Part shown: piece after piece, positions 1 to 64,000 of the stretch
Position numbering within the stretch: the first letter of the stretch is position 1
Layout of the letters: each line of letters opens with the position of its first letter
Assembly: GCA_021014325.1 (NCBI GenBank)
Contig: CM037461.1
Location: forward strand, 2,629,501 to 2,693,500
Source of the DNA: Plazaster borealis
Lineage: Eukaryota; Echinodermata; Asteroidea; Forcipulatida; Labidiasteridae
Length of the DNA stretch: 64,000 nt
Direction of reading: 5' to 3'
Translations under genes and position numbers: made by a program
Notes under the pieces: generated by a model
Told to the model about the DNA's origin: nothing
The model's input: the letters and a program-made list of their open reading frames with translations, nothing else
The model's database searches: none

Positions 1-155
1 TTAAGCAGAAAATATTGATTAACAAAGTGAGCAGGATGCCAGTCACGAATTGTACATGTGACTTGGTATTTTGGCTGGTAACCTTAGTCTGGTAAGCATA
101 ATTTTGTTTGTACTTAGCTCTTTTTGTGCTTAAGCAGCTCTATGAAATTGGGCCC
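1..155. mobile_element. Fold-back MITE (CTTAAGCAG family), cut by window edge
   Basis: Right end GCTTAAGCAGCTCTATGAAA TTGGGCCC is the mirror of the left end seen in full copies. The body includes the family phrase GGTATTTTGGCTGGTAACCT. Confidence 0.7.
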
Positions 156-392
156 ATGTGGGTATCGTAAGAGAAATTTCTCCGCTTACGGAAGCATAAA
201 AAACACGCTTAAAATTAGCGTATTTCACAGGTATAAGTCAGGACTTTTTGCAGACATCATGCTACAAAGCATTCTTCTAATACACAGCTAGCGCATAAAT
301 TCAGCACTTACCCTGTAAGCGGAGAATGGTGACCGTAAGCGCAGAATTCCGTGCTAAGCAGGGCCATGAAATTTGGCCCAGTTCAGGGCCGA

Positions 393-701
393 GTGGCGTG
401 TCTTGGCCGAGCGGTTAAGAACACCGGACTCAAGCTTCTGGTGTTTCTGACCAGCAGAGTGTGGGTTCGAATGCCAGTCGTGACACTTGTGACCTTAAGC
501 AAGACACTTAACCATTATTGCTTCTCTTCACCCAGGAGTACAATTGGGAACCGGCGAGAGCTGGGGAGTAACCTGCGATGGACTGGCATCCTGTCCAGGG
601 GGAATAGAAATATTCTCAGTTGTTTAATGCCAAAGAAACTGGGTATAAACACCAGCCTGATGAGCCATATTTGCTCGGGACAGACTTTACTTTACTTCAG
701 G
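393..701 (+). mobile_element. tRNA-Leu-like SINE, long-tail variant
   Basis: Head GGCGTGTCTTGGCCGAGCGG with box B GGGTTCGAATGCC resembles tRNA-Leu. Tail phrases: CACCCAGGAGTAC and GGGACAGACTTTACTTTAC. Ends shortly before a SUPT5H exon. Confidence 0.8.
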
Positions 702-743
702 GTAAAACTCAAAATGTTATTGTTACTTTTTGTTTCCCCGCAG

Positions 744-899
744 GATATTTTGGAATTCCCGGCTCATGAGTTGAGGAAACATTTCAAGATCGGCGATCAC
801 GTCAAGGTTATCGCTGGTCGGTATGAAGGAGACACCGGACTGGTGGTGAGAGTGGAGGAGAATCTGGCCGTACTCTTCTCCGATCTGACCATGCATGAG
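744..899 (+). CDS. SUPT5H: SUPT5H exon (KOW2)
   Basis: First SUPT5H exon in the window. The acceptor is CCCCGCAG at 736-743 and the donor GTAAAT starts at 900. It reads in phase 0 as [20 protein letters not shown], followed by [12 protein letters not shown], the KOW2 core. A longer open frame runs upstream to 351, but that stretch is a SINE, not exon. Only 40-50 bp separate the SINE from the acceptor. Confidence 0.93.
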
Positions 900-3800
900 G
901 TAAATTATCGAGCTCAGCCGTTCTTATCGCCTGATGCTACCCCCCAAAAAATTGTTTGTTTGTCCTCGTCCGACCGACTGTCATTTGTGTCGCGACCAAT
1001 TTATTTGTATTAAATTGTTTTGTTTTCAAAATTGTTACTATAATTCTCACAAAAATTGGTCAAAATTGTTGAAACAGGAAGAAAGTAGATATTGAAAAAA
1101 AAAGCAGTTTACCAACCCAGAGTGTTCATTCATTCCTGACTTTTTATTCCGGTGAAATTTCAGTATTGCAGAAGTGCTATGAACTCTTCAGCTGGTAGCT
1201 CCGGTAAAGCATTCATCTCAACATCGGAAAAATCGGACACATTCAAATGCTGTTTTTTTCTTTTTAAAGGGACTGTCGTTTGAAGTTTACTTCACAGTTG
1301 TCACAATTTTATCTGCATTTTCTTGTTTTAGATGAAAGTGTTACCCAAGGACATGCAACTCTGTCAGGAGATGAGTTCCGGTGTGGACACTTTGGGACAG
1401 TTTCAGCTCGGCGATCTTGTGCAGCTTGAGTAAGTTCAAATTCCCTACCTTTGTTATGAGCAGGAAAAACTTGCTTAAAAGTAGGTTTATAGATTGTTTT
1501 TTGTCAGCGTAATGCTGATTTATTGGCAAAGTTATATAGAAAGATACAATAAAAGTCACATGTGAAAGTTTCAACTGAATACAGTGTCAACTTGCTGAGA
1601 AAATAGCAAAAAACTGTCATGGTATTTTCACACCAATATCGCATCCATCCCTCTGTAACACCATGTGTACATGTATATCTACTTTGCTGTGTACATTTTT
1701 CATCTTTGAGAACTTGTCTTGCTATATTCTACTGCCGCAGAGTAGATTTTTGGAATTCGGGAGACTACCAAGTTCTGAAAAGAACTGTCCTGGGCTTGAG
1801 GTAGGAAATCGGTCGAGGCTACTACTTTCGCTTAGTGGATCGGGGGGACTTCTCATTATTTATTTCACTGCCGCGGAGTGAGTTCTTAATTGGTCTCAAC
1901 GTTTCAACTATCCTGACCAGTCGTCTTCAGGAAACTGCTTTTACTCGTGCTTTGGTTAAAATAGAACTCGCCGAGGATCGCCTCTGGAGTCTCAGTTTTG
2001 ACCATAGCCCTCGAAGCAGTCAAGCTTTGTATACCATCTTTCTTTTTGTCTATTTATCTTTAATTCCTTGTATTTGATCATTCAGTCCACAGACTGTTGG
2101 TGTGATTGTTCGACTGGAGAAGGAAACGTTTCAAGTACTCAATATGAACAACAAGGTAGAATTGATTATAACTAAATTTTTAATTTGTAAAACTTTATAC
2201 GGACCTTTTTTACAGGTGTCTCAAATAGGCCTGGGCGACTAGTGCGACTAGTGTCAAAGTTGCAACTATTGATTGCTATGTCTAGTCGCGACTGCGGTTT
2301 TTCAGCTACTTGGCCAACCGCGCTGCCACAACTACTGAAAAAAGTCACGACTAGTCGGGTTGTGAATTTCACTAGTCGCTCCTGAGGCCTAATTGTCATT
2401 GTCTACTCTGATGTATTGTTGAGGTTCTGGGTCTGGGATAAGGGAAACCCAGGCCTGCAAGCTATATTTTTAGGAATTTTCACATCTGTTCAAGGGATTG
2501 AATATGTGAAAATTTCATTTCAAAAGGTGGTAGCGTTTTTTAAGATATTGCCGAAAATCTGGAGCAGTTATTTCCACGCAGGAACAATAATCTGCAATTG
2601 GAATACACAATCTGAGTAACATTACTTTCTCAGATTCAAATTTTTGGGGATAAAAAGTGATATATTTTTCCATAACCGCAGTACGTCAAAGTGAAAAGTT
2701 TCTCCAAATGCATTATACTATCCAAAGCTGCTGTACTTCTTACCAAGTATGTTTTTATTGCCATTAATTATCAGAGTCATTACGAAACAAATACAGAACC
2801 CTTTAAATACAGAACCCTTTTTTTGTGGCGTGTCGTGGCCGAGCGGATAAGAACACCGAACTCAAGCTCTGGTATTTCTGATCAGCAGAGTGTGGGTTCG
2901 AATCCCAGTCGTGACACTTGTGTCCTTAAGCAAGACACTTAACCACATGCTTCGTCCTTCGGATGGGACGTTAAGCCGTAGGTCCCCTGTGTTGTGTAAT
3001 GCACGTAAAAGAACCCAGTGCACTTATCGTAAAGAGAAGGGGTTCGCCCCGGTGTTCCTGGTTTGATTGGCAGCATATTGCGCCACAGCACCTTGTAAAC
3101 CATTACATGGTGCTATGCAAAGGACTTGGTCTCATACTTCAAAAACGTAGCTCCACAATACCTTGCAGGAAAATAATGAACGTTAAAAGCGCCTTGAGCG
3201 TCACTGAGTGACGGATATGTGCGCTATATAAGAAGCCACTATTATTATTATTATTATTAAATCTCATTCCTGCTCTTTACAGTTGGTGCACGTCAAAGCA
3301 GCAGCTATCACAAGGAAGAAGGACTCTCGTAATGCCATAGCCCTCGATGCTGAACAGAATAACATACAAGTCAAAGACATCGTTAAGGTCATCGACGGCC
3401 CTCACTCTGTAAGTCCTGGGTCCAATAGCCCAAACAGCGCCCTCACTGAGGTCAAAGGAAGACCCACCATTGGCTGAAACTTGTCCGCAACGCAAGCAGG
3501 TTTCCATTGTTTGACCTCAGCGATGGCAGCCAGTGCATGGGGTCTATTTCTTGACACTGCTCACCGCGCAATTCTTCGCTTATAATAATAAGCTAATAAT
3601 AAGCTGGCATTTACAGAGTGCCGTTTACAGAGGTTGCAAAGCGCTAGGATGTGTCCAACACAGATCAAAATCAAAGATGGCCCAAACACAAAAAATCACT
3701 GTCAACAAAACAAGTGGGTCTTCAGTAATTTCTTGAAAGATTCAAGTGAGTTTGCTCTCCTGCAGCTATCAGGAAGTGAATTCCACAGAGCCGGGCCCGC

Positions 3801-6800
3801 ATTGGAGAAGGCTCGGTCTCCTGCTTTAGTGTTTGTCCGATGCTCGATAAAGAAGGTTGCGTGAGGAAGAACGTAGGTTGCGAGTTGGTTGATGTTGCTG
3901 AAGCCTGTCACAGATATTTATTGGGTATTTTAGCATGAGTTAAGGCACATCATTCTACGGGCCATACGCGCAGAATTCCACGGTAAGCAGAGCCATGAAA
4001 TTGGGCCGTGGGCCCGATTTCATAAACACTGCTTAGCAAATTCATAAAGCTGTTCAGCAGAAAACACTGCTTAGCAAATTCATAAAGCTGTTTTGCAGAA
4101 AACACTGCTTAGCAAATTCAGAAAGCTGTTTAGCGGAAAACACTGCCTAGCAAATTCATTAAGCTGTTTAGCAGAAAACACTGCTTTGCAAATTCATAAA
4201 GCTGTTTAGCAGAAAACACTGCTTAGCAAATTCATAAAGCTGATAAGCAGAAAACACTGCTTAGCAAATTCATAAAGCTGTTTATCAGAAAACACTGCTT
4301 ATCAAAATCATAAGGTTGTAAGAGGGAGAAAAAGTAATTATTTATTGAATGATACAGACTAATGAGGGGATATCTGTGGGAAAAGGAGAAGGCAAAGACA
4401 AAAAATTAATTAGTCATTTCCTTCTTGAATGTTCAGACCATGGGGTTGAATGATCTGAAGGCGCCTTATCCACAGTTTCTCCCTACTCAGACGAACAGTC
4501 TCTCTGTGGTTACCTAGTGCCTCAATGCCCTGTCAAATCACGTCAGAAATGGAGTGATTAGGAAGATTGAAGTTTTTAATTTCGTGAATGTTTTTCGTTA
4601 CAACAGGGGCGTCAGGGCGAGGTGCGTCACATCTACCGCAGCTTTGCATTCCTTCACTCGCGTCTGATGACGGACAATGGAGGTATCTTCGTCTGTCGAA
4701 CGAGACACATCGTGCTGGCTGGAGGGTCAAGGGTAGGTCAAGGGTCAGAGGTTACCTGTCAAATCTGTCAAAAAATTTAAAATAAAGTAATCTTCAACTT
4801 TTGCCACTTGATTGGTTCTGAACTGTAGAAATAGAGAACGGAGGATGCTGAGCTCACTTGTCATCTGTGTCTGCTGTGCACGCCCTCTTTGTCAGCTGTG
4901 GACATAGAGTATCAATATAGTAATAGAACCCAGAGAATGCTGAGCTCAATTGTCATCTGTGTCTGCTGTGCATGCCCTCTATGTCAGCTGTGGACATAGA
5001 GTATCAATATAGAAATAGAACACGGAGAATGCCGAGCTCAATTGTCATCTGTGTCTGCTGTGCACGCCCTCTATGTTAGCTGTGGACATAGAGTATCAAT
5101 ATAGAAATAAAACACGGAGAATGCTGAGCTCTATTGTTGTCTGTGTCTGCTGTGCACAGTACCATGTGAAATTCCTTTATGCATAATTTAACCAGATCAA
5201 CCGATGGGAAAGCTGAAATTTGCCAAACAGCTTAAATGCACATTTTAGTTTGAGTCACTTGTGACCGCTATGGGCATTCGAGTACAAGCCATTTGTGGCT
5301 GTTGTGGGCATTTTGGTGCAAGCCATTTATGGCCACTTGGCATTTTAGTACAAGCCATTTGTGGCCACTGGGCATTTTGGTACAAGCCATTTGTGGCTGC
5401 TATGGGCATTTTGGTACAAGCCATTTGCGGCTGCTATGGGCAATTAGTACAAGCCGATTGTGGCCACTATGCGCATTTTGGTGTAAGCCGTTTTCGGCGG
5501 GTATGGGTATTTTGGTACAAGCCATTTGCGGCCACTATTGGCATTTTGGTACAAGCCATTTGTGGCTGCTATGGGCATTTTGGTACAAGCCATATGCGGC
5601 CACTATTGGCATTTTGGTACAAGCCATTTTCGGCTGCTATGGGCATTTTAGTACAAGCTGTTTGCAGCTGCTATGGGCAATGTGGCACAAGCTGCTTGTG
5701 GCCACTATGGGCATTTTTGTACATTTGTGGCTGGTTAGGGCATTTGTGTATAAGCGGCTTGCAGACTCAAGTCCAAGTCACTAACTTGACTTATTGTTTC
5801 ATTTAGAAACATCTTCTTGAACTTCTTCTGTCCAATTTTTGTTCTTTGCCAGCAATTGGACACTGGGCTTGGAAGTGGATACAGTCCCATGTCACCCAGG
5901 ATCTCAAGTCCAGCTCATCCAAGCAGTGGAGGTAAGAAAACAACCCGACACCCCTAGTCAGGGCCAAACTCCCCCAGGGACAGGCCAAACACCACCCTCA
6001 ACAGAAATACAGGGTTGTCACAAATGTACCCGCTCCAAGTGTAAGACATGTCTCTACATCAAACCTGCACTTAAAGTGAAGAGTCATAGCACTGGCTCTT
6101 CTTACAATATGAAGACCGACTCCAAATGTAACACACCCAATGTACTGTATGCTATATCTTGTACTAGATGTGGACTACAATATGTGGGAGAGACAAAAAC
6201 CAAACTCAGTCTTCGCTTTGCGAACCATGTCTCTTCCATAAAGACCAAAAAAACATACTCTACTCCATCTTCATTCAAGTCCAGCTCATCCAAGCAGTGG
6301 AGGTAAGAAAACAACCCGACTCAATGATGAACAGACCTTCTATTTGAAACATTGAAGACCTCGATCTTCACAGAACCACACATACATCGTCGCTGCTCCC
6401 ACGAAGTGACCTATCTAGTCATAGCCGTAGCTGCCACTTCAGACACGGCCTTACTTCCGTTTAATGCCAAGGAAACCGGGTATAAACACCGGCCTGATGA
6501 GCCATATTGGCTCGGGACAGACTTTACTTTAGGCATAAAAAAACCCCACTTTTTATTGCCCTTTTGGCTAAAAAAATTGGGAGGGTCGGTCGGTCGTTTT
6601 TTTTTGTTTTTTTGTTTTTTCTAATATGTCAGAGGAGAAAAAAACAGTAGATGTACACACAACTTTATGTTTTCAACCATTTTAATGTTCTAAAAGTAAA
6701 TACATCATAAATGTTTAAATGATATTTTAAACAGTTTCTTGATTTTAACGATTTAGGCAAGTGAAATTTTATTTTTTTGAATTTTGAATTCGTACCCGAA

Positions 6801-9800
6801 ACGCTCGTGGCTGAGCCCACGGCCTTGTGTTACAATATCAGACAATATCAGACACTTCATCGTTCATCGTGATTTCTGACAGTACTCAAAAATAATATTT
6901 CAGCTTCGGATAAAGGATTTATCTAAATATTGTCGTTTACTGGGCATTCAAAGTATAAAATACTTTTTAAACAATAAAAAAACCCCCAAAAAACAAAAAA
7001 ACAACCAATAACAAGGGGCAATAACAAGTTTTTTTTTTATGCCTTACCAGGGATGAGATTTCTCCGTTTTTAACCGGAAATCCTTTTTTGCTGCCCCCCC
7101 CTCACTAAAAAGAAATCCGAAATCATAAAAAATGAAGATAAAATCATATATAACACCCAATAATTGCAGAGTAGGGCTTTTAAAACCAAAGATAAATGTT
7201 ATTAGTGGGCTTCGTGCTCGCAGGTTTTTGAGCTCGCAAGCTTTCGCGTTTTGCACTCAGTGTTCAGGTTTTTTTCCAACAGCCTATCACATCGAGTTGT
7301 TTAAGTCTTGCCTTAAGACACATCTGTTCAAACAGTATTTTTGTAACATTGCAACTTATTGAAAGGTTTGTATCTAGTATTCATTTTCTACAACTATTTT
7401 TAACTAGTTCATCTTTTTAGCTTACTGTGTATTTGGCTGGTCAAGACGTAATTTTGTGTACAATTGTTTAATTATCGTTGTTTTTAATTTATTTATGTTG
7501 TTTAAAGGTATCGTACACGCTTGGTAATGACTCAAAACAAATATTAGCATAAAAACTTACTTGGTAACAAGCAACGGAGAGCTGTTGATAGTATAAAACA
7601 TTGTAGGAAACGACTCCCTCTGAAGTAACGTAGTTTTTGAGAAAGAGGTAATTTCTCACTAAAATAATAAAAACTTCGTGCAAGAAGTATTCCTATCTGA
7701 AAGCACACAAATTGGTACAACAAGGGTGTTTTTTCTTTCATCATTTTCTTGCAACTTCGATGACCAATTGAGCCCAAATTTTCACAGGTTTGTTATTATA
7801 TGCATATGATGGGATACACCAAGTGAGAACACTGGTCTGTGACAATTACCAAACGTGTACGATGCCTTTAATCCATTTTTGCTTGTGTTCAGCGCCTTGA
7901 GGTGGAACCGATCTGCAACTGTTTGCTGTTTATAAATCTCTCTTTATTATTATTATTATTATCCCTGCTTTACTTATTAATCTTACTAGTAATCTCTTGT
8001 TACCTTTAGCAGCTGCACAAGGTGGAGGCTCGATGGGTCGCGGTAGGGGTCGAATGAGCAGAGATATGGAGCTGATTGGTCAGACTGTCAGAATATCCCA
8101 AGGTCCATACAAAGGTGAGGCACCAGACTAGAACACTTCAGTTTAATACATATGCGCAGCAACCTCGTTCCAAGGGGTAATCGATCTCGCGGCGCCATTT
8201 TTCCCAGCATGCCTTGCTCGCTCATAACCCCTGGAATCAATTAATTCAAATGTGCTACAAGTGCTCAAAAGTTTTTAATAAGCGTGCACACAAAGTAGTC
8301 ACTTTTGGTAGCAAATTAGCCTTGTTTTTCAGTTTATCCCTTTCAGGGGTGAGTGACGAGAGGTATCGAAACGGCGCGCTGCCCATGGTAGCGAGGCATA
8401 TATATGTAGACATTCTTGAGGTTTTGACCCTCGACCCCCAAACGCTGTTACTCTCTACCACCGATGATTAAGTCATCTAGGTGTGGGTTCGATTCCTGGT
8501 CGTGACACTTGTGTCCTTGAGCAAGTTACTTTACTGTAATTGCTTCTCTTCACCCAGAGGTATAAATGGGTACCTGCAAGGGTAGAGGTTGATATTATGT
8601 TTGAAGAAGCCTTCGGAGCGCCACGGCAGCCCGGGGCTGTATACTCCCCAGGGAGCTGAGAAAGATTAAAGGAATGTTATTGGCCCAATGACCAGGGCAC
8701 CAATGTAAAGCACATTGATACATTAATGTAAAATGCGCTATATAAGAACTAGTTATTATTATTATATTGTGTTTGAAAAGCTTCTGAGCGCTACGGCAGC
8801 TCGGGCTGTATACTCCCCAGGGAGCTGAGAAAGAGTAAAGGAATGTTATTGTCCCAATGACCAGGGCACTAATGTAAAAGCGCGATGATACGTTATTGTA
8901 AAATGTGCTATATAGGAACTAGTTATGATTATTATTATTATAGTTCATAGATTGCAAGATGAGAAAATCTTGTTTGATTAACTCCTCTGCCCTTGACTTC
9001 TAGGTCACATTGGAATCGTGAAGGACGCCACTGACTCTACGGCCAGAGTAGAGCTCCATGCTATGTTTAGAACCATTAGCGTCGACAAAAACAGACTCAA
9101 CAAAGTAGGGTAAGTCGTCGAATTAAAACCTGGAGAACAAGAGACCTGGTTTTACAAGACCAAAATTGAAACGAGAAAAATATATATATACACAGTTTAA
9201 CTGTTGACCTGTTTTAATTTGAATAAGCACTAAGAGAAGATTGATCTCATATGTATTTATGGGTAAGTATTGTTCAATACTCAACAGAATTGAAAGATAT
9301 TTATCAGACTGAAAGTACAAGACGGCTGGACTTGTCCGGCCATGAGTTTACCGGCCCGATCCTATAATCACTGGCCTCGGGCCTGTGATCTAGTGTAAAA
9401 AAGATATCACGTGGCATTTCCATTTCCTACCTCTCGCCCAGGAAGTAGTATTAAAATAAGCAGGACAGTTCTTTTCAGAACTAAGTTGTCACTCGAATTC
9501 CGAAATCTACTCCGCAGCAGTAGAATAAATAGCAAGAAACCTTCTCTGAGAACAACTCTAGAGCTGCTTAAGCAGAGAATCGTGCTTAACAATATTCTGC
9601 TAAGCAAAAACAAGCAGGAATACCAGTCACAAATTGTACATGTGACATGGAAGTTTGACTGGTAACCTTATTCTGGTAAGCATAATTTGGTTTTGCTCGG
9701 CTACTTTTTGTGCTTAAGCAGCTCTATGACACTGGTCCCTGGTCTGTACTTGATTTTGTTTCATATTTTGTTTCAGAGGACAAATCAGGACCGGAGCTAC

Positions 9801-12800
9801 AACAGCCTACGGCCGAACGCCAATGTATGGCTCCCAGACTCCCATGTACGGCAGTTCGGGTTCAAAGACACCGGTCTATGGGTCACAGACTCCTCTGCAT
9901 GATGGTAAGTCAATGGAAAGTTGTCGGGAAAAAGTCAGTGGGAACAAAAGCAACGACTCAGCTTCGAAATACCCTTAAAGGGTGTGTACAACATTGGTAA
10001 GGTTGAAAATATAAATGTTTACAGATTTGCACATAACCTACATGGTATGGTCATGGTGGAAAACGTCCCTTGAAATAGTTTTGCTTAAAATGCTATGGTT
10101 TTTAGGAAATGAGTAAAACAATTAGTCTTTATCATTGGTGATAAAATTTGAAATCACACTACTCGCATGATGTATGACCTAATTAGTTATGCACACATAT
10201 AGAACAGTCTGTCATGCGCAGTAGTTAACACATTAAATGTATGTAATTAATAGGCCCAGGTTTTCACCCCATAGGTTTAGAGTAAAACCCGAAGAATAGT
10301 CTAATGCAACACGTGATTAAACATCGAACAATGTCATGAGGTCGGATCTATTATGGAAACATTTGCGGTTGCGGTCTCTTTGTTGTTACAAGATCGTCTC
10401 CACTAGGAGATGCATCGCGATACTTACAATATCGTGATTTTCGGATATCACGATCAAAATAAAATCGAGCCGATATCGTAATCGTTTCAGAACTAGTATT
10501 GCGATATTCGATAATATCGTGGTATCGCCCAAGCTTACTTCAAGTCAGCTGCCTTGAAAATCCAATAATAATTTTTATAAATTTGTGTTGATTACAGGCA
10601 ATAGGACTCCACATTACGGTTCAGCGACCCCATTGCATGATGGGAGTCAGACACCGGGTCGGTCCGGAGCGTGGGATCCGACGGTCACCAACACACCCAG
10701 CAGGTAAAGCTTTGTCTAAGGTTTAAAGAGGGGCTTCAATGTCAAATGCAGTTTTGTGATGCACTCATTTTTTCAATAGATAGAGTCCTCATGGAAAAAT
10801 TACAATCTCTAACCTCCTTAAAATGGTGAAAAATTTCATTTTATTTGATACTCTGAAATTTGAAATTAGAAACGTGACATCATCAAAAACAAATCGGTCT
10901 GTACATTTCAAGAGGAATTTTTGTGCCGGTTAAAATGTCAAGTCCAATGCTGTTTTGATTGAATATCATCAATATTCAGGAATGAACTAAAAATTCTCCG
11001 TTTAAAAATTTACTGACCATATAATTGAAATTTGTTTCCAATTGTATTTCTTCTCTCTTTATTAAAGGCACTGAACACGTTTGGAAATTGTCAAAGACCA
11101 GTGTTCTCACTTGGTATATCCCAACATACATGTATGCATAAAATAACAAGCCTGTGGAAATTTGGGCTCAATTGGTCATCGAAGTTGCAAGAAAATTATG
11201 AAAGAAAAAACACCCTTGTTGTACAAATTTGTGTGCTTTCAGATAGGAATAAAAGGCTTCAGGCCTGAAGTCTTTCATTATTTTAGTGAGAAATTACCTC
11301 TCTCTCAAAAACTACGTTACTTCAGAGGGAGTCGTTTCTCACAATGTTTTATACTATCAACAGCTCTCCGTTGCTCGTTACCAAGTAAGTTTTTATGCTA
11401 ATATATATTTTGAGCGTGTACAGTGCAGTTAACCTTTGATCCCTGTTGGTGTTTTCAGGTCCAGTGATTATGACTTCAGCTACGATGAAGCCTCCCCATC
11501 CCCCCAGCCTTACGGTACTACCCCCAACCCAGCCACCCCAGGCTACGGCTCTGAGACACCCCCTAGTAACGGCCCCTACACCCCGGCTACTCCAGGTAGC
11601 TCCTCTGGGATGTACGGCAGCGAGTCAACGTACTCGCCTTATCAACCTACTCCATCACCTGGAAACTATCAACGTATGTCTGACCTCCCCATACTATTAT
11701 CAGGGTTCTTGCCATGCACAAGCTAGCGTATCAGGCCGATACGCGTGATTTGCGTTCCGATACGCGCATTTCCGTCGATACGCGTTTCACAAGAAACATC
11801 AAGAGAAAACCATGTAGAATGCTCCAGATTGCACACAAGGACTTTTAAATCCAAGATAAACACATAATATAAAACTTCAGAAGATCTGGTTTCAATTCAG
11901 CGTGCTTCGGCTAAACTTCAAAAATTGGGTCTAGAATGCCCCTCAGTTTTGAAAAAACCTGGGGAGAACCCCGATTATTAAGTTCTGTTAAAGTTTTCCC
12001 CTCTATTGTAGTGCCTTATAGTTTGGAAATAAACGATAAACCTGAGCCTGAATTCAGCGTGCTTATTACTATGGTGAAATAATAAATATTATTTATCCCT
12101 GATGCAATCTATTAAATCAGAAAACTATTAAATAAGAAAATTTGTTTTTTTGCCTTACAATATTTGACTCTTTTTCCCTCCGTAGCCACACCCAGCCCAT
12201 CTTCAAGCTCCTTCCAGCAGGCACCCAGCCCAGGCAGCTACCAACCCACCCCGTCCCCGGCGAGCTACCAACCCACCCCATCACCAGGGAGCTACCAGGC
12301 CACCCCGAGCCCCGTTGGGTTCCCGATGACGCCCGGCGCACCCTCCCCGCTGGGTTTCAACCCACAGACCCCCGGGGGCGCCGGGGGTGGGGTGGACTCT
12401 GGCCTGATGGAGTGGCAGGCGACGGACATCGAGGTCAAGATCATGTCTCATGAGGACAAATCACTGGTGCAAAAGACGGCTGTTATTCGGAGCATCACGG
12501 TGAGTTCAAGGTTCAAGGTTCATTTAAATTCCACAGTATAAAAAAAGACATTATTACTCAAAAGAGATCAGTATAAAGAATACAACTTTAAGATCTTGTC
12601 TCATGAGGATAAATCACTGGCGCAGAAGACGGCTGTTATTCGGAGCATCACGGTGAGTTCAAGGTTCAAAGTTCATTTATTTTCCACAGTATCAAAAAAA
12701 GAAGAAGACATTATCACTCAAAGAGATCAGTATAAAGAATACAACTTTAAGGTCATGTATCATGAGGATAAATCACTGGTGCAGAAGACGGCTGTGATTC

Positions 12801-15272
12801 GGAGCATCACGGTGAGTTCAAGGTTCAAGTTTCAAGGTTCAAGGTTCATTTATTTTCTACAGTATAAAAAAAAAACATCACTCAAAAGAGATCAGTATAA
12901 AGAATACAACTTTAAGATCATGTATCATGAGGATAAATCACTGGTGCAGAAGACGGCTGTTATTCGGAGCATCACGGTGAGTTCAAGGGTCAAGGTTCAA
13001 GGTTCATTTATTTTCCACAGTATCAAAAAAAGAAACTCATTATCACTCAAAAGAGATCAGTATAAAGAATACAACTTTACAGTATAGATTTCAAGAACTA
13101 CATGGAAACGAATATGACACTGCAGAGGGATCCATTTTAGAAGCAGAGCTTGTAGGCAATGATCCTTAAAGACAATCATTTGCACTGAGACAACAAAAAA
13201 GAAGTGAACCAAGGAGGTCTTTGGTCGAGCCACCAAGGAACAAAATATAATAATAGGTCTCAATGCACAAGCACGTACTCGAAAAAGAAATAGTTGACAC
13301 TTTCAAACAAATAGACGGAGGACAAAAACAAACAGTGGACTAAGACTAACACAACGGCCTTGCAGGAATAATTATCTTGGCCCAATATTCATAGAGCAAT
13401 TTCAACGGTTTCCTGCTAAGCAGAAATGAGCAGGATACCAGTCACAAATGGTACAAGTGAGATGGTATTTTGGCTGGTAACCTTATTCTGGTAAGCACAT
13501 TTTAGTTGTGGTTAGCTACAGTTGGATGCATGGCTTGAATTTTAAGACGAATCTCCACTTGACCACAAGGCCCAATTTCAAAAGAATATTGCCTGACAAT
13601 TTGTTGCCGAGTGAAAATGAGCAGGATACCAGTCACAAATGGTACAGGTGAAATGGTATTTTGGCTGGTAACCTTATTCTGGTAAGCATATTTTTGTTTT
13701 GCTTAGCTACTTTTTGTGCTTAAGCAACTCTATTAAATTGGTACCAGGTCGGTTGTTTGCCACTGGTTCCCTGCTAATCTTTGCTTAGAAGAAAAGATTT
13801 GCTAAGCACCATTTTCTGCTTAGCAGCTTTAAGAAATTGGGTCCCCATTTCACTTTTGCTGAGCGGCAAGCACGCAAATTTGTCTTAACAAAAAAGTGAT
13901 TCACCTTGTTGCGACTGTTGCTTGGCAAAGAATATTGCTAAGCACCATTTTCTACTTAGCAGCTTCATGACATCAGGCCCTGGGCCCAATTTCATAGAGC
14001 TGCTTAAGCAAACTATTTTGCTTACAAATTTTGTGCTTAGCAAAAACTAGCAGGATACCAGTCATAAATTTTGCATGTGACATGTTATTTTGGCTGGTAA
14101 CCTTATTCTGCTAAGCACTATTTTGTTTTGCTTAGCCACTTTTTGTGCTTAAGCAGCTCTATGAAATTGGGCCCTGAATTGTAGACTAATCTTTCCTGAT
14201 GTCTTGACTTCTTCTTCTTGATTATCTTTTCAGGGGAGGATGTGTTCCGTTTTTCTCCCGGATGAGGAACGAGTCGTTAATGTACCGAGTCAGGACCTCA
14301 AGGCCATCACACCATCTAAGATGGACAGAGTAAGCTCCTTAAGAATTATTTACTTGTTTGTTTGTTGACTGAGTGCTTAAACCGTCTTGCTGTCTGACCT
14401 TTCAATAAGACCCACTGGTTTTGAATGATAGTTAACCCTCCTACTTTCTGACCATTCAATATCACCCACTGGTTTTGAACGACGGTCAACCCTCCTACTG
14501 TCTGACCATTCAATATCACCCACTGTGGTTTTGACTGAAAGGTAGTCAACCCTCCTACTGTCGGACCATTCAATATCACCCACTGTGGTTTGGACTGAAA
14601 GGTAGTCAACCCTCCTACTGTGACCATTCAATATCACCCATCGTTGTTTTGACTGATAGATAGTCAACCCTCCTACTGTCTGACCATTCAAAATGGTTTT
14701 GACCGAAAGATAGTCAACCATCCTACTGTAACAATTCAATATCACTCACTGTTGTTTTGACTGATAGATAGTCAACCTTTCTGCTGTCTGGCCATAATAT
14801 CACCCACTGGTTTTGAACAACAGTCAACCCTCCTACTGTTTGGCCATTTAATATCACCCACTGTGGTTTGGACTGAAAGGTAGTCAACCCTCCTTCTGTC
14901 TGACCATTTAATGTCACTCACTGGTTTTGACTGATAGATAGTCAACCCTCCTAATGTCTGACCATTCAATACCACCCACTGGTTGTGACTGAAAGATAGT
15001 CAACCCTCCTACTATCTGACCATTCAATATCACCCACTGACTCTCACCCTTGAAGAATGATTGTTTTGTGTGATCATCGGCAGGCCTTTTTAAATAACTT
15101 TAATTTATATCGACAGGTGAAAGTGATCGATGGTGAGAACCGAGACCATACAGGAGTTCTGATCAGCATTGACGGAGAAGACGGCATCGTCAAGATGGAT
15201 GCCACGATGGGCCAACAACCTGACTTCAAGATTCTTCATCTACCATCGCTCGCTAAACTGCATAAAGAATAA
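744..15272 (+). CDS. SUPT5H: SUPT5H (SPT5), 3' portion, 14 exons, 5' incomplete
   Basis: Known role: SPT5 pairs with SPT4 to form DSIF, which binds RNA polymerase II in the nucleus, supports promoter-proximal pausing with NELF and, once its C-terminal region is phosphorylated by P-TEFb, supports elongation. Seen: exons 744-899, 1332-1429, 2086-2155, 3283-3408, 4607-4732, 5853-5931, 8010-8114, 9004-9109, 9777-9904, 10598-10703, 11459-11673, 12186-12499, 14234-14329 and 15117-15272. All have AG/GT borders, phases agree throughout and the sum is 1881 nt ending at TAA. Window residues 1-192 hold KOW2-4, 193-219 a linker ([10 protein letters not shown]), 219-289 KOW5, 289-367 the GS-RTP-Y repeats (CTR1), 367-515 the SPxxYQPTPSP repeats (CTR2), and the rest the last KOW domains. 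The N-terminal acidic, NGN and KOW1 parts must lie upstream. Human SPT5 is about 1090 residues. Collinearity with it makes the family call very secure. Confidence 0.96.
1332..1429 (+). CDS. SUPT5H: SUPT5H exon (KOW2 end, KOW3 start)
   Basis: Acceptor TTTTAG, donor GTAAGT at 1430, ends in phase 2. Encodes [20 protein letters not shown] then [12 protein letters not shown], matching the linker into KOW3 of animal SPT5. Confidence 0.93.
1660..1960 (+). repeat. Dispersed repeat (CTACTTTGCTGTG...CTGCCGCAGAGTAG family)
   Basis: Shares TTGAGAACTTGTCTTGCTAT and CTGCCGCAGAGTAGAT with copies at 40790, 43660, 48500 and 54410, plus a downstream GTCTCAACGTTTC motif. Origin unknown. Confidence 0.65.
2086..2155 (+). 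CDS. SUPT5H: SUPT5H exon (KOW3)
   Basis: A short 70-nt exon, acceptor TTCAG and donor GTAGAA. Encodes [20 protein letters not shown] then MNNK, the conserved heart of KOW3. It is too small to stand out as an open frame and was recognised by protein similarity and phase. Confidence 0.92.
2450..2795. mobile_element. Degraded TTAA-MITE, subfamily B
   Basis: Contains the subfamily phrases TTCAAAAGGTGGTAGCGTTT and CCGAAAATCTGGAGC and the right part up to AGAACCCTTTAAA. The left terminus is worn. Confidence 0.55.
2827..3258 (+). mobile_element. tRNA-Leu-like SINE, full length, ATT tail
   Basis: Head GGCGTGTCGTGGCCGAGCGG, Leu-like anticodon region ACTCAAGCT, box B GGGTTCGAATCCC; body GGTTCGCCCCGGTGTTCC; end GCGCTATATAAGAAGCC followed by (ATT)n. 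This is the best reference copy in the window. Confidence 0.85.
3283..3408 (+). CDS. SUPT5H: SUPT5H exon (KOW4 start)
   Basis: Acceptor TTTACAG, donor GTAAGT at 3409. Encodes [20 protein letters not shown], then the strongly conserved [19 protein letters not shown] Leu-type SINE and its ATT tail end about 25 bp before the acceptor. Confidence 0.94.
3712..3905 (-). pseudogene. LINE ORF2 C-terminal fragment
   Basis: The minus strand encodes [20 protein letters not shown] then [20 protein letters not shown] and KKLLKTHLF. The pattern R-x-F-x-x-x-G-P-x-L-W-N-S-L-P followed by FKxxLKTHLF is typical of the C-terminus of animal non-LTR retrotransposons (CR1/L2 type). Confidence 0.65.
4019..4316. 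repeat. 38-bp tandem repeat, about 7.7 copies
   Basis: Unit GCTTAGCAAATTCATAAAGC TGTTTAGCAGAAAACACT. It appears to be built from the GCTTAGCA / TTTCATAAAGCTG terminus of the fold-back MITE, whose end lies just upstream. Confidence 0.85.
4607..4732 (+). CDS. SUPT5H: SUPT5H exon (KOW4 end)
   Basis: Acceptor CAACAG, donor GTAGGT at 4733. Encodes [20 protein letters not shown], then [19 protein letters not shown], the second half of KOW4. Confidence 0.94.
4826..5160. repeat. 92-bp tandem repeat, about 3.6 copies
   Basis: Copies start at 4826, 4918, 5010 and 5102 with TAGAAATAGAACACGGAGAA. Within a SUPT5H intron. Confidence 0.88.
5258..5775. repeat. About 33-bp minisatellite (GTACAAGCCATTTGTGG), roughly 15 copies
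   Basis: Degenerate units GGCATTTTGGTACAAGCCAT followed by TTGTGGCTGCTAT. Two frames are open across it but encode only the repeat. It ends about 75 bp before the exon at 5853. Confidence 0.88.
5853..5931 (+). CDS. SUPT5H: SUPT5H exon ([10 protein letters not shown] linker)
   Basis: A 79-nt exon, acceptor TTTGCCAG and donor GTAAGA at 5932. Encodes [20 protein letters not shown] then AHPSSG, matching the SPT5 linker between KOW4 and KOW5. Its length (3n+1) is what is needed to join the flanking phase-0 and phase-1 exons. Its last 28 nt plus donor lie inside a 46-bp segment repeated exactly at 6275-6320, beyond a Penelope-like fragment. Confidence 0.92.
5904..5949 (+). repeat. 46-bp direct repeat, left copy (contains exon 6 end and donor)
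   Basis: Identical over 46 bp to 6275-6320. It covers the last 28 nt of the exon at 5853-5931 and the first 18 nt of the intron. It could be a long target-site duplication of the Penelope-like fragment. Confidence 0.9.
5950..6274 (+). pseudogene. Penelope-like retroelement fragment (GIY-YIG endonuclease end)
   Basis: An open stretch encodes a Cys-rich [12 protein letters not shown], then [19 protein letters not shown] and LSLRFANH. This resembles the C-terminal GIY-YIG endonuclease of Penelope-like elements (YxIxCxxC, YVGET, R...H). No reverse transcriptase is present, so it is a short, probably inactive fragment. It sits between two 46-bp direct repeats in a SUPT5H intron. Confidence 0.65.
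6275..6320 (+). repeat. 46-bp direct repeat, right copy (duplicate donor)
   Basis: Exact second copy of 5904-5949, carrying GGAG|GTAAGA in the intron. After it comes sequence that may be more of the inserted element, then a SINE tail (6460-6532). Confidence 0.9.
6460..6532 (+). mobile_element. SINE tail fragment
   Basis: CGGGTATAAACACCGGCCTG and GGGACAGACTTTACTTTA match the 3' tail of the long-tail Leu SINE (393-701, 31091-31396); no head. Confidence 0.65.
6540..7500. other. A+T-rich intron with homopolymer runs, no gene seen
   Basis: Poly-T/poly-A rich sequence with no exon I can support. At 7230-7365 (+) a short stretch ending [14 protein letters not shown] may be a LINE C-terminal remnant. 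Confidence 0.4.
7502..7871. mobile_element. TTAA-MITE, subfamily A
   Basis: Bounded by TTAA at 7502 and 7868. Inner termini read AAGGTATCGTACACGCTTGG and its imperfect mirror. Body contains CTTTCATCATTTTCTTGCAA. Confidence 0.8.
8010..8114 (+). CDS. SUPT5H: SUPT5H exon (RG-rich linker, KOW5 start)
   Basis: Donor GTGAGG at 8115. Encodes [20 protein letters not shown] then [15 protein letters not shown]. The acceptor is a tandem NAGNAG (TAGCAG at 8007-8012): the exon may start at 8010 or 8013, adding or removing one Ala and keeping frame either way. Confidence 0.92.
8463..8941 (+). mobile_element. Leu-type SINE, 5'-truncated, with duplicated tail
   Basis: Starts within box B (GTGTGGGTTCGATTCCTGGT). 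The tail GGGAGCTGAGAAAGATTAAA ... GCGCTATATAAGAACTAG occurs twice in a row (to 8765 and to 8941). Confidence 0.7.
9004..9109 (+). CDS. SUPT5H: SUPT5H exon (KOW5 end)
   Basis: Acceptor TTCTAG, donor GTAAGT at 9110. Encodes [20 protein letters not shown] then [16 protein letters not shown], completing KOW5. Confidence 0.94.
9123..9400. repeat. Dispersed repeat (CACTGGCCTCGGGCC family)
   Basis: Shares phrases on lost or gained ‘ACAAGACC’ and AATCACTGGCCTCGG with stretches near 50610-50945, 55795-56190, 59040-59330 and 59565-59965. Type unknown. Confidence 0.45.
9777..9904 (+). CDS. SUPT5H: SUPT5H exon (CTR1 repeats)
   Basis: Acceptor GTTTCAG, donor GTAAGT at 9905. Encodes [20 protein letters not shown] then [13 protein letters not shown]. 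These are the G-S-x-T-P-x-Y repeats of the C-terminal region that CDK9 is known to phosphorylate in other animals. Confidence 0.94.
9976..10165 (+). mobile_element. TTAA-MITE related, subfamily C, truncated
   Basis: GGTGTGTACAACATTGGTAA and GGTCATGGTGGAAAAC match copies at 17487 and 61415. Confidence 0.6.
10166..10597. other. Intron, nothing recognised
   Basis: No exon or known repeat seen. It contains a run of GATAT/ATCG-rich short repeats at 10405-10530. Confidence 0.4.
10598..10703 (+). CDS. SUPT5H: SUPT5H exon (CTR1 end)
   Basis: Acceptor ATTACAG, donor GTAAAG at 10704, ends in phase 2. Encodes [20 protein letters not shown] then [15 protein letters not shown], the end of CTR1 with the conserved GAWDP. 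Confidence 0.94.
11062..11432. mobile_element. TTAA-MITE, subfamily A
   Basis: TTAA at 11062 and 11429. Left end AAGGCACTGAACACGTTTGG; body AGAAATTACCTC and CAACAGCTCTCCGTTGC. Confidence 0.8.
11459..11673 (+). CDS. SUPT5H: SUPT5H exon (CTR1-CTR2 spacer)
   Basis: Acceptor TTTTCAG, donor GTATGT at 11674. Encodes [20 protein letters not shown], then Pro/Gly/Ser/Thr-rich sequence ending [14 protein letters not shown]. It starts 26 nt after the right TTAA border of a MITE. Confidence 0.93.
11701..11973. mobile_element. hAT-like MITE (CAGGGTTCT ends)
   Basis: Begins CAGGGTTCTTGCCATGCAC and ends GGGGAGAACCCCG. Shares the body (AATTCAGCGTGCTTCGGC, GATACGCGC) with the better copy at 24184-24471. Confidence 0.6.
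12186..12499 (+). CDS. SUPT5H: SUPT5H exon (CTR2 and start of last KOW pair)
   Basis: Acceptor CCGTAG, donor GTGAGT at 12500. The first two thirds encode [20 protein letters not shown] repeats (CTR2). The rest encodes [18 protein letters not shown] then [12 protein letters not shown], matching the DIQVKV...GQTGVIRSVT segment of human SPT5. The last 57-63 nt plus donor recur three more times downstream, up to about 13010. Confidence 0.93.
12437..13080. repeat. Tandem copies (x4) of SUPT5H exon 12 end and donor
   Basis: Copies start at about 12443, 12596, 12755 and 12920 (spacing 153, 159, 165 bp). Each contains the last 57 nt of the exon and the donor ACG|GTGAGT, followed by intron starting TTCAAGGTTCA. 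Copies 2-4 lie in the intron, without a good polypyrimidine-tract acceptor. Confidence 0.92.
13378..13745. mobile_element. Two partial fold-back MITEs (CTTAAGCAG family)
   Basis: 13378-13520 and 13571-13745 both carry GGTATTTTGGCTGGTAACCT TATTCTGGTAAGCA and remnants of the terminal repeat. Confidence 0.65.
13982..14174. mobile_element. Fold-back MITE, full copy (193 bp)
   Basis: Perfect-looking terminal inverted repeats: GGGCCCAATTTCATAGAGCT GCTTAAGCA at left and its reverse complement at right. Best reference copy of this family here. Confidence 0.85.
14234..14329 (+). CDS. SUPT5H: SUPT5H exon (KOW6 region)
   Basis: Acceptor CTTTTCAG, donor GTAAGC at 14330. Encodes [20 protein letters not shown] then [12 protein letters not shown], matching GGMCSVYLKDSEKVV...ITPTK of vertebrate SPT5. 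Confidence 0.93.
14385..15045. repeat. About 60-bp tandem repeat, roughly 11 copies
   Basis: Unit GTCAACCCTCCTACTGTCTG ACCATTCAATATCACCCACT then GTGGTTTTGACTGAAAGATA. The same core recurs inside the 118-bp array at 27545-28135 and once at 29958-30050. Confidence 0.9.
15117..15272 (+). CDS. SUPT5H: SUPT5H terminal exon (last KOW, stop)
   Basis: Acceptor ATCGACAG. Encodes [20 protein letters not shown], then EDGIVKMD and a C-terminal LAKLHKE. TAA is at 15270-15272. The C-terminus matches the family end. Confidence 0.95.
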
Positions 15273-15273
15273 A
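15268..15273 (+). promoter_or_regulatory. AATAAA hexamer overlapping SUPT5H stop codon
   Basis: AATAAA is formed by the last two bases of the final Glu codon, the TAA stop and one more base. Whether it acts as a poly(A) signal is not known; use would leave a 3' UTR of only about 10-30 nt. Other AATAAA-like strings occur further on (for example near 16217). Confidence 0.3.
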
Positions 15274-15339
15274 CAATTTCATTGTGTCAGTGCAAAAGTG
15301 TTGTATCCTCTAAAATAGCACTTACATAGAACAAGTACG

Positions 15340-15625
15340 TGCCAAGATAAAACGTTTTTTGTACTGAGCATTTTCGTGAGAGATACAACATTTTTTGTGA
15401 AATTGAAATACAACATTTTTTGTGAAATCGTAATACAACATTTTTGTGAAATCGAAATACAACACTTTTTGTGAAATCAAGATATGTGTTTTTTCGTACT
15501 GAGCATTTTCGTATGAGATACAACATTTTTTGTGAAAATCGGGCTTTCAATGTTTTTCTGCACTGAGCATTTTCATGCGAGATACGACAATTTTGTGTGA
15601 AATTGAGATACAATTTTTTTTTCAT
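15340..15625. repeat. Degenerate short tandem repeat 3' of SUPT5H
   Basis: Repeats of GATACAACATTTTTTGTGAA and TACTGAGCATTTTCGT, starting about 70 bp after the SUPT5H stop. Confidence 0.75.
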
Positions 15626-15707
15626 AACAGCCGGTGGCATGATGATCACCAGAAGTCTGTGAAAAAGGCGGAAAGAAAATGTTACAAAATCATCAATCGC
15701 CTGCCAC

Positions 15708-15921
15708 CTATAGGCGATGTGACCTCTATTTACATTCAAACTGCCCTCTGTTGACAAAACACTGTCCAAGTCATGTTTCACCGGGCAAGAAGACGCGTTT
15801 TCATGGTAAGATTCCATGTACTTTCTAGCTGGCTGTCAAGTACACAAAGGTTTTGCCCGGCGACATGCGCACGCATCATGTTATGGTTTTCGAGTGACGT
15901 CAGAGGTCACATCGTCTATAG
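15708..15921. mobile_element. MITE (CTATAGGCGATGTGACC ends, 214 bp)
   Basis: Terminal inverted repeat CTATAGGCGATGTGACCTCT / AGAGGTCACATCGTCTATAG. A near-identical copy lies at 47489-47700. Confidence 0.8.
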
Positions 15922-16310
15922 CCTTAGTACTTTATCCAAATATTAATGTTGGTTCTTTTTGGTCCATTAGGCTTTCCATGGGTCAGATTTTTTTTATTAA
16001 TTTGCATAAGAATGCTTTCATTATTCTTTGAGGTAATCATGTTTTTTTAACACACGTTTGTAATTAAAAGACAAAAAGGACATTAAAAAAACCCCACTAA
16101 AAGTTATGAGATCTTATGTAGTGCCCAATGTCAATTTTCTAAAAAAAACAATAATTTTCTGCAGTTATTTACCTAGCAATTATTGAACCCTTTGGTGGAA
16201 TTTCCAACAGATATTTCAATAAAATACTTTAAATTAACGTATCTGCATCGTTACAAAATCTCACAGACATGTTGTCCATCAAAGAACCTGCTCAAAGGTT
16301 TGCGTTCCTG

Positions 16311-16500
16311 GGCCCAATTTCATAGAGATGCTTAAGCACAAAAACTAGCTAAGCACAACAAAATTATGCTTACCAGAAAAAGGTTCCCAGCTAAAACACC
16401 ATTTTACACGTAGCATCTGTGACTGGTATCCTGCTTATTGTTGCCTTGCAGAAATTATTTAAGCAATATTTTCTGCTTAAGCAGCTCTATGAAATGGGTC
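16311..16500. mobile_element. Fold-back MITE (CTTAAGCAG family)
   Basis: GGGCCCAATTTCATAGAGAT at left and CTTAAGCAGCTCTATGAAAT at right; the next copy follows after about 20 bp. Confidence 0.8.
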
Positions 16501-16522
16501 CTGCTCGAGGGTTGCATTTCTC

Positions 16523-16712
16523 GGCCCAATTTCATAGAGCCGCTTAAGCACAAAAACTAGCTAAGCACAACAAAATTTGCTTACCAGAAAAAGGTTACCA
16601 GCTAAAACACCATTTTACATGTAGCATCTGTGACTGGTATCCTGCTTATTGTTGCTTAGCAGAAATTGTTTAAGCAATATTTTCTGCTTAAGCAGCTCTA
16701 TGAAATTGTGCC
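16523..16712. mobile_element. Fold-back MITE (CTTAAGCAG family)
   Basis: Nearly identical to 16311-16500, probably a tandem duplicate. Confidence 0.8.
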
Positions 16713-17340
16713 TTGCTCACAAACTTCAGTCCTTCGCATTCCAAGAAGCAGACCTAGTTGGGGGGATCGTGTTTTTTCTATCGCTGCTTCTAGGATGTGG
16801 GATTATCTTCCTGAGGACATCAAACAATCTCCCTCAGTAGCCACCTTCAAAACTTCACTTAATAATAATAATAACAATACGCAGTTCTTATATAGCGCTT
16901 TATACTCCCGATGGGTGTCTCAAAGCGCTCAGTATTTTTCCTACAAGGTAAGTGGAGTTACGTGTTGAAGTATGAGACCTACTCCTTTGCATAGTACCAT
17001 GTAATGGTTTACAAGGTGCTGTGGCGCAATATGCTGCCGATAAAACCAGGAACACCGGGGCAAACCCCTTCTCTTTACGATAAGTGCACTGGGTTCTTTT
17101 ACGTGCATTACACAACACACGGGACCTACGGCTTAACGTCCCATCCGAAGGACGCAGCAATAATGGTTAAGTGTCTCGCTGATTCGAACCCACACTCTGC
17201 TGATCAGAAACACCAGAGCTTGTGTTCGGTTTTCTTATCCGCTCGGCCATGACACGCCACTTAAAACCTACCTTTTTTTCAAGAGCTTATTGTACAATGC
17301 TATGAGCAGCGTGCATTGGGTTGACGCCTTATAAATTGTA

Positions 17341-17377
<37 letters not shown>

Positions 17378-17380
17378 TAA
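16713..17380 (+). pseudogene. LINE C-terminal end, split by a SINE
   Basis: The plus strand encodes QTSVLRIPRSRPSWGDRVFS then AASRMWDYLPEDIKQSPSVA, TFKTSL; coding resumes after the SINE as LKTYLFSRAY. It ends in a (GATT)n tail at 17340-17376, a usual LINE 3' end. Confidence 0.6.
16864..17262 (-). mobile_element. tRNA-Leu-like SINE inserted in a LINE end
   Basis: Minus-strand copy: head complement GCTCGGCCATGACACGCCAC at right, (AAT)n tail at left. It interrupts the LINE frame between FKTSL and LKTYLF. Confidence 0.8.
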
Positions 17381-17486
17381 TGATGTTCATCATTGGCAGG
17401 CAATATACCTTCTGGTTGTTTGCCTGGCAGGACGACGTAATTAAAGGATGTCCACCAAAAAATGTTGTAAGCAAGTCTTGTGCACA

Positions 17487-17821
17487 GCGTTGGTAAGATT
17501 GAAAAATATAAATGTTTACAGATTTGCACACAACTTACATGGTATAAAGATGGTCATGGTGGAAAACTTCACTTGAAATATTTTTGCGTAAAATGCTTTA
17601 GTTTTTGAGAAAAAAGTTGGGCATTTAGTTTTGATCTTGGGAGTCCAAAACCTGATGTTTGAAAACATTGAAAACATAATTGAGTATTTCAGTATTTTCT
17701 TGTGGCTGTGATGACCGATTGAGCTTAAAGTTTCACAGGTTTGTTATTTCATGTATATGTTGGGTCACATCAAGTGTGGATACTGGTCTTTGACAATTAC
17801 CAATGTTGTTCACTTTCTTTA
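17487..17821. mobile_element. MITE, subfamily C
   Basis: GTTGGTAAGATTGAAAAATA and GGTCATGGTGGAAAAC at left; right end GACAATTACCAATGTTGTTC ... TTAA. Confidence 0.65.
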
Positions 17822-18206
17822 AAGGTATTATACAGGATTGGTAGAGCTGGCAAAATTGTCACAATGTTCATGTTTTGTGGGATCAAGCTTAAACAAGAAT
17901 AACAAACCTGTGAAAATATAGGCTTATTCCGTTGTATGACTCTGGAGAAAATAGTGAAAAAACATGCGTAATTTTACCATGTAAACACATTGTCCTTAAT
18001 TTTGGTTTTATCAACCGAAATCAGCTATTGCGTTTTTTTTTTTTAGGTTTTCAGATACAGTGTCCTCGAATATGACTTCATTTCAGAGAGAAATATTTCA
18101 CTGAAAAAATGGTTCTAGTATGAACTTCATAATCAGTACGCTTTCAGACTAAAATTAAACAATGATGTTGTTTATCCATTACCAATCCTGTATAATACCT
18201 TTGTGT
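17819..18206. mobile_element. TTAA-MITE, subfamily D
   Basis: Left AAAGGTATTATACAGGATTG G mirrored at right by CCAATCCTGTATAATACCTT. Directly abuts the subfamily C copy. Confidence 0.75.
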
Positions 18207-18445
18207 GTGGCAAGTATAGCTGTACACATGTTCATGTATTTTACAAGTAAAATTTACAAGTAAAATTTACAAGTGGTTATTAATTGTTAATTAAGTAGTT
18301 GTGAAAGTTCCAATGATTTTGGTCAATAAAAATCAACCTTAAACTGTGTACTAAACCTCAACTACTGATTCCATGTTTAATTACTAATACTTGAACCCAG
18401 GTATTGTCTAAATTTTTGGAAAGGGTGAGCCGTTTGTCATCTTAT

Positions 18446-18800
18446 TTAAAGGCACTGAACACGTTTGGTAATTGTCAAAGACCAGTGTTCTCACTTGGTG
18501 TATCCCAACATATGCACAACATAACAAGCCTTTGAAAATTTTGGCTCAATTGGTCATCGAACTTGCAAGAAAATGATGAAAGAAAAATCACCCTTGTTGT
18601 ACAAATTTGTGTGCTTTCAGTTAGGAATAAAAGGCTTCTTGCAAGAAGTCTTTTATTATTTTAGTGAGAAATTACCTCTTTCTCAAAAACTACGTTACTT
18701 CAGAGGGAGTCGTTTCTCACAATGTTTTATACTATCAACAGCTCCCCGTTGCTCGTTACCAAGTCAGTTGAGTAATTACAAAACGTGTACAGTGCCTATA
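18446..18800. mobile_element. TTAA-MITE, subfamily A
   Basis: TTAA then AGGCACTGAACACGTTTGG at left; body as in 11062-11432; right end AAACGTGTACAGTGCCTA. Confidence 0.75.
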
Positions 18801-19089
18801 AGTCCTTAAATTTGGATAGTTCCATTTAAGACTTATAAATACTTTTTAACGATCCACAGAAACCCTGTCATGGTATTTCTTTTGTAGATAACAAAACTAG
18901 AAAAGAAAAGAAAAACAACAAATTTGTTTCTTCACATTTTATTAATAACAGTATCCACTGCTTTCAGCCAGCAATCATCCTGATGAAAAATACATGGACG
19001 TCAATTATATAACAAAAATACAAACAGTATAAAAAGTTATTAACTGCAACTTAAGTTAAATTGGGAATAGATAAAAAAAACTTGTGATT

Positions 19090-19800
19090 TTATCAGATTT
19101 TAGCCCCTATTTGAACAAAAATGTAAGGCTTACCCCTTGTGATTTTATTTGACTTTAGCCCAATTTAAAAAAAAAAATGCAAGGCTTACCCCTTGTGATT
19201 TTATCCGATGTCGGCCCAATTTCAAGAAAAATGTAAGGCTTACCCCTTGTGATTTTATCCGATTTTAGCCCAAATTTGACAAAAATGTAAGGCTTACCCC
19301 TTGTGATTTTATCCGATTTTAGCCCAAATTTGACAAAAATGTAAGGCTTACCCCTTGTGATTTTATCCGATTTTAGCCCAAATTTGACAAAAATGTAAGG
19401 CTTACCCCTTGTGATTTTATCCGATTTTAGCACCAATTTCAACAAAAATGCAAGGCTTACCCCTTGTGATTTTATCCGATTTCAGCCCTATTTGAATAAA
19501 ATTTACCCCTTGTGATTTTATCCGATTTTAGGCAAATTTTAACAAAAATGCAAGGCTTACCCCTTGTGATTTTATCCAATTTTAGCCCGATTTCAACAAC
19601 AATGCAAGGCTTACCCCTTGTGATTTTATCCGATTTTAGCCCAAGTTTAACAAAAATGTAAGGCCTACCCCTTGTGATTTTATCAGATTTCAGCCCGATT
19701 TCAACAAAAATGCAAGGCTTACCCCTTGTGATTTTACCCAATTTTAGCCCAAATTTGACAAAAATGCAAGGCTTACTTACCCCTTGTGATTTTATCCAAT
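19090..19800. repeat. 54-bp tandem repeat, about 13 copies
   Basis: Unit GGCTTACCCCTTGTGATTTT ATCCGATTTTAGCCC then AAATTTGACAAAAATGTAA. Because 54 is a multiple of 3, the minus strand stays open (SDKITRGKPYIFVKFGLK), but it has no sign of being a gene. Confidence 0.92.
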
Positions 19801-20149
19801 TTTTGTTTTAAGAATGGTAGAATTATTCACAAAGCTTACACATTCCATAAAAAAAACAATCTTAATGTTCAAACCTCAAAGTAAAATTTACTTTCTATAG
19901 CATTTAAGGTTACAATATTAATGAAAAATGCATGTAAACCAAAAAAAATGGAAACTGAATGTTACTTTTAGCCAAACAATTACTCCATTTTCCAGGAGCT
20001 ACAAATTATACAAAAAGTAATTTTTTTAAAATAAAACCCATAAAAACTGCACTAGTGACCTTATTGATCTCTTTGGAAGCACGTCACACGACGCCAAGCT
20101 AACCATTTTAAGAGTCAACTGGTTAGTGTGTAGATACCGTGTCGTCTAA

Positions 20150-20336
20150 AATTCTTACTCCATTGTATAAAGTCAGGTTCATACTTCCTGCAAATGCTTC
20201 AAGCGAAGCGAATTTGGCGTCACAGCTGTTTTCGCTGCAAATGTTTCTGAAGAATTGCCTGAATTGTTCGTTGCAAATTTGTGACGTCAAAATTCGCATC
20301 GCATTCACATTCACAGGAAGTATGAACTGGGCTTAA
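20150..20336. mobile_element. Fold-back MITE (GCCCAGTTCATACTTCCTG ends)
   Basis: Left CAGGTTCATACTTCCTGCAA ATGCTTC is mirrored at right by CACAGGAAGTATGAACTGGG. The second copy, 55526-55692, ends TGTGAACTGGGCTTT. Confidence 0.7.
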
Positions 20337-20460
20337 GGCCATTTCCGAATCGGCGGCTACAGCTACGGCTACGGCTGTTGCTAAGGGTGTTGCTAAGGAC
20401 GTCCTATACTTCAACGCATGACGACGCAACAATCCAGCTGTAGCCGTAGCCGTTGGCCTA
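20336..20460. mobile_element. MITE (GGCCATTTCCGAATCGGCGG end)
   Basis: Contains GCTACAGCTACGGCTACGGC TGTTGCTAAGGGTG and GCTGTAGCCGTAGCCG. The same element is seen split at 22391-22431 and 23301-23396. Confidence 0.6.
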
Positions 20461-20884
20461 ACACACACAGTGACACACAGCTCTGTGTTGCAGTCACTCT
20501 GTGGACATTCCTTTGTTCTGTGCACTTTAAGGAAAATCCAATTCTTCATCAACACTGTAAAAAACACTGTGTGGACTTGTGTAAGTCCACATAGTGTTTC
20601 AAGTACCTACATTATGTGGACCTCTTTTGTTCTCAGGAATGTAGCGTTAAAACATCGACTCCTGAAATGGCACAACCAAAATTATTGTGATGACGTCAGG
20701 TGAACTGTGTAAATTTTCCTGAGCCGACGATTTGTAAATTGTACTGCTGTCATTATCTATTGATTTTGATACCATGGAAAATAAGTAATAATAATAATAC
20801 AAGGCATTTATATGGCGCTCTAAAAATAACACAGCGCCTCACATCAACAACATAATTAAATACAATGAAATACAGAAAATGCAC

Positions 20885-21035
20885 TGAAACAAACAGATCA
20901 TAAGCTGGGAAATAGGTGAGTTTTGAGTTGGCGCTTGAAGGTCGCAGTAGATGCTGCTTCCCTGATAGCACACGGCAGCTTGTTCCACAATTTAGGGGCA
21001 ACAACAAAGAATGAACTGTCCCCAGCCTTCTAAGT
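20885..21035 (-). pseudogene. LINE ORF2 C-terminal fragment
   Basis: The minus strand encodes GDSSFFVVAPKLWNKLPCAI then REAASTATFKRQLKTHLFPS and a stop. Typical LINE end; the 3' side has a GGCGCT / (AAT)n tail at 20780-20825. Confidence 0.65.
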
Positions 21036-21554
21036 AAACCTTTAAATCCTTGAAATACAGACTTGTCGAAAAGTCCTTAAAATGTTTGTCGTGGTGATAG
21101 CGTACCAACTCTCTCCGCGAATCTCGCGACACTCAGCGTTGTTCGAGAGCAGTAGTCTCACGAGGACATTCTTCAATCACGGAAGAGCTGAGAGTTACGC
21201 TAACACCGCAACAATCATTAAATGACTTGTTCACAAGTCTATGAAATACAAAAAAAATGAGAGAAAGATCTCATTTAAGAGTAACTTTTTGGTAATAAAA
21301 AATGGCAAGATTTTGTTTCAATAAGTACATATACATTATTACTTACTTTAAGCGTCATTTAGAAACTAGACAGAGGTTGAGGTCAGGAGTTGTACAAAGG
21401 ATACTTAATAAATAAAACATACGAAAGTTATTAATATTACAACATTTTTTTCGGAGGGGATGGGTGATGGAGGGGGTAGGGTGGGACAAATAAATCTTTT
21501 GAACGTTTCTACAAACTACTTGTAATACAAACTTTAAAACCCTTCAGCCTGGGA

Positions 21555-21745
21555 CCTGTTTGGTTGCGACGTTCCTGCTCTATATTCCGACACCCCTATG
21601 TTCCGACAACCTTATGTTCCGACAACCCCCTCATGTTTGACACGCTAAGGGTTAGGGTTAGGGTTAGGAATAGGGTTAGGGTAAGGAATAGGAAAATACA
21701 CCAGGGGTGTCGGAACATAGGTGTGTAACCCCCTGTGGTACGTTG
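21555..21745. mobile_element. Fold-back element with TTAGGG-like run
   Basis: TATTCCGACACCCCTATGTT at left is mirrored by AGGGGTGTCGGAACATAG at right. Between them lies GGGTTAGGGTTAGGGTTAGG at 21649-21690. Confidence 0.55.
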
Positions 21746-21774
21746 TCAGCACATACTGACAAGTTTTTTCCGTA

Positions 21775-22015
21775 GGTTAAAGACATCGTACACGTTTAGT
21801 AATTGGAACCTACTGTTTGTTTCAAACCTATATAGTTGTAGATATATACCATCAAACTAACCTGTGAAAATTTGATTTCAAAAGGTGGTAGCGTTTTTGA
21901 GATATTGCCGAAAATCTGGAGTGGTTATGTCCACGCAGGAAGAATAATCTGCATTGGAATACACACTCTGTTTTTTGGGGAATAAAACGTGATATATTTT
22001 TCCAAGCTCAAAAGC
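21775..22015. mobile_element. TTAA-MITE, subfamily B, right end lost
   Basis: AAGACATCGTACACGTTTAG then TTCAAAAGGTGGTAGCGTTT. It is cut off next to the SINE at 22052. Confidence 0.65.
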
Positions 22016-22051
22016 CTTGGCTGGGAAAAACCTAGGATTGGAACTGCCTCT

Positions 22052-22235
22052 AGCCACCGGGCTAGCTCGGTGGTCTAATGGTAAGACATCTGCTCTAGCA
22101 ATGCAAATGTCGTGGGTTCAAATCCCACCTGAGTGATTTACCTGTGGATTTTTTTCACAGAAATGGGGAAAGTACTGAGTATACAGTGCTTAATAAACAT
22201 TGGTGTGAGGGTAAAAACAAATTATATTAAAAAAT
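22052..22235 (+). mobile_element. tRNA-Ala-like SINE
   Basis: Head GGGCTAGCTCGGTGGTCTAA, box B GTGGGTTCAAATCCC; tail TTTTTTTCACAGAAATGGGG and AGTACTGAGTATACAGTGCT. Confidence 0.75.
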
Positions 22236-22431
22236 CATTCACCAAATTCCCTGGCCTTGTACATTCACAACTCCGATAAATACACTACAGAACTCAAAAT
22301 AAATAGGCTAAGGAACACCTGATGTACAAACTGAAGAAAACAAAATAAATAATTTTTGGCAAATAGACCCTGATGACCTCCAACTCTAAGGCCGTATCCG
22401 AACTGGCGGCTAGAGCTATGGCTACAACTGT

Positions 22432-23300
22432 CATTACGTGAATTTCTCATTAACCAAAATCTCTGAACTCTACTCACCTGTTTCACTGTGACTCTTATCA
22501 GCTGTTATCAGTAAAGTAATTGTAATATAAACATTCACCCTGGAACCCACTTCCGCAAGGCCACTGATCCTGACCCACAAGCCTACTTGCTGGTGTCAAA
22601 TATCCGAAAAGCTGAAGCGCAAAGAGAAAGTACTACTGTTTCTTATTCCATTTCTCAGGATATATATTTTTTTAAATATTTTATTTTACATCTATTAAAG
22701 ATAAAAAAAATTTGGTTGATTTCTATGATTTAAAGTTGCTTTCATGATAACATTTAACACGTTGACTGCCGTTCATAAATTCGTAGGGTCGTTCCCATTT
22801 GCCAAGCATCCAAGTGTGGTGCGCATGCGTGCATACCAAAAAGGTATTTTTTTTGTGTCTACATGTTGTAGCATACAAATTCTAACGATGTGTGCTCACC
22901 ACTGCAAGAAGCGTATTCGTGGCGTTCTCAGTGATGCCAGTGTATTCAATTCACTATACAAAAGCATTTCGTTCTCTACGAGTATACTCGTAGTGGCAGA
23001 ATCCGTTACACCTGTTACTACGAATATACTCGTAGGCGGCAGTCAACGTGTTAACACTATTCCCAATACACATTATTCACACTATTCACATTATAAACAA
23101 CAACCTGTATAATTATGTTGATATTTGTGTCAGTAAACTCACAGGCAGTGACACCCTAAACCACATGTTTACGCCTCATGAACTTTTGATCAGTTAAGAA
23201 AGATCGTGTTGAAAACTGCTCTTTCTCAAACCGGTGAGTACCGACCCGAGTTTGTCATAGGCAAACTCGGGTCTGCTTTGAATGGGTGATTCACGTAATG
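22432..23300. mobile_element. 869-bp DNA transposon-like element (CATTACGTGAAT ends)
   Basis: Begins CATTACGTGAAT and ends ATTCACGTAATG, inserted in the GGCCGTATCCGAACTGGCGG element (its halves lie at 22391-22431 and 23301-23396). It contains a further nested MITE (22754-23054) and a hairpin GACCCGAGTTTG...CAAACTCGGGTC at 23242-23274. The same end recurs at 44108. Confidence 0.7.
22754..23054. mobile_element. Nested MITE with TTAA borders
   Basis: TTAA-CACGTTGACTGCCG at left and CGGCAGTCAACGTG-TTAA at right; two ACGA(G/A)TATACTCGT palindromes near the right end. Confidence 0.75.
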
Positions 23301-23819
23301 GTTGCTAAGGGTGTTGTTTTAGGACGTCCTATACTTCAACGCAAGATGACGCGGCAATCCAACTGTAGCCGTAGTCGCCAATTTGGACACGGCCGAATTA
23401 GAGTATAGTCTAGCGTCTAAAACTGTACATGAAATTTGGTGTTTGACTTCCAAGGAATTTTCAAACCAATTCAAATCTTCGCTAATACAAAAAGATAAAC
23501 AAACATCCACTTCAATTCAGACTTAGTCTAATCCTCTGATTAAAAATATAAAAAACGAACCAATTGTACAAAAATATACAAAATTGTATTCAAGTATCAA
23601 ATAAAGGTGATTATTTTTTAGCTGTTTGGTCATAATTTATACGAATTTGGTATTGGAAAGTTCAATCAATATACAGTCAGTACCATAATCCCAAATGTTT
23701 TATTTGTAACTGGATACACTAGCAACTTTCTTACATAGAAAAAAAAAATAATAATAATAAACCGCAGGGGAAACTGACTAAGTACATTTTTAAATAGTGT
23801 GGGGTTTGAACAAAAAAAA

Positions 23820-24065
23820 TTGACTGGAGTAGGATTTGAACCAATGACCTCAGGATTAACGTGCCGGCGCTCTTCCAACTGAGCTATCTAGCCCTATGTT
23901 GGTGGTCTCCCTATTTTGTCAAAATCTTCGTTCGGGGGTGCCAGTCATCAGCCATACAACTGTAGGCAGTCCACCAACTTAGGGCTAGATAGCTCAGTTG
24001 GTCAAGCACCCGCACGCTAATCCGGAGGTCGTTGGTTCCAATCCAGCTCCAGTCAGTTTTTCTTT
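23820..24065. mobile_element. Inverted pair of tRNA-like sequences
   Basis: Left (-): TCCAACTGAGCTATCTAGCC C; right (+): GGGCTAGATAGCTCAGTTGG with box B-like GTTGGTTCCAATCC. Related pieces at 44240-44310 and 44466-44540. Acceptor stems do not look intact; these are treated as repeats, not tRNA genes. Confidence 0.55.
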
Positions 24066-24183
24066 GATCAAACCCACATTAAAAAATTTAAATAAATAAA
24101 ATCATAAATTGAGTTGAGAAGATAAGAGAAAATAGACGTTTGTACGATAATAATTAAAGTACTGGAATATTCTTTATCCCTGA

Positions 24184-24471
24184 CAGGGTTCTCCCCAGGT
24201 TTGTTTCAAAACTCAGTGGGGCATTCTGGGCCCAAATATTTGGATGTTTGGCCGAAGCACGCTGAATTGAAACAAGGTCTTCGGAATGTTTTCTACTTAG
24301 TGTTTATCTTTGTTTTAAAAGCCCCATTGTGCAATCTGGAGCATTGTATGGATTTCCTTTGATGTTTTTTGTAAAAAAAAAAATTTTTGTTTGCGTATCG
24401 GTAGAAATTTGCGCGTATCGGCACGCAAATCGTGCGTATCGGCCCGATGCTTGTACATGGGGAGAACCCTG
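24184..24471. mobile_element. hAT-like MITE, 288 bp
   Basis: CAGGGTTCTCCCCA at left, TGGGGAGAACCCTG at right. Ends 79 bp before the THSD7 stop on the same strand axis, so it lies in the likely 3' UTR or just beyond it. Confidence 0.75.
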
Positions 24472-24549
24472 CACGATGCAATTATGACATCATTTCAAAT
24501 GAAGGTGTATGACCTCTGACCTCACTGCCGACGTTGAGCTCCTCCAGCA

Positions 24550-24734
24550 TTAGCACTTAGTCACCACATCCTTCACCATCTTACTGAGAGGGAAGTCAGA
24601 GTCACTGCTGATGGTGGGGATCGGGTTAAAGCCGACCTCGGCCGCTCGACGTCTCCTGATGTAGAAAAGGCCGACGATGACAACAAGTAGGGCAATAACA
24701 ACCGCGCTGGCTACTAAAACCCACTTCCATATAT
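24550..24734 (-). CDS. THSD7A: THSD7 terminal exon: TM helix and cytoplasmic tail
   Basis: Acceptor CTTTCAG. Encodes DIWKWVLVASAVVIALLVVI, then VGLFYIRRRRAAEVGFNPIP and a tail ending DVVTKC. TAA occupies 24550-24552. A hydrophobic run of about 22 residues followed by four Arg fits a stop-transfer segment of a type I membrane protein. Confidence 0.9.
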
Positions 24735-27700
24735 CTGAAAGCGATAAAAAAAACCAGAACAGAAAATGAAATGGATGTCCAAAATTATACCTACCAGAGT
24801 ATGGTCACCAGCCAAAATGCCATTTTTCAAATGCATTCTGTGACTGGTATCCTGCTAATTTTGGCTCAGGAGAAAACTATGAAAGAGGAAGGGAAATAAC
24901 CGGTAATTTCCTGCGAATAAGACGCGTCTTATCTGACTTTCAACAGCACTACACTTGCGCCTTATTTGGTGTCGCTTTGAGTTCAAAGTGACGGTCACTG
25001 CGTGAAGATTTCTTTCAATTTTTTGCAGCTGCGTTTTTATTCCAGACAATGCTGCAATCTGACTCAATAATGCGGTCAACCAAGGCTCAACTCTCCAGAC
25101 ATTGTGGCCGTATTTTCATACCCAGTTTACGATACAACCTTGGAGTAGCATCACCTAAATGAAGTAATAATAATAATAATAGTGGCCATTTATAATGCGC
25201 CATGTCTGTCTAAAAAGACACTCCTGGCGCAGGAGAGATGCAGAAGCAAGTGGGTCTACAATGAGTTAAATATATGAAATTTTAAGCACAATAATAAGTT
25301 TTCAAATGAGTTTTGAAGCTGGTATAAGTGGTGACTTGTCGGAGATTGGGAGGGAGTTCGTTCCATAGTGATGGGCCAGAGTGTGAGAAGGATCGTGTTC
25401 CCCATGAGTGGCGTGTACGTGCAATGTGAAGAAGTTTGGTGTTAGATAACCTGAGCTGTCTGGGTGGTGTATGAAGATGTATCAGGCTCTGGATGTATGT
25501 TGGTGCTGTGCCCTGGAGAGACTGATACACAAGAAGGAGAATTTTGAAATCGATTTGTTTTTGAACCGGAAGCCAGTGCAGAGCGGTGAGGATTGGAGAG
25601 ATATGTGATGATCCTTTTGTAAGGGTAACTAGTCGGGCAGCTGAATTCTGGAGCCTTTGGAGACGCTTGATCTGATATTATGTACATATAAGGCATTTAT
25701 ATAGCGCCACTACATCAAGAAGGCATCGCTTTATAGATTGGGTATAAATAATTTGTAATACACTTCTTGAAATTGCATAAAGAGTTGGATTCTCTTATGG
25801 AGATAGTGAGTGCATTCCAGGTTTGGGAGCAAAATGAGCAAAAGTGTGACTTGAGGGGCACGGACATCAATGGGGGTGGGGGGCACGTGCCCCCCCTTAT
25901 TTACACCACTGGGTGAGAATCAGAGTACCGACGACAAGATAGCATTTATTCCTGTCAAGGGATATAAAGTTGAGGTATGTGGAGAAAACCCCCCCCCCCA
26001 AAAAATACCAAAACAAAACCTAGATGTCTATATCTAGTTGTATCGTAAATTTGTAGAGAAAGAAACAAGCAAACCCCCAAACTCACCGGATTTCCCCTCA
26101 AACTGTTCCACATCGTTGCCGTTGTTCGGAACCAGACTCGTTGGACTGGCACCGGCCTCTCCGTTGCCGTCTGGAATGAGGTTGGACTCGGCGCAGACGT
26201 TTGTAGCTTGGTCCAGCATGAAACCAGACTTGCAGCCGCACTGACCGTTGCGGTTGCAGAAGGTGTTTGGGAGGGGGCAGTGGTCGTCTGTAATGCAGCC
26301 GGTGACTGGGAAGCAAGCTTGACCATCACCTGGTGGTTTGAATTTGGTAAGTGATCTATAATTCTGGAAATATAAGTCTGGAAATCAAATCTAGGTGTTT
26401 AATCCCAGTAATCTTTAAGAATGGAACCTGCCTTTAGTATGTCTCCAGGCACCCTTGATCCCAATTATTAAATGAAGGTTAATTCGGATCGCTCTCTCGC
26501 CATGCCAGCCTTGGAACTTTTAAGATTTGTGACTGAATTTTTGGCGGGGCACACAACATTTGTCTACAAACAGACTGATAAAAAACAATAATGATGGCTG
26601 GTAACGTCATCTGAGAAGAGTACATGGGTGTGCATGTGCTACCATGGGCAGCGCGCCGTATCGATACCTCTCCTCACTATCCCCTGGAAAGGAAGCACTG
26701 AAAAACAACGCTGATTGGCTAAGCAAAAGTGACTGCTCTGCGCACATGCTTGTTAACAACCTTCAAGCACTTGTAGGGCGCTTAGCATGCCCTTGTCTAC
26801 ACTGTCACCCTTAACTGCATACAGTTAAACATGTCACATGATCACAGAAGAATGAAAGGGGACCAGTTGCTCTATGACTTGATACGTATTTTGATAGCGT
26901 GATCTGTGTACATCTCTTACACAGAATGGATCGACCACAGGACTAATTAAAATATCCAAATATATTTTGATATTTTAAAGTCACACTTCCAGGGGTTATG
27001 ATCGAGCAAGGCGTATAAAATGGCATGGCGAGATCGTACAACACTGAGAATGAGGTTGATAGGTGCAAGACTTGCAGGTTCTAGTATCTCACCTTCATAA
27101 CCCTCTTTGCAGTGACATTTCCCCTCCTGGCAAATAGCACCTGATGAAGCTGTACATTGCTGATCACACTCCAGGGAAGAAGCTGGTTTTAAGGACGGGA
27201 TGCATCCAGCGGTTACATTCAGAAAGCTTCCTTTATCTTCAGAAACAATGAAAACATAATCATTTAAAGTAAGGCCACATAAAAAACAAAAATGGTTGAT
27301 CGTACCCGCCCGACCCTACGAAACCCCCTGACCCCATTATTATTATTATTTTTTTTTGGAACGGCCTTTTCAATGATCTTATCAGTTAAATTTAGCTCCC
27401 AGACTGTAAAAGCTGATATTTTTTCAAAATTTATAGGTTGACAAGATGTTTGAAGAAAGGTTATTCATGTTGGCAAAAACAAGAACAAATCCTCAATTTA
27501 TTTAGGCTACACATCTGCGTTTTAGTATTTTGTGAATGATAGATAAACTCTGCCAGCCTGCAATATAATATCATGTGGTGAATGCATCTACACAGTACAC
27601 AGTCAACCCTCCTACTGTCTGACCATTCAATATCACCTACTTTGGTTTTTAATGATAGATAAACTATGCCAGCCTGCAATATGGTGTCATGTGGTGAATG

Positions 27701-30700
27701 CATCTACACAGTACACAGTCAACCCTTCTACTGTCTGACCATTCAATATCAACCCCTGTGGTTTTGAATGATAGATAAACTATGCCAGCCTGCAATATGG
27801 TGTCATGTGGTGAATGCATCTACACAGTACACAGTCAACCCTCCTACTGTCTGACCATTCAATATCACCCACTGTGGTTTTATATGATAAATAAACTATG
27901 CCAGCTTGCAATATGATATCATGGTGAATGTATCTACACAGTACACAGTCAACCCTCCTACTGTCTGACCATTCAATATCACCCTCTGTGGTTTTAAATG
28001 ATAAAATAAACTATGCCAGCCTGCAATATTATGATATCATGTGGTGAATGCATCTACACAGTACACAGTCAACCCTCCTACTGTCTGACCATTCAATATC
28101 ACCCACTGTGTTTTTAAATGATAGAGAAACTATACCAGCATTCAATATGACATCGTTTGGTGAATATACAAGAAAATCAAATTGAATGGTTTCAAATGGT
28201 TGGTCAACTTGCTGCAAAATGATACCAAGAGTAGGAGGGTTAAGCTATCACCAGTCGAGACTTAAATCTGTAGATCACTTTAGCTTTGGCAAATTTCCTG
28301 TGAAGTGCTATGTTGTATTAAGTTATAACTGTTCCTGTTTTTTCACAAATTTATTCATTTACAAAATCACAAAATCTGCACAAAATTGTTTAAATTTTGC
28401 CCATCCATGTGAAATAGTAACGGGGGAAGAAAGGTTTTTTTCTTACAGAGTTTTTTTCTCACGGCCTATTTACCTTGGATTTGACACCATATCTCCCTTG
28501 TTCCTGTTTCTTCGATGATAGGTCCTGTTTGCCAGGTGTAGTTAGGGCATATGGCTTGTTCTTTAAGACAAAACCTGGACATAAATGCGAGGGAAAGATA
28601 GAGAGAGAAATTTTGTCAAACAATAACTTTGAAGAAAATTGTTGACCTCAACATTTGTTATATATATATTTTTGTTATGCAAGTTTGCCCCAATCAAGGC
28701 TAAAAGCCACTCACGGTAAGGGGCTACAAGAAGAAAACACTAAAGATGAAAATAACTCGGGGAAGCTGAAGGTAGGAAGTGATATTCCTCTTAAAACAGT
28801 CTAGATTGTAGGATGGAGGGAAACATGCACCAGGCAAGGAGTTCCAAAGAGATGCAGTACGTGGAATAAAGCTGTTGGAATGGCTCTTTGTTCTACATCT
28901 CAGCAAAGCAAGAGTGTATGGGTGAGAAGAAGCAGAAAGCCTGGTTTCACGCACAAACACCCCGATTATAACTACAAAGTGACATTTGGCTTAAGCTGGC
29001 CAACAGCATTGTTCCTTTGTTATACAGTGAGTCTCCCTCAAGACCTGACCATTGCAGAAGAACGCATTTCTATGCTTGACACTGGGTGGGTTTTCTTTTG
29101 TTTGAGCTTGCACGCACAGGAACACGTCGCATTGCAGCCGTGCCTCTGATGTAATTTATCCATGGCCCCTTAGCGATTAATTGATCATATGGACACATTA
29201 ATTGTTTACTAATTTTTTGCAAATGGTGACCCCCCAAATAAACGCGTTCACAATAGCACCCTTAAGAGTCCCTTTTTCCCATTTTGAAAACTGTTCGGCC
29301 ATGTGATCTTTATTTTTCGTTTTACAGCTATTTTTCTGAAGGGATTTAGACAGGTCACTAGCGACCGGACAGCGCGTAAAAAGAGTTAAAGGTATCGTAC
29401 ACGTTTGGTAATGACTCAAAACAAATATTAGCATAAAAACTTACTTGGTAACGAGCAACGGAGAGCTGTTGATAGTATAAAACATTGTAGGAAACAATCT
29501 GAAGTAACATAGTTTTTGAGAAAGAGGTAATTTCTCACTAAAATAATGTAAACTTCTTGCAAGAGGTTTTTATTCCTATCTGAAAGCACACAAATTTGTA
29601 CAACAAGGGTGTTTTTTCTTTCATCATTTTCTTGCAACTTCGATGACCAATTGAGCCCAAATTTTCACAGGCTTGTTATTTTATGCATATGTTGGGATAC
29701 ACCAAGTGAGAACACTGGTCTTTGACAATTTCCAAATGTGTTCAGTGCCTCCAAGGGTTTTAATACCTTTCTTGGATGAGATTGACTGGGCAGGGTTTTC
29801 CTCCTGGCAAGGCTGGACTTGTCACTGATCTTGAGCTTGTAATAAATGCAGAATCTTTCAGTGAATAACAAGACTTGAAGCAAGACGTCTCAGGACTCCA
29901 AGATGTGACCTGTAGGTTAGGATATGAAAATATATGGGGCTTGACTGGGCGTAAGTAGTTAACCCTCCTACTATCTGACCATTTCATATCATCCACTGTG
30001 GTTTTGAATGACAAATGAAATATGCAAACCTGCAATATGATATCATATTCTAGCCGTGTTTATATCACACGTTTAAACATGGCCACGTGATGCCCTCTCA
30101 ACCAATCAAAATGAATAAACTGTCCCAGGTAATTATGAATAAGGAAATAAAAGAATGGCATAGAGGTCTTTATCGGCCGTTTAAAACCTTGCAGGGTCGC
30201 GGTCATGCGATAAAGGACCAAACCGAAAGCGAGTTCCTGTATCGCACGACCACGACCCTGCAAGGCTTTAAACGGCCATTAAGATAGTCTTGATTGGCGA
30301 CGCTTTTTTTTGTATTAGTCTCCTGTAATGTGTCACAACAGCGTTAGAATTTGCAAGAAGTAAACTTGGTTTTAAAATCCGTGGACAGTATATGTATTGT
30401 TTGCAGGTTTTTATTAAACTGCCGATCACAACATACAATCGTTGTCGCCACTTCATTATGAGCGGTCAGGTTGGCATAGCGTTATCTTGCCTTGCCTTCC
30501 ACTTCTGGGACCCCGGTTCGAATCACGCCGAGGGCACTATGTGGACTGGATTTTTAGTCTCTGCCTAATTAAGTGGGTTTTCCCTGGAATAAGTATCTGG
30601 GGTTTTCCTCCCACATTTAATTCTGAAACTTCCTTCATTGTCTTTTCTCCATGGGTTCTTGCCTAGTAAAGTGCTTAAGATCGCTTTACTGATAGTCTTT

Positions 30701-33700
30701 GGCTTCACAACCAGAATTAATAAATGAATGAAATGAAATGAAATGAATTACTCCATGGCTTACAGCATACAGAGTTTCTTGAACGATTAAAAAAAAGCGC
30801 CCTCATGAAGAGCTTACCAGACAGTCTCCAGGGCAGGGTTTATCACAGCGATGAGACGTGTGGATATCTAAGAGAGTCTCATTCACACTGGATAGGACCT
30901 GATTCAGAACACCATGTCTGTTTGCATCAGGATAATCTAAAATCGCAAAACAAAAATAACATGTATTTATTTCGACACTAGTTGCACAAGTCGCCCAGGC
31001 CTACTACAGACCTACCTACTCTAACCTTTTTGGTCAGTTATGCCGAAAACATCTCATTACTTTGATTAGGCCTGATCACTATTGACTGCCGGCGTGTCGT
31101 GGCCATGCGGATAAGAGCACCGGACTCAAGCTCTGGTGTTTCTGCTCAGCAGAGTGTGGGTTCGAGTGCCGGTCGTGACACCTGTGTCCTTAAGCAAGAC
31201 ACTTAACCATTAATGCTTCTCTTCACCCAGGAGTACAAATGGGTACTGGCGAGAGCTGGGGAGTAACCTGTGATGGACTGGCATCCTGTCCAGGGGGAAT
31301 ATCAATATTCTCAGTTGTTTAATGCCAAGGAAATCGGATATAAACACAGGCCTGATGAGCCATATTGGCTCGGGACAGATTTTACTTTACTATTGCCTGC
31401 TAGGAAGACCTACTACGAGGTCAAAGTTTAAAGGTCATCACCTTGGAGGATGCAGTACTCATGATCGACAGTGAGTCCATCGTTGCGTTCGCACTCAACG
31501 AGGCGTGTCTGCTCGCCGATCCCACAACCTCGTTCCGTCTCAAATCTGCACTCACTCCAGAAGCTCCGATTCCAGGTGTAGGTGTGGCAGGGCACCGCAT
31601 TGCACGGCTTAGTCTGGTGCCGAGTACAAAATATTAGGAGTGCAAATATTATTATTATATATTTCTGTTTAACATCTATTAAATGGTTGCGGTACCCACT
31701 GCTAAAACATAGGATTCGAACTGCCTCTAGCGACCGGGCTAGCTCGGTGGTCTAGTGGTAAGACATCTGCTCTTGCAATGCAAAGGTCGTGGGTTTGAAT
31801 CTCACCTGAGAGGTTTAGTCTGGTGGTGAGTACAAAATGTTAGGAGTGCAAATATTAATACTATTATATATTTCTGTTTAACATCTATTAAATTGTACCC
31901 GCTGCTTACACATAGGATTTGAACTGCCTCTAGCGACCGGGCTAGCTCGGTGGTCTAGTGGTAAGACATCTGCTCTTGCAATGCAAAGGTCGTGGGTTTG
32001 AATCTCACCTGAGAGGTTTAGTCTGGTGCCGAGTACAAAATATTAGGAGTGCAAGTATTTTTATTATTATTATATATTTCTGTTTAACATCTATGAAATT
32101 GTTGCGGTATCTGCTGCTAAAACATAGGATTCGAACTGCCTCTAGCCACCGATGGTCTAGTGGTAAGACATCTGCTCTTGCAATGCAAAGGTCGTGGGTT
32201 TGAATCTCACCTGAAAGGTTTAGTCTGGTGGTGAGTACAAATTATTAGGAGTGCAAATATTAATATTATTATAAATTTCTGTTTACCATCTATTAAATTG
32301 TTGCGGTACCTGCTGCTTAAACATAGGATTCGAACTGCCTCTAGCCACCGGGCTAGCTCGATGGTTTAGTGGTAAGACATCTGCTCTTGTAATGCAAAGG
32401 TCGTGGGTTCAAATCTCACCTGAGTGATTGGCCTGTGGATTTTTTTTCACAGAACTCAGGAAAGTACTGAGTATACAGTGCTCAATAAACATCAGTGTAA
32501 CACAAATTATATTATATATTTCTAGTAATGAAACCAAGGATACCTCATAAGTGAACTTAATCATTGTAGCTCTCAAGCCTGAGGAATCCTGTAAACAAGG
32601 GTGCTTGCTATGTGAACCAGAAACACCGGGGTTAACCCCTACTCTTCCACGATAAGTGTTCTGGGTTCTTTCCCGTGCACTACCAACCCTAGTACACGGG
32701 ACCTACAGCTTAATGTCTCATCCTAAGGACAAGGTAATTATTTTAAAGTATCTTGCTCAATGATGCAAGTGTCATGAAACACCAGAACTTGAGTCTGGTG
32801 CTCTTAAGAGTGTCAGTCTGAAAGCTCAGTGATTATATATTTCTGGTAATGAAACCAAGGATGCCTCATTAGTGAACTTAATCACTGTAGCTCGCAAGCC
32901 CGAGGAAACCTGTAAACAAGGGTGCTTGCAATAAACCAGTAACACTGGGGTTAACCACGATAAGTGTTCTGGGTTCTTTTACGTGCACTACCAATGCTAG
33001 AACACGGGACCTACGGCTTAATGTCCCATGACGAAGCAATAATGGTTACGTGTCTTGCTCAATAACACATGTGCCACAACCGACGGTTGGGTTGGTGTAG
33101 TGGTATCTTTCCTCGCCTTCCACCTCTAGGACCCAGGTTCGAATCCCACTGGGGTCACTATGTGGATTGGGTTTTCAGTCCCTACATGTACCTGTGTGAG
33201 TTTTCCCTGGAGTATTTCTCTGGGGTTTTCCTCCCACATCTAAAACTGAATTTTCCTTCTTTGTCTTCTCTCAATTGGGTTCTTGGCTTTGTATAGTGAT
33301 TAAGTTCGCTTTTCGGAGAGTCCTTGGCTTCACAACCAGAATTAATAAATGAAATGAAATGAAAACCGGGACTCAAATCGATTTTCAAAATGGGAACCAG
33401 ACTATGTTCCCTTCCAGCCTCAGTTTGGTTGCATTAGTTTGAATGGAAATAACAAAGATGGCCGCACCATCTTCTTCTTTCATGTCCTTACACTGTGGAC
33501 ATCCACTGATGTACACACTTTTGTGCCCGTGGGGTCAGCCTTGCTACCATGGGCAGCGCGCCGTATCAATACTTCTTGTCACTAACCCCTGGTAGGGATG
33601 TACTGAGAAAAAACGCTGATTGGCTCTCAAGGGTGACTACTTTGCATTGCACGCTTGTGAAAAACATTTGAGCGCTTGTATGGCGCGTGTAAAAATGAAA

Positions 33701-36700
33701 GTATTTTGACGCGATTCCTTTTCAAATGAATCATGTTTTAGCACGGTCACCCTAAACTGCATACAGTTAGACTTATCACATGATCAAAGAAGAATGAGAG
33801 GGAACCAGTTGCTCTTAAACTTGATGCCCTTTTGCGAAAGAGAGAAACACAACAACTTTACAAATTTACAAATTTATCTTTCCTCATACCTGCCTCTGGG
33901 TCCACTTCGCGGAGCACTCCACCGACTGACCCTCAATGACCCTCGACCTCACCATGACCCCATGCAACCCACAGGTCGCATTGCAGACTGACCAATCGGA
34001 GTATCTCTTTGGTTCACAGTTTGGTGGGCAGGGGATATGGCATAGATCTGTGGTTGTAATGTTCTGGTCGGGGCAGTGATGCGTGGCAACCGAGAAGCCA
34101 TTGTCGTTGATGCAGTTGGTGATGCGGTGTCTCGTCCCTGCAAATTAATTCACATTCCTAGATGTAAATTGTTGTATGCATTACGTGACACTCCTAAAAG
34201 TAGCTGAGCACCAACAATTATGCTTACCAGAATAAGGTTACCAGCCAAAGCACCATGTCAAATGTACAATCGATGACTGGTATCCTGGTTATTTTTGCTT
34301 AGCAGAAAGAAGCAGATCTATGAAATTGGGCCCATGTTAGTTATTAGGCAGTGTCAAAAGTAGCGGCTGAGATTGCAGCTTGAAGATAGACTCTTTGCAA
34401 AACTCTAAGCAATGCAGCTGTAGCCGCAGCCATAGCCATAACCGCAGCAGGTCAAAGCCGTAATCGCAGCAGGTCAAAGTCGTAACAGCAGCAGGTCAAA
34501 GTCGTAACAGCAGCAGGACACAGCTATAGCCGCAGCTGGTCACAGCCGTAACTGCAGCAGGTCACAGCCGTAACCGCAGCAGGTCACAGCCGTAACCGCA
34601 GCAGGTCAAAGCCGTAACTGCAGTAGGTCTAAGTCGTAACCGCAGCAGGTCAAAGCTGTAACTGCAGCCGGTCACAGCCGTAGCCACAGCCAGTCACAGC
34701 CGCAACCACAGGCCACAGCTGTAACCGCAGCAGGTCACAGCCATAGCCGCAGCCGGTCACAGCCGTACCTGCAGCAGGTCACAGCCGTAACCGCAGCAGG
34801 TCACAGCCGTAACCGCAGCAGGGCAAAGCCGTAACCGCAGCAGGTCAAAGCCGTAACCACAGCAGGTCAAAGCCATAACCGCAGCAGGTCAAAGCCGTAA
34901 CCGCAGCAGGTCAAAGCCGTAACCGCAGCAGGTCACAGCCGTAACTGCAGCAGATCACAGCCATACAACCGCAGCAGGTCACAGTTGTAACTGCAGCAGG
35001 TCACAGCCGTACAACCGCAGCAGGCACAGTTGTAACCGCAGGTCACAGCCGTACAACCACAGCAGGTCACAGTCGTAACTGCATCAGGTCACAGCCGTAC
35101 AACCACAGCAGGTCACAGTCGTAACTGCATCAGGTCACAGCCGTACAACCGCAGCAGGTCACAGCCGTACAACCGCAGCAGGTCACAGTCGTAACCGCAG
35201 CAGGTCACAGCCATAACCGCAGCAAGTCACAGCTGAAGCTGCAGCCTGTCACAGTTGTAGCCATAGCTGGTCACAGCAGTAACCGCAGCAGGTCACAGCC
35301 GTAACCGCAGCAGGTCACAGCCGTAACCGCAGCAGGTCACAGCCATAACTGCAGCAGGTCACAGCTGTAACTGCAGCTGATCACTGCCTTATTCTCCTAG
35401 TACTGTTTACCTGAGCCACATTCACCACTGATAGCCTTGCAACGACTCCACTCGCCGGTAACCAGCCGGTAGCCAGACCCCACACAATCAGAATCAGTGC
35501 AGGGTGTGGTTTGAGTCAGATCCCCACACTGTTCACCGGTAGTCGTTGGGTGGCGGATTACCGAGCGCACTTGGGATTTTGTGCTGTTCCGTTGACAGGG
35601 GGTGGGGCAGGGAGAGCTGTTCTGCCAATTGCTCATCACGCAGTCACCTGGTTTAAAGCCAAAGTTATTTTGTAGGATTTGATACATTGATATTTGTTAT
35701 TAATATTTCAAAATTCAAATAATTTTCATGTTAACAAAGTATCTATGTTTCTAAAACAAAACCAAATTTCTGTTTTAAATTATTGTGTTCAGACACTTTT
35801 ACAAGAAAATGTTGTTTCAAAAAAATCTAAAATTAAACTGTTTTTTGGCATATGATGATGATTCTACAGATATAAATGGTCTCTAAAGGGTTAAAAAAAA
35901 TCGATAAAAAGAGGAATAAACCAATTAATGAAATAATTACAATGGGATTACATCTTGACTTAAAGGCACTGAACACGTTTGGAAATTGTCAAAGACCAGT
36001 GTTGTCACTTGGTGTATCCCAACATATGCATAAAATAACAAGCCAGTGAAAATTTGGGCTCAATTGCTCATCGAAGTTGCAAGAAAATGATGATAGAAAA
36101 AACACAAATTTGTGTGCTTTCAGATAGGAATAAAAACCTCTTGCAAGAAGTTTTTATTATTTTAGTGAGAAATTTCCTCTTTCTCAAAAACTGCGTTACT
36201 TCAGAGGGAGTCGTTTCCTACAATGTTTTATACTATCAACAGCTCTCCGTTGCTTGTTACCAAGTAAGTTTTTATGCTAATATTTGTTTTGAGTCATTAC
36301 CAAACGTGTACGATACCTTTAAAAAAAAAAAAAAACAAGACCCTGAACCTACCTGGACACGGTAAGACACAATTCCTGCTGGTGTCAGGATGTGGAAACC
36401 GTTTGGCACATTCCAGCTCATAGCTCTCCCCTGCCTTGCATGAGACCGTCCGGACTTGTGCACCGCGGCCGCAGTTGCTCCGTGGGTCGATAACTTCACA
36501 AGACCCCCACTAAAGATCAAATAAAAATATACAAACAGTTAAAAACCACATCGTGTTAAAAGACCACGTTACCCGAGGGCATCCCTGGACATTTTTGAAA
36601 ACAGGTTTATCCCACTTCTGTTTGTTTGTTCGTAAATGTTATACATTTCTTTTTGTGTTAACTGGTTAAGGGTAACAACAAATCAATATTATATAAAAGA

Positions 36701-39700
36701 TCTTGAATGATATCGCCATGTGGAGATATCGGACTTCTTTCAACGTCTTTAACTTGTTCTACGAGAGGCCATTTACAGGGGCGGATCCAGGATTTTCCAA
36801 ACGGGGGGGCGTGAGAATATACCAAGCAGCAAAATCTTCCCTTCCCCATTTCTCCCCCCCCCTTCTCTCTCTCTCCCTCTTTTTTTCTTTTCTCCCTCAT
36901 TTTTTTATATTTTTTTATATGAAAAAGGGGGGGGGCGTGCGCCCCCCACACCCCCCCCTGGATCCGCGCCTGAAACAGCATTGCAGATTCCATGTTCGGA
37001 AGTACAGATTCACACATCGAGTTGTTACGATTGGAACAAATTGTCGAATAAAATTGTCTCCTTCTATGAGCCAAATCAAAACTAACTTAAAACAATTCTA
37101 GAAAAACCTTGATTGTAAATTTGTATCTTGCTATTAGGTAGAGCTCCTAGATTTACATTACATTGTCTGCAGTTAATATCCCTCCTTAGTGTCTATACGT
37201 TTAATTCTTTGATGTGACAAGCCTTTGGCTTTCTACCGACCCAAGTTTTCTAGCAAACTTCTAGCAAGAATAAAAATTTGCCCATTACCTCTGACACCTC
37301 CCACTCTAGGTTGTCACACATCATCTCTATGCAAATCATGCTGTCAATCAAAGGTGGGCAGCCCCGCCCACCATTTGCACTCTGCTGTAGGATATCCCTC
37401 ATCCTGGTCTTCAATCCTGTCATGAATATTCATCAAGTGTAAATATTCATTAGTTGTCACATAGGTATGTGAATATTCATTAGTTTTCACACAAGCACGA
37501 GTGGAATACGTAAAAATATAGCACTTCTGCGTCCCATATAACAGGCCTGGAATTACACGGAGGCCACAGAGGCTGTGGCCTCCGTTGCCCCTTGGTCCTT
37601 TTATTATTTTGCCATGTATTTACTGCCGCATTGCTCAACAATTTAATATTGGACAGGCGCTTGTCCAATATGGATAATTATTGGACGGTTCCATGACATT
37701 CAACCTTACCTCTTCCGCAGGCTTGAGTGCATGGTGACCAGTCCATCCACTCAGACACAATGCAGTCAATGACACAAGGAACATCACATGCTGCTTGGCT
37801 GCTGGGCGGTGCGGCTGCAGACGACACACAAAAGTGTTCAGGAACGAGGGTTGAATCGCTACGCTGGCACAGGATGCTGCGATACTTAACACCTTGCCCA
37901 CATTCATCACCTTTTTAATTGTTTTTTAAAGATTGAAAAGTTACCTTAAAGGTAGGGTCATCGTTTGGTTTTTGTCAACTTAATGCTTATGTATAGGCAA
38001 AATTAGACAGAAAAATAAAAAGTCACATGCAGGGGTTTCCCTTTACTTTTGTTTTCACTCGCCGGGCGGACAAGTCAACCAAAATTTTGGGTTGCCCGCA
38101 AGTTTTTCACAAGCCAACATTTAATAACGCACACAATTTTTCGAAGCTTAAATATAAAATTAAAAAAAAGTGATTTAAGTTCGCAAACTTGCATTTTTGG
38201 CATTTTTATCCCCTTATTTCTGACCTTAATAATAATTTTTTCATCAACAACCATTTTCACTGATTCGTGATTTGATGATCGGTTGTATAGAACTTCTTTT
38301 GCAATGAAATCTTTGTGATTTAACGATCGATCGACGACGTACATTCAGAAAAAATAATGCGGCGAGAGCGATGTGTTAATGAGTACGAGGTTATAATTTT
38401 GCATGAAATATAACAGAAACGAGGTAACCCTGCAAAATCGAGTTGTGTGTTTCCACACTCACCTACGTATTGTTTTATTGAACAAAGAGGAGAGAGCCAA
38501 ACTAATATGTGCATGCTCATTTTAACGTTTGTACACTGGAAATGAACGATCACGATCGCGGCCACAATAAATCTTACAAATATCAAGACTTGTCAAACCA
38601 CTTTACGAATCTCTCTTTGGGATTTCACCACCCTAGTCCTACCCCTCATTTATTGTGAAAAGGAACAATTTTTTGACTCACCCGATGGGCTAGTAAAGGA
38701 AGGGTTTTGACTAGCCGCCGCTGTTTTCGCTCGCATTTGGGGATCGGGCGACCGCTAAGGTCGAACACTGACATATGAAAGTTTCAGATGAAAACAGTGT
38801 CTACTTGCTGAGAAAACAGCAACAAACTGTCAATGTATTTTCACAAGAATGTTGAATCCATCCATGTTTAGCGAGGTGACAGCGGGTACCAACCACATCT
38901 CTGGCCGCAGCATTTTCATGGCTATCAATGAGTAGTTATGAGTATTACATGGCAACTGACTGATTGACTTTAGTTCAAAAAAAGAGTCGATTCTGTCTTA
39001 GTTAAATATTGAACCTACTCACACTGTCTTTGTTAATTTGTCCATTTGTGTTTTTGTTTGTCCGGGCATACCTACCACAAGCTTCGGCTTTTCTGGCTAT
39101 GCCCCCATCTCCAATTATCCTCTTACTATAAATAAATAGTAAACTTGCGGGTACAACCATGTGTAAATCTCTTTGTGGGAGTGTTGGCTCTGAAAAGAGC
39201 CGGTGTGGTCTCGACGTTTCAAACAGTATACTCTGCTCGTCTTCAGGAGAATGCTGGACTGCTGATGGTGATGCAGCTTAAGTAGCGCTTGAGGGATGCA
39301 CATTTGGGCGGGAAGGGTCCAAGCTGTTCTTGATCGGTGAAGCGTGGGAGTTGGCTGCTTGCTGAATGTGTGTGCACTGGACTGTGCATCCATCCAGTGC
39401 TACTAAACCTACATCACCATCAGAAGTCCAGCATTCTCCTGAAGACGAGCAGAGTACACTGTTGAAAGGTCGAGAGCACACCGGCTCTTTTCAGAGCCAA
39501 CACTCTATGCTCCCACAAAAGAGTTTTTACACATGGTTGAACCCGCAAGTTTACTATTTATTTATAGTTACTTCTTATTTCTCCACACCATGCAAAGCTT
39601 CAAATAAACAATACTAAAGCCCTTTTCACACGACAGCAATTTAGCAGGGGTCCCTTGCTTAATTTGAGCATGGTTGTGAAATTTTACAAATTGTACATCA

Positions 39701-42700
39701 TGTGAAAGGACAAAAATGTTTGGACTGTCAAAGGTCTCTAGTGAAATCTTCTCAACTTTGCCGTCCGTTATGGACAGTCTAAACATTGTTGTTCTTTCAC
39801 ACAAGGTGCATTTGGTAAAATTTTGCAACCATGCTCAAATTAAGCAAGGGACCCTTGTTAAATTGCTGTCGTGTGAAAAGGGCTTAATCCTCTTACTGTT
39901 TTTTTGTTATTGTTATGATGATTCTCTGTTGGAGTGGAAATGAAATGTTTTGAAACGAACTGAAATGAAACGAACCTTCGATAAGAAGACAGCTCTGCCA
40001 TGGGCCTTCTTGCCAGTCATAAGTGAAGTTTGGATCATCGCAAGGCTCGTACCTCATCAAGTCACTGCTGGTGATGTGTGGACACAACTCTTCTGCATCA
40101 TCTGTGGCTGGATCTGCAATTCAATTTCAATTAATGGTAGGGTCATAGATTGGTTTTTGTCGACGTACATGTAAGGCCACACAAAAAATAATTGTTGATC
40201 GTCCCTGCCCAACCCTACAAAACCCCCTGACGCCATTTACTTAGGCTACACTGCATTTTAGTTTTTTAAATGCCTACAGAAAATGTCATCTAGAAGTTAA
40301 ATGGGTTTAACAAAACAATTAAAAACATCAAAATCATACAAACCCTCTGTATAGTGATTGTGATGATCTCTTTATTCTTTATTTCATATTTTGCCATGTC
40401 AAAAAACCAAAACGAAAAAAGAGCCCACCCCCCCCCCCCCAAAAAGGATGAAAAACAATGTTTTTGTTATGTGGCTAATGCTGATTTATAGGCAACGTTA
40501 TCAAGAAAGATACAACAAAAGTCACATGTGAAAATTTCACCTGAATACAGTGTCTACTTGCAGAGAAAACAGGTATGGGCAGTATACAGAATTGGGGAAA
40601 GTGTGAATCTTACTGACGGAGTGGGACTGGGGCCCAAGTCAATAGGAGGAAAATACTAAATGAAAAAAATTATGAAACTATAACAATGCTAGGCGAAATG
40701 AATCTGGCGATGGAACTGTTAAATGTAATTTAAGGCATTGCATGGTGAAGTATCAATGTTTATTCGGTTTGCGGTAACGCCATGTGTATATATCTACTTT
40801 GCTGTGTAGATTTTGTTCTTTGAGAACTTGTCTTGCTATTTATTTTACTGCCACAGAGTAGATTTAGAAATTCGGGAGACTACTTAGTTCTGAAAAGAAC
40901 TGCCCTGCTTATTAACTACTACCTTGGGGAGGTAGGAAATCGGCCAGTACTACTACTTTTGCTTAGTGGAACTGTTAAATTTACCAATACTAATGATAGC
41001 ACTAGACTGCATCCTACAGTAACCACTATGAGCTGTCAGACCAAAGCAGTGAAACTTACCAATACTAATGATAGCCCTAGCAGTGAAACTTACCAATACT
41101 AATGATAGCCCTAGACTGCACATGCAGTAAACACTATACTACTGATAGCCCTGACTGCATCCCTACAGTAACACTACCAGCTGTCAAGACCAGAGCGACT
41201 GCATCCTACAGTAACCACTATGAGCTGTCAGACCACAGCAGTGAAACTTACCAATACTAATGATAGCCCTAGACTGCATCCTACAGTAACCACTATGAGC
41301 TGTCAGACCACAGCAGTGAAACTTACCAATACTAATGATAGCCCTAGACTGCATCCTACAGTAACCACTATGAGCTGTCAGACCACAGCAGTGAAACTTA
41401 CCAATACTAATGATAGCCCTAGACTGCATCCTACAGTAACCACTATGAGCTGTCAGACCACAGCAGTGAAACTTACCAATACTAATGATAGCACTAGACT
41501 GCATCCTACAGTAACCACTATGAGCTGTCAGACCACAGCAGTGAAACTTACCAATACTAATGATAGCCCTAGACTGCATCCTACAGTAACCACTATGAGC
41601 TGTCAGACCACAGCAGTGAAACTTACCAATACTAATGATAGGCCTAGACTGCATCCTACAGTAACCACTATGAGCTGTCAGACCACAGCAGTGAAACTTA
41701 CCAATACTAATGATAGCCCTAGACTGCATCCTACAGTAACCACTATGAGCTGTCAGACCACAGCAGTGAAACTTACCAATACTAATGATAGCTGCATCCT
41801 ACAGTAACCACTATGAGCTGTCAGACCACAGCAGTGAAACTTACCAATACTAATGATAGCCCTGGACTGCATCCTACAGTAACCACTATGAGCTGTCAGA
41901 CCACAGCAGTGAAACTTACCAATACTAATGATAGCCCTAGACTGCATCCTACAGTAACCACTATGAGCTGTCAGACCACAGCAGTGAAACTTACCAATAC
42001 TAATGATAGGCCTAGACTGCATCCTACAGTAACCACTATGAGCTGTCAGACCACAGCAGTGAAACTTACCAATACTAATGATAGGCCTAGACTGCATCCT
42101 ACAGTAACCACTATGAGCTGTCAGACCACAGCAGTGAAACTTACCAATACTAATGATAGCCCTAGACTGCATCCTACAGTAACCACTATGAGCTGTCAGA
42201 CCACAGCAGTGAAACTTACCAATACTAATGATAGGCCTAGACTGCATCCTACAGTAACCACTATGAGCTGTCAGACCACAGCAGTGAAACTTACCAATAC
42301 TAATGATAGCCCTAGACTGCATCCTACAGTAACCACTATGAGCTGTCAGACCACAGCAGTGAAACTTACCAATACTAATGATAGCACTAGACTGCATCCT
42401 ACAGTAACCACTATGAGCTGTCAGACCACAGCAGTGAAACTTACCAATACTAATGATAGCACTAGACTGCATCCTACAGTAACCACTATGAGCTGTCAGA
42501 CCACAGCAGTGAAACTTACCAATACTAATGATAGCACTAGACTGCATCCTACAGTAACCACTATGAGCTGTCAGACTACAGCAGTGAAACTTACCAATAC
42601 TAATGATAGGCCTAGACTGCATCCTACAGTAACCACTATGAGCTGTCAGACCACAGCAGTGAAACTTACCAATACTAATGATAGGCCTAGACTGCATCCT

Positions 42701-45700
42701 ACAGTAACCACTATGAGCTGTCAGACCACAGCAGTGAAACTTACCAATACTAATGATAGGCCTAGACTGCATCCTACAGTAACCACTATGAGCTGTCAGA
42801 CCACAGCAGTGAAACTTACCAATACTAATGATAGCCCTAGACTGCATCATGCAGTAACCACTATGAGCTGTCAGACCACAGCAGTGAAACTTACCAATAC
42901 TAATGATAGCCCTAGACTGCATCCTACAGTAACCACTATGAGCTGTCAGACCACAGCAGTGAAACTTACCAATACTAATGATAGCACTAGACTGCATCCT
43001 ACAGTAACCACTATGAGCTGTCAGACCACAGCAGTGAAACTTACCAATACTAATGATAGCCCTAGACTGCATCCTACAGTAACCACTATGAGCTGTCAGA
43101 CCACAGCAGTGAAACTTACCAATACTAATGATAGCACTAGACTGCATCCTACAGTAACCACTATGAGCTGTCAGACCACAGCAGTGAAACTTACCAATAC
43201 TAATGATAGCCCTAGACTGCATCCTACAGTAACCACTATGAGCTGTCAGACCACAGCAGTGAAACTTACCAATACTAATGATAGCCCTGGACTGCATCCT
43301 ACAGTAACCAGTATGAGCTGTCAGACCACAGCAGTGAAACTTACCAATACTAATGATAGCCCTGGACTGCATCCTACAGTAACCACTATGAGCTGTCAGA
43401 CCACAGCAGTGAAACTTACCAATACTAATGATAGCCCTGGACTGCATCCTACAGTAACCAGTATGAGCTGTCAGACCGCAGCTGTGGACGCATGGGCCAA
43501 AGACAGACCAGTCTGAGAGCAGGCAGTCCCCTGCACATGGCAAGATGCACTGCTGATGGGATGGGGGTGGGATTGACAGCACCTCGCGTACACAGACACC
43601 TGTGGGTGGAAATTAGTATTTTATTCTTATAGTAATATTATTAATAATAATGTATATTTGGCTTGCGGTAACACCATGTGTATATCTACTTTACTGTGTA
43701 GATTTTTGTTCTTTGAGAACTTGTCTTGCTATATTCTACTGCCACAGAGTAGATTTCAAAATTGGAGAAACTATTCTACTGCCGCAGAGTAGATTTTTCG
43801 GAATTCGGGAGAGTACCAAGTTCTGAGAAGAACTGTCCTGCTTCTTAACTACTACCTGGGCGGAAGGTAGGAAATCGGTTGGGACTACTACTTTCGCTTA
43901 GTGGATCTGGGGGGACTTCTCATTATTTACTTCACTGCCGCGGAGTGAGTTCTTAATTGGTCTCAACACTTTGATTAGCTTGCTCTAGTCATCGTCAGGA
44001 GTTCTCAAAGAACAAAAATCTACACAGCAAAGTAGATATACACATGGTGTTACTGCAAGCCAAATATACAATAATAGTAACAATAATAATAACAATAATA
44101 AATAATCATTACGTGAATCACCCATTAAAAGCAGACCAGAGTTTGCCTATGACAAACTCAAGTCAGTACTCACCGGTTTGGGAAAAGAGCAATTTTCAAC
44201 ACAATATTTCTTAATAGATGTTATGTTTGCATCGGGGGGTTTGAACCAACGACCTCCGGATTATTGTGCTGGCGCTCTACCAACTGAGCTGTCTAGCCCT
44301 ATGTTGGCAGTCTCCCTATTTTGTCAATACCTTTGTTCGGGGGTGCCAGTCAGAAGCCATACAACCTTAAACTGCCATGTTGCCAGGGATCACACCCAAG
44401 TTTACAATAAACCACAAGGGAAACTGGGTAAATTAACAATAATTTGGGGTTGAACAAAGAAAAATTGACTAGAGCAGGATTTGAACCAAAGACCTCTGGA
44501 TTAACGTGCCGGCACTCTACCAACTGAGCTTTCTAGCCCTATGTTGCGGTCTCCCTATTTTTTGAATAGTATACAATTAAAACTCTTCTCATAAAAAAAT
44601 AACATTACACAGAAATCTTCACTTTACCCGGTTCAACGGTTGTTCCGTCGCTCCTCCCACAATGCACCTCCCTCGTCTGTAGTCCTTTACCGCAATCTAT
44701 ACCGAATATCTCACACGCACTCCAGTTCCCAGCATTCCATTGGTAGCTGTAGCAGGGTGGGAGATTGTCACATGACTCCATTTTAAAAAGTACACCTGCG
44801 GGAAAAAAAATAGCGGTTATTTGTACTGTGTCTCTATTAAAGGTATCGCACACGTTTGGTAATGACTCTGATAATTAATGGCAATAAAAACTTACTTGGT
44901 AAGAAGTACAGCATCTTTGGATGGTATAATGCATTTTGAAAAACTTGTCACTTAGAAGTACTGTGGTTATGAAAAAATATATCACTTTTTATACCCCAAA
45001 ACATTTGAATCTGAGAAGTGTTTTGCATAACGCTTCTCAGAGTGTGTTTTCCAATGCACATTATTCTTCGTGCGTGGACATAATTATAACGGCTCCAGAT
45101 TTTCGGCAATATCTCAAAAACGCTACCACCTTTTGAAATGAAATTTTCACAGGTTAGTTTTATGGTATATATCTACAACTATATAGGTTTGAAACAAACA
45201 AGTGGCTCCAGTTACCAAACGTGTACGATGCCTTTAAGGAATTAAAGGTTTAAAGCTAATTTTATAATAATAATAATACATGTAATATCAACTCTTATAA
45301 AGCGCAATTCCAAAGAGTGATTATCGTGCTTTGAACATTATTACCCCTGGTCACTGGGCCATTTATTTCATTCCTTAAACCATCTCAGCTCCCTGGGGAG
45401 TATACAGCCTGTGCTGCCAAGTAATGCAGCGCACTAAGCTAAATCAATCACAAGAACAATCTCTGCCCTCGCAGGTACCCATTTATCCCTGGGTGAAGAG
45501 AAGCAATTGTAGCTAAGTGTCGTGCTCAAGGACACAAGTGTCATGACCGGGATTCAAACCCACACCCTGATGACTCGGCAACCAGAACTTGAATCCGATG
45601 CAATAAAACCGCTCAGTCATGACACGCCACGATTTTCTAATTTAATAGTTTTCTAATTTAATACAATGCATCAGGGATCAAGAATATTAATCATTTCACC

Positions 45701-48700
45701 ATAGTAATAAGCAAGCTGAGTTCAGGCTCAGGTTTATGGCTTATTTGCATTAAAGTTTAAACCATGATTATCTTTCAGGGAGCTGAGAAAGATTACAGCA
45801 ATGTTATTGGCCCAATGACCAGGGCACTAATGTAAAGCACATTGATACGTTATTGTAAAATGCGCTATAAGAACTAGTTATTATTATTATTATTATTAAG
45901 AGGGAGAAAAAGTAATTAATTGGTGAAAAAGGCAGACTAAAAAGGAGAATATCTGTGGAAAAAGGATAAGGCAAAGACAAAAGGTTATTCAAATCAATTA
46001 CCGTCTTCATTGGCTTCACTCGGGCACGAAGCGCCACCGTTTGCAGAGAGTTGAACAATTCTTTGAGAGCGTATCCTTTGTCCGTCCACACCACAGGTCT
46101 GACTGCACTCAGAGAGGGCACTCCAAGGAGACAGCTTGCAGTCCACTGCGCAAGGAACCTCACAAGAACGGACCCTGGCCGGCTTGGAAGAAGGATCGCA
46201 GAAACTCTCATCTTGTGCTACGCCTTCAATAAAAGTATTAATTCGGGGTTGAACATAGACAAATTTACTCAAGCCAGGGCCAAATTTCATAGAGTTGCTT
46301 AAAGGCACTGGACACGTTTGGTAATTACTCAAAATATATATTAATAATAATAATAATAAATCTTATAAAGCGCTGGTATCTAGAAAAAACTATTCACTGC
46401 GCTATATGACCAAGGGAAAATTAATGGTAGGCTTGACTGAAGAGGTAAGTTTTGAGATTAGCATATAAAAACTTACATGGTAATATGCAACAGAGAGCTG
46501 TTGATAGTATAAAACATTGTGAGAAACGACTCCCTCTGAAGTAACGTAGTTTTTGAGAAAGAGGTAATTTCTCACTACAATATTTGAAACTGAAAAAGAC
46601 TTCAAGCCTGAAGCCTTTCTAAGGCATCTGAAAACAGGGTTTTTTTTTGTTTCATTATTTTCTTGCAACTTTGATGACCAATTGAGCCCAAATTTTCACA
46701 GGCTTGTTATTTTATGCATATGTTGGGATACACAGAGTGAGAATACTGGTCTTCGACAATTACCAAAAGTGTCCAGTGCCATTAAGCACAAAAAGTAGCC
46801 AAGAACAACAAAATTATGCTTACCAGAATATGGTTACCAGCCAAAATATCAGGTCACATGTACAATTTGTGACTGGTATCCTGCTAATTTTTGGTAAGCA
46901 CAAAAAATGGAAGCAAAATTGTCTGCTTGAGCAGCTCTATAAAAAATGGGCCCAGGTTTGAACTGCAATCTCTTATTAATGTGCCGGCGCTCTACCAACT
47001 GAGTTATTTACAGGTAGCTCGTAGCTCTGCATACCTTGCTGGAAAAAAGTACTGAGCACTTTGATACAACCATCGGGTGTGATAAAGCGCTATATAAGAA
47101 CTCAGTATTAGTATTATTATGGCAGATAATCGGCAGTGGCTTACGGCCAACGTTTGCTTCATTGTAAATCATGTACAAATTCAGCTTTGGGCTTGCGATT
47201 CTTGGCAGAAATAAACCAATATGAAATTAAAGATAATTTGTTTTTACCCTTACACCGATGTGTATGAAGCACTGTATACTCAGTACTTTCCCCGAGCTCT
47301 GTGAAAAAAATCCACAGGCAAATCACTCGGGTGGGATTCGAACCCACGACCTTTGCATTGCTAGTGCAGATGTCTTACCACTAAACCATCGAGCTAGCCC
47401 GGTGGCAAGAGGCAGTTTGAATCCTATGTTTAAGCAGCGGGTACCTCAATGATTTAATAGATGTTAATTTTACATCGGGGATGAAGAATATAGACGATGT
47501 GACCTTGTTTACATTCAAACCGCCCTCTGTTAACAAAACACTGTCCAAGTCATGTTCCGCTGGGCAAGAAGACGCATACTCATGGTAAGATTGCGTGTAC
47601 TTTCTAGCTGGCTGTCAAGTACACAAAGGTTTTGCCCGGCGACATGCGCACGCATCATGTTATGGTTTTCAAGTGACGTCAGAGGTCACATCGTCTATAG
47701 TGTAAGGGTAAAAACAAATTATATTCTTTATGAAATGAAATGAAATATGAAAAACATTTTGATAGTTTGGACTCACCTGATTCTTTCTCACATGAAATCA
47801 CTCTGTATTGGACGCCAGCATTCTGGTCACAATCCCCTGCAGACGTTCCATTCACTGAGCACTCGCCCCACGCTCCTACCTGCCAGGTATAGGTCTGACA
47901 TGAGAGGTGAAGATTACATGGTCTGTATTGGCTCAGCTCAGTCTCAGGGAGGCAAGAATCCTCTTCAAGATCGGAATAGGCTGCAGGGAGGAAGGTTGAA
48001 GGAGAAATTTTTCATTGGTAAACATAAAGTAGTTTTTTTGATTTAATGTTTTCTGTAGTTATGTACTTTTTTACACGTGACCCCCAGGGCCCCATGGGAG
48101 AACAGTTCTTTGATAACTGATGGGGCTACCCTGGTTAATTAAAAGGAAAAAAAAAAAAAAAAAAAAAAAAATAATAATAATAATAATAATAATTAAACAA
48201 AGTTCATTAAACTTGAAATCAGTATTGGCAAGGTTTAATGAGTCGGTCTGTTTCTCTCCAATAAGCCACTTCCAAGTTAGATTTGAATAATGTCTGGTGC
48301 AATGATTTGCTTGATCACAAGTTACCGCTTAAATTTGAATTCCTCAGACTATAGAGACAGTCGCTACATTACATGATTCGTGGCAAGCTTTTGCGTGGTT
48401 ACGTAAGAGACGGCTCAATGGTTTCTGAGCCTTTAAGGTTAATGCGCTTAGAAACACCAGTATTAAGCGCTATATAAATGTTATTACTAATATTGTATAT
48501 TTGGCTTGTGGTAACACGATGTGTATAAATACTTTGCTGTGTAGATTTTTGTTCTTTGAGAACTTGTCTTGCTATATTCTACTGCCACAGAGTAGAATTC
48601 AAAATTGGAGAAACTATTCTACTGCCGCAGAGTAGATTTTCGGAATTCGGGAGACTACCAAATTCTGAAAAGAACTTTCCTCTTCTTAACTACTACCTGG

Positions 48701-51700
48701 GCGGAAGGTAGGAAATCGGTCGGGATTACTACTTTCGCTTGGTGGATCAGAGGGACTTCTCATTATTAACTTCACTGCCGTGGAGTGAATTCTTAATTGG
48801 TCTCAACGTTTCGACTAGCTTGCTCTAGTCATCGTCAGGAGACTGATCAAGTTATATATTTTCCAGCCAGATAGTGGAGACAATTTTGAACGGCATTCTA
48901 ACACTGCTTTAATAAAATGTGCTTCAGTAAAAATAATATCATGCTGTTCTGACAATGACGAGAGCAGGCTAGTCGAAACGTTGAGACCCTTTAAGAACTC
49001 ACTCAACGTTTCGACTACTGTAGCCTGCTCTCGTCATTGTCAGGAGACTGAAGAGTTTTTTAGATGCTTGTCTCTTTATAAGGATTCAGAGGTTTCAGTG
49101 TAGAGTCAGTCACTGCTCTGACTGGATCTTCTGAAAGAATTATTATTTAATTATTATTATTATTCAGTTTTCATGATTTTTGGTGCTATATAAATACTGT
49201 ATTATTATTATTATTACCAAGAATCTGTCTGCTTCTCATCTGCTGGCCACCTTTCTTGCCACATGTCTTGGAACAGGGACCCCAGTCAGACCACTCAGAG
49301 ATGACGCAGTCCGTTGGGCAAGGAATCTTACACGTCTCCTGCCAGGGTGGCTCTACACCTGGACAGAACTCGTCGTCTACCAGCTCGTCGAGGGCGCTCA
49401 TACAGTAGAGAACACGTGCATGGACGCCAGAGCCGCAGTCTGTCATGCCGTGGTTGAGCTTACAGCTGGTCCATCTTGCTGTAGTGTTAAAAGTAGAGTC
49501 AATTCTAAGTGATGTTTTAAAGCTTTGCATGGTGTGGAAAATAAGAAGCAACTATAACTAGTAATCTTGTGGGTACAACCATGATAATAATAATAAACCA
49601 TACTTATAGCGCCTCACACATTATGTCCTGAAGCGCTTTACAAAAGAAATGAGTCATAAATTAATTAAAGAGGTATGTTTTTAACATAGGTTTTTATTTG
49701 GAGCAGTTTTGATGAAGTTTGGCAAATTGTTCCACAATGTCGGTGAAGAGTGTGAGCACGAGCAATGGCCATATGATTTAGTTTGAGTGATGTATGGGAC
49801 GAGTTGAGAAGTAGAGCTGGAGCGGAGGGTACGACGAGGTTGGTATGAATAATAATAATAATAATAATGCAGTTCTTATATAGCGCTTTATAATCCCGAA
49901 GGGTGTCTCAAAGCGCTCAGTATTTTTCCTACAAGGTAAGTGGAGTTACATGTTGAAGTATGAGACCTATTCCTTTGCATAGCACCATGTAATGGTTTAC
50001 AAGGTGCTGTGGCGCAATATGCAGCCAACCAAACCAGGAACACTGGGGCGAACCCCTTCTCTTTACGATAAGTGCACTGGGTTCTTTTACGTGCATTACA
50101 CAACACACGGGACCTACGGCTTAATGTCCCATCCGAAGGACGAAGCATGTGGTTAAGTGTCTTGCTTAAGGACACAAGTGTCACGACTGGGATTCGAACC
50201 CACACTCTGCTGATCAGAAACACCAGAGCTTGAATTCGGTGTTCTTATCCGCTCGGCCACGACACGCCAATGAATGAAGGGAACTTGTCAGCTCAGTCCA
50301 GTCAAATTCTTGCTCATCCACATACTGGTAGCACCTTTATCCAGGGTGAAGTCACTCTTAAAACAGCATTAAACATGAGCAGATTTACCTCATGGTGCGA
50401 CATCCTAATTGCAGTTTTTGTGTGAATCTCTTATGGGAGGAGTGTTGGCTCTGAGAAGAGCTGATGTGGTCTCAACGTTTCGAACAGTATACTCTGCTCG
50501 TTTCTCCTGAAGACAAGCAGAGTTTACTGTTTGAAATGTTGAGATCCCACCGGCTCTTCTCAGAGCTAACACTCCTACCAAAAGTGATTTGCACATTTCA
50601 GTGTCGGACCAGTAAACTCAAGACAGGATAACTCGGATGGTCTTGTTTTTTTCAATTCAACATCTTTGTCTCAAAAGAATGATGTTCAATTGTTGAGTTT
50701 GAGTCTCACTATTATCATTCAACCCTTCTGATTATCACCCATAAAACAGAAGAGATAAATCTTCTCTCGGTGTTTGTTCAAACAAAACAGTTTAGATGAT
50801 AAAACTGTGTTCTCATTTTGATTCTAGTTTCCTCTCATTTTGATTCTGATCTTGTAAATAAAATCCCAGTCCAGTAAAAATTCTAAGCTACAAGTTTTGC
50901 AGTCTTGTGGATATCTCCCCCTAATTCGAGCCCTGGTGACGATAAATGGACAAGTGAGAATTTGGATCTCGATCATGAATATGTATGAGGTATAGTATAG
51001 TAACCACGATCATGAATATGTATGAGGTATAGTATAGTAACCACGATCATGAATATGTATGAGGTATAGTAAGAGAAAATAACACAACAGGGCCCAATTT
51101 CATAGAGGTGCTTAAGCAGAAAATATTGCTTAACAATTTTCTGCTAAGCAGAAATGAGCAGGAAACCAGTCACAAGTTGTACATTAGGCCAAATAAAATA
51201 AAAAACATGTTTAGCGTCCTGCCTTTTTGAAAAAAGGAAGGAGGAGGGCCTTTTTTTTTTTTTTTTTTTTTTTAAAAAATGCCCCCCCAAAAATTTTTTT
51301 GTAAAAAATGCCGGGCGATTTTTAAAGATGGTGGCCAGCTTTTTTTGTTGTGCTTTTTTCGCTGTGCTAAAGTCGAAAATACGATCTTATTTATTAAAAA
51401 AAAGTCAGGGATAATAAAAACTTATCATTTTTTTCTTTCAAAAAAAAAAGAAAAAAAAAAAAAAAAAAGGAGGCGGCCTCTAAAAAGGAAGCGGGCGGGG
51501 ACGCTAAACATGTTTTTTTATTTATTTGGCCTTACATGTGACATGCTAGTTTGGCTGGTAACCTTATTCTGGTAAGCATAATTTTATTGTACTTAGGTAG
51601 TTTTTGTGCTTAAGCAGCTCTATGAAATTGGGCCCTGTTCTATTCTTACAGGTATGCCACCAAGCACACTCCACAAACTCGCACTCTTTAGCTTCCGCTG

Positions 51701-54700
51701 ATGGTCCACACTCCTCCCCGCCGAACGCAGGAGCCACTAGGACTTCTCTGGTACGTATCTGGACACCCTCCTCGCAGCTCTTGGAGCAAGGAGACCAGTT
51801 CTGCCATTGACCAAGCTGGCAGTCAACGGGGCAGTCCACCCAGCAGGCTCTCTTCATCGGAGGCTGGTGGAGTGAGGAATTGACGGCTGAGGAAAGAAAA
51901 GCAATTTTTGTACTGTGAGATGCAGAACTTAAAAAAACCTTTTTATTGGGCTGGATAGGGGGAGATGTTCTCCATTCTATTTTTAAATAAGAGAATAAAA
52001 GGTTGTTTAGAGGCACTGAACATGTTTGGTAATTGTCAAAGACCAGTGTTCTCACTTGGTGTATCCCAACATATGCATAAATAACAAGCCTGTGAAAATT
52101 TGGGTTCAATTGGTCATTAAAGTTGCAAGAAAATGATGAAAGAAAAAAGACCCTTGTTGTACAAATTTGTGTGCTTTCAGATAGGAATAAAATCTTCTTG
52201 CAAGAAGTTTTTATTATTTTAGTAAGAAATTACCTCTTTCTCAAAAACTACGTTACTTCAGAGGGTGTCGTTTCCTAGAATGTTTTATACTGTCAACAGC
52301 TCTCCGTTGCTTGTTACCAAGTAAGTTTTTACGCATTACCGAACGTGTACGATACCTTTAAATACGGTGAGGCACGGTTCTTGATAATTTAACGAGACGA
52401 AGTTGTCTTGGTAAAAAATTATCAAGAACCTCACCGGTTTTAAACAACTAGTTTAAAACCGATTCAACACACTTTGATTCCCATTCATAAACACCTTTCC
52501 AGGAAAAACCCTTTTTAGCCTCAGCTCACCTCAGCTCTGCTTTGAATTTCTTAACACCAGGCATGTGAGCGGGTCATGCAAAACGTGTCCGAATTTTGGG
52601 CCAGCGCTACAGTCAGGAACAATAGAGATCAATGGGTACCACACACATCGCAATTAAAGTGCTTCCCGATGCCAGGTTCCCCTTCTCTGTGTGAGTGTTG
52701 CGCAGTAAAAATACTTGCTGCTCGATTGGAGGTGAAAAAAAGGAAAACAATCGAGGGCCGGCCACTCATGGCGGAGACGGGAAAAAAGCGGAGCCCACAA
52801 GAAAAATGCGGAATGGGAAATTAAAAAAACGCAGATTGCCTGGTACACGTGTTGAGCGCTGAGTAGCTCCTCCCACAAGTTTTGAACTTGTGCGCGTAAG
52901 TTTCAAACTATCGCATGCAAGTTTAAAGTGTCTTGCCAAATACGCAACTGACCAACTTAAATAGGGCCGTAAAATTTGGCACTCCGCCCAATCATCTAAT
53001 AGCGCCCTCTTTTGACTCAATAAGGTCAGGTCATGTTTAATAACTTCTAATTGTGTTTATATCACACGTTTAAACATGGCCATGTGATCTCCTTTTGACC
53101 AATCAGAATAGTTAAACTGTCTCAGGTATTTATGAATGGTCTATAAATAGGCAGAAAATGCACTAAGACTTCTTTGAAAATCTCTGCTCTTGTTTTGGGA
53201 GCTATTTGTGTGTGTTGGGGGGGGGAGGATTAGGGGCAGTGCTTTGGAGCCTGCCTGAAAACAACTGTTTGACTTTAAGTGAAGTGAAACGATTTGTTTG
53301 ACCCACCTGACCCCACCCAGTGTAAATATTCATGGATCTGCCCCTGGAATGGTGAAATACAATCTCTATACTATCTGGAAGACTGTGGGATTCTAGAAGT
53401 TTGTTTATATCCCTTGGTATATGACTAGTATATTGAGATAAGCATTGCCAGTTGACCTGGCAGCAGCCAACTGTTACCGTATGGTTAAAATGTCCCAAGG
53501 GGACTTTGGTGTGTGTCAAGGTTAAGGACACAAGTGTCATGACCAGGACTCGAACCCACATTCTGCTGATCAGAAACACAAGAGCTCGAGTCCGGCGTGC
53601 TTGACCGCTCGGCCACGATACGCCACCGTGTATCTCCTCTTGTTTTGGGAGCTACTTACGTGAAGTGATGCAAGCCTCCTCACTGACAGGGATGTAACCG
53701 TCATCTCCTTCCTGAACACAATAAACTTGACGTCTCTGTCTTCCGGCTCCACACAGACCCTCGTTGTCATGTGTTAACGTACACAGCTGCCACTCCTGAT
53801 GGATAAGGGAAAAACGGTGTGGAAAATTATTTTGAACTAGAAACAGATACTGAATAAGACTTTTATTATAGCATAATAAAAAATTTGTGGTGACACCATT
53901 TAGTTAGATCTCTTTTGAGTGAGTGGTGGTTCTGAGAAGAACCGATGGACTCAACATTTCAGACAGTATACTCTGTCCGTCGTCAGTACATGGTGTCACT
54001 GCAAATTTCTTATGTTAAACAAATACTGACAACATTAAAGGCATCGTACACGTTTGGAAATTGTCAAAGACCAGTGTTCTCACTTAGTGTATCCCAACAT
54101 ATTCATAAAATAACAAGCCTGTGAAAATTTGGGCTCAATTGGTCTTCGAAGTTGCAAGAAAATGATGAAAGAAAAACACCCTTGTTGTACAATTCTTGCT
54201 TTCAGATAGGAATAAAAACTTCTTGCAAGAATTTTTTATTATTTTAGTGAGAAATTACCTCTTTCTCAAAAACTACGTTACTTCAGCGAGAGTCGTTTCA
54301 TACAATGTTTTATACTATCAACAGCTCTCCGTTGCTTGTTACCAAGTAAGTCTTTATGCTAATATTTGTTTTGAGTCATTACCAAACGTGTACGATACCT
54401 TTAATGAAGATGCGGTAAGACCATGTGTATATATCTACTTTGCCCTTTGCTGTGTAGATTTGTTCTTTGAGAACTTGTCTTGCTATTTATTCTACTGCCG
54501 CGGAGACAACTTAGTTATGAAAAGAACTGGCCTGCTTATTAACTACTATCTGGGCGGGAGGTAGGAAATCGGGCGGGACTACTACTTTCGCTATGTGGAT
54601 CGAGGGGACTTCTCAAAATGAAATCACTGGCCTCTGGCCAGTGGTTCAGTGTAAAATTTGAGCCCTGGATATGATACGGGCCATGCAGTTTAGGTTTGTA

Positions 54701-57700
54701 TCACACCTCTTGTTGCTATGGGTTGACCAATCAAAATCGAGCATTCAAGTTTGCTTGAAGATAAAGTTTTTTCTTTTATGGTACGCAAAGAACAAAACTC
54801 TTACCTCTGCAACCCACTCAAATCTGGGGCACTCCGGTAAAATCTCTCCCTCGCACTCCCTCTGCTCCGTCAGGCTCGGACACGGCAACCCACCATTCTC
54901 TGGCAATGTCTGAATCTCCCTGGTGCGGGTCTGCAAGCCGGTTCTAACCGGTCCAGACCGGTGCTGACAGGTCTCTGAGCAGGGTCCCCATGCCGACCAA
55001 GAAGAGGTTCTGCAGTCACATGGTAACGAGCAGGCAGCAACGGCTGGCGGCTGGGATTCCTTCTTCTGTGGATCTGTGTTTGTGGAAAAATGATGCATTT
55101 TCAAGTGTTGTACAATACATGTAAATATTTCCCGCGTTAAAGATTCTGTATACGTTTGGTAATGACTCTGAAAATTAATGGCAATGAAAACTTACTTGGT
55201 GAGAAAAACAGCAGCTTTGGATAGTATAATGCATTTGTAGAAACTTTTCACTTAGAAGTACTGCAGTTATGGAAAAATACATCACTTTTTAACCCCTAAA
55301 ATTTGAATCTGCGTACTGCAGTAACGTTTCTCAGATTGTGTGTTCCAATTGCAGATTATTCTCCTGCGTGGACAAACTGCTCTAGATTTTCGGCAATATC
55401 TCAAAAACGCTACCACCTTTTGAAATTAAATTTTCACAGGTTAGTTTTAAGGTATATATCTCTACAACTATACAGGATTGAAACAAACAGTGGGTGTCAA
55501 TTACCAAACGTATACAATCCCATTAAGCCCGGTTCATGCGAAGCGAATTTGACATCACAAATTCGCAACGAACACTTCGCAAGAGTTGGGATGTGCTCAA
55601 CTCTTGCGAAACATTCGCAACAAAAAAAGAGCTACGATGTCAAATTCGCTTCGCATGAAGCATTTGCAGGAGGTGTGAACTGGGCTTTACGCAGTTAAAG
55701 AGGAAAATGATAACTAGTCTTGTCGGTAATGAGCATTGCATCGTAACACACAAGGGCAAGAAGGATTGGGCAGATATATTATTAGTAATCAATGCTCGAA
55801 TTTGACACTGGACCGCAGGCTCGAGGCCAGTGATTTTAGCATCGGGCCAATAAACTCATGACCGGACAAGTCCGACAGTCTTGTATTTTTCAATTCAATA
55901 ACAATACTTCACTGTGTAATATCTTAAACAGAAACAAGTTATGTTCAAATGTTGACCTCAATCAAGTCTTATACTTTTCAATTCTATTGAGCAATGAAAA
56001 ATACTTCATACCCATAAAGACAAATGAGATAAATCTTAATTTACAATTTTAAAAACCTTGTTTAAACAAAAACAGTCAAATGCATTATATGTAACTGTGT
56101 CAGGAACTTTTTTTTCTCGTTTTGATTCTGGTCTTGTAAAACTATTTCTGGTCCAGTGAATATTTTGAGATATATCACTTAAAACTCACCTTTTCCAGAC
56201 TTATTTTGCAAAGGAATAGGTATCATTCTTCAACACGTAACTCCACTTACCTTGTAGGAAAAATACTGAGCGCTTTGAGACACCCATCGGGAGTATAAAG
56301 CGCTATATAAGAACTGCGTATTATTATTATTATTACTAGGCTATTTATTTCATTTTCATTCCTTTGCATTGTTACTTGTAGATTGTTGTAATATTTATTG
56401 TTGTAAAGCGTTGTCACAGGTACCTTTATGCGTAAGAACGCTATAAAAGCGCTTTGATTATTATTATTATTACACAAGCCATGTGGTCTTGTGGATTTTC
56501 CCCTCAAATTCAAGCCTTGGCATGCCTGGTAATGAAGAATGTAGAAGGGTGACTAAAAGCTTTGTAATTGTTGGTAAAGCCAGTTCCAGCTTCAGCACCA
56601 CTATGGGCACGTACACCAACTTTCTTTAAAGGGATTGTGTACATTTGGTAATTGGAACCCACGGTTTGTTTCAATCCTACATTGTTGTAGATATATACCA
56701 CAAAACTAACCTGTGAAAACTTCATTTAAAAAGGTGGTAGCGTTTTTGAGATATTGCCGAAAATCTGGAGCAGTTTTGTCCACACAGGAAGAATAATCTG
56801 CAATTGGAATACACAATCTGAGAAGCATTACTGCCGTAACACTTATCAGATTCAAATTTTGGGAGATAAAAAGTGATATCTTTTTCCATACCGCAGTACT
56901 TTGAAGTGCAAAGTTTCTCAAAATGCATTATACTATCTAAAGCTACTGTACTTCTTACCAAGTAAGTTTTTATTGCCTTTATTTTTCAGAGTAATTACCA
57001 AACGTATACAGACCCTATAAAAATATATTAAAGATTGACACAAAATGATATACACAGTTTAAATTCTAAAATGAAGGCTAGATGTAGGATGGATTTGAAA
57101 CTGTCTAGGGTGGCACTAGCAGCTATTCGAAGTCATCAGTATGTACTTAAACCATAACAAATTAACATGTGCTTGACTATACTTCCATTTTCAAATAAAT
57201 AGCATTTCAATTGATACCAATTCTTTCCGGATTGAAACAAGATCCTATTTCATGGCATGAAAGGACTTTAAAGACACTGGACACTATTGGTAATTGTCAA
57301 AGACCAGTGTTCTCACTTGGTGTATCCCAACATATGCACAAAATAACAAACCTGTGAAAATTTGGGCTCAATTGGTCATTGAAGTTGCAAGAAAATGATG
57401 AAAGAAAAAACACCCTTGTTGCGCACACATTTGTGTGCTTTCAGATGCCTGAAAAGGGCTTCTGGCCAGAAGTCTTTTAATATTTTAGTGAGAAATTACC
57501 TCTTTCTTAAAAACTTTGTTACTTCAGAGGGAGTCGTTTCTCACAATGTTTTATACTATCAACAGCTCTCCGTTGCTTGTTACCAAGTAAATTGTTATGT
57601 AATATATATTTTGAGTAATTACCAAACATGTACAGTGACTTTAAAATGCTATTATTTACAGTTTCTTCTGGACAATTCACTGATGATGGATAACAAATCT

Positions 57701-60654
57701 TCTTCAGCATGACTTCAAGAAACCTTGAAAGATTACTCTAAGTCTAATTTAAAAGAAATTGTTTGTTTCTATAGGAACCCAATGGAGCCTGAAACCGATT
57801 ACATGCTAGGATGGAGTGAGTTTAAAGGGCAGTTTTCTGGTACGTCAGAGGGGAGACAAATGGAAGGATTACAGGTGGTGGGGTGAATGATGTGTCCTCT
57901 CTATCCATTCTTAGGTCTAGGTTTGACTTGGAACACCTTACCATGAAGTGGGTGGGTTATTTGAAGCTTTATTTCCTTCTTGGTGCTTGGGGTGGGTCTA
58001 GGGTTAAAGTGGATCCCCTACTGCTCCTTCTGAGGTGGGTGTTTTTGCTGCAATCTTGAGTCAAGGGTTGGGTGTCTAAATGGAACCTAGTGGCAGTCAT
58101 TGAAGTGGGTGGGTTAGTGGAATCTTTATTTCCTTCTTGATGCTTGGGTTGGGTCTAGGGTTAAAGTGGATCCCCTACTGCTCCTTCTGAGGTGGGTGTT
58201 TTTGCTGCAATCTTGAGTCAAGGGTTGGGTGTCTTAATGGAACCTAGTGGCAGTCTTTGAAGTGGGTGGGTTATTTGAAGCTTTATTTCCTTCTTGATGC
58301 TTGGGGTGGGTCTAGGGTTAAAGTGGATCCCCTACTGCCCCTTCTGAGATGGGTGTTTTTTTTGAAGTGGGTGGGTTATTTGAAGCTTTATTTCCTTCTT
58401 GATGCTTGGGGTGGGTCTAGGGTTAAAGTGGATCCCCTACTGCCCCTTCTGAGATGGGTGTTTTCGTTGCAATCTTGAGTCAAGGGTTGGGTGTCTAAAT
58501 GGAACCTAGTGGCAGTCTTTGCCCTAAAGTGGGTGGGTTAGTGGAAGCTTTATTTCCTTCTTGATGCTTTGGGTGGATCTAGGGTTAAAGTAGATCCCCT
58601 ACTGCCCCTTCTTAGATGGGTGTTTTCATTGCAATCTTGAGTCAAGGGTTGGGTGTCTAAATGGAACCTAGTGGCAGTCTTTGCCCTAAAGTGGATGGGT
58701 TAGTGCATGGAGGAATGAATGGTTAGTGGAAGTTTGATTTCCTTCTTGATGCTTGGGTTGGGTCTAGGGTTAAAGTGGATCCTTTACTGCCCCATCTGAG
58801 ATGGGTGTCTTCGGTGCAATCTTGAGAATAGGGTTGGTGTAGAACAATCATAGAAATTGAGTTTAGATTGAAATGAACCCCTAGTGCTCATTCTTAATTG
58901 GAGTACTTGGTGGAAGTATAATTTATTTTGCAAGTCAATCATTTATTGGGTAAGATAGGGGTTGCCTTGCTCAGCACTGTAGTCTAGCATTACCACCCCC
59001 CCCCAAAAAAAAAAGTAGTTAGGAAAAACTTTATTCACTTCTGAGTCGTTGGTTTACATAAAAATGGAATACTAGTTTGAGTCTAGTCAAATCTTTCAAT
59101 TTGGTTGAGTATCAAAAGTATACTTACCCATACTAATGAGATAAATCTTCTTTCAGCGATTATTCAAACGAAAACAGTTTACATGTTAAACTTTAAACTC
59201 AGGACCGAAAAAGTCTGACTGTCTTGTGTTGTTCAATTAAATATTATAGGCCTACTTCCTTGTGTAATATCTTTAATTTAAAGAACTTATGTTCAAATGT
59301 TGACTTCTAGAAGAAAACATTTCTGTGGAGACAAACAATTTTTAGACAGACATTATTGTCCGCTACTTTTATAATTTCTGTTTACTTAACCAACCCCAAC
59401 CCATTGTTTTTCAGATTCTGTAAGACTGAGGACTGCACTAGTAATAAACTGATCATGCTATAAATGGGATCAGCCTTACCACTGTAATCAGAGCCCAATA
59501 AAGTGGGTGTTGAGTTTCTAAATTCGTTAGAATGATGAGGAAGGATCCTAGTAAACATCAGGGCTTGAATTTGGGGTAAAATTCCACAAGACTGCAGGGC
59601 TTGTCACTCAAATATTTTACAAGGCCGGAATTTATTTTACAAGACCAGAATCTAAAATGAGAAAGAGCTTTCTACAAAGTTTAACATGTAAACTGTTTTC
59701 GTTTGAACATTCACTGAGAGAAGATTTAATCTCATTAGTATACATGTTTAAGTTTACTTTTGATACTGACAACCAAATTGACAGATTTTACCAGACTCAA
59801 ACTCGAAGTCAACATTTGAACATAACTTCTTTAAATCAAAGATATCACACAAGGATGTAGGCCTATTATTTAATTGAACAACACAAGACAGTCGGACATT
59901 TCGGTCCTGAGATGGCCCAAAGCTAAAATCACTGACCTCGGGCATGCGGTCCAGTGTAAAAATCGTTCCCTACAAATACATCTTTAAAGGAATTGCATTT
60001 GTTTGGTAACTGGAACCCACTGTTTGTTTCAATCCAATACAGTTGTAGATATTATCATAAAACTAACCTGTGAAAAGTTAATTTCAAATGGTGGTAGACA
60101 ATTACTCAACTCAAGCCTGCATCCAGTGTCAAATTCCTGTCACTCCATAAAAATACATCTTTAAAGGGATTGTATACGTTTGGTAATTGGAACCCACTGT
60201 TTGTTTCAATCCTATATAGTTGTGGTTGTAGATCCATATTAACATGTGAAACTTTCATTTCAAATGGTGGTAATATTTTTGAGATATTGCTGAAAATCTG
60301 GAGCGGTTATGTCCAGGCAGGAAGAATAAAATTTGGAATACACAATTCAAATTTGTTTTGATAAAAACAAATATCTTTTTCCATAACCACATTACTTCAA
60401 AATGAAATGTTTTTCAAAATGCATTATACTATCAGAAGCTGATGTACTTCTTATCGAGTAAGTTTTGATTGCCATTAATTTTATGAGTAATTACCAAAAG
60501 TATACAGCCCCTTAAAAAGGTCACTGTGGATTGTTTCACCTTGATTTTCCAGACACTGATTGTTGTCAACAATTTCCCCTTGGCTGCTCAGACAGGAAAT
60601 GGAGCGTAACCTTCGTCCAATACCACAGCCTCTGCCACCAGCCTGCTGGGAAAC
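24550..60654 (-). CDS. THSD7A: THSD7A/B-like TSP1 transmembrane protein, 22 exons, 5' incomplete
   Basis: Known role: THSD7 proteins are large type I membrane glycoproteins with many TSP1 repeats; vertebrate THSD7A is linked to endothelial migration and the podocyte slit diaphragm. Seen: 22 minus-strand exons with AG/GT borders and unbroken phase, 4008 nt in all, ending TAA. Exon order matches human THSD7A unit by unit, alternating W-x-W-C-S-x-T-C units with divergent CGxGxQxR units joined by C-x-x-P-C-x-x-D-C. About 19 TSP1-like units are followed by two EGF-like cysteine clusters (window residues about 1155-1230), a linker with N-P-x-N acidic stretches, a helix WVLVASAVVIALLVVIVGLF, then RRRR and a tail of about 33 residues. 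The 5' end (signal peptide, first TSP1 units) lies beyond 64000. THSD7A versus THSD7B cannot be settled here. The tail is unlike the vertebrate one. Confidence 0.93.
25180..25720 (-). pseudogene. LINE ORF2 C-terminal fragment
   Basis: The minus strand encodes MYQSLQGTAPTYIQSLIHLH, then TRHSWGTRSFSHSGPSLWNE LPP and FKTHLKTYY. Upstream RLQRLQNSAARLVT-type sequence follows in other frames around 25560-25670, so it is frameshifted. Confidence 0.7.
25721..26086. other. Intron, nothing recognised
   Basis: Includes GGGGGTGGGGGGCACGTGCC-type G/C runs at 25875-25900 and a C run at 25989; no exon seen. Confidence 0.4.
26087..26329 (-). CDS. THSD7A: THSD7 exon: EGF-like domain and juxtamembrane linker
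   Basis: Acceptor CCACCAG, donor GTGAGT. Encodes GDGQACFPVTGCITDDHCPL, then FCNRNGQCGCKSGFM (EGF-like), then a low-complexity linker rich in Asn, Gly and acidic residues (PNNGNDVEQFEGKSG). Phase 1 at both ends. Confidence 0.9.
26330..27090. other. Intron, no exon; dispersed repeat piece
   Basis: 26635-26830 (TGCTACCATGGGCAGCGCGC CGTATC, then GCATACAGTTAAACATG) resembles 33540-33800 and part of 8160-8400: a dispersed repeat of unknown type. Confidence 0.45.
27093..27236 (-). CDS. THSD7A: THSD7 exon: degenerate TSP1 end and EGF-like cluster
   Basis: Donor GTGAGA. Encodes DKGSFLNVTAGCIPSLKPAS, then CDQQCTASSGAICQEGKCHC and KEGYE. It parallels human THSD7A NVTGGCL...CHCEEGY and is a strong family signature. 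The acceptor is TTTCTGAAG. Confidence 0.9.
27545..28135. repeat. About 118-bp tandem repeat, 5 copies
   Basis: Each unit holds CATCTACACAGTACACAGTC AACCCTCCTACTGTCTGACC and GATAAACTATGCCAGCCTGC. Composite of a new segment and the core of the 14385-15045 array. Confidence 0.9.
28474..28574 (-). CDS. THSD7A: THSD7 exon: TSP1 C-terminal, YTW segment
   Basis: Acceptor ATGTCCAG, donor GTAAAT. Encodes FCLKEQAICPNYTWQTGPII then EETGTREIWCQIQ. It joins upstream by AG|G (Arg) and downstream by G|AT (Asp). Confidence 0.88.
28735..28960 (-). pseudogene. LINE ORF2 C-terminal fragment
   Basis: The minus strand encodes TLALLRCRTKSHSNSFIPRT then ASLWNSLPGACFPPSYNLDC FKRNI, the typical conserved end of a non-LTR retrotransposon protein. 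Confidence 0.65.
29386..29751. mobile_element. TTAA-MITE, subfamily A
   Basis: TTAA then AGGTATCGTACACGTTTGG at left; right end mirrors AAATGTGTTCAGTGCC. Ends only about 15 bp from the donor of the THSD7 exon at 29767-29909. Confidence 0.75.
29767..29909 (-). CDS. THSD7A: THSD7 exon: TSP1 repeat
   Basis: Acceptor CTACAG, donor GTATTA. Encodes VTSWSPETSCFKSCYSLKDS, then SSRSVTSPALPGGKPCPV, a TSP1 core (SWSPxxSC, SRSV, GGKPC). It continues the PGDCL of the preceding exon, like PGDCYLKDWSSW in human THSD7A. Confidence 0.88.
30466..30752 (+). mobile_element. tRNA-Gly-like SINE
   Basis: Head GGTTGGCATAGCGTTATCTT with box B GGTTCGAATCAC; tail CCTGGAATAAGTATCTGGGG TTTTCCTCCCAC and (AAATG)n end. 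Second copy at 33083-33363. Confidence 0.7.
30818..30936 (-). CDS. THSD7A: THSD7 exon: TSP1 linker, CDKPCPGDC
   Basis: Acceptor TTTTAG, donor GTAAGC. Encodes YPDANRHGVLNQVLSSVNET, then RCDKPCPGDCL, matching SCSQPCPGDC of the human protein. An Asn-linked glycosylation sequon NET is present. Confidence 0.88.
31091..31396 (+). mobile_element. tRNA-Leu-like SINE, long-tail variant
   Basis: Head GGCGTGTCGTGGCCATGCGG; tail GGGACAGATTTTACTTTAC. Same subtype as 393-701; ends 45 bp from the THSD7 donor at 31441. Confidence 0.8.
31442..31613 (-). CDS. THSD7A: THSD7 exon: TSP1 repeat (CGIGEQTR)
   Basis: Acceptor GGCACCAG, donor GTGATG. Encodes TKPCNAVPCHTYTWNRSFWS, then RGCGIGEQTRLVECERNDG. The acceptor with its first coding bases is the start of a roughly 200-bp unit repeated four times upstream of the exon (31609-32517). 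Confidence 0.9.
31609..32517. repeat. About 203-bp unit x4: THSD7 exon acceptor edge plus Ala-like tRNA SINE
   Basis: Units start with TTAGTCTGGTG at 31609, 31815, 32018 and 32220. The first is the acceptor and first coding bases of the exon at 31442-31613 (minus strand). Each unit then carries a tRNA-Ala-like head (GGGCTAGCTCGGTGGTCTAG, box B GTGGGTTTGAATC). The last unit has the full SINE tail to about 32517. Confidence 0.85.
32516..33078. repeat. Two tandem copies of a SINE-tail-containing segment
   Basis: ATTATATATTTCTAGTAATG (32516) and ATTATATATTTCTGGTAATG (32831) each start a block with AAACAAGGGTGCTTGC and a partial Leu-SINE tail (GGTTAACC...GATAAGTGTTCTGGGTTC). Confidence 0.7.
33083..33363 (+). 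mobile_element. tRNA-Gly-like SINE
   Basis: GGTTGGTGTAGTGGTATC head, box B AGGTTCGAATCCC, tail ending CAGAATTAATAAATG(AAATG)n. Confidence 0.75.
33890..34137 (-). CDS. THSD7A: THSD7 exon: TSP1 repeat (DWSVCNATCGLHG)
   Basis: Acceptor TTTGCAG, donor GTATGA. Encodes TRHRITNCINDNGFSVATHH, then IPCPPNCEPKRYSDWSVCNA and TCGLHGVMVRSRVIEGQ. Sequons NIT and NAT are present. Confidence 0.91.
34192..34334. mobile_element. Fold-back MITE, partial
   Basis: TTATGCTTACCAGAATAAGG TTACCAGCC and right end ATGAAATTGGGCCC. Confidence 0.65.
34360..35395. repeat. 22-23 bp minisatellite, about 45 copies
   Basis: Unit GTCACAGCCGTAACCGCAGC AG. The left flank (GCAGCTGTAGCCGCAGCCAT) resembles the arm of the GGCGGCTACAGC MITE at 20336, a likely source. 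Fills most of one THSD7 intron. Confidence 0.92.
35411..35647 (-). CDS. THSD7A: THSD7 exon: TSP1 repeat (GDCVMSNW)
   Basis: Acceptor AAACCAG, donor GTAAAC. Encodes GDCVMSNWQNSSPCPTPCQR, then QVRSVIRHPTTTGEQC and YRLVTGEWSRCKAISGECGS. A 22-23 bp minisatellite fills the intron 3' to it, ending about 15 bp from the donor. Confidence 0.91.
35960..36322. mobile_element. TTAA-MITE, subfamily A
   Basis: TTAA at both ends (35960, 36319). AAGGCACTGAACACGTTTGG ... CAAACGTGTACGATACCTTT. Ends 31 bp from a THSD7 donor. Confidence 0.85.
36353..36509 (-). CDS. THSD7A: THSD7 exon: TSP1 repeat (CGRGAQVRTVSC)
   Basis: Acceptor ATCTTTAG, donor GTAGGT. Encodes WGSCEVIDPRSNCGRGAQVR, then TVSCKAG and RNCVLPCPG. 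It begins in phase 0, completing SEWGSC from the preceding exon. Confidence 0.9.
36777..36975. mobile_element. Fold-back MITE (CAGGGGCGGATCCAGG ends)
   Basis: CAGGGGCGGATCCAGGATTT at left, CCTGGATCCGCGCCTG at right; C-rich and G-rich runs inside. hAT-like end sequence. Confidence 0.75.
37289..37416 (-). CDS. THSD7A: THSD7 exon: TSP1 second half
   Basis: Acceptor CATGACAG, donor GTAATG. Encodes LKTRMRDILQQSANGGRGCP then PLIDSMICIEMMCDNLEWEV. The motif RxRxILxxxANGGxxCP is typical TSP1. Phase and position were needed to find it; the coding frame is not long. Confidence 0.88.
37710..37910 (-). CDS. THSD7A: THSD7 exon: TSP1 repeat (CGQGVKYRSILC)
   Basis: Acceptor TTAAAAAG, donor GTAAGG. Encodes DECGQGVKYRSILCQRSDST, then CDVPCVIDCIVSEWMDWSPC and TQACGRG. 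Matches the CGQGYRYQAMAC...CPSDCKLSEW region of THSD7A. Confidence 0.91.
38030..38771. mobile_element. hAT-like element inserted in an older repeat
   Basis: Starts CAGGGGTTTCCCTTTAC and ends GGTCGAACACTG. The flanks (AGTCACATG / ATATGAAAGTTTCAGATG) rejoin into the repeat seen at 1540-1640. The target duplication is not clean. Confidence 0.5.
39178..39515. repeat. Inverted repeat (TGTTGGCTCTGAAAAGAGCC arms)
   Basis: GTGTTGGCTCTGAAAAGAGC CGG at left is mirrored by CCGGCTCTTTTCAGAGCC at right. Inner arms ACTCTGCTCGTCTTCAGGAG / CTCCTGAAGACGAGCAGAGT. Relatives at 50430-50590 and 53925-53995. Confidence 0.75.
39616..39885. repeat. Long imperfect palindrome (about 270 bp)
   Basis: AAGCCCTTTTCACACGACAG CAATTTA at left mirrored by AAATTGCTGTCGTGTGAAAA GGGCTT at right; centre around 39750. 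Fold-back MITE. Confidence 0.75.
39976..40113 (-). CDS. THSD7A: THSD7 exon: TSP1 linker, DWQEGPWQSC
   Basis: Acceptor AATTGCAG. Encodes DPATDDAEELCPHITSSDLM, then CDDPNFTYDWQEGPWQSC. The donor GTTCGT is weak but gives the right phase (G|GT). This is the exon that any of the 75-bp array donors would splice into. Confidence 0.87.
40960..43490. repeat. 75-bp minisatellite, about 31 copies, derived from a TSP1 exon end plus splice donor
   Basis: Copies are nearly identical from 41210 to 43490 and degenerate at 40960-41200. On the minus strand a unit reads GKFHCCGLTAHSGYCRMQSR then AIISI. The exon at 43420-43599 ends with the same coding sequence, so the unit is the last 60 nt of that exon plus 15 nt of intron including GTAAGT. 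A 7-nt deletion near 41790 breaks the minus frame. Both strands are open, which a 75-nt period makes easy once one copy lacks stops. Confidence 0.95.
43420..43599 (-). CDS. THSD7A: THSD7 exon: TSP1 repeat, source of the 75-bp array
   Basis: Acceptor CACCCACAG. Encodes VCVREVLSIPPPSHQQCILP, then CAGDCLLSDWSVFGPCVHSC and GLTAHTGYCRMQSRAIISIG, a TSP1 unit. The first consensus donor, GTAAGT, follows at 43419. Beyond it the reading frame stays open for about 22 further 75-bp copies down to 41753, each with the same donor, so the true 3' end may vary. Confidence 0.86.
43660..44085. repeat. Dispersed repeat with inverted ends (CTACTTTGCTGTG family)
   Basis: GGCTTGCGGTAACACCATGT GTATATCTAC at left, mirrored by GTAGATATACACATGGTGTT ACTGCAAGCC at right, about 420 bp. 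The best copy of the family; others at 1660, 40790, 48490 and 54410. Confidence 0.75.
44628..44795 (-). CDS. THSD7A: THSD7 exon: TSP1 repeat (CGKGLQTREVHC)
   Basis: Acceptor TCCCGCAG, donor GTAAAG. Encodes VLFKMESCDNLPPCYSYQWN, then WSACEIFGIDCGKGLQTREV and HCGRSDGTTVEPG. The CGxGxQTRxVxC motif is the divergent THSD7-type TSP1 unit. Confidence 0.92.
44837..45237. mobile_element. TTAA-MITE, subfamily B
   Basis: TTAA at both ends; AAGGTATCGCACACGTTTGG and CCAAACGTGTACGATGCCTT. Body CAAAAACGCTACCACCTTTT. Confidence 0.85.
45262..45630 (-). mobile_element. tRNA-Leu-like SINE
   Basis: Minus-strand: CGCTCAGTCATGACACGCCA C at the right (head), (AATA)n at the left; CTCCCTGGGGAGTATACAGC in the body. 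Confidence 0.75.
46002..46223 (-). CDS. THSD7A: THSD7 exon: TSP1 repeat (CSQTCGVDGQRIRSQR)
   Basis: Donor GTAATT. Encodes GVAQDESFCDPSSKPARVRS, then CEVPCAVDCKLSPWSALSEC and SQTCGVDGQRIRSQRIVQ, then SANGGASCP. A canonical TSP1 core. Confidence 0.93.
46275..46953. mobile_element. Fold-back MITE split by a TTAA-MITE
   Basis: Left piece GGGCCAAATTTCATAGAGTT GCTTAA (to 46302), right piece TTAAGCACAAAAAGTAGCC ... ATGGGCCC. The inserted TTAA-MITE (46299-46785) duplicates TTAA exactly and itself holds a SINE-tail-like insert at about 46335-46455. Confidence 0.8.
47225..47412 (-). mobile_element. tRNA-Ala-like SINE
   Basis: Complement of head CCATCGAGCTAGCCCGGTGG at right and tail CACTGTATACTCAGTACTTT at left; box B complement GGGATTCGAACCCAC. 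Confidence 0.75.
47489..47700. mobile_element. MITE (TATAGACGATGTGACC ends)
   Basis: Second copy of 15708-15921, ending GAGGTCACATCGTCTATAG. Confidence 0.8.
47777..47980 (-). CDS. THSD7A: THSD7 exon: TSP1 linker and divergent repeat
   Basis: Acceptor CCTGCAG, donor GTGAGT. Encodes YSDLEEDSCLPETELSQYRP, then CQTYTWQVGAWGECSVNG and GVQYRVISCEKESG. Sequon NGT is present. Confidence 0.91.
49218..49478 (-). CDS. THSD7A: THSD7 exon: TSP1 repeats (CGSGVHARVLYC; SEWSDWGPC)
   Basis: Acceptor CACTACAG, donor GTAATA. Encodes RWTSCKLNHGMTDCGSGVHA, then CKIPCPTDCVISEWSDWGPC and SKTCGKKGGQQMRSRQIL. The donor abuts an ATT microsatellite. Confidence 0.93.
49850..50270 (-). mobile_element. tRNA-Leu-like SINE, full length
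   Basis: (AAT)n at left; GCTCGGCCACGACACGCCA at right; nearly the mirror of 2827-3258. Confidence 0.85.
50970..51075. repeat. 37-bp tandem repeat, about 2.8 copies
   Basis: Unit CGATCATGAATATGTATGAG GTATAGTATAGTAACCA, copies nearly identical. Confidence 0.9.
51091..51637. mobile_element. Fold-back MITE split by a hairpin MITE
   Basis: Outer ends GGGCCCAATTTCATAGAGGT and GCTCTATGAAATTGGGCCC. Inner element 51184-51533 has ends TTAGGCCAAATAAA and TTTATTTGGCCTT plus arms ACATGTTTAGCGTCC / GGACGCTAAACATGT, with poly-T and poly-A in the middle. Confidence 0.8.
51650..51886 (-). CDS. THSD7A: THSD7 exon: TSP1 repeat (WQNWSPCSKSC)
   Basis: Acceptor TTCCTCAG, donor GTAAGA. Encodes VNSSLHQPPMKRACWVDCPV, then DCQLGQWQNWSPCSKSCEEG and VQIRTREVLVAPAFGGEECG. 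The donor lies only about 12 bp from a fold-back MITE. Confidence 0.93.
52006..52361. mobile_element. TTAA-MITE, subfamily A
   Basis: AGGCACTGAACATGTTTGGT at left, ACCGAACGTGTACGATACCT TTAA at right. Confidence 0.8.
53522..53626 (-). mobile_element. tRNA-Leu-like SINE head only
   Basis: Box B complement GACTCGAACCCACATTCTGC and CGCTCGGCCACGATACGCCA C. It lies 34 bp from the THSD7 donor at 53659. Confidence 0.7.
53660..53795 (-). CDS. THSD7A: THSD7 exon: divergent TSP1 (CGAGRQRRQVYC)
   Basis: Acceptor ATCCATCAG, donor GTAAGT. Encodes EWQLCTLTHDNEGLCGAGRQ, then RRQVYCVQEGDDGYIPVSEE and ACITS. A longer open frame here belongs to another frame and is a shadow. Confidence 0.9.
54035..54404. mobile_element. 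TTAA-MITE, subfamily A
   Basis: TTAA at both ends; AAGGCATCGTACACGTTTGG / CCAAACGTGTACGATACCTT. The termini are near-perfect mirrors. Confidence 0.85.
54805..55073 (-). CDS. THSD7A: THSD7 exon: TSP1 repeat (SSWSAWGPCSETC)
   Basis: Acceptor AAACACAG, donor GTAAGA. Encodes DPQKKESQPPAVAACSLPCD, then CRTSSWSAWGPCSETCQHRS, then GLQTRTREIQTLPENGG and CPSLTEQREC. A full canonical TSP1. Confidence 0.94.
55137..55526. mobile_element. TTAA-MITE, subfamily B
   Basis: TTAA at both ends; body CTACCACCTTTTGAAATTAA. The next MITE (55526-55692) abuts it. Confidence 0.8.
55526..55692. mobile_element. Fold-back MITE (GCCCGGTTCATGCGAAGCG ends)
   Basis: Left GCCCGGTTCATGCGAAGCGA ATTTGACATC; right GATGTCAAATTCGCTTCGCA TGAAG ... 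GAACTGGGC. An almost complete palindrome. Confidence 0.8.
56636..57022. mobile_element. TTAA-MITE, subfamily B
   Basis: TTAA then AGGGATTGTGTACATTTGG at left; ACCAAACGTATACAGACCCT at right. Confidence 0.75.
57268..57644. mobile_element. TTAA-MITE, subfamily A
   Basis: TTAA at both ends; AGACACTGGACACTATTGG at left, CCAAACATGTACAGTGACT at right. Confidence 0.8.
57930..58830. repeat. About 150-bp tandem repeat, roughly 6 copies
   Basis: Units hold GAAGCTTTATTTCCTTCTTG, GGGTCTAGGGTTAAAGTGGA TCCCCTACTG and CAATCTTGAGTCAAGGGTTG. One copy is short (58366-58440 follows directly after GGTGTTTTTTTTGAAG). Confidence 0.9.
58831..59980. other. Intron with an inverted pair of dispersed repeats
   Basis: 59040-59330 and 59565-59965 share phrases in opposite orientation (ATGAGATAAATCTTC / GAAGATTTAATCTCAT; ACATTTGAACATAA). 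No exon seen. Confidence 0.45.
60161..60515. mobile_element. TTAA-MITE, subfamily B
   Basis: TTAA at both ends; AAGGGATTGTATACGTTTGG / CCAAAAGTATACAGCCCC. It ends 25 bp before the THSD7 exon at 60540. Confidence 0.8.
60540..60654 (-). CDS. THSD7A: THSD7 exon: divergent TSP1 (CGIGRRLRSISC)
   Basis: Most 5' exon I can support in the window. Acceptor TTTGTAG, donor GTGAAA. Encodes VSQQAGGRGCGIGRRLRSIS then CLSSQGEIVDNNQCLENQ, joining to the next exon by G|AT. A TTAA-flanked MITE ends about 25 bp from its donor. Confidence 0.87.
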
Positions 60655-61069
60655 CTACAAAGGAAATAAACACCCATTCAACTTTAGTTATAATCATGGT
60701 TAAAGGTATTGTACACTTTTGGTAACAGCTCAAAATCAGTGTCCACATTTTGTGTGATTCAACATATGCATGAACAATCAAACCTGTGAAAGTTTGAGCT
60801 CCTCCCCCCCCCCCTGGTCATCGAGGTCATGAGAAAATAGTGAAAAGAGACCTTATGTGTTTTCTGTTTTTTCAAACATCAAGTTTTTATCGCGCGTGAT
60901 AAAATATTGTTTTACTCATTTCTCAGAAACGATAGCATTTTAGGCAGAACTATTTTAAGGAACCCTTTCTAACTTTACTTACTTTAAATCATGTAAGTTA
61001 TGTGTGAATCTGTGAAGATTTGTGTTTCTCGATCTTACCAATAGTGTACAGGGCCTTTAACCCTAACCA

Positions 61070-61390
61070 TGCTAAATGCAACAATATGCACCAAAAGTGA
61101 AAGTTGTTGTAATCTGTTGCATTTGGCAGTCAACTCAGATGTCATTCTTTGACTGAATTTGTTGCATTTAGCAGTCAAGTGACTTCATATTGGTGTTGCA
61201 TTTTGTTGTAGTCACCACTACACTTATGTGCATACTGTTGCATTTAGCAGGGCAAACCTCCTTGCTCAGTCCTAACACAAACAACATGCCTTCACAATGC
61301 AACAAAATCCCTTGTTGCATTTTGTTGCATTTGGCATGGTTCTCATTTCAACTGTGTTGCATTCTGTTGTATTTGGCAGGGTATGTGGAG
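61070..61390. repeat. Degenerate GTTGCATTTNGCAG repeats
   Basis: About eight spaced occurrences of TGTTGCATTTAGCAG or TTTGGCAG variants in both orientations; weakly ordered. Confidence 0.55.
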
Positions 61391-61414
61391 GGACCCTGAT
61401 GGGGGTTAGGGCTA

Positions 61415-61770
61415 CTAGGGTGTGTACAACATTGGTAAGGTTGAAAATATAAATGTTCACAGATTATGCACATAACTTACATGGTATAAAATGGTCATGG
61501 TGGAAAACTTCCCTTGGAATAGTTTTGCTTGAAATGTTATAGTTTTTAGGAAATGAGTAAAACAATTAGTCTTTATCACTGCTGTGATAAAATCCGATGA
61601 CTTTGAAAACAGTGAAAATATACGATAGGGTTTTTCACTGTTTTCTCATGACTCCAAAGACCGATTTAGCTTAAACTTTCACAGGTTTGTTATTTTATGT
61701 AGGCCTATATGTTGGGTCACATCAAGTGTGGATACTGGTCTTTGACAATTACCAATGTTGTACATTTGCT
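61415..61770. mobile_element. MITE, subfamily C, full copy
   Basis: GGTGTGTACAACATTGGTAA at left, TTACCAATGTTGTACATTTG at right; body GGTCATGGTGGAAAACTTCC. Confidence 0.75.
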
Positions 61771-61935
61771 TTAAAGGCAGGGTGTACTTTTGGTAATTGT
61801 CAAAGACCAGTATCCTCACTTGGTGAATCCCAACATATGCATAAAATTAAAAAACCTGTGAAAATTTGGGCTTAAAGGCAGGGTATCATTTTGGTAATTG
61901 TCAAAGATGTATCCTCACTTGGTGTATCCCAACAT

Positions 61936-62591
61936 ATCGTCACCGTTTTCACGAAGAGGCAATTTCTGAAAAAATCATGCATTTTGGCAAATCAATGTTT
62001 TTACATATTTTGAATGTTACTATTGACATCAACATTTTCCCCAAGTTTCAAGTGATAAAATGTTATCCTTTTCTAATTCGCTAATTAGCTCAAGGAACAT
62101 TTTCCCAAACTATCGGTTTTGCGTTTTCACGAACAGCCACATTTAGATTTGCCAATTGTTATATTGAAGTACATAGCGCTGGCATGGTGCGAACAAAGGC
62201 TACTCTGCGTTTTCAGCTTTCATGAAGGGACAATTTGTATGACCTATATAAATTTTAGTTTTCACGAACAGACACTCGTCGTTTACGCATTGGTTTGTAC
62301 ACAACCCGCTCACGTACGCGCTGCACACAGACCTCGTTTTGAAGTTTTCACAAAGGGAAACTTGTGTTTATCTCTCTTAATTTTATAATTAAAATTTTAT
62401 AATTAAAATAGCAACAGACTTGCATGATTTAAGATCTCCACTTTTATGCTTGGAAAAATGTCAGCGTTTCAATAAAAAACAGTGTCCGAAACAGTGATTT
62501 CAAAAATAGCTTAACTTCAAAAGTGGATTTCTCCAAACATGAAAGTTTTGTGGAATGGCCTAAATTGCCTCTTCGTGAAAACAGTGACGAT
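61936..62591. mobile_element. 656-bp MITE nested in an older TTAA-MITE
   Basis: ATCGTCACCGTTTTCACGAA GAGGCAATTT at left; AAATTGCCTCTTCGTGAAAA CAGTGACGAT at right. Several internal copies of TTTTCACGAA. Host sequence continues at 62592 to about 63140. Confidence 0.85.
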
Positions 62592-63144
62592 ATGCAAATA
62601 TAAAATAACAAACCGGTGCATATTTGGGCTCAATCAATCATCAAAGTTACTGCTTGCAAGAAAATAATGAAAGAACCAAAACCATCCATGTTACATAGAA
62701 GTGTGTGCTCTTAGATGTCTGAGAAAGGCTTACTTCCTGATGCCTTTCTCAGATTCAAATATTTGGGTGAAAAATGTCCTCTTTCTCTAAAACTACATTA
62801 CTTCAAAGAGGTCGATTCTAACAACATTATAAGTTATCACACAAGCGCGAGTGGTATACGGTTTCCGTATTGCACGAGCGCGCGTGTGATAACGTATTTA
62901 TCTTCAAGCAAACTTGATGCGCAGTTAGAACACACAATACGCAGGGTGTGATATGGGCCGTGCAATATAAGTTTATATATCACACTCCTTGTTGCTATGG
63001 ATCGACCAACCAGAATCGAATATTCAGGCCTGCGCGAAGATAATTTATAATATCAACAACTCTCCAGTGCTCTTTACCAAGTAAGGTTTTATGTTCATTC
63101 ATTTTGGAGTTATGTACTAATTACCTAAGGTGTCCCTTTAAAGG

Positions 63145-63715
63145 CATACCTATGGTAATTACTCCAAAATTTAATTACCATAAGAAAAATTACTTGGTTA
63201 AAACTCTGCATGTTGCCATCGCTCACTTAATATTGAGTGTCAGTTTTTAATTAAAAAGTCGGCACTCCGCCAATTTTTAATTTTTTTTTTCTAAAAAATT
63301 CCAAGTTCCACATTTATACCTAGCCAAATAGCATGCTAATTGTCTTGTTACCATTTGGGTTTTTTTAATCCATCAATGACCAGCTCTCCCGGAATGCCCA
63401 TAGGAATTGTACAGCAATTACTCAGCATTGGTACTAATAAGATAAAGTGGTATACTTTACAAAGAGTGTGGGCTCATCTTAAAATTAAATTTGCTTGAAT
63501 TGATTTTATTTAGTCAATGTATAATGCTTTGGGCGACTTAAAAGTGATTTGGATTTCAACAAAAATGTACTACACGCTAAAATCTAACTGTTACTCAATA
63601 AGTCAATGATGGTGTCCGAGTGTGGATTTTTTTTTGATGGTGTCACGCAGGGTTTTAAGAAGCACTGCAGCTGTTGATAATGTATACAATTTTGAGAAAC
63701 GATTCCCTTCTATTT
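63145..63715. other. Intron or upstream sequence, nothing recognised
   Basis: A+T-rich; no exon or clear repeat family seen. Confidence 0.35.
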
Positions 63716-63737
63716 AATAGATGTTAAATTTGCATCG

Positions 63738-63988
63738 AGGATTTTACCCGTACACCCATGTGTGTAACGCACTGTATACTCAGTACTTACCCGAGTCCTC
63801 TGAAAAAAATCACAGTTCCTCTAGCTACTGGGCAATCTCGGTGGTCTAGTTGGTAAGACATCTGCTCTGGAATGGCAAAGGTCGTGGGTTCGAATCCCAC
63901 CCGAGTAATATGCCTGTGATTTTTTTTCTGAGGACTCGGGAAAGTACTGAGTATACAGTGCTTTACACACATCGGTGTACGGGTAAAA
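63738..63988 (+). mobile_element. Fold-back Ala-like SINE (tail-head-tail)
   Basis: An inverted tail (CACTGTATACTCAGTACTTA, 63769-63788) precedes the tRNA-like head (GGTGGTCTAGTTGGTAAGAC, box B GTGGGTTCGAATCCC), which is followed by the normal tail (AAGTACTGAGTATACAGTGC, 63942-63961). The whole can fold into a long hairpin. Confidence 0.75.
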
Positions 63989-64000
63989 CCAAAATATAAG

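Follow-up and report, generated by a model that had tools for sequence, protein, structure and literature searches.

The window, the whole 64,000-nucleotide stretch of Plazaster borealis DNA that was analyzed, carries most of a THSD7 orthologue on its minus strand. With the joined exon translations as query, the top three of 133 protein matches were the THSD7-like proteins of Patiria miniata, Asterias rubens, and Acanthaster planci, and identity over the aligned query was 58% to Patiria and 72% to A. rubens; the host gene is an orthologue of THSD7A/THSD7B. By tblastn, Patiria residues 194 to 1531 were matched in order from 60654 to 24553 (-), through 20 collinear matches retained by a greedy filter, supplemented by two from the unfiltered list, at 40114 and 24738. 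The partial A. rubens protein gave 12 filtered matches, ten of them 84-95% identical and the other two 75% and 69%, values that point to a probable relative of Asterias. The gene has the architecture of THSD7, in which TSP1 exons in collinear order precede a transmembrane segment and a cytoplasmic tail.

One of these exons, 180 nt long, is 93% identical to A. rubens across 60 residues and lies between introns of 1028 and 3306 nt (Table 1). A tandem array of ~2.3 kb adjoins this exon and includes the exon's own donor, whose core is repeated across the units. Each 75-bp unit consists of the 3' end of the exon (43599-43420), the donor TTG/GTAAGT (the slash marks the exon-intron boundary), and ~10 nt of intron. 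TRF reported 75 bp x 30.6 copies with 98% matches at 41197-43486, and remnants reach 40985. A unit-by-unit parse, which cut at every GGTAA[AG]TTT and leaves sites without this core uncounted, put the last base of the exon at 43420 in the donor context TTG/GTAAGTTTC. It returned 33 sites in total, of which 32 are GTAAGTTT donors (the exon's own and 31 more) and the final one is a decayed GTAAATTT. The repetition of exon end plus donor in 75-bp steps, which an earlier note on this DNA had described, is therefore borne out by both TRF and the parse. The array extends past the previously given limit of 41753: seven more intact 75-bp units follow, and then units of 158, 34, and 75 bp down to 40985; by eye, the 158-bp unit looks like two units, one of them minus its donor.

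Table 1. Exons, donor, and array segments of the THSD7 locus, in window positions.
Feature	Position	Strand	Evidence
Preceding THSD7 coding exon (TSP1 domain)	44628..44795	-	tblastn to A. rubens and Patiria THSD7; AG/GT flanks
Exon of 180 nt (phase 1-1), source of the array through its 3' end	43420..43599	-	acceptor CCACCCACAG, donor TTG/GTAAGT
Exon's own canonical donor GTAAGT	43414..43419	-	junction to 40113 reads IISI-DPATDD, as in asteroid orthologues
Copies 1-21, each exactly 75 bp and open in the frame of the exon, TTG then GTAAGTTT in phase	41845..43419	-	unit parse
Copy 22, 68 bp, 7-bp deletion	41777..41844	-	unit parse
Seven more intact 75-bp copies, out of frame	41252..41776	-	TRF and unit parse
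Degenerate tail, units of 158, 34, and 75 bp, decayed donor GTAAATTT at end	40985..41251	-	unit parse
Next exon, 138 nt, in-frame length	39976..40113	-	tblastn to Patiria THSD7; splice sites; common acceptor AG 40114-40115

The exon's donor and those of the 21 following copies are in phase. Copy 22 has lost 7 bp, which closes the frame and leaves the donor after this copy (41777) and all later donors out of phase. Thus, the proposal that some 22 units stay open with every donor in the same phase, and that splicing from any of them to the 138-nt exon would be in frame, holds for the first 21 extra donors and fails from copy 22 on. Copies 1-21 translate as GKFHCCGLTAHSGYCRMQSRAIISI with small changes, and the count of three Cys per 25-residue unit was correct. 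An open unit with a length divisible by three is not improbable, as the chance for a 75-bp unit is ~0.28 when roughly estimated as 1/3 multiplied by the probability that four junction codons are all non-stop. On the opposite strand, the array is open for 574 codons in one frame (41792-43513, +), probably as a by-product of the unit length.

The copies match the exon from unit position ~9-13 onward, so the intron-derived part of a unit is about 8-12 nt, rather than the ~15 nt previously given, and the founder duplication would have comprised 63-67 nt of exon end plus ~10 nt of intron. Compared with the exon, all 29 full-length copies are changed at unit positions 12 and 17, 28 of the 29 at position 34, and 26 of the 29 at position 56, and only eight unit types occur among them. 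These shared changes and the small number of unit types fit growth of the array from one already diverged copy better than repeated copying off the exon. It is hardly credible that the real array is shorter and its copy number was inflated in assembly: tandem arrays are hard to assemble, but here the eight unit types come in mixed order and not as block repetition, there are unique indel units, and the window is free of N.

At the protein level, the exon end CGLTAHTGYCRMQSRAIISI agrees with A. rubens at 20 of 20 residues, while the copies drift, with S changed to C in 29/29 full-length copies and T to S in 28/29. Eight sites vary among the full-length copies, six of them residue-changing and two silent when read by codon position (five and two, respectively, in the 21 in-frame copies), a split that is about the expectation under no constraint. 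Copy variation thus carries no sign of amino-acid constraint. A search for conservation of or constraint on an inserted peptide was negative, given the 6/8 residue-changing sites, the frameshift in copy 22, and the lack of an insert in 13/13 homologue alignments listed in full. The donor core is invariant over 21 copies; this does not show selection on it, because with eight variable sites per 75 nt a 9-nt core would stay free of changes with a chance of 0.34, and the parse itself demanded the core.

A splice from the first donor to the acceptor at 40114-40115 would produce ...RAIISI-DPATDDAEELCP, which matches RAIISI-DPVTDNAEELCP of A. rubens and also Patiria. The junction was compared in 30 of the 120 homologue proteins listed, and all 13 alignments listed in full cross it with no insert of more than ~4 residues, these proteins being database entries, mostly predictions, from which rare isoforms may be missing. 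A search for proteins carrying the repeat covered proteins of about 565-1799 residues and scored the 7994 candidates sharing most words; none of these carried it, in a search that had no positive control and in which one-unit THSD7 homologues were also not among the matches listed. In the literature, no sea-star paper on tandem repeats or minisatellites was among the matches listed.

Minisatellites that contain a splice donor are known from two human genes. The minisatellite of IFI6 (6-16, G1P3) has a 12-bp unit. It was reportedly described by Turri et al. in 1995, and two of its downstream repeat donors are reported as used (PMC4526556). The intron-18 VNTR of ABCA7 has a 25-bp unit, takes in the exon-18 donor, and ranges from about 12 to 427 units in people; one-unit retention amounts to 2 +/- 1% independent of VNTR length, whereas skipping of the next exon increases with VNTR length and is strongest for alleles of ~4.5-10 kb (PMC5954066). 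Since retention of one unit breaks the frame and makes the product a target of nonsense-mediated decay, the 2% understates its use. The array in P. borealis resembles the ABCA7 repeat in lying right behind an exon and containing that exon's donor, and the IFI6 minisatellite in offering several donors at an exon end, so it belongs to a kind that is already known. It differs from both in its unit: that of IFI6 is short, and that of ABCA7 begins at the donor GT and shifts the frame when one unit is retained, whereas here the unit has 75 bp, is mostly exon-derived, and is in frame. The in-frame unit with ~65 nt of coding sequence is what distinguishes this array. Use of downstream donors is documented in IFI6 and, at a low level, in ABCA7; in the present array it would be a possibility.

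Published competition between donors bears on which donor would be chosen (PMC9225289). Minigenes that offered two identical strong donors between 365-nt introns spliced exclusively from the upstream one, and among human donors of similar strength the upstream one is preferred under exon definition; when no strength filter is applied, most human events in each of the four intron classes favor the downstream donor (PMC9225289). With 1028 and 3306 nt, the introns flanking the present exon are likewise long, as in the minigenes. The minigene competition, the homologue junction, and the ABCA7 data together suggest that the first donor most likely dominates here. RNA folding does not set the first donor apart: its predicted local accessibility is 0.033, against an average of 0.041 over the 28 donors that follow.

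In our judgment, the repeated donors are unlikely to work as alternative donors whose THSD7 isoforms would form a ladder, each with n x 25 Cys-rich residues inserted into one TSP1 domain and with lengths that are polymorphic among animals. The 21 extra in-phase donors and the open frame speak for such a ladder, as does the reported use of two downstream repeat units as donors in IFI6 transcripts (PMC4526556), and in-frame products would evade nonsense-mediated decay. On the other hand, the frame is broken at copy 22, the 13 fully listed homologue alignments and the 7994 scored candidates (in that uncontrolled search) gave no insert and no repeat protein, and the three Cys added per unit leave an odd number for every odd n. 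One inserted unit also reduces the TSP1_spondin match from profile positions 1-41 (19.6 bits) to 1-28 (15.4 bits), both scores being under the Pfam cut-off of 41. Structure prediction gave no support either: AlphaFold2 modeled the exon plus four units with a mean pLDDT of 71.4, and a Foldseek search of this model against the PDB found no match at E <= 0.001. The antisense open frame of the array, which corresponds to no known gene, reached a pLDDT of 86.5, so model confidence says little here, and the predicted structure of the insert was rejected as evidence because this control scored higher.

The evidence also speaks against the insert being a designed peptide. Given the homologue junctions, the drift of the copies, the shortened TSP1 match, and the success of upstream donors in published competition, the splice-variable Cys-rich insert suggested in the earlier note is possible but unsupported, and we regard as quite unlikely a THSD7 ladder that runs over 22 identical donors and yields an insert varying in length between cells and individuals. 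If it were true, this receptor-like protein would carry a Cys-rich insert encoded by a VNTR whose extent is selected by splicing, with codons and splice signal both provided by the repeated unit.

The earlier note also raised a decoy-donor role, and the array might instead disturb splicing, with many strong U1 sites competing, so that THSD7 output is lowered or a neighboring exon is skipped to an extent that scales with array length. The length-dependent skipping in ABCA7 provides a precedent (PMC5954066), and both neighboring exons (180 and 138 nt) are divisible by three, so that skipping would keep the frame. However, the ABCA7 effects are reported as strongest for alleles of ~4.5-10 kb (PMC5954066), while the array here measures ~2.3 kb, and we consider such a disturbance very unlikely.

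The array is probably a passive intronic minisatellite, with the exon's own donor doing nearly all of the splicing. A local tandem duplication would have taken the last 63-67 nt of the THSD7 exon, its donor, and ~10 nt of intron, and slippage or unequal exchange may then have enlarged it to a 30-copy intronic minisatellite in the asteriid-like lineage, presumably as a neutral change. The protein would be spared because the original exon end and donor remain first in line. As the 180-nt exon would be recognized as a whole, together with its own acceptor, almost every transcript would be spliced from the first donor, and the array would be removed with the intron. The next one or two donors would contribute a minor by-product only, and rare isoforms with +25 or +50 residues in frame are possible.

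Several points count against a passive array. Its 21 copies are open in frame with an invariant donor core, and two downstream repeat donors are reported as used in IFI6 (PMC4526556). Most human events, taken without a strength filter, favor the downstream donor (PMC9225289), and the predicted accessibility of the first donor is no different from that of the others. Finally, the 2% retention in ABCA7 understates donor use, whereas an in-frame product of the present array would escape removal.

The surroundings of the array are rich in repeats. Within THSD7, two arrays span an exon boundary (41197-43486 and 31609-32424), compared with 0.63 expected at random (P of at least two = 0.12), an estimate based on five arrays in the gene of at least ~3 copies and 200 bp and on approximate exon ends, with the overlapping TRF rows at 57944-58705 merged into one and shorter rows left out. 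An enrichment of arrays at exon ends is not claimed, given this P value and the location of a further example, the SPT5 array, in another gene. The array at 31609-32424 (-), 203-bp x4, repeats the acceptor and the first ~8 bases of the THSD7 exon from ~31613 (CACCAG/ACTAA), and its unit also holds a tRNA-like stretch. At 12437-13079 (+), an exon of SPT5 (SUPT5H) has its 3' end and donor, ATCACG/GTGAGTTC, present four times at spacings of 153, 159, and 165 bp, all multiples of three, with an in-frame stop in the first interval. A 22-bp x43 array at 34434-35388 starts ~22 nt into the intron past the donor at 35410.

Dispersed repeats occur as well. Inverted-repeat, MITE-like copies at 43640-44070 and 40755-40974 (the latter partial), in the same orientation, bracket the 180-nt exon and its array, and further copies or pieces of this element lie at 48483-48841, 1655-1932, 54411-54615, and 9422-9555. 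The intron that precedes the 180-nt exon holds, at 44220-44550, two tRNA-like (SINE-like) copies ~240 bp apart, which were recognized by eye and not reported by ARAGORN.

Exon-end duplications look like an ordinary outcome in such a minisatellite-rich region, and they would be tolerated because the copy beside the real exon stays intact. An exon end can thus be multiplied, presumably harmlessly, provided that its first copy stays intact. With 22 in-phase donors in near-identical context facing one acceptor, the THSD7 locus of this sea star offers a natural test bench for splice-site choice.
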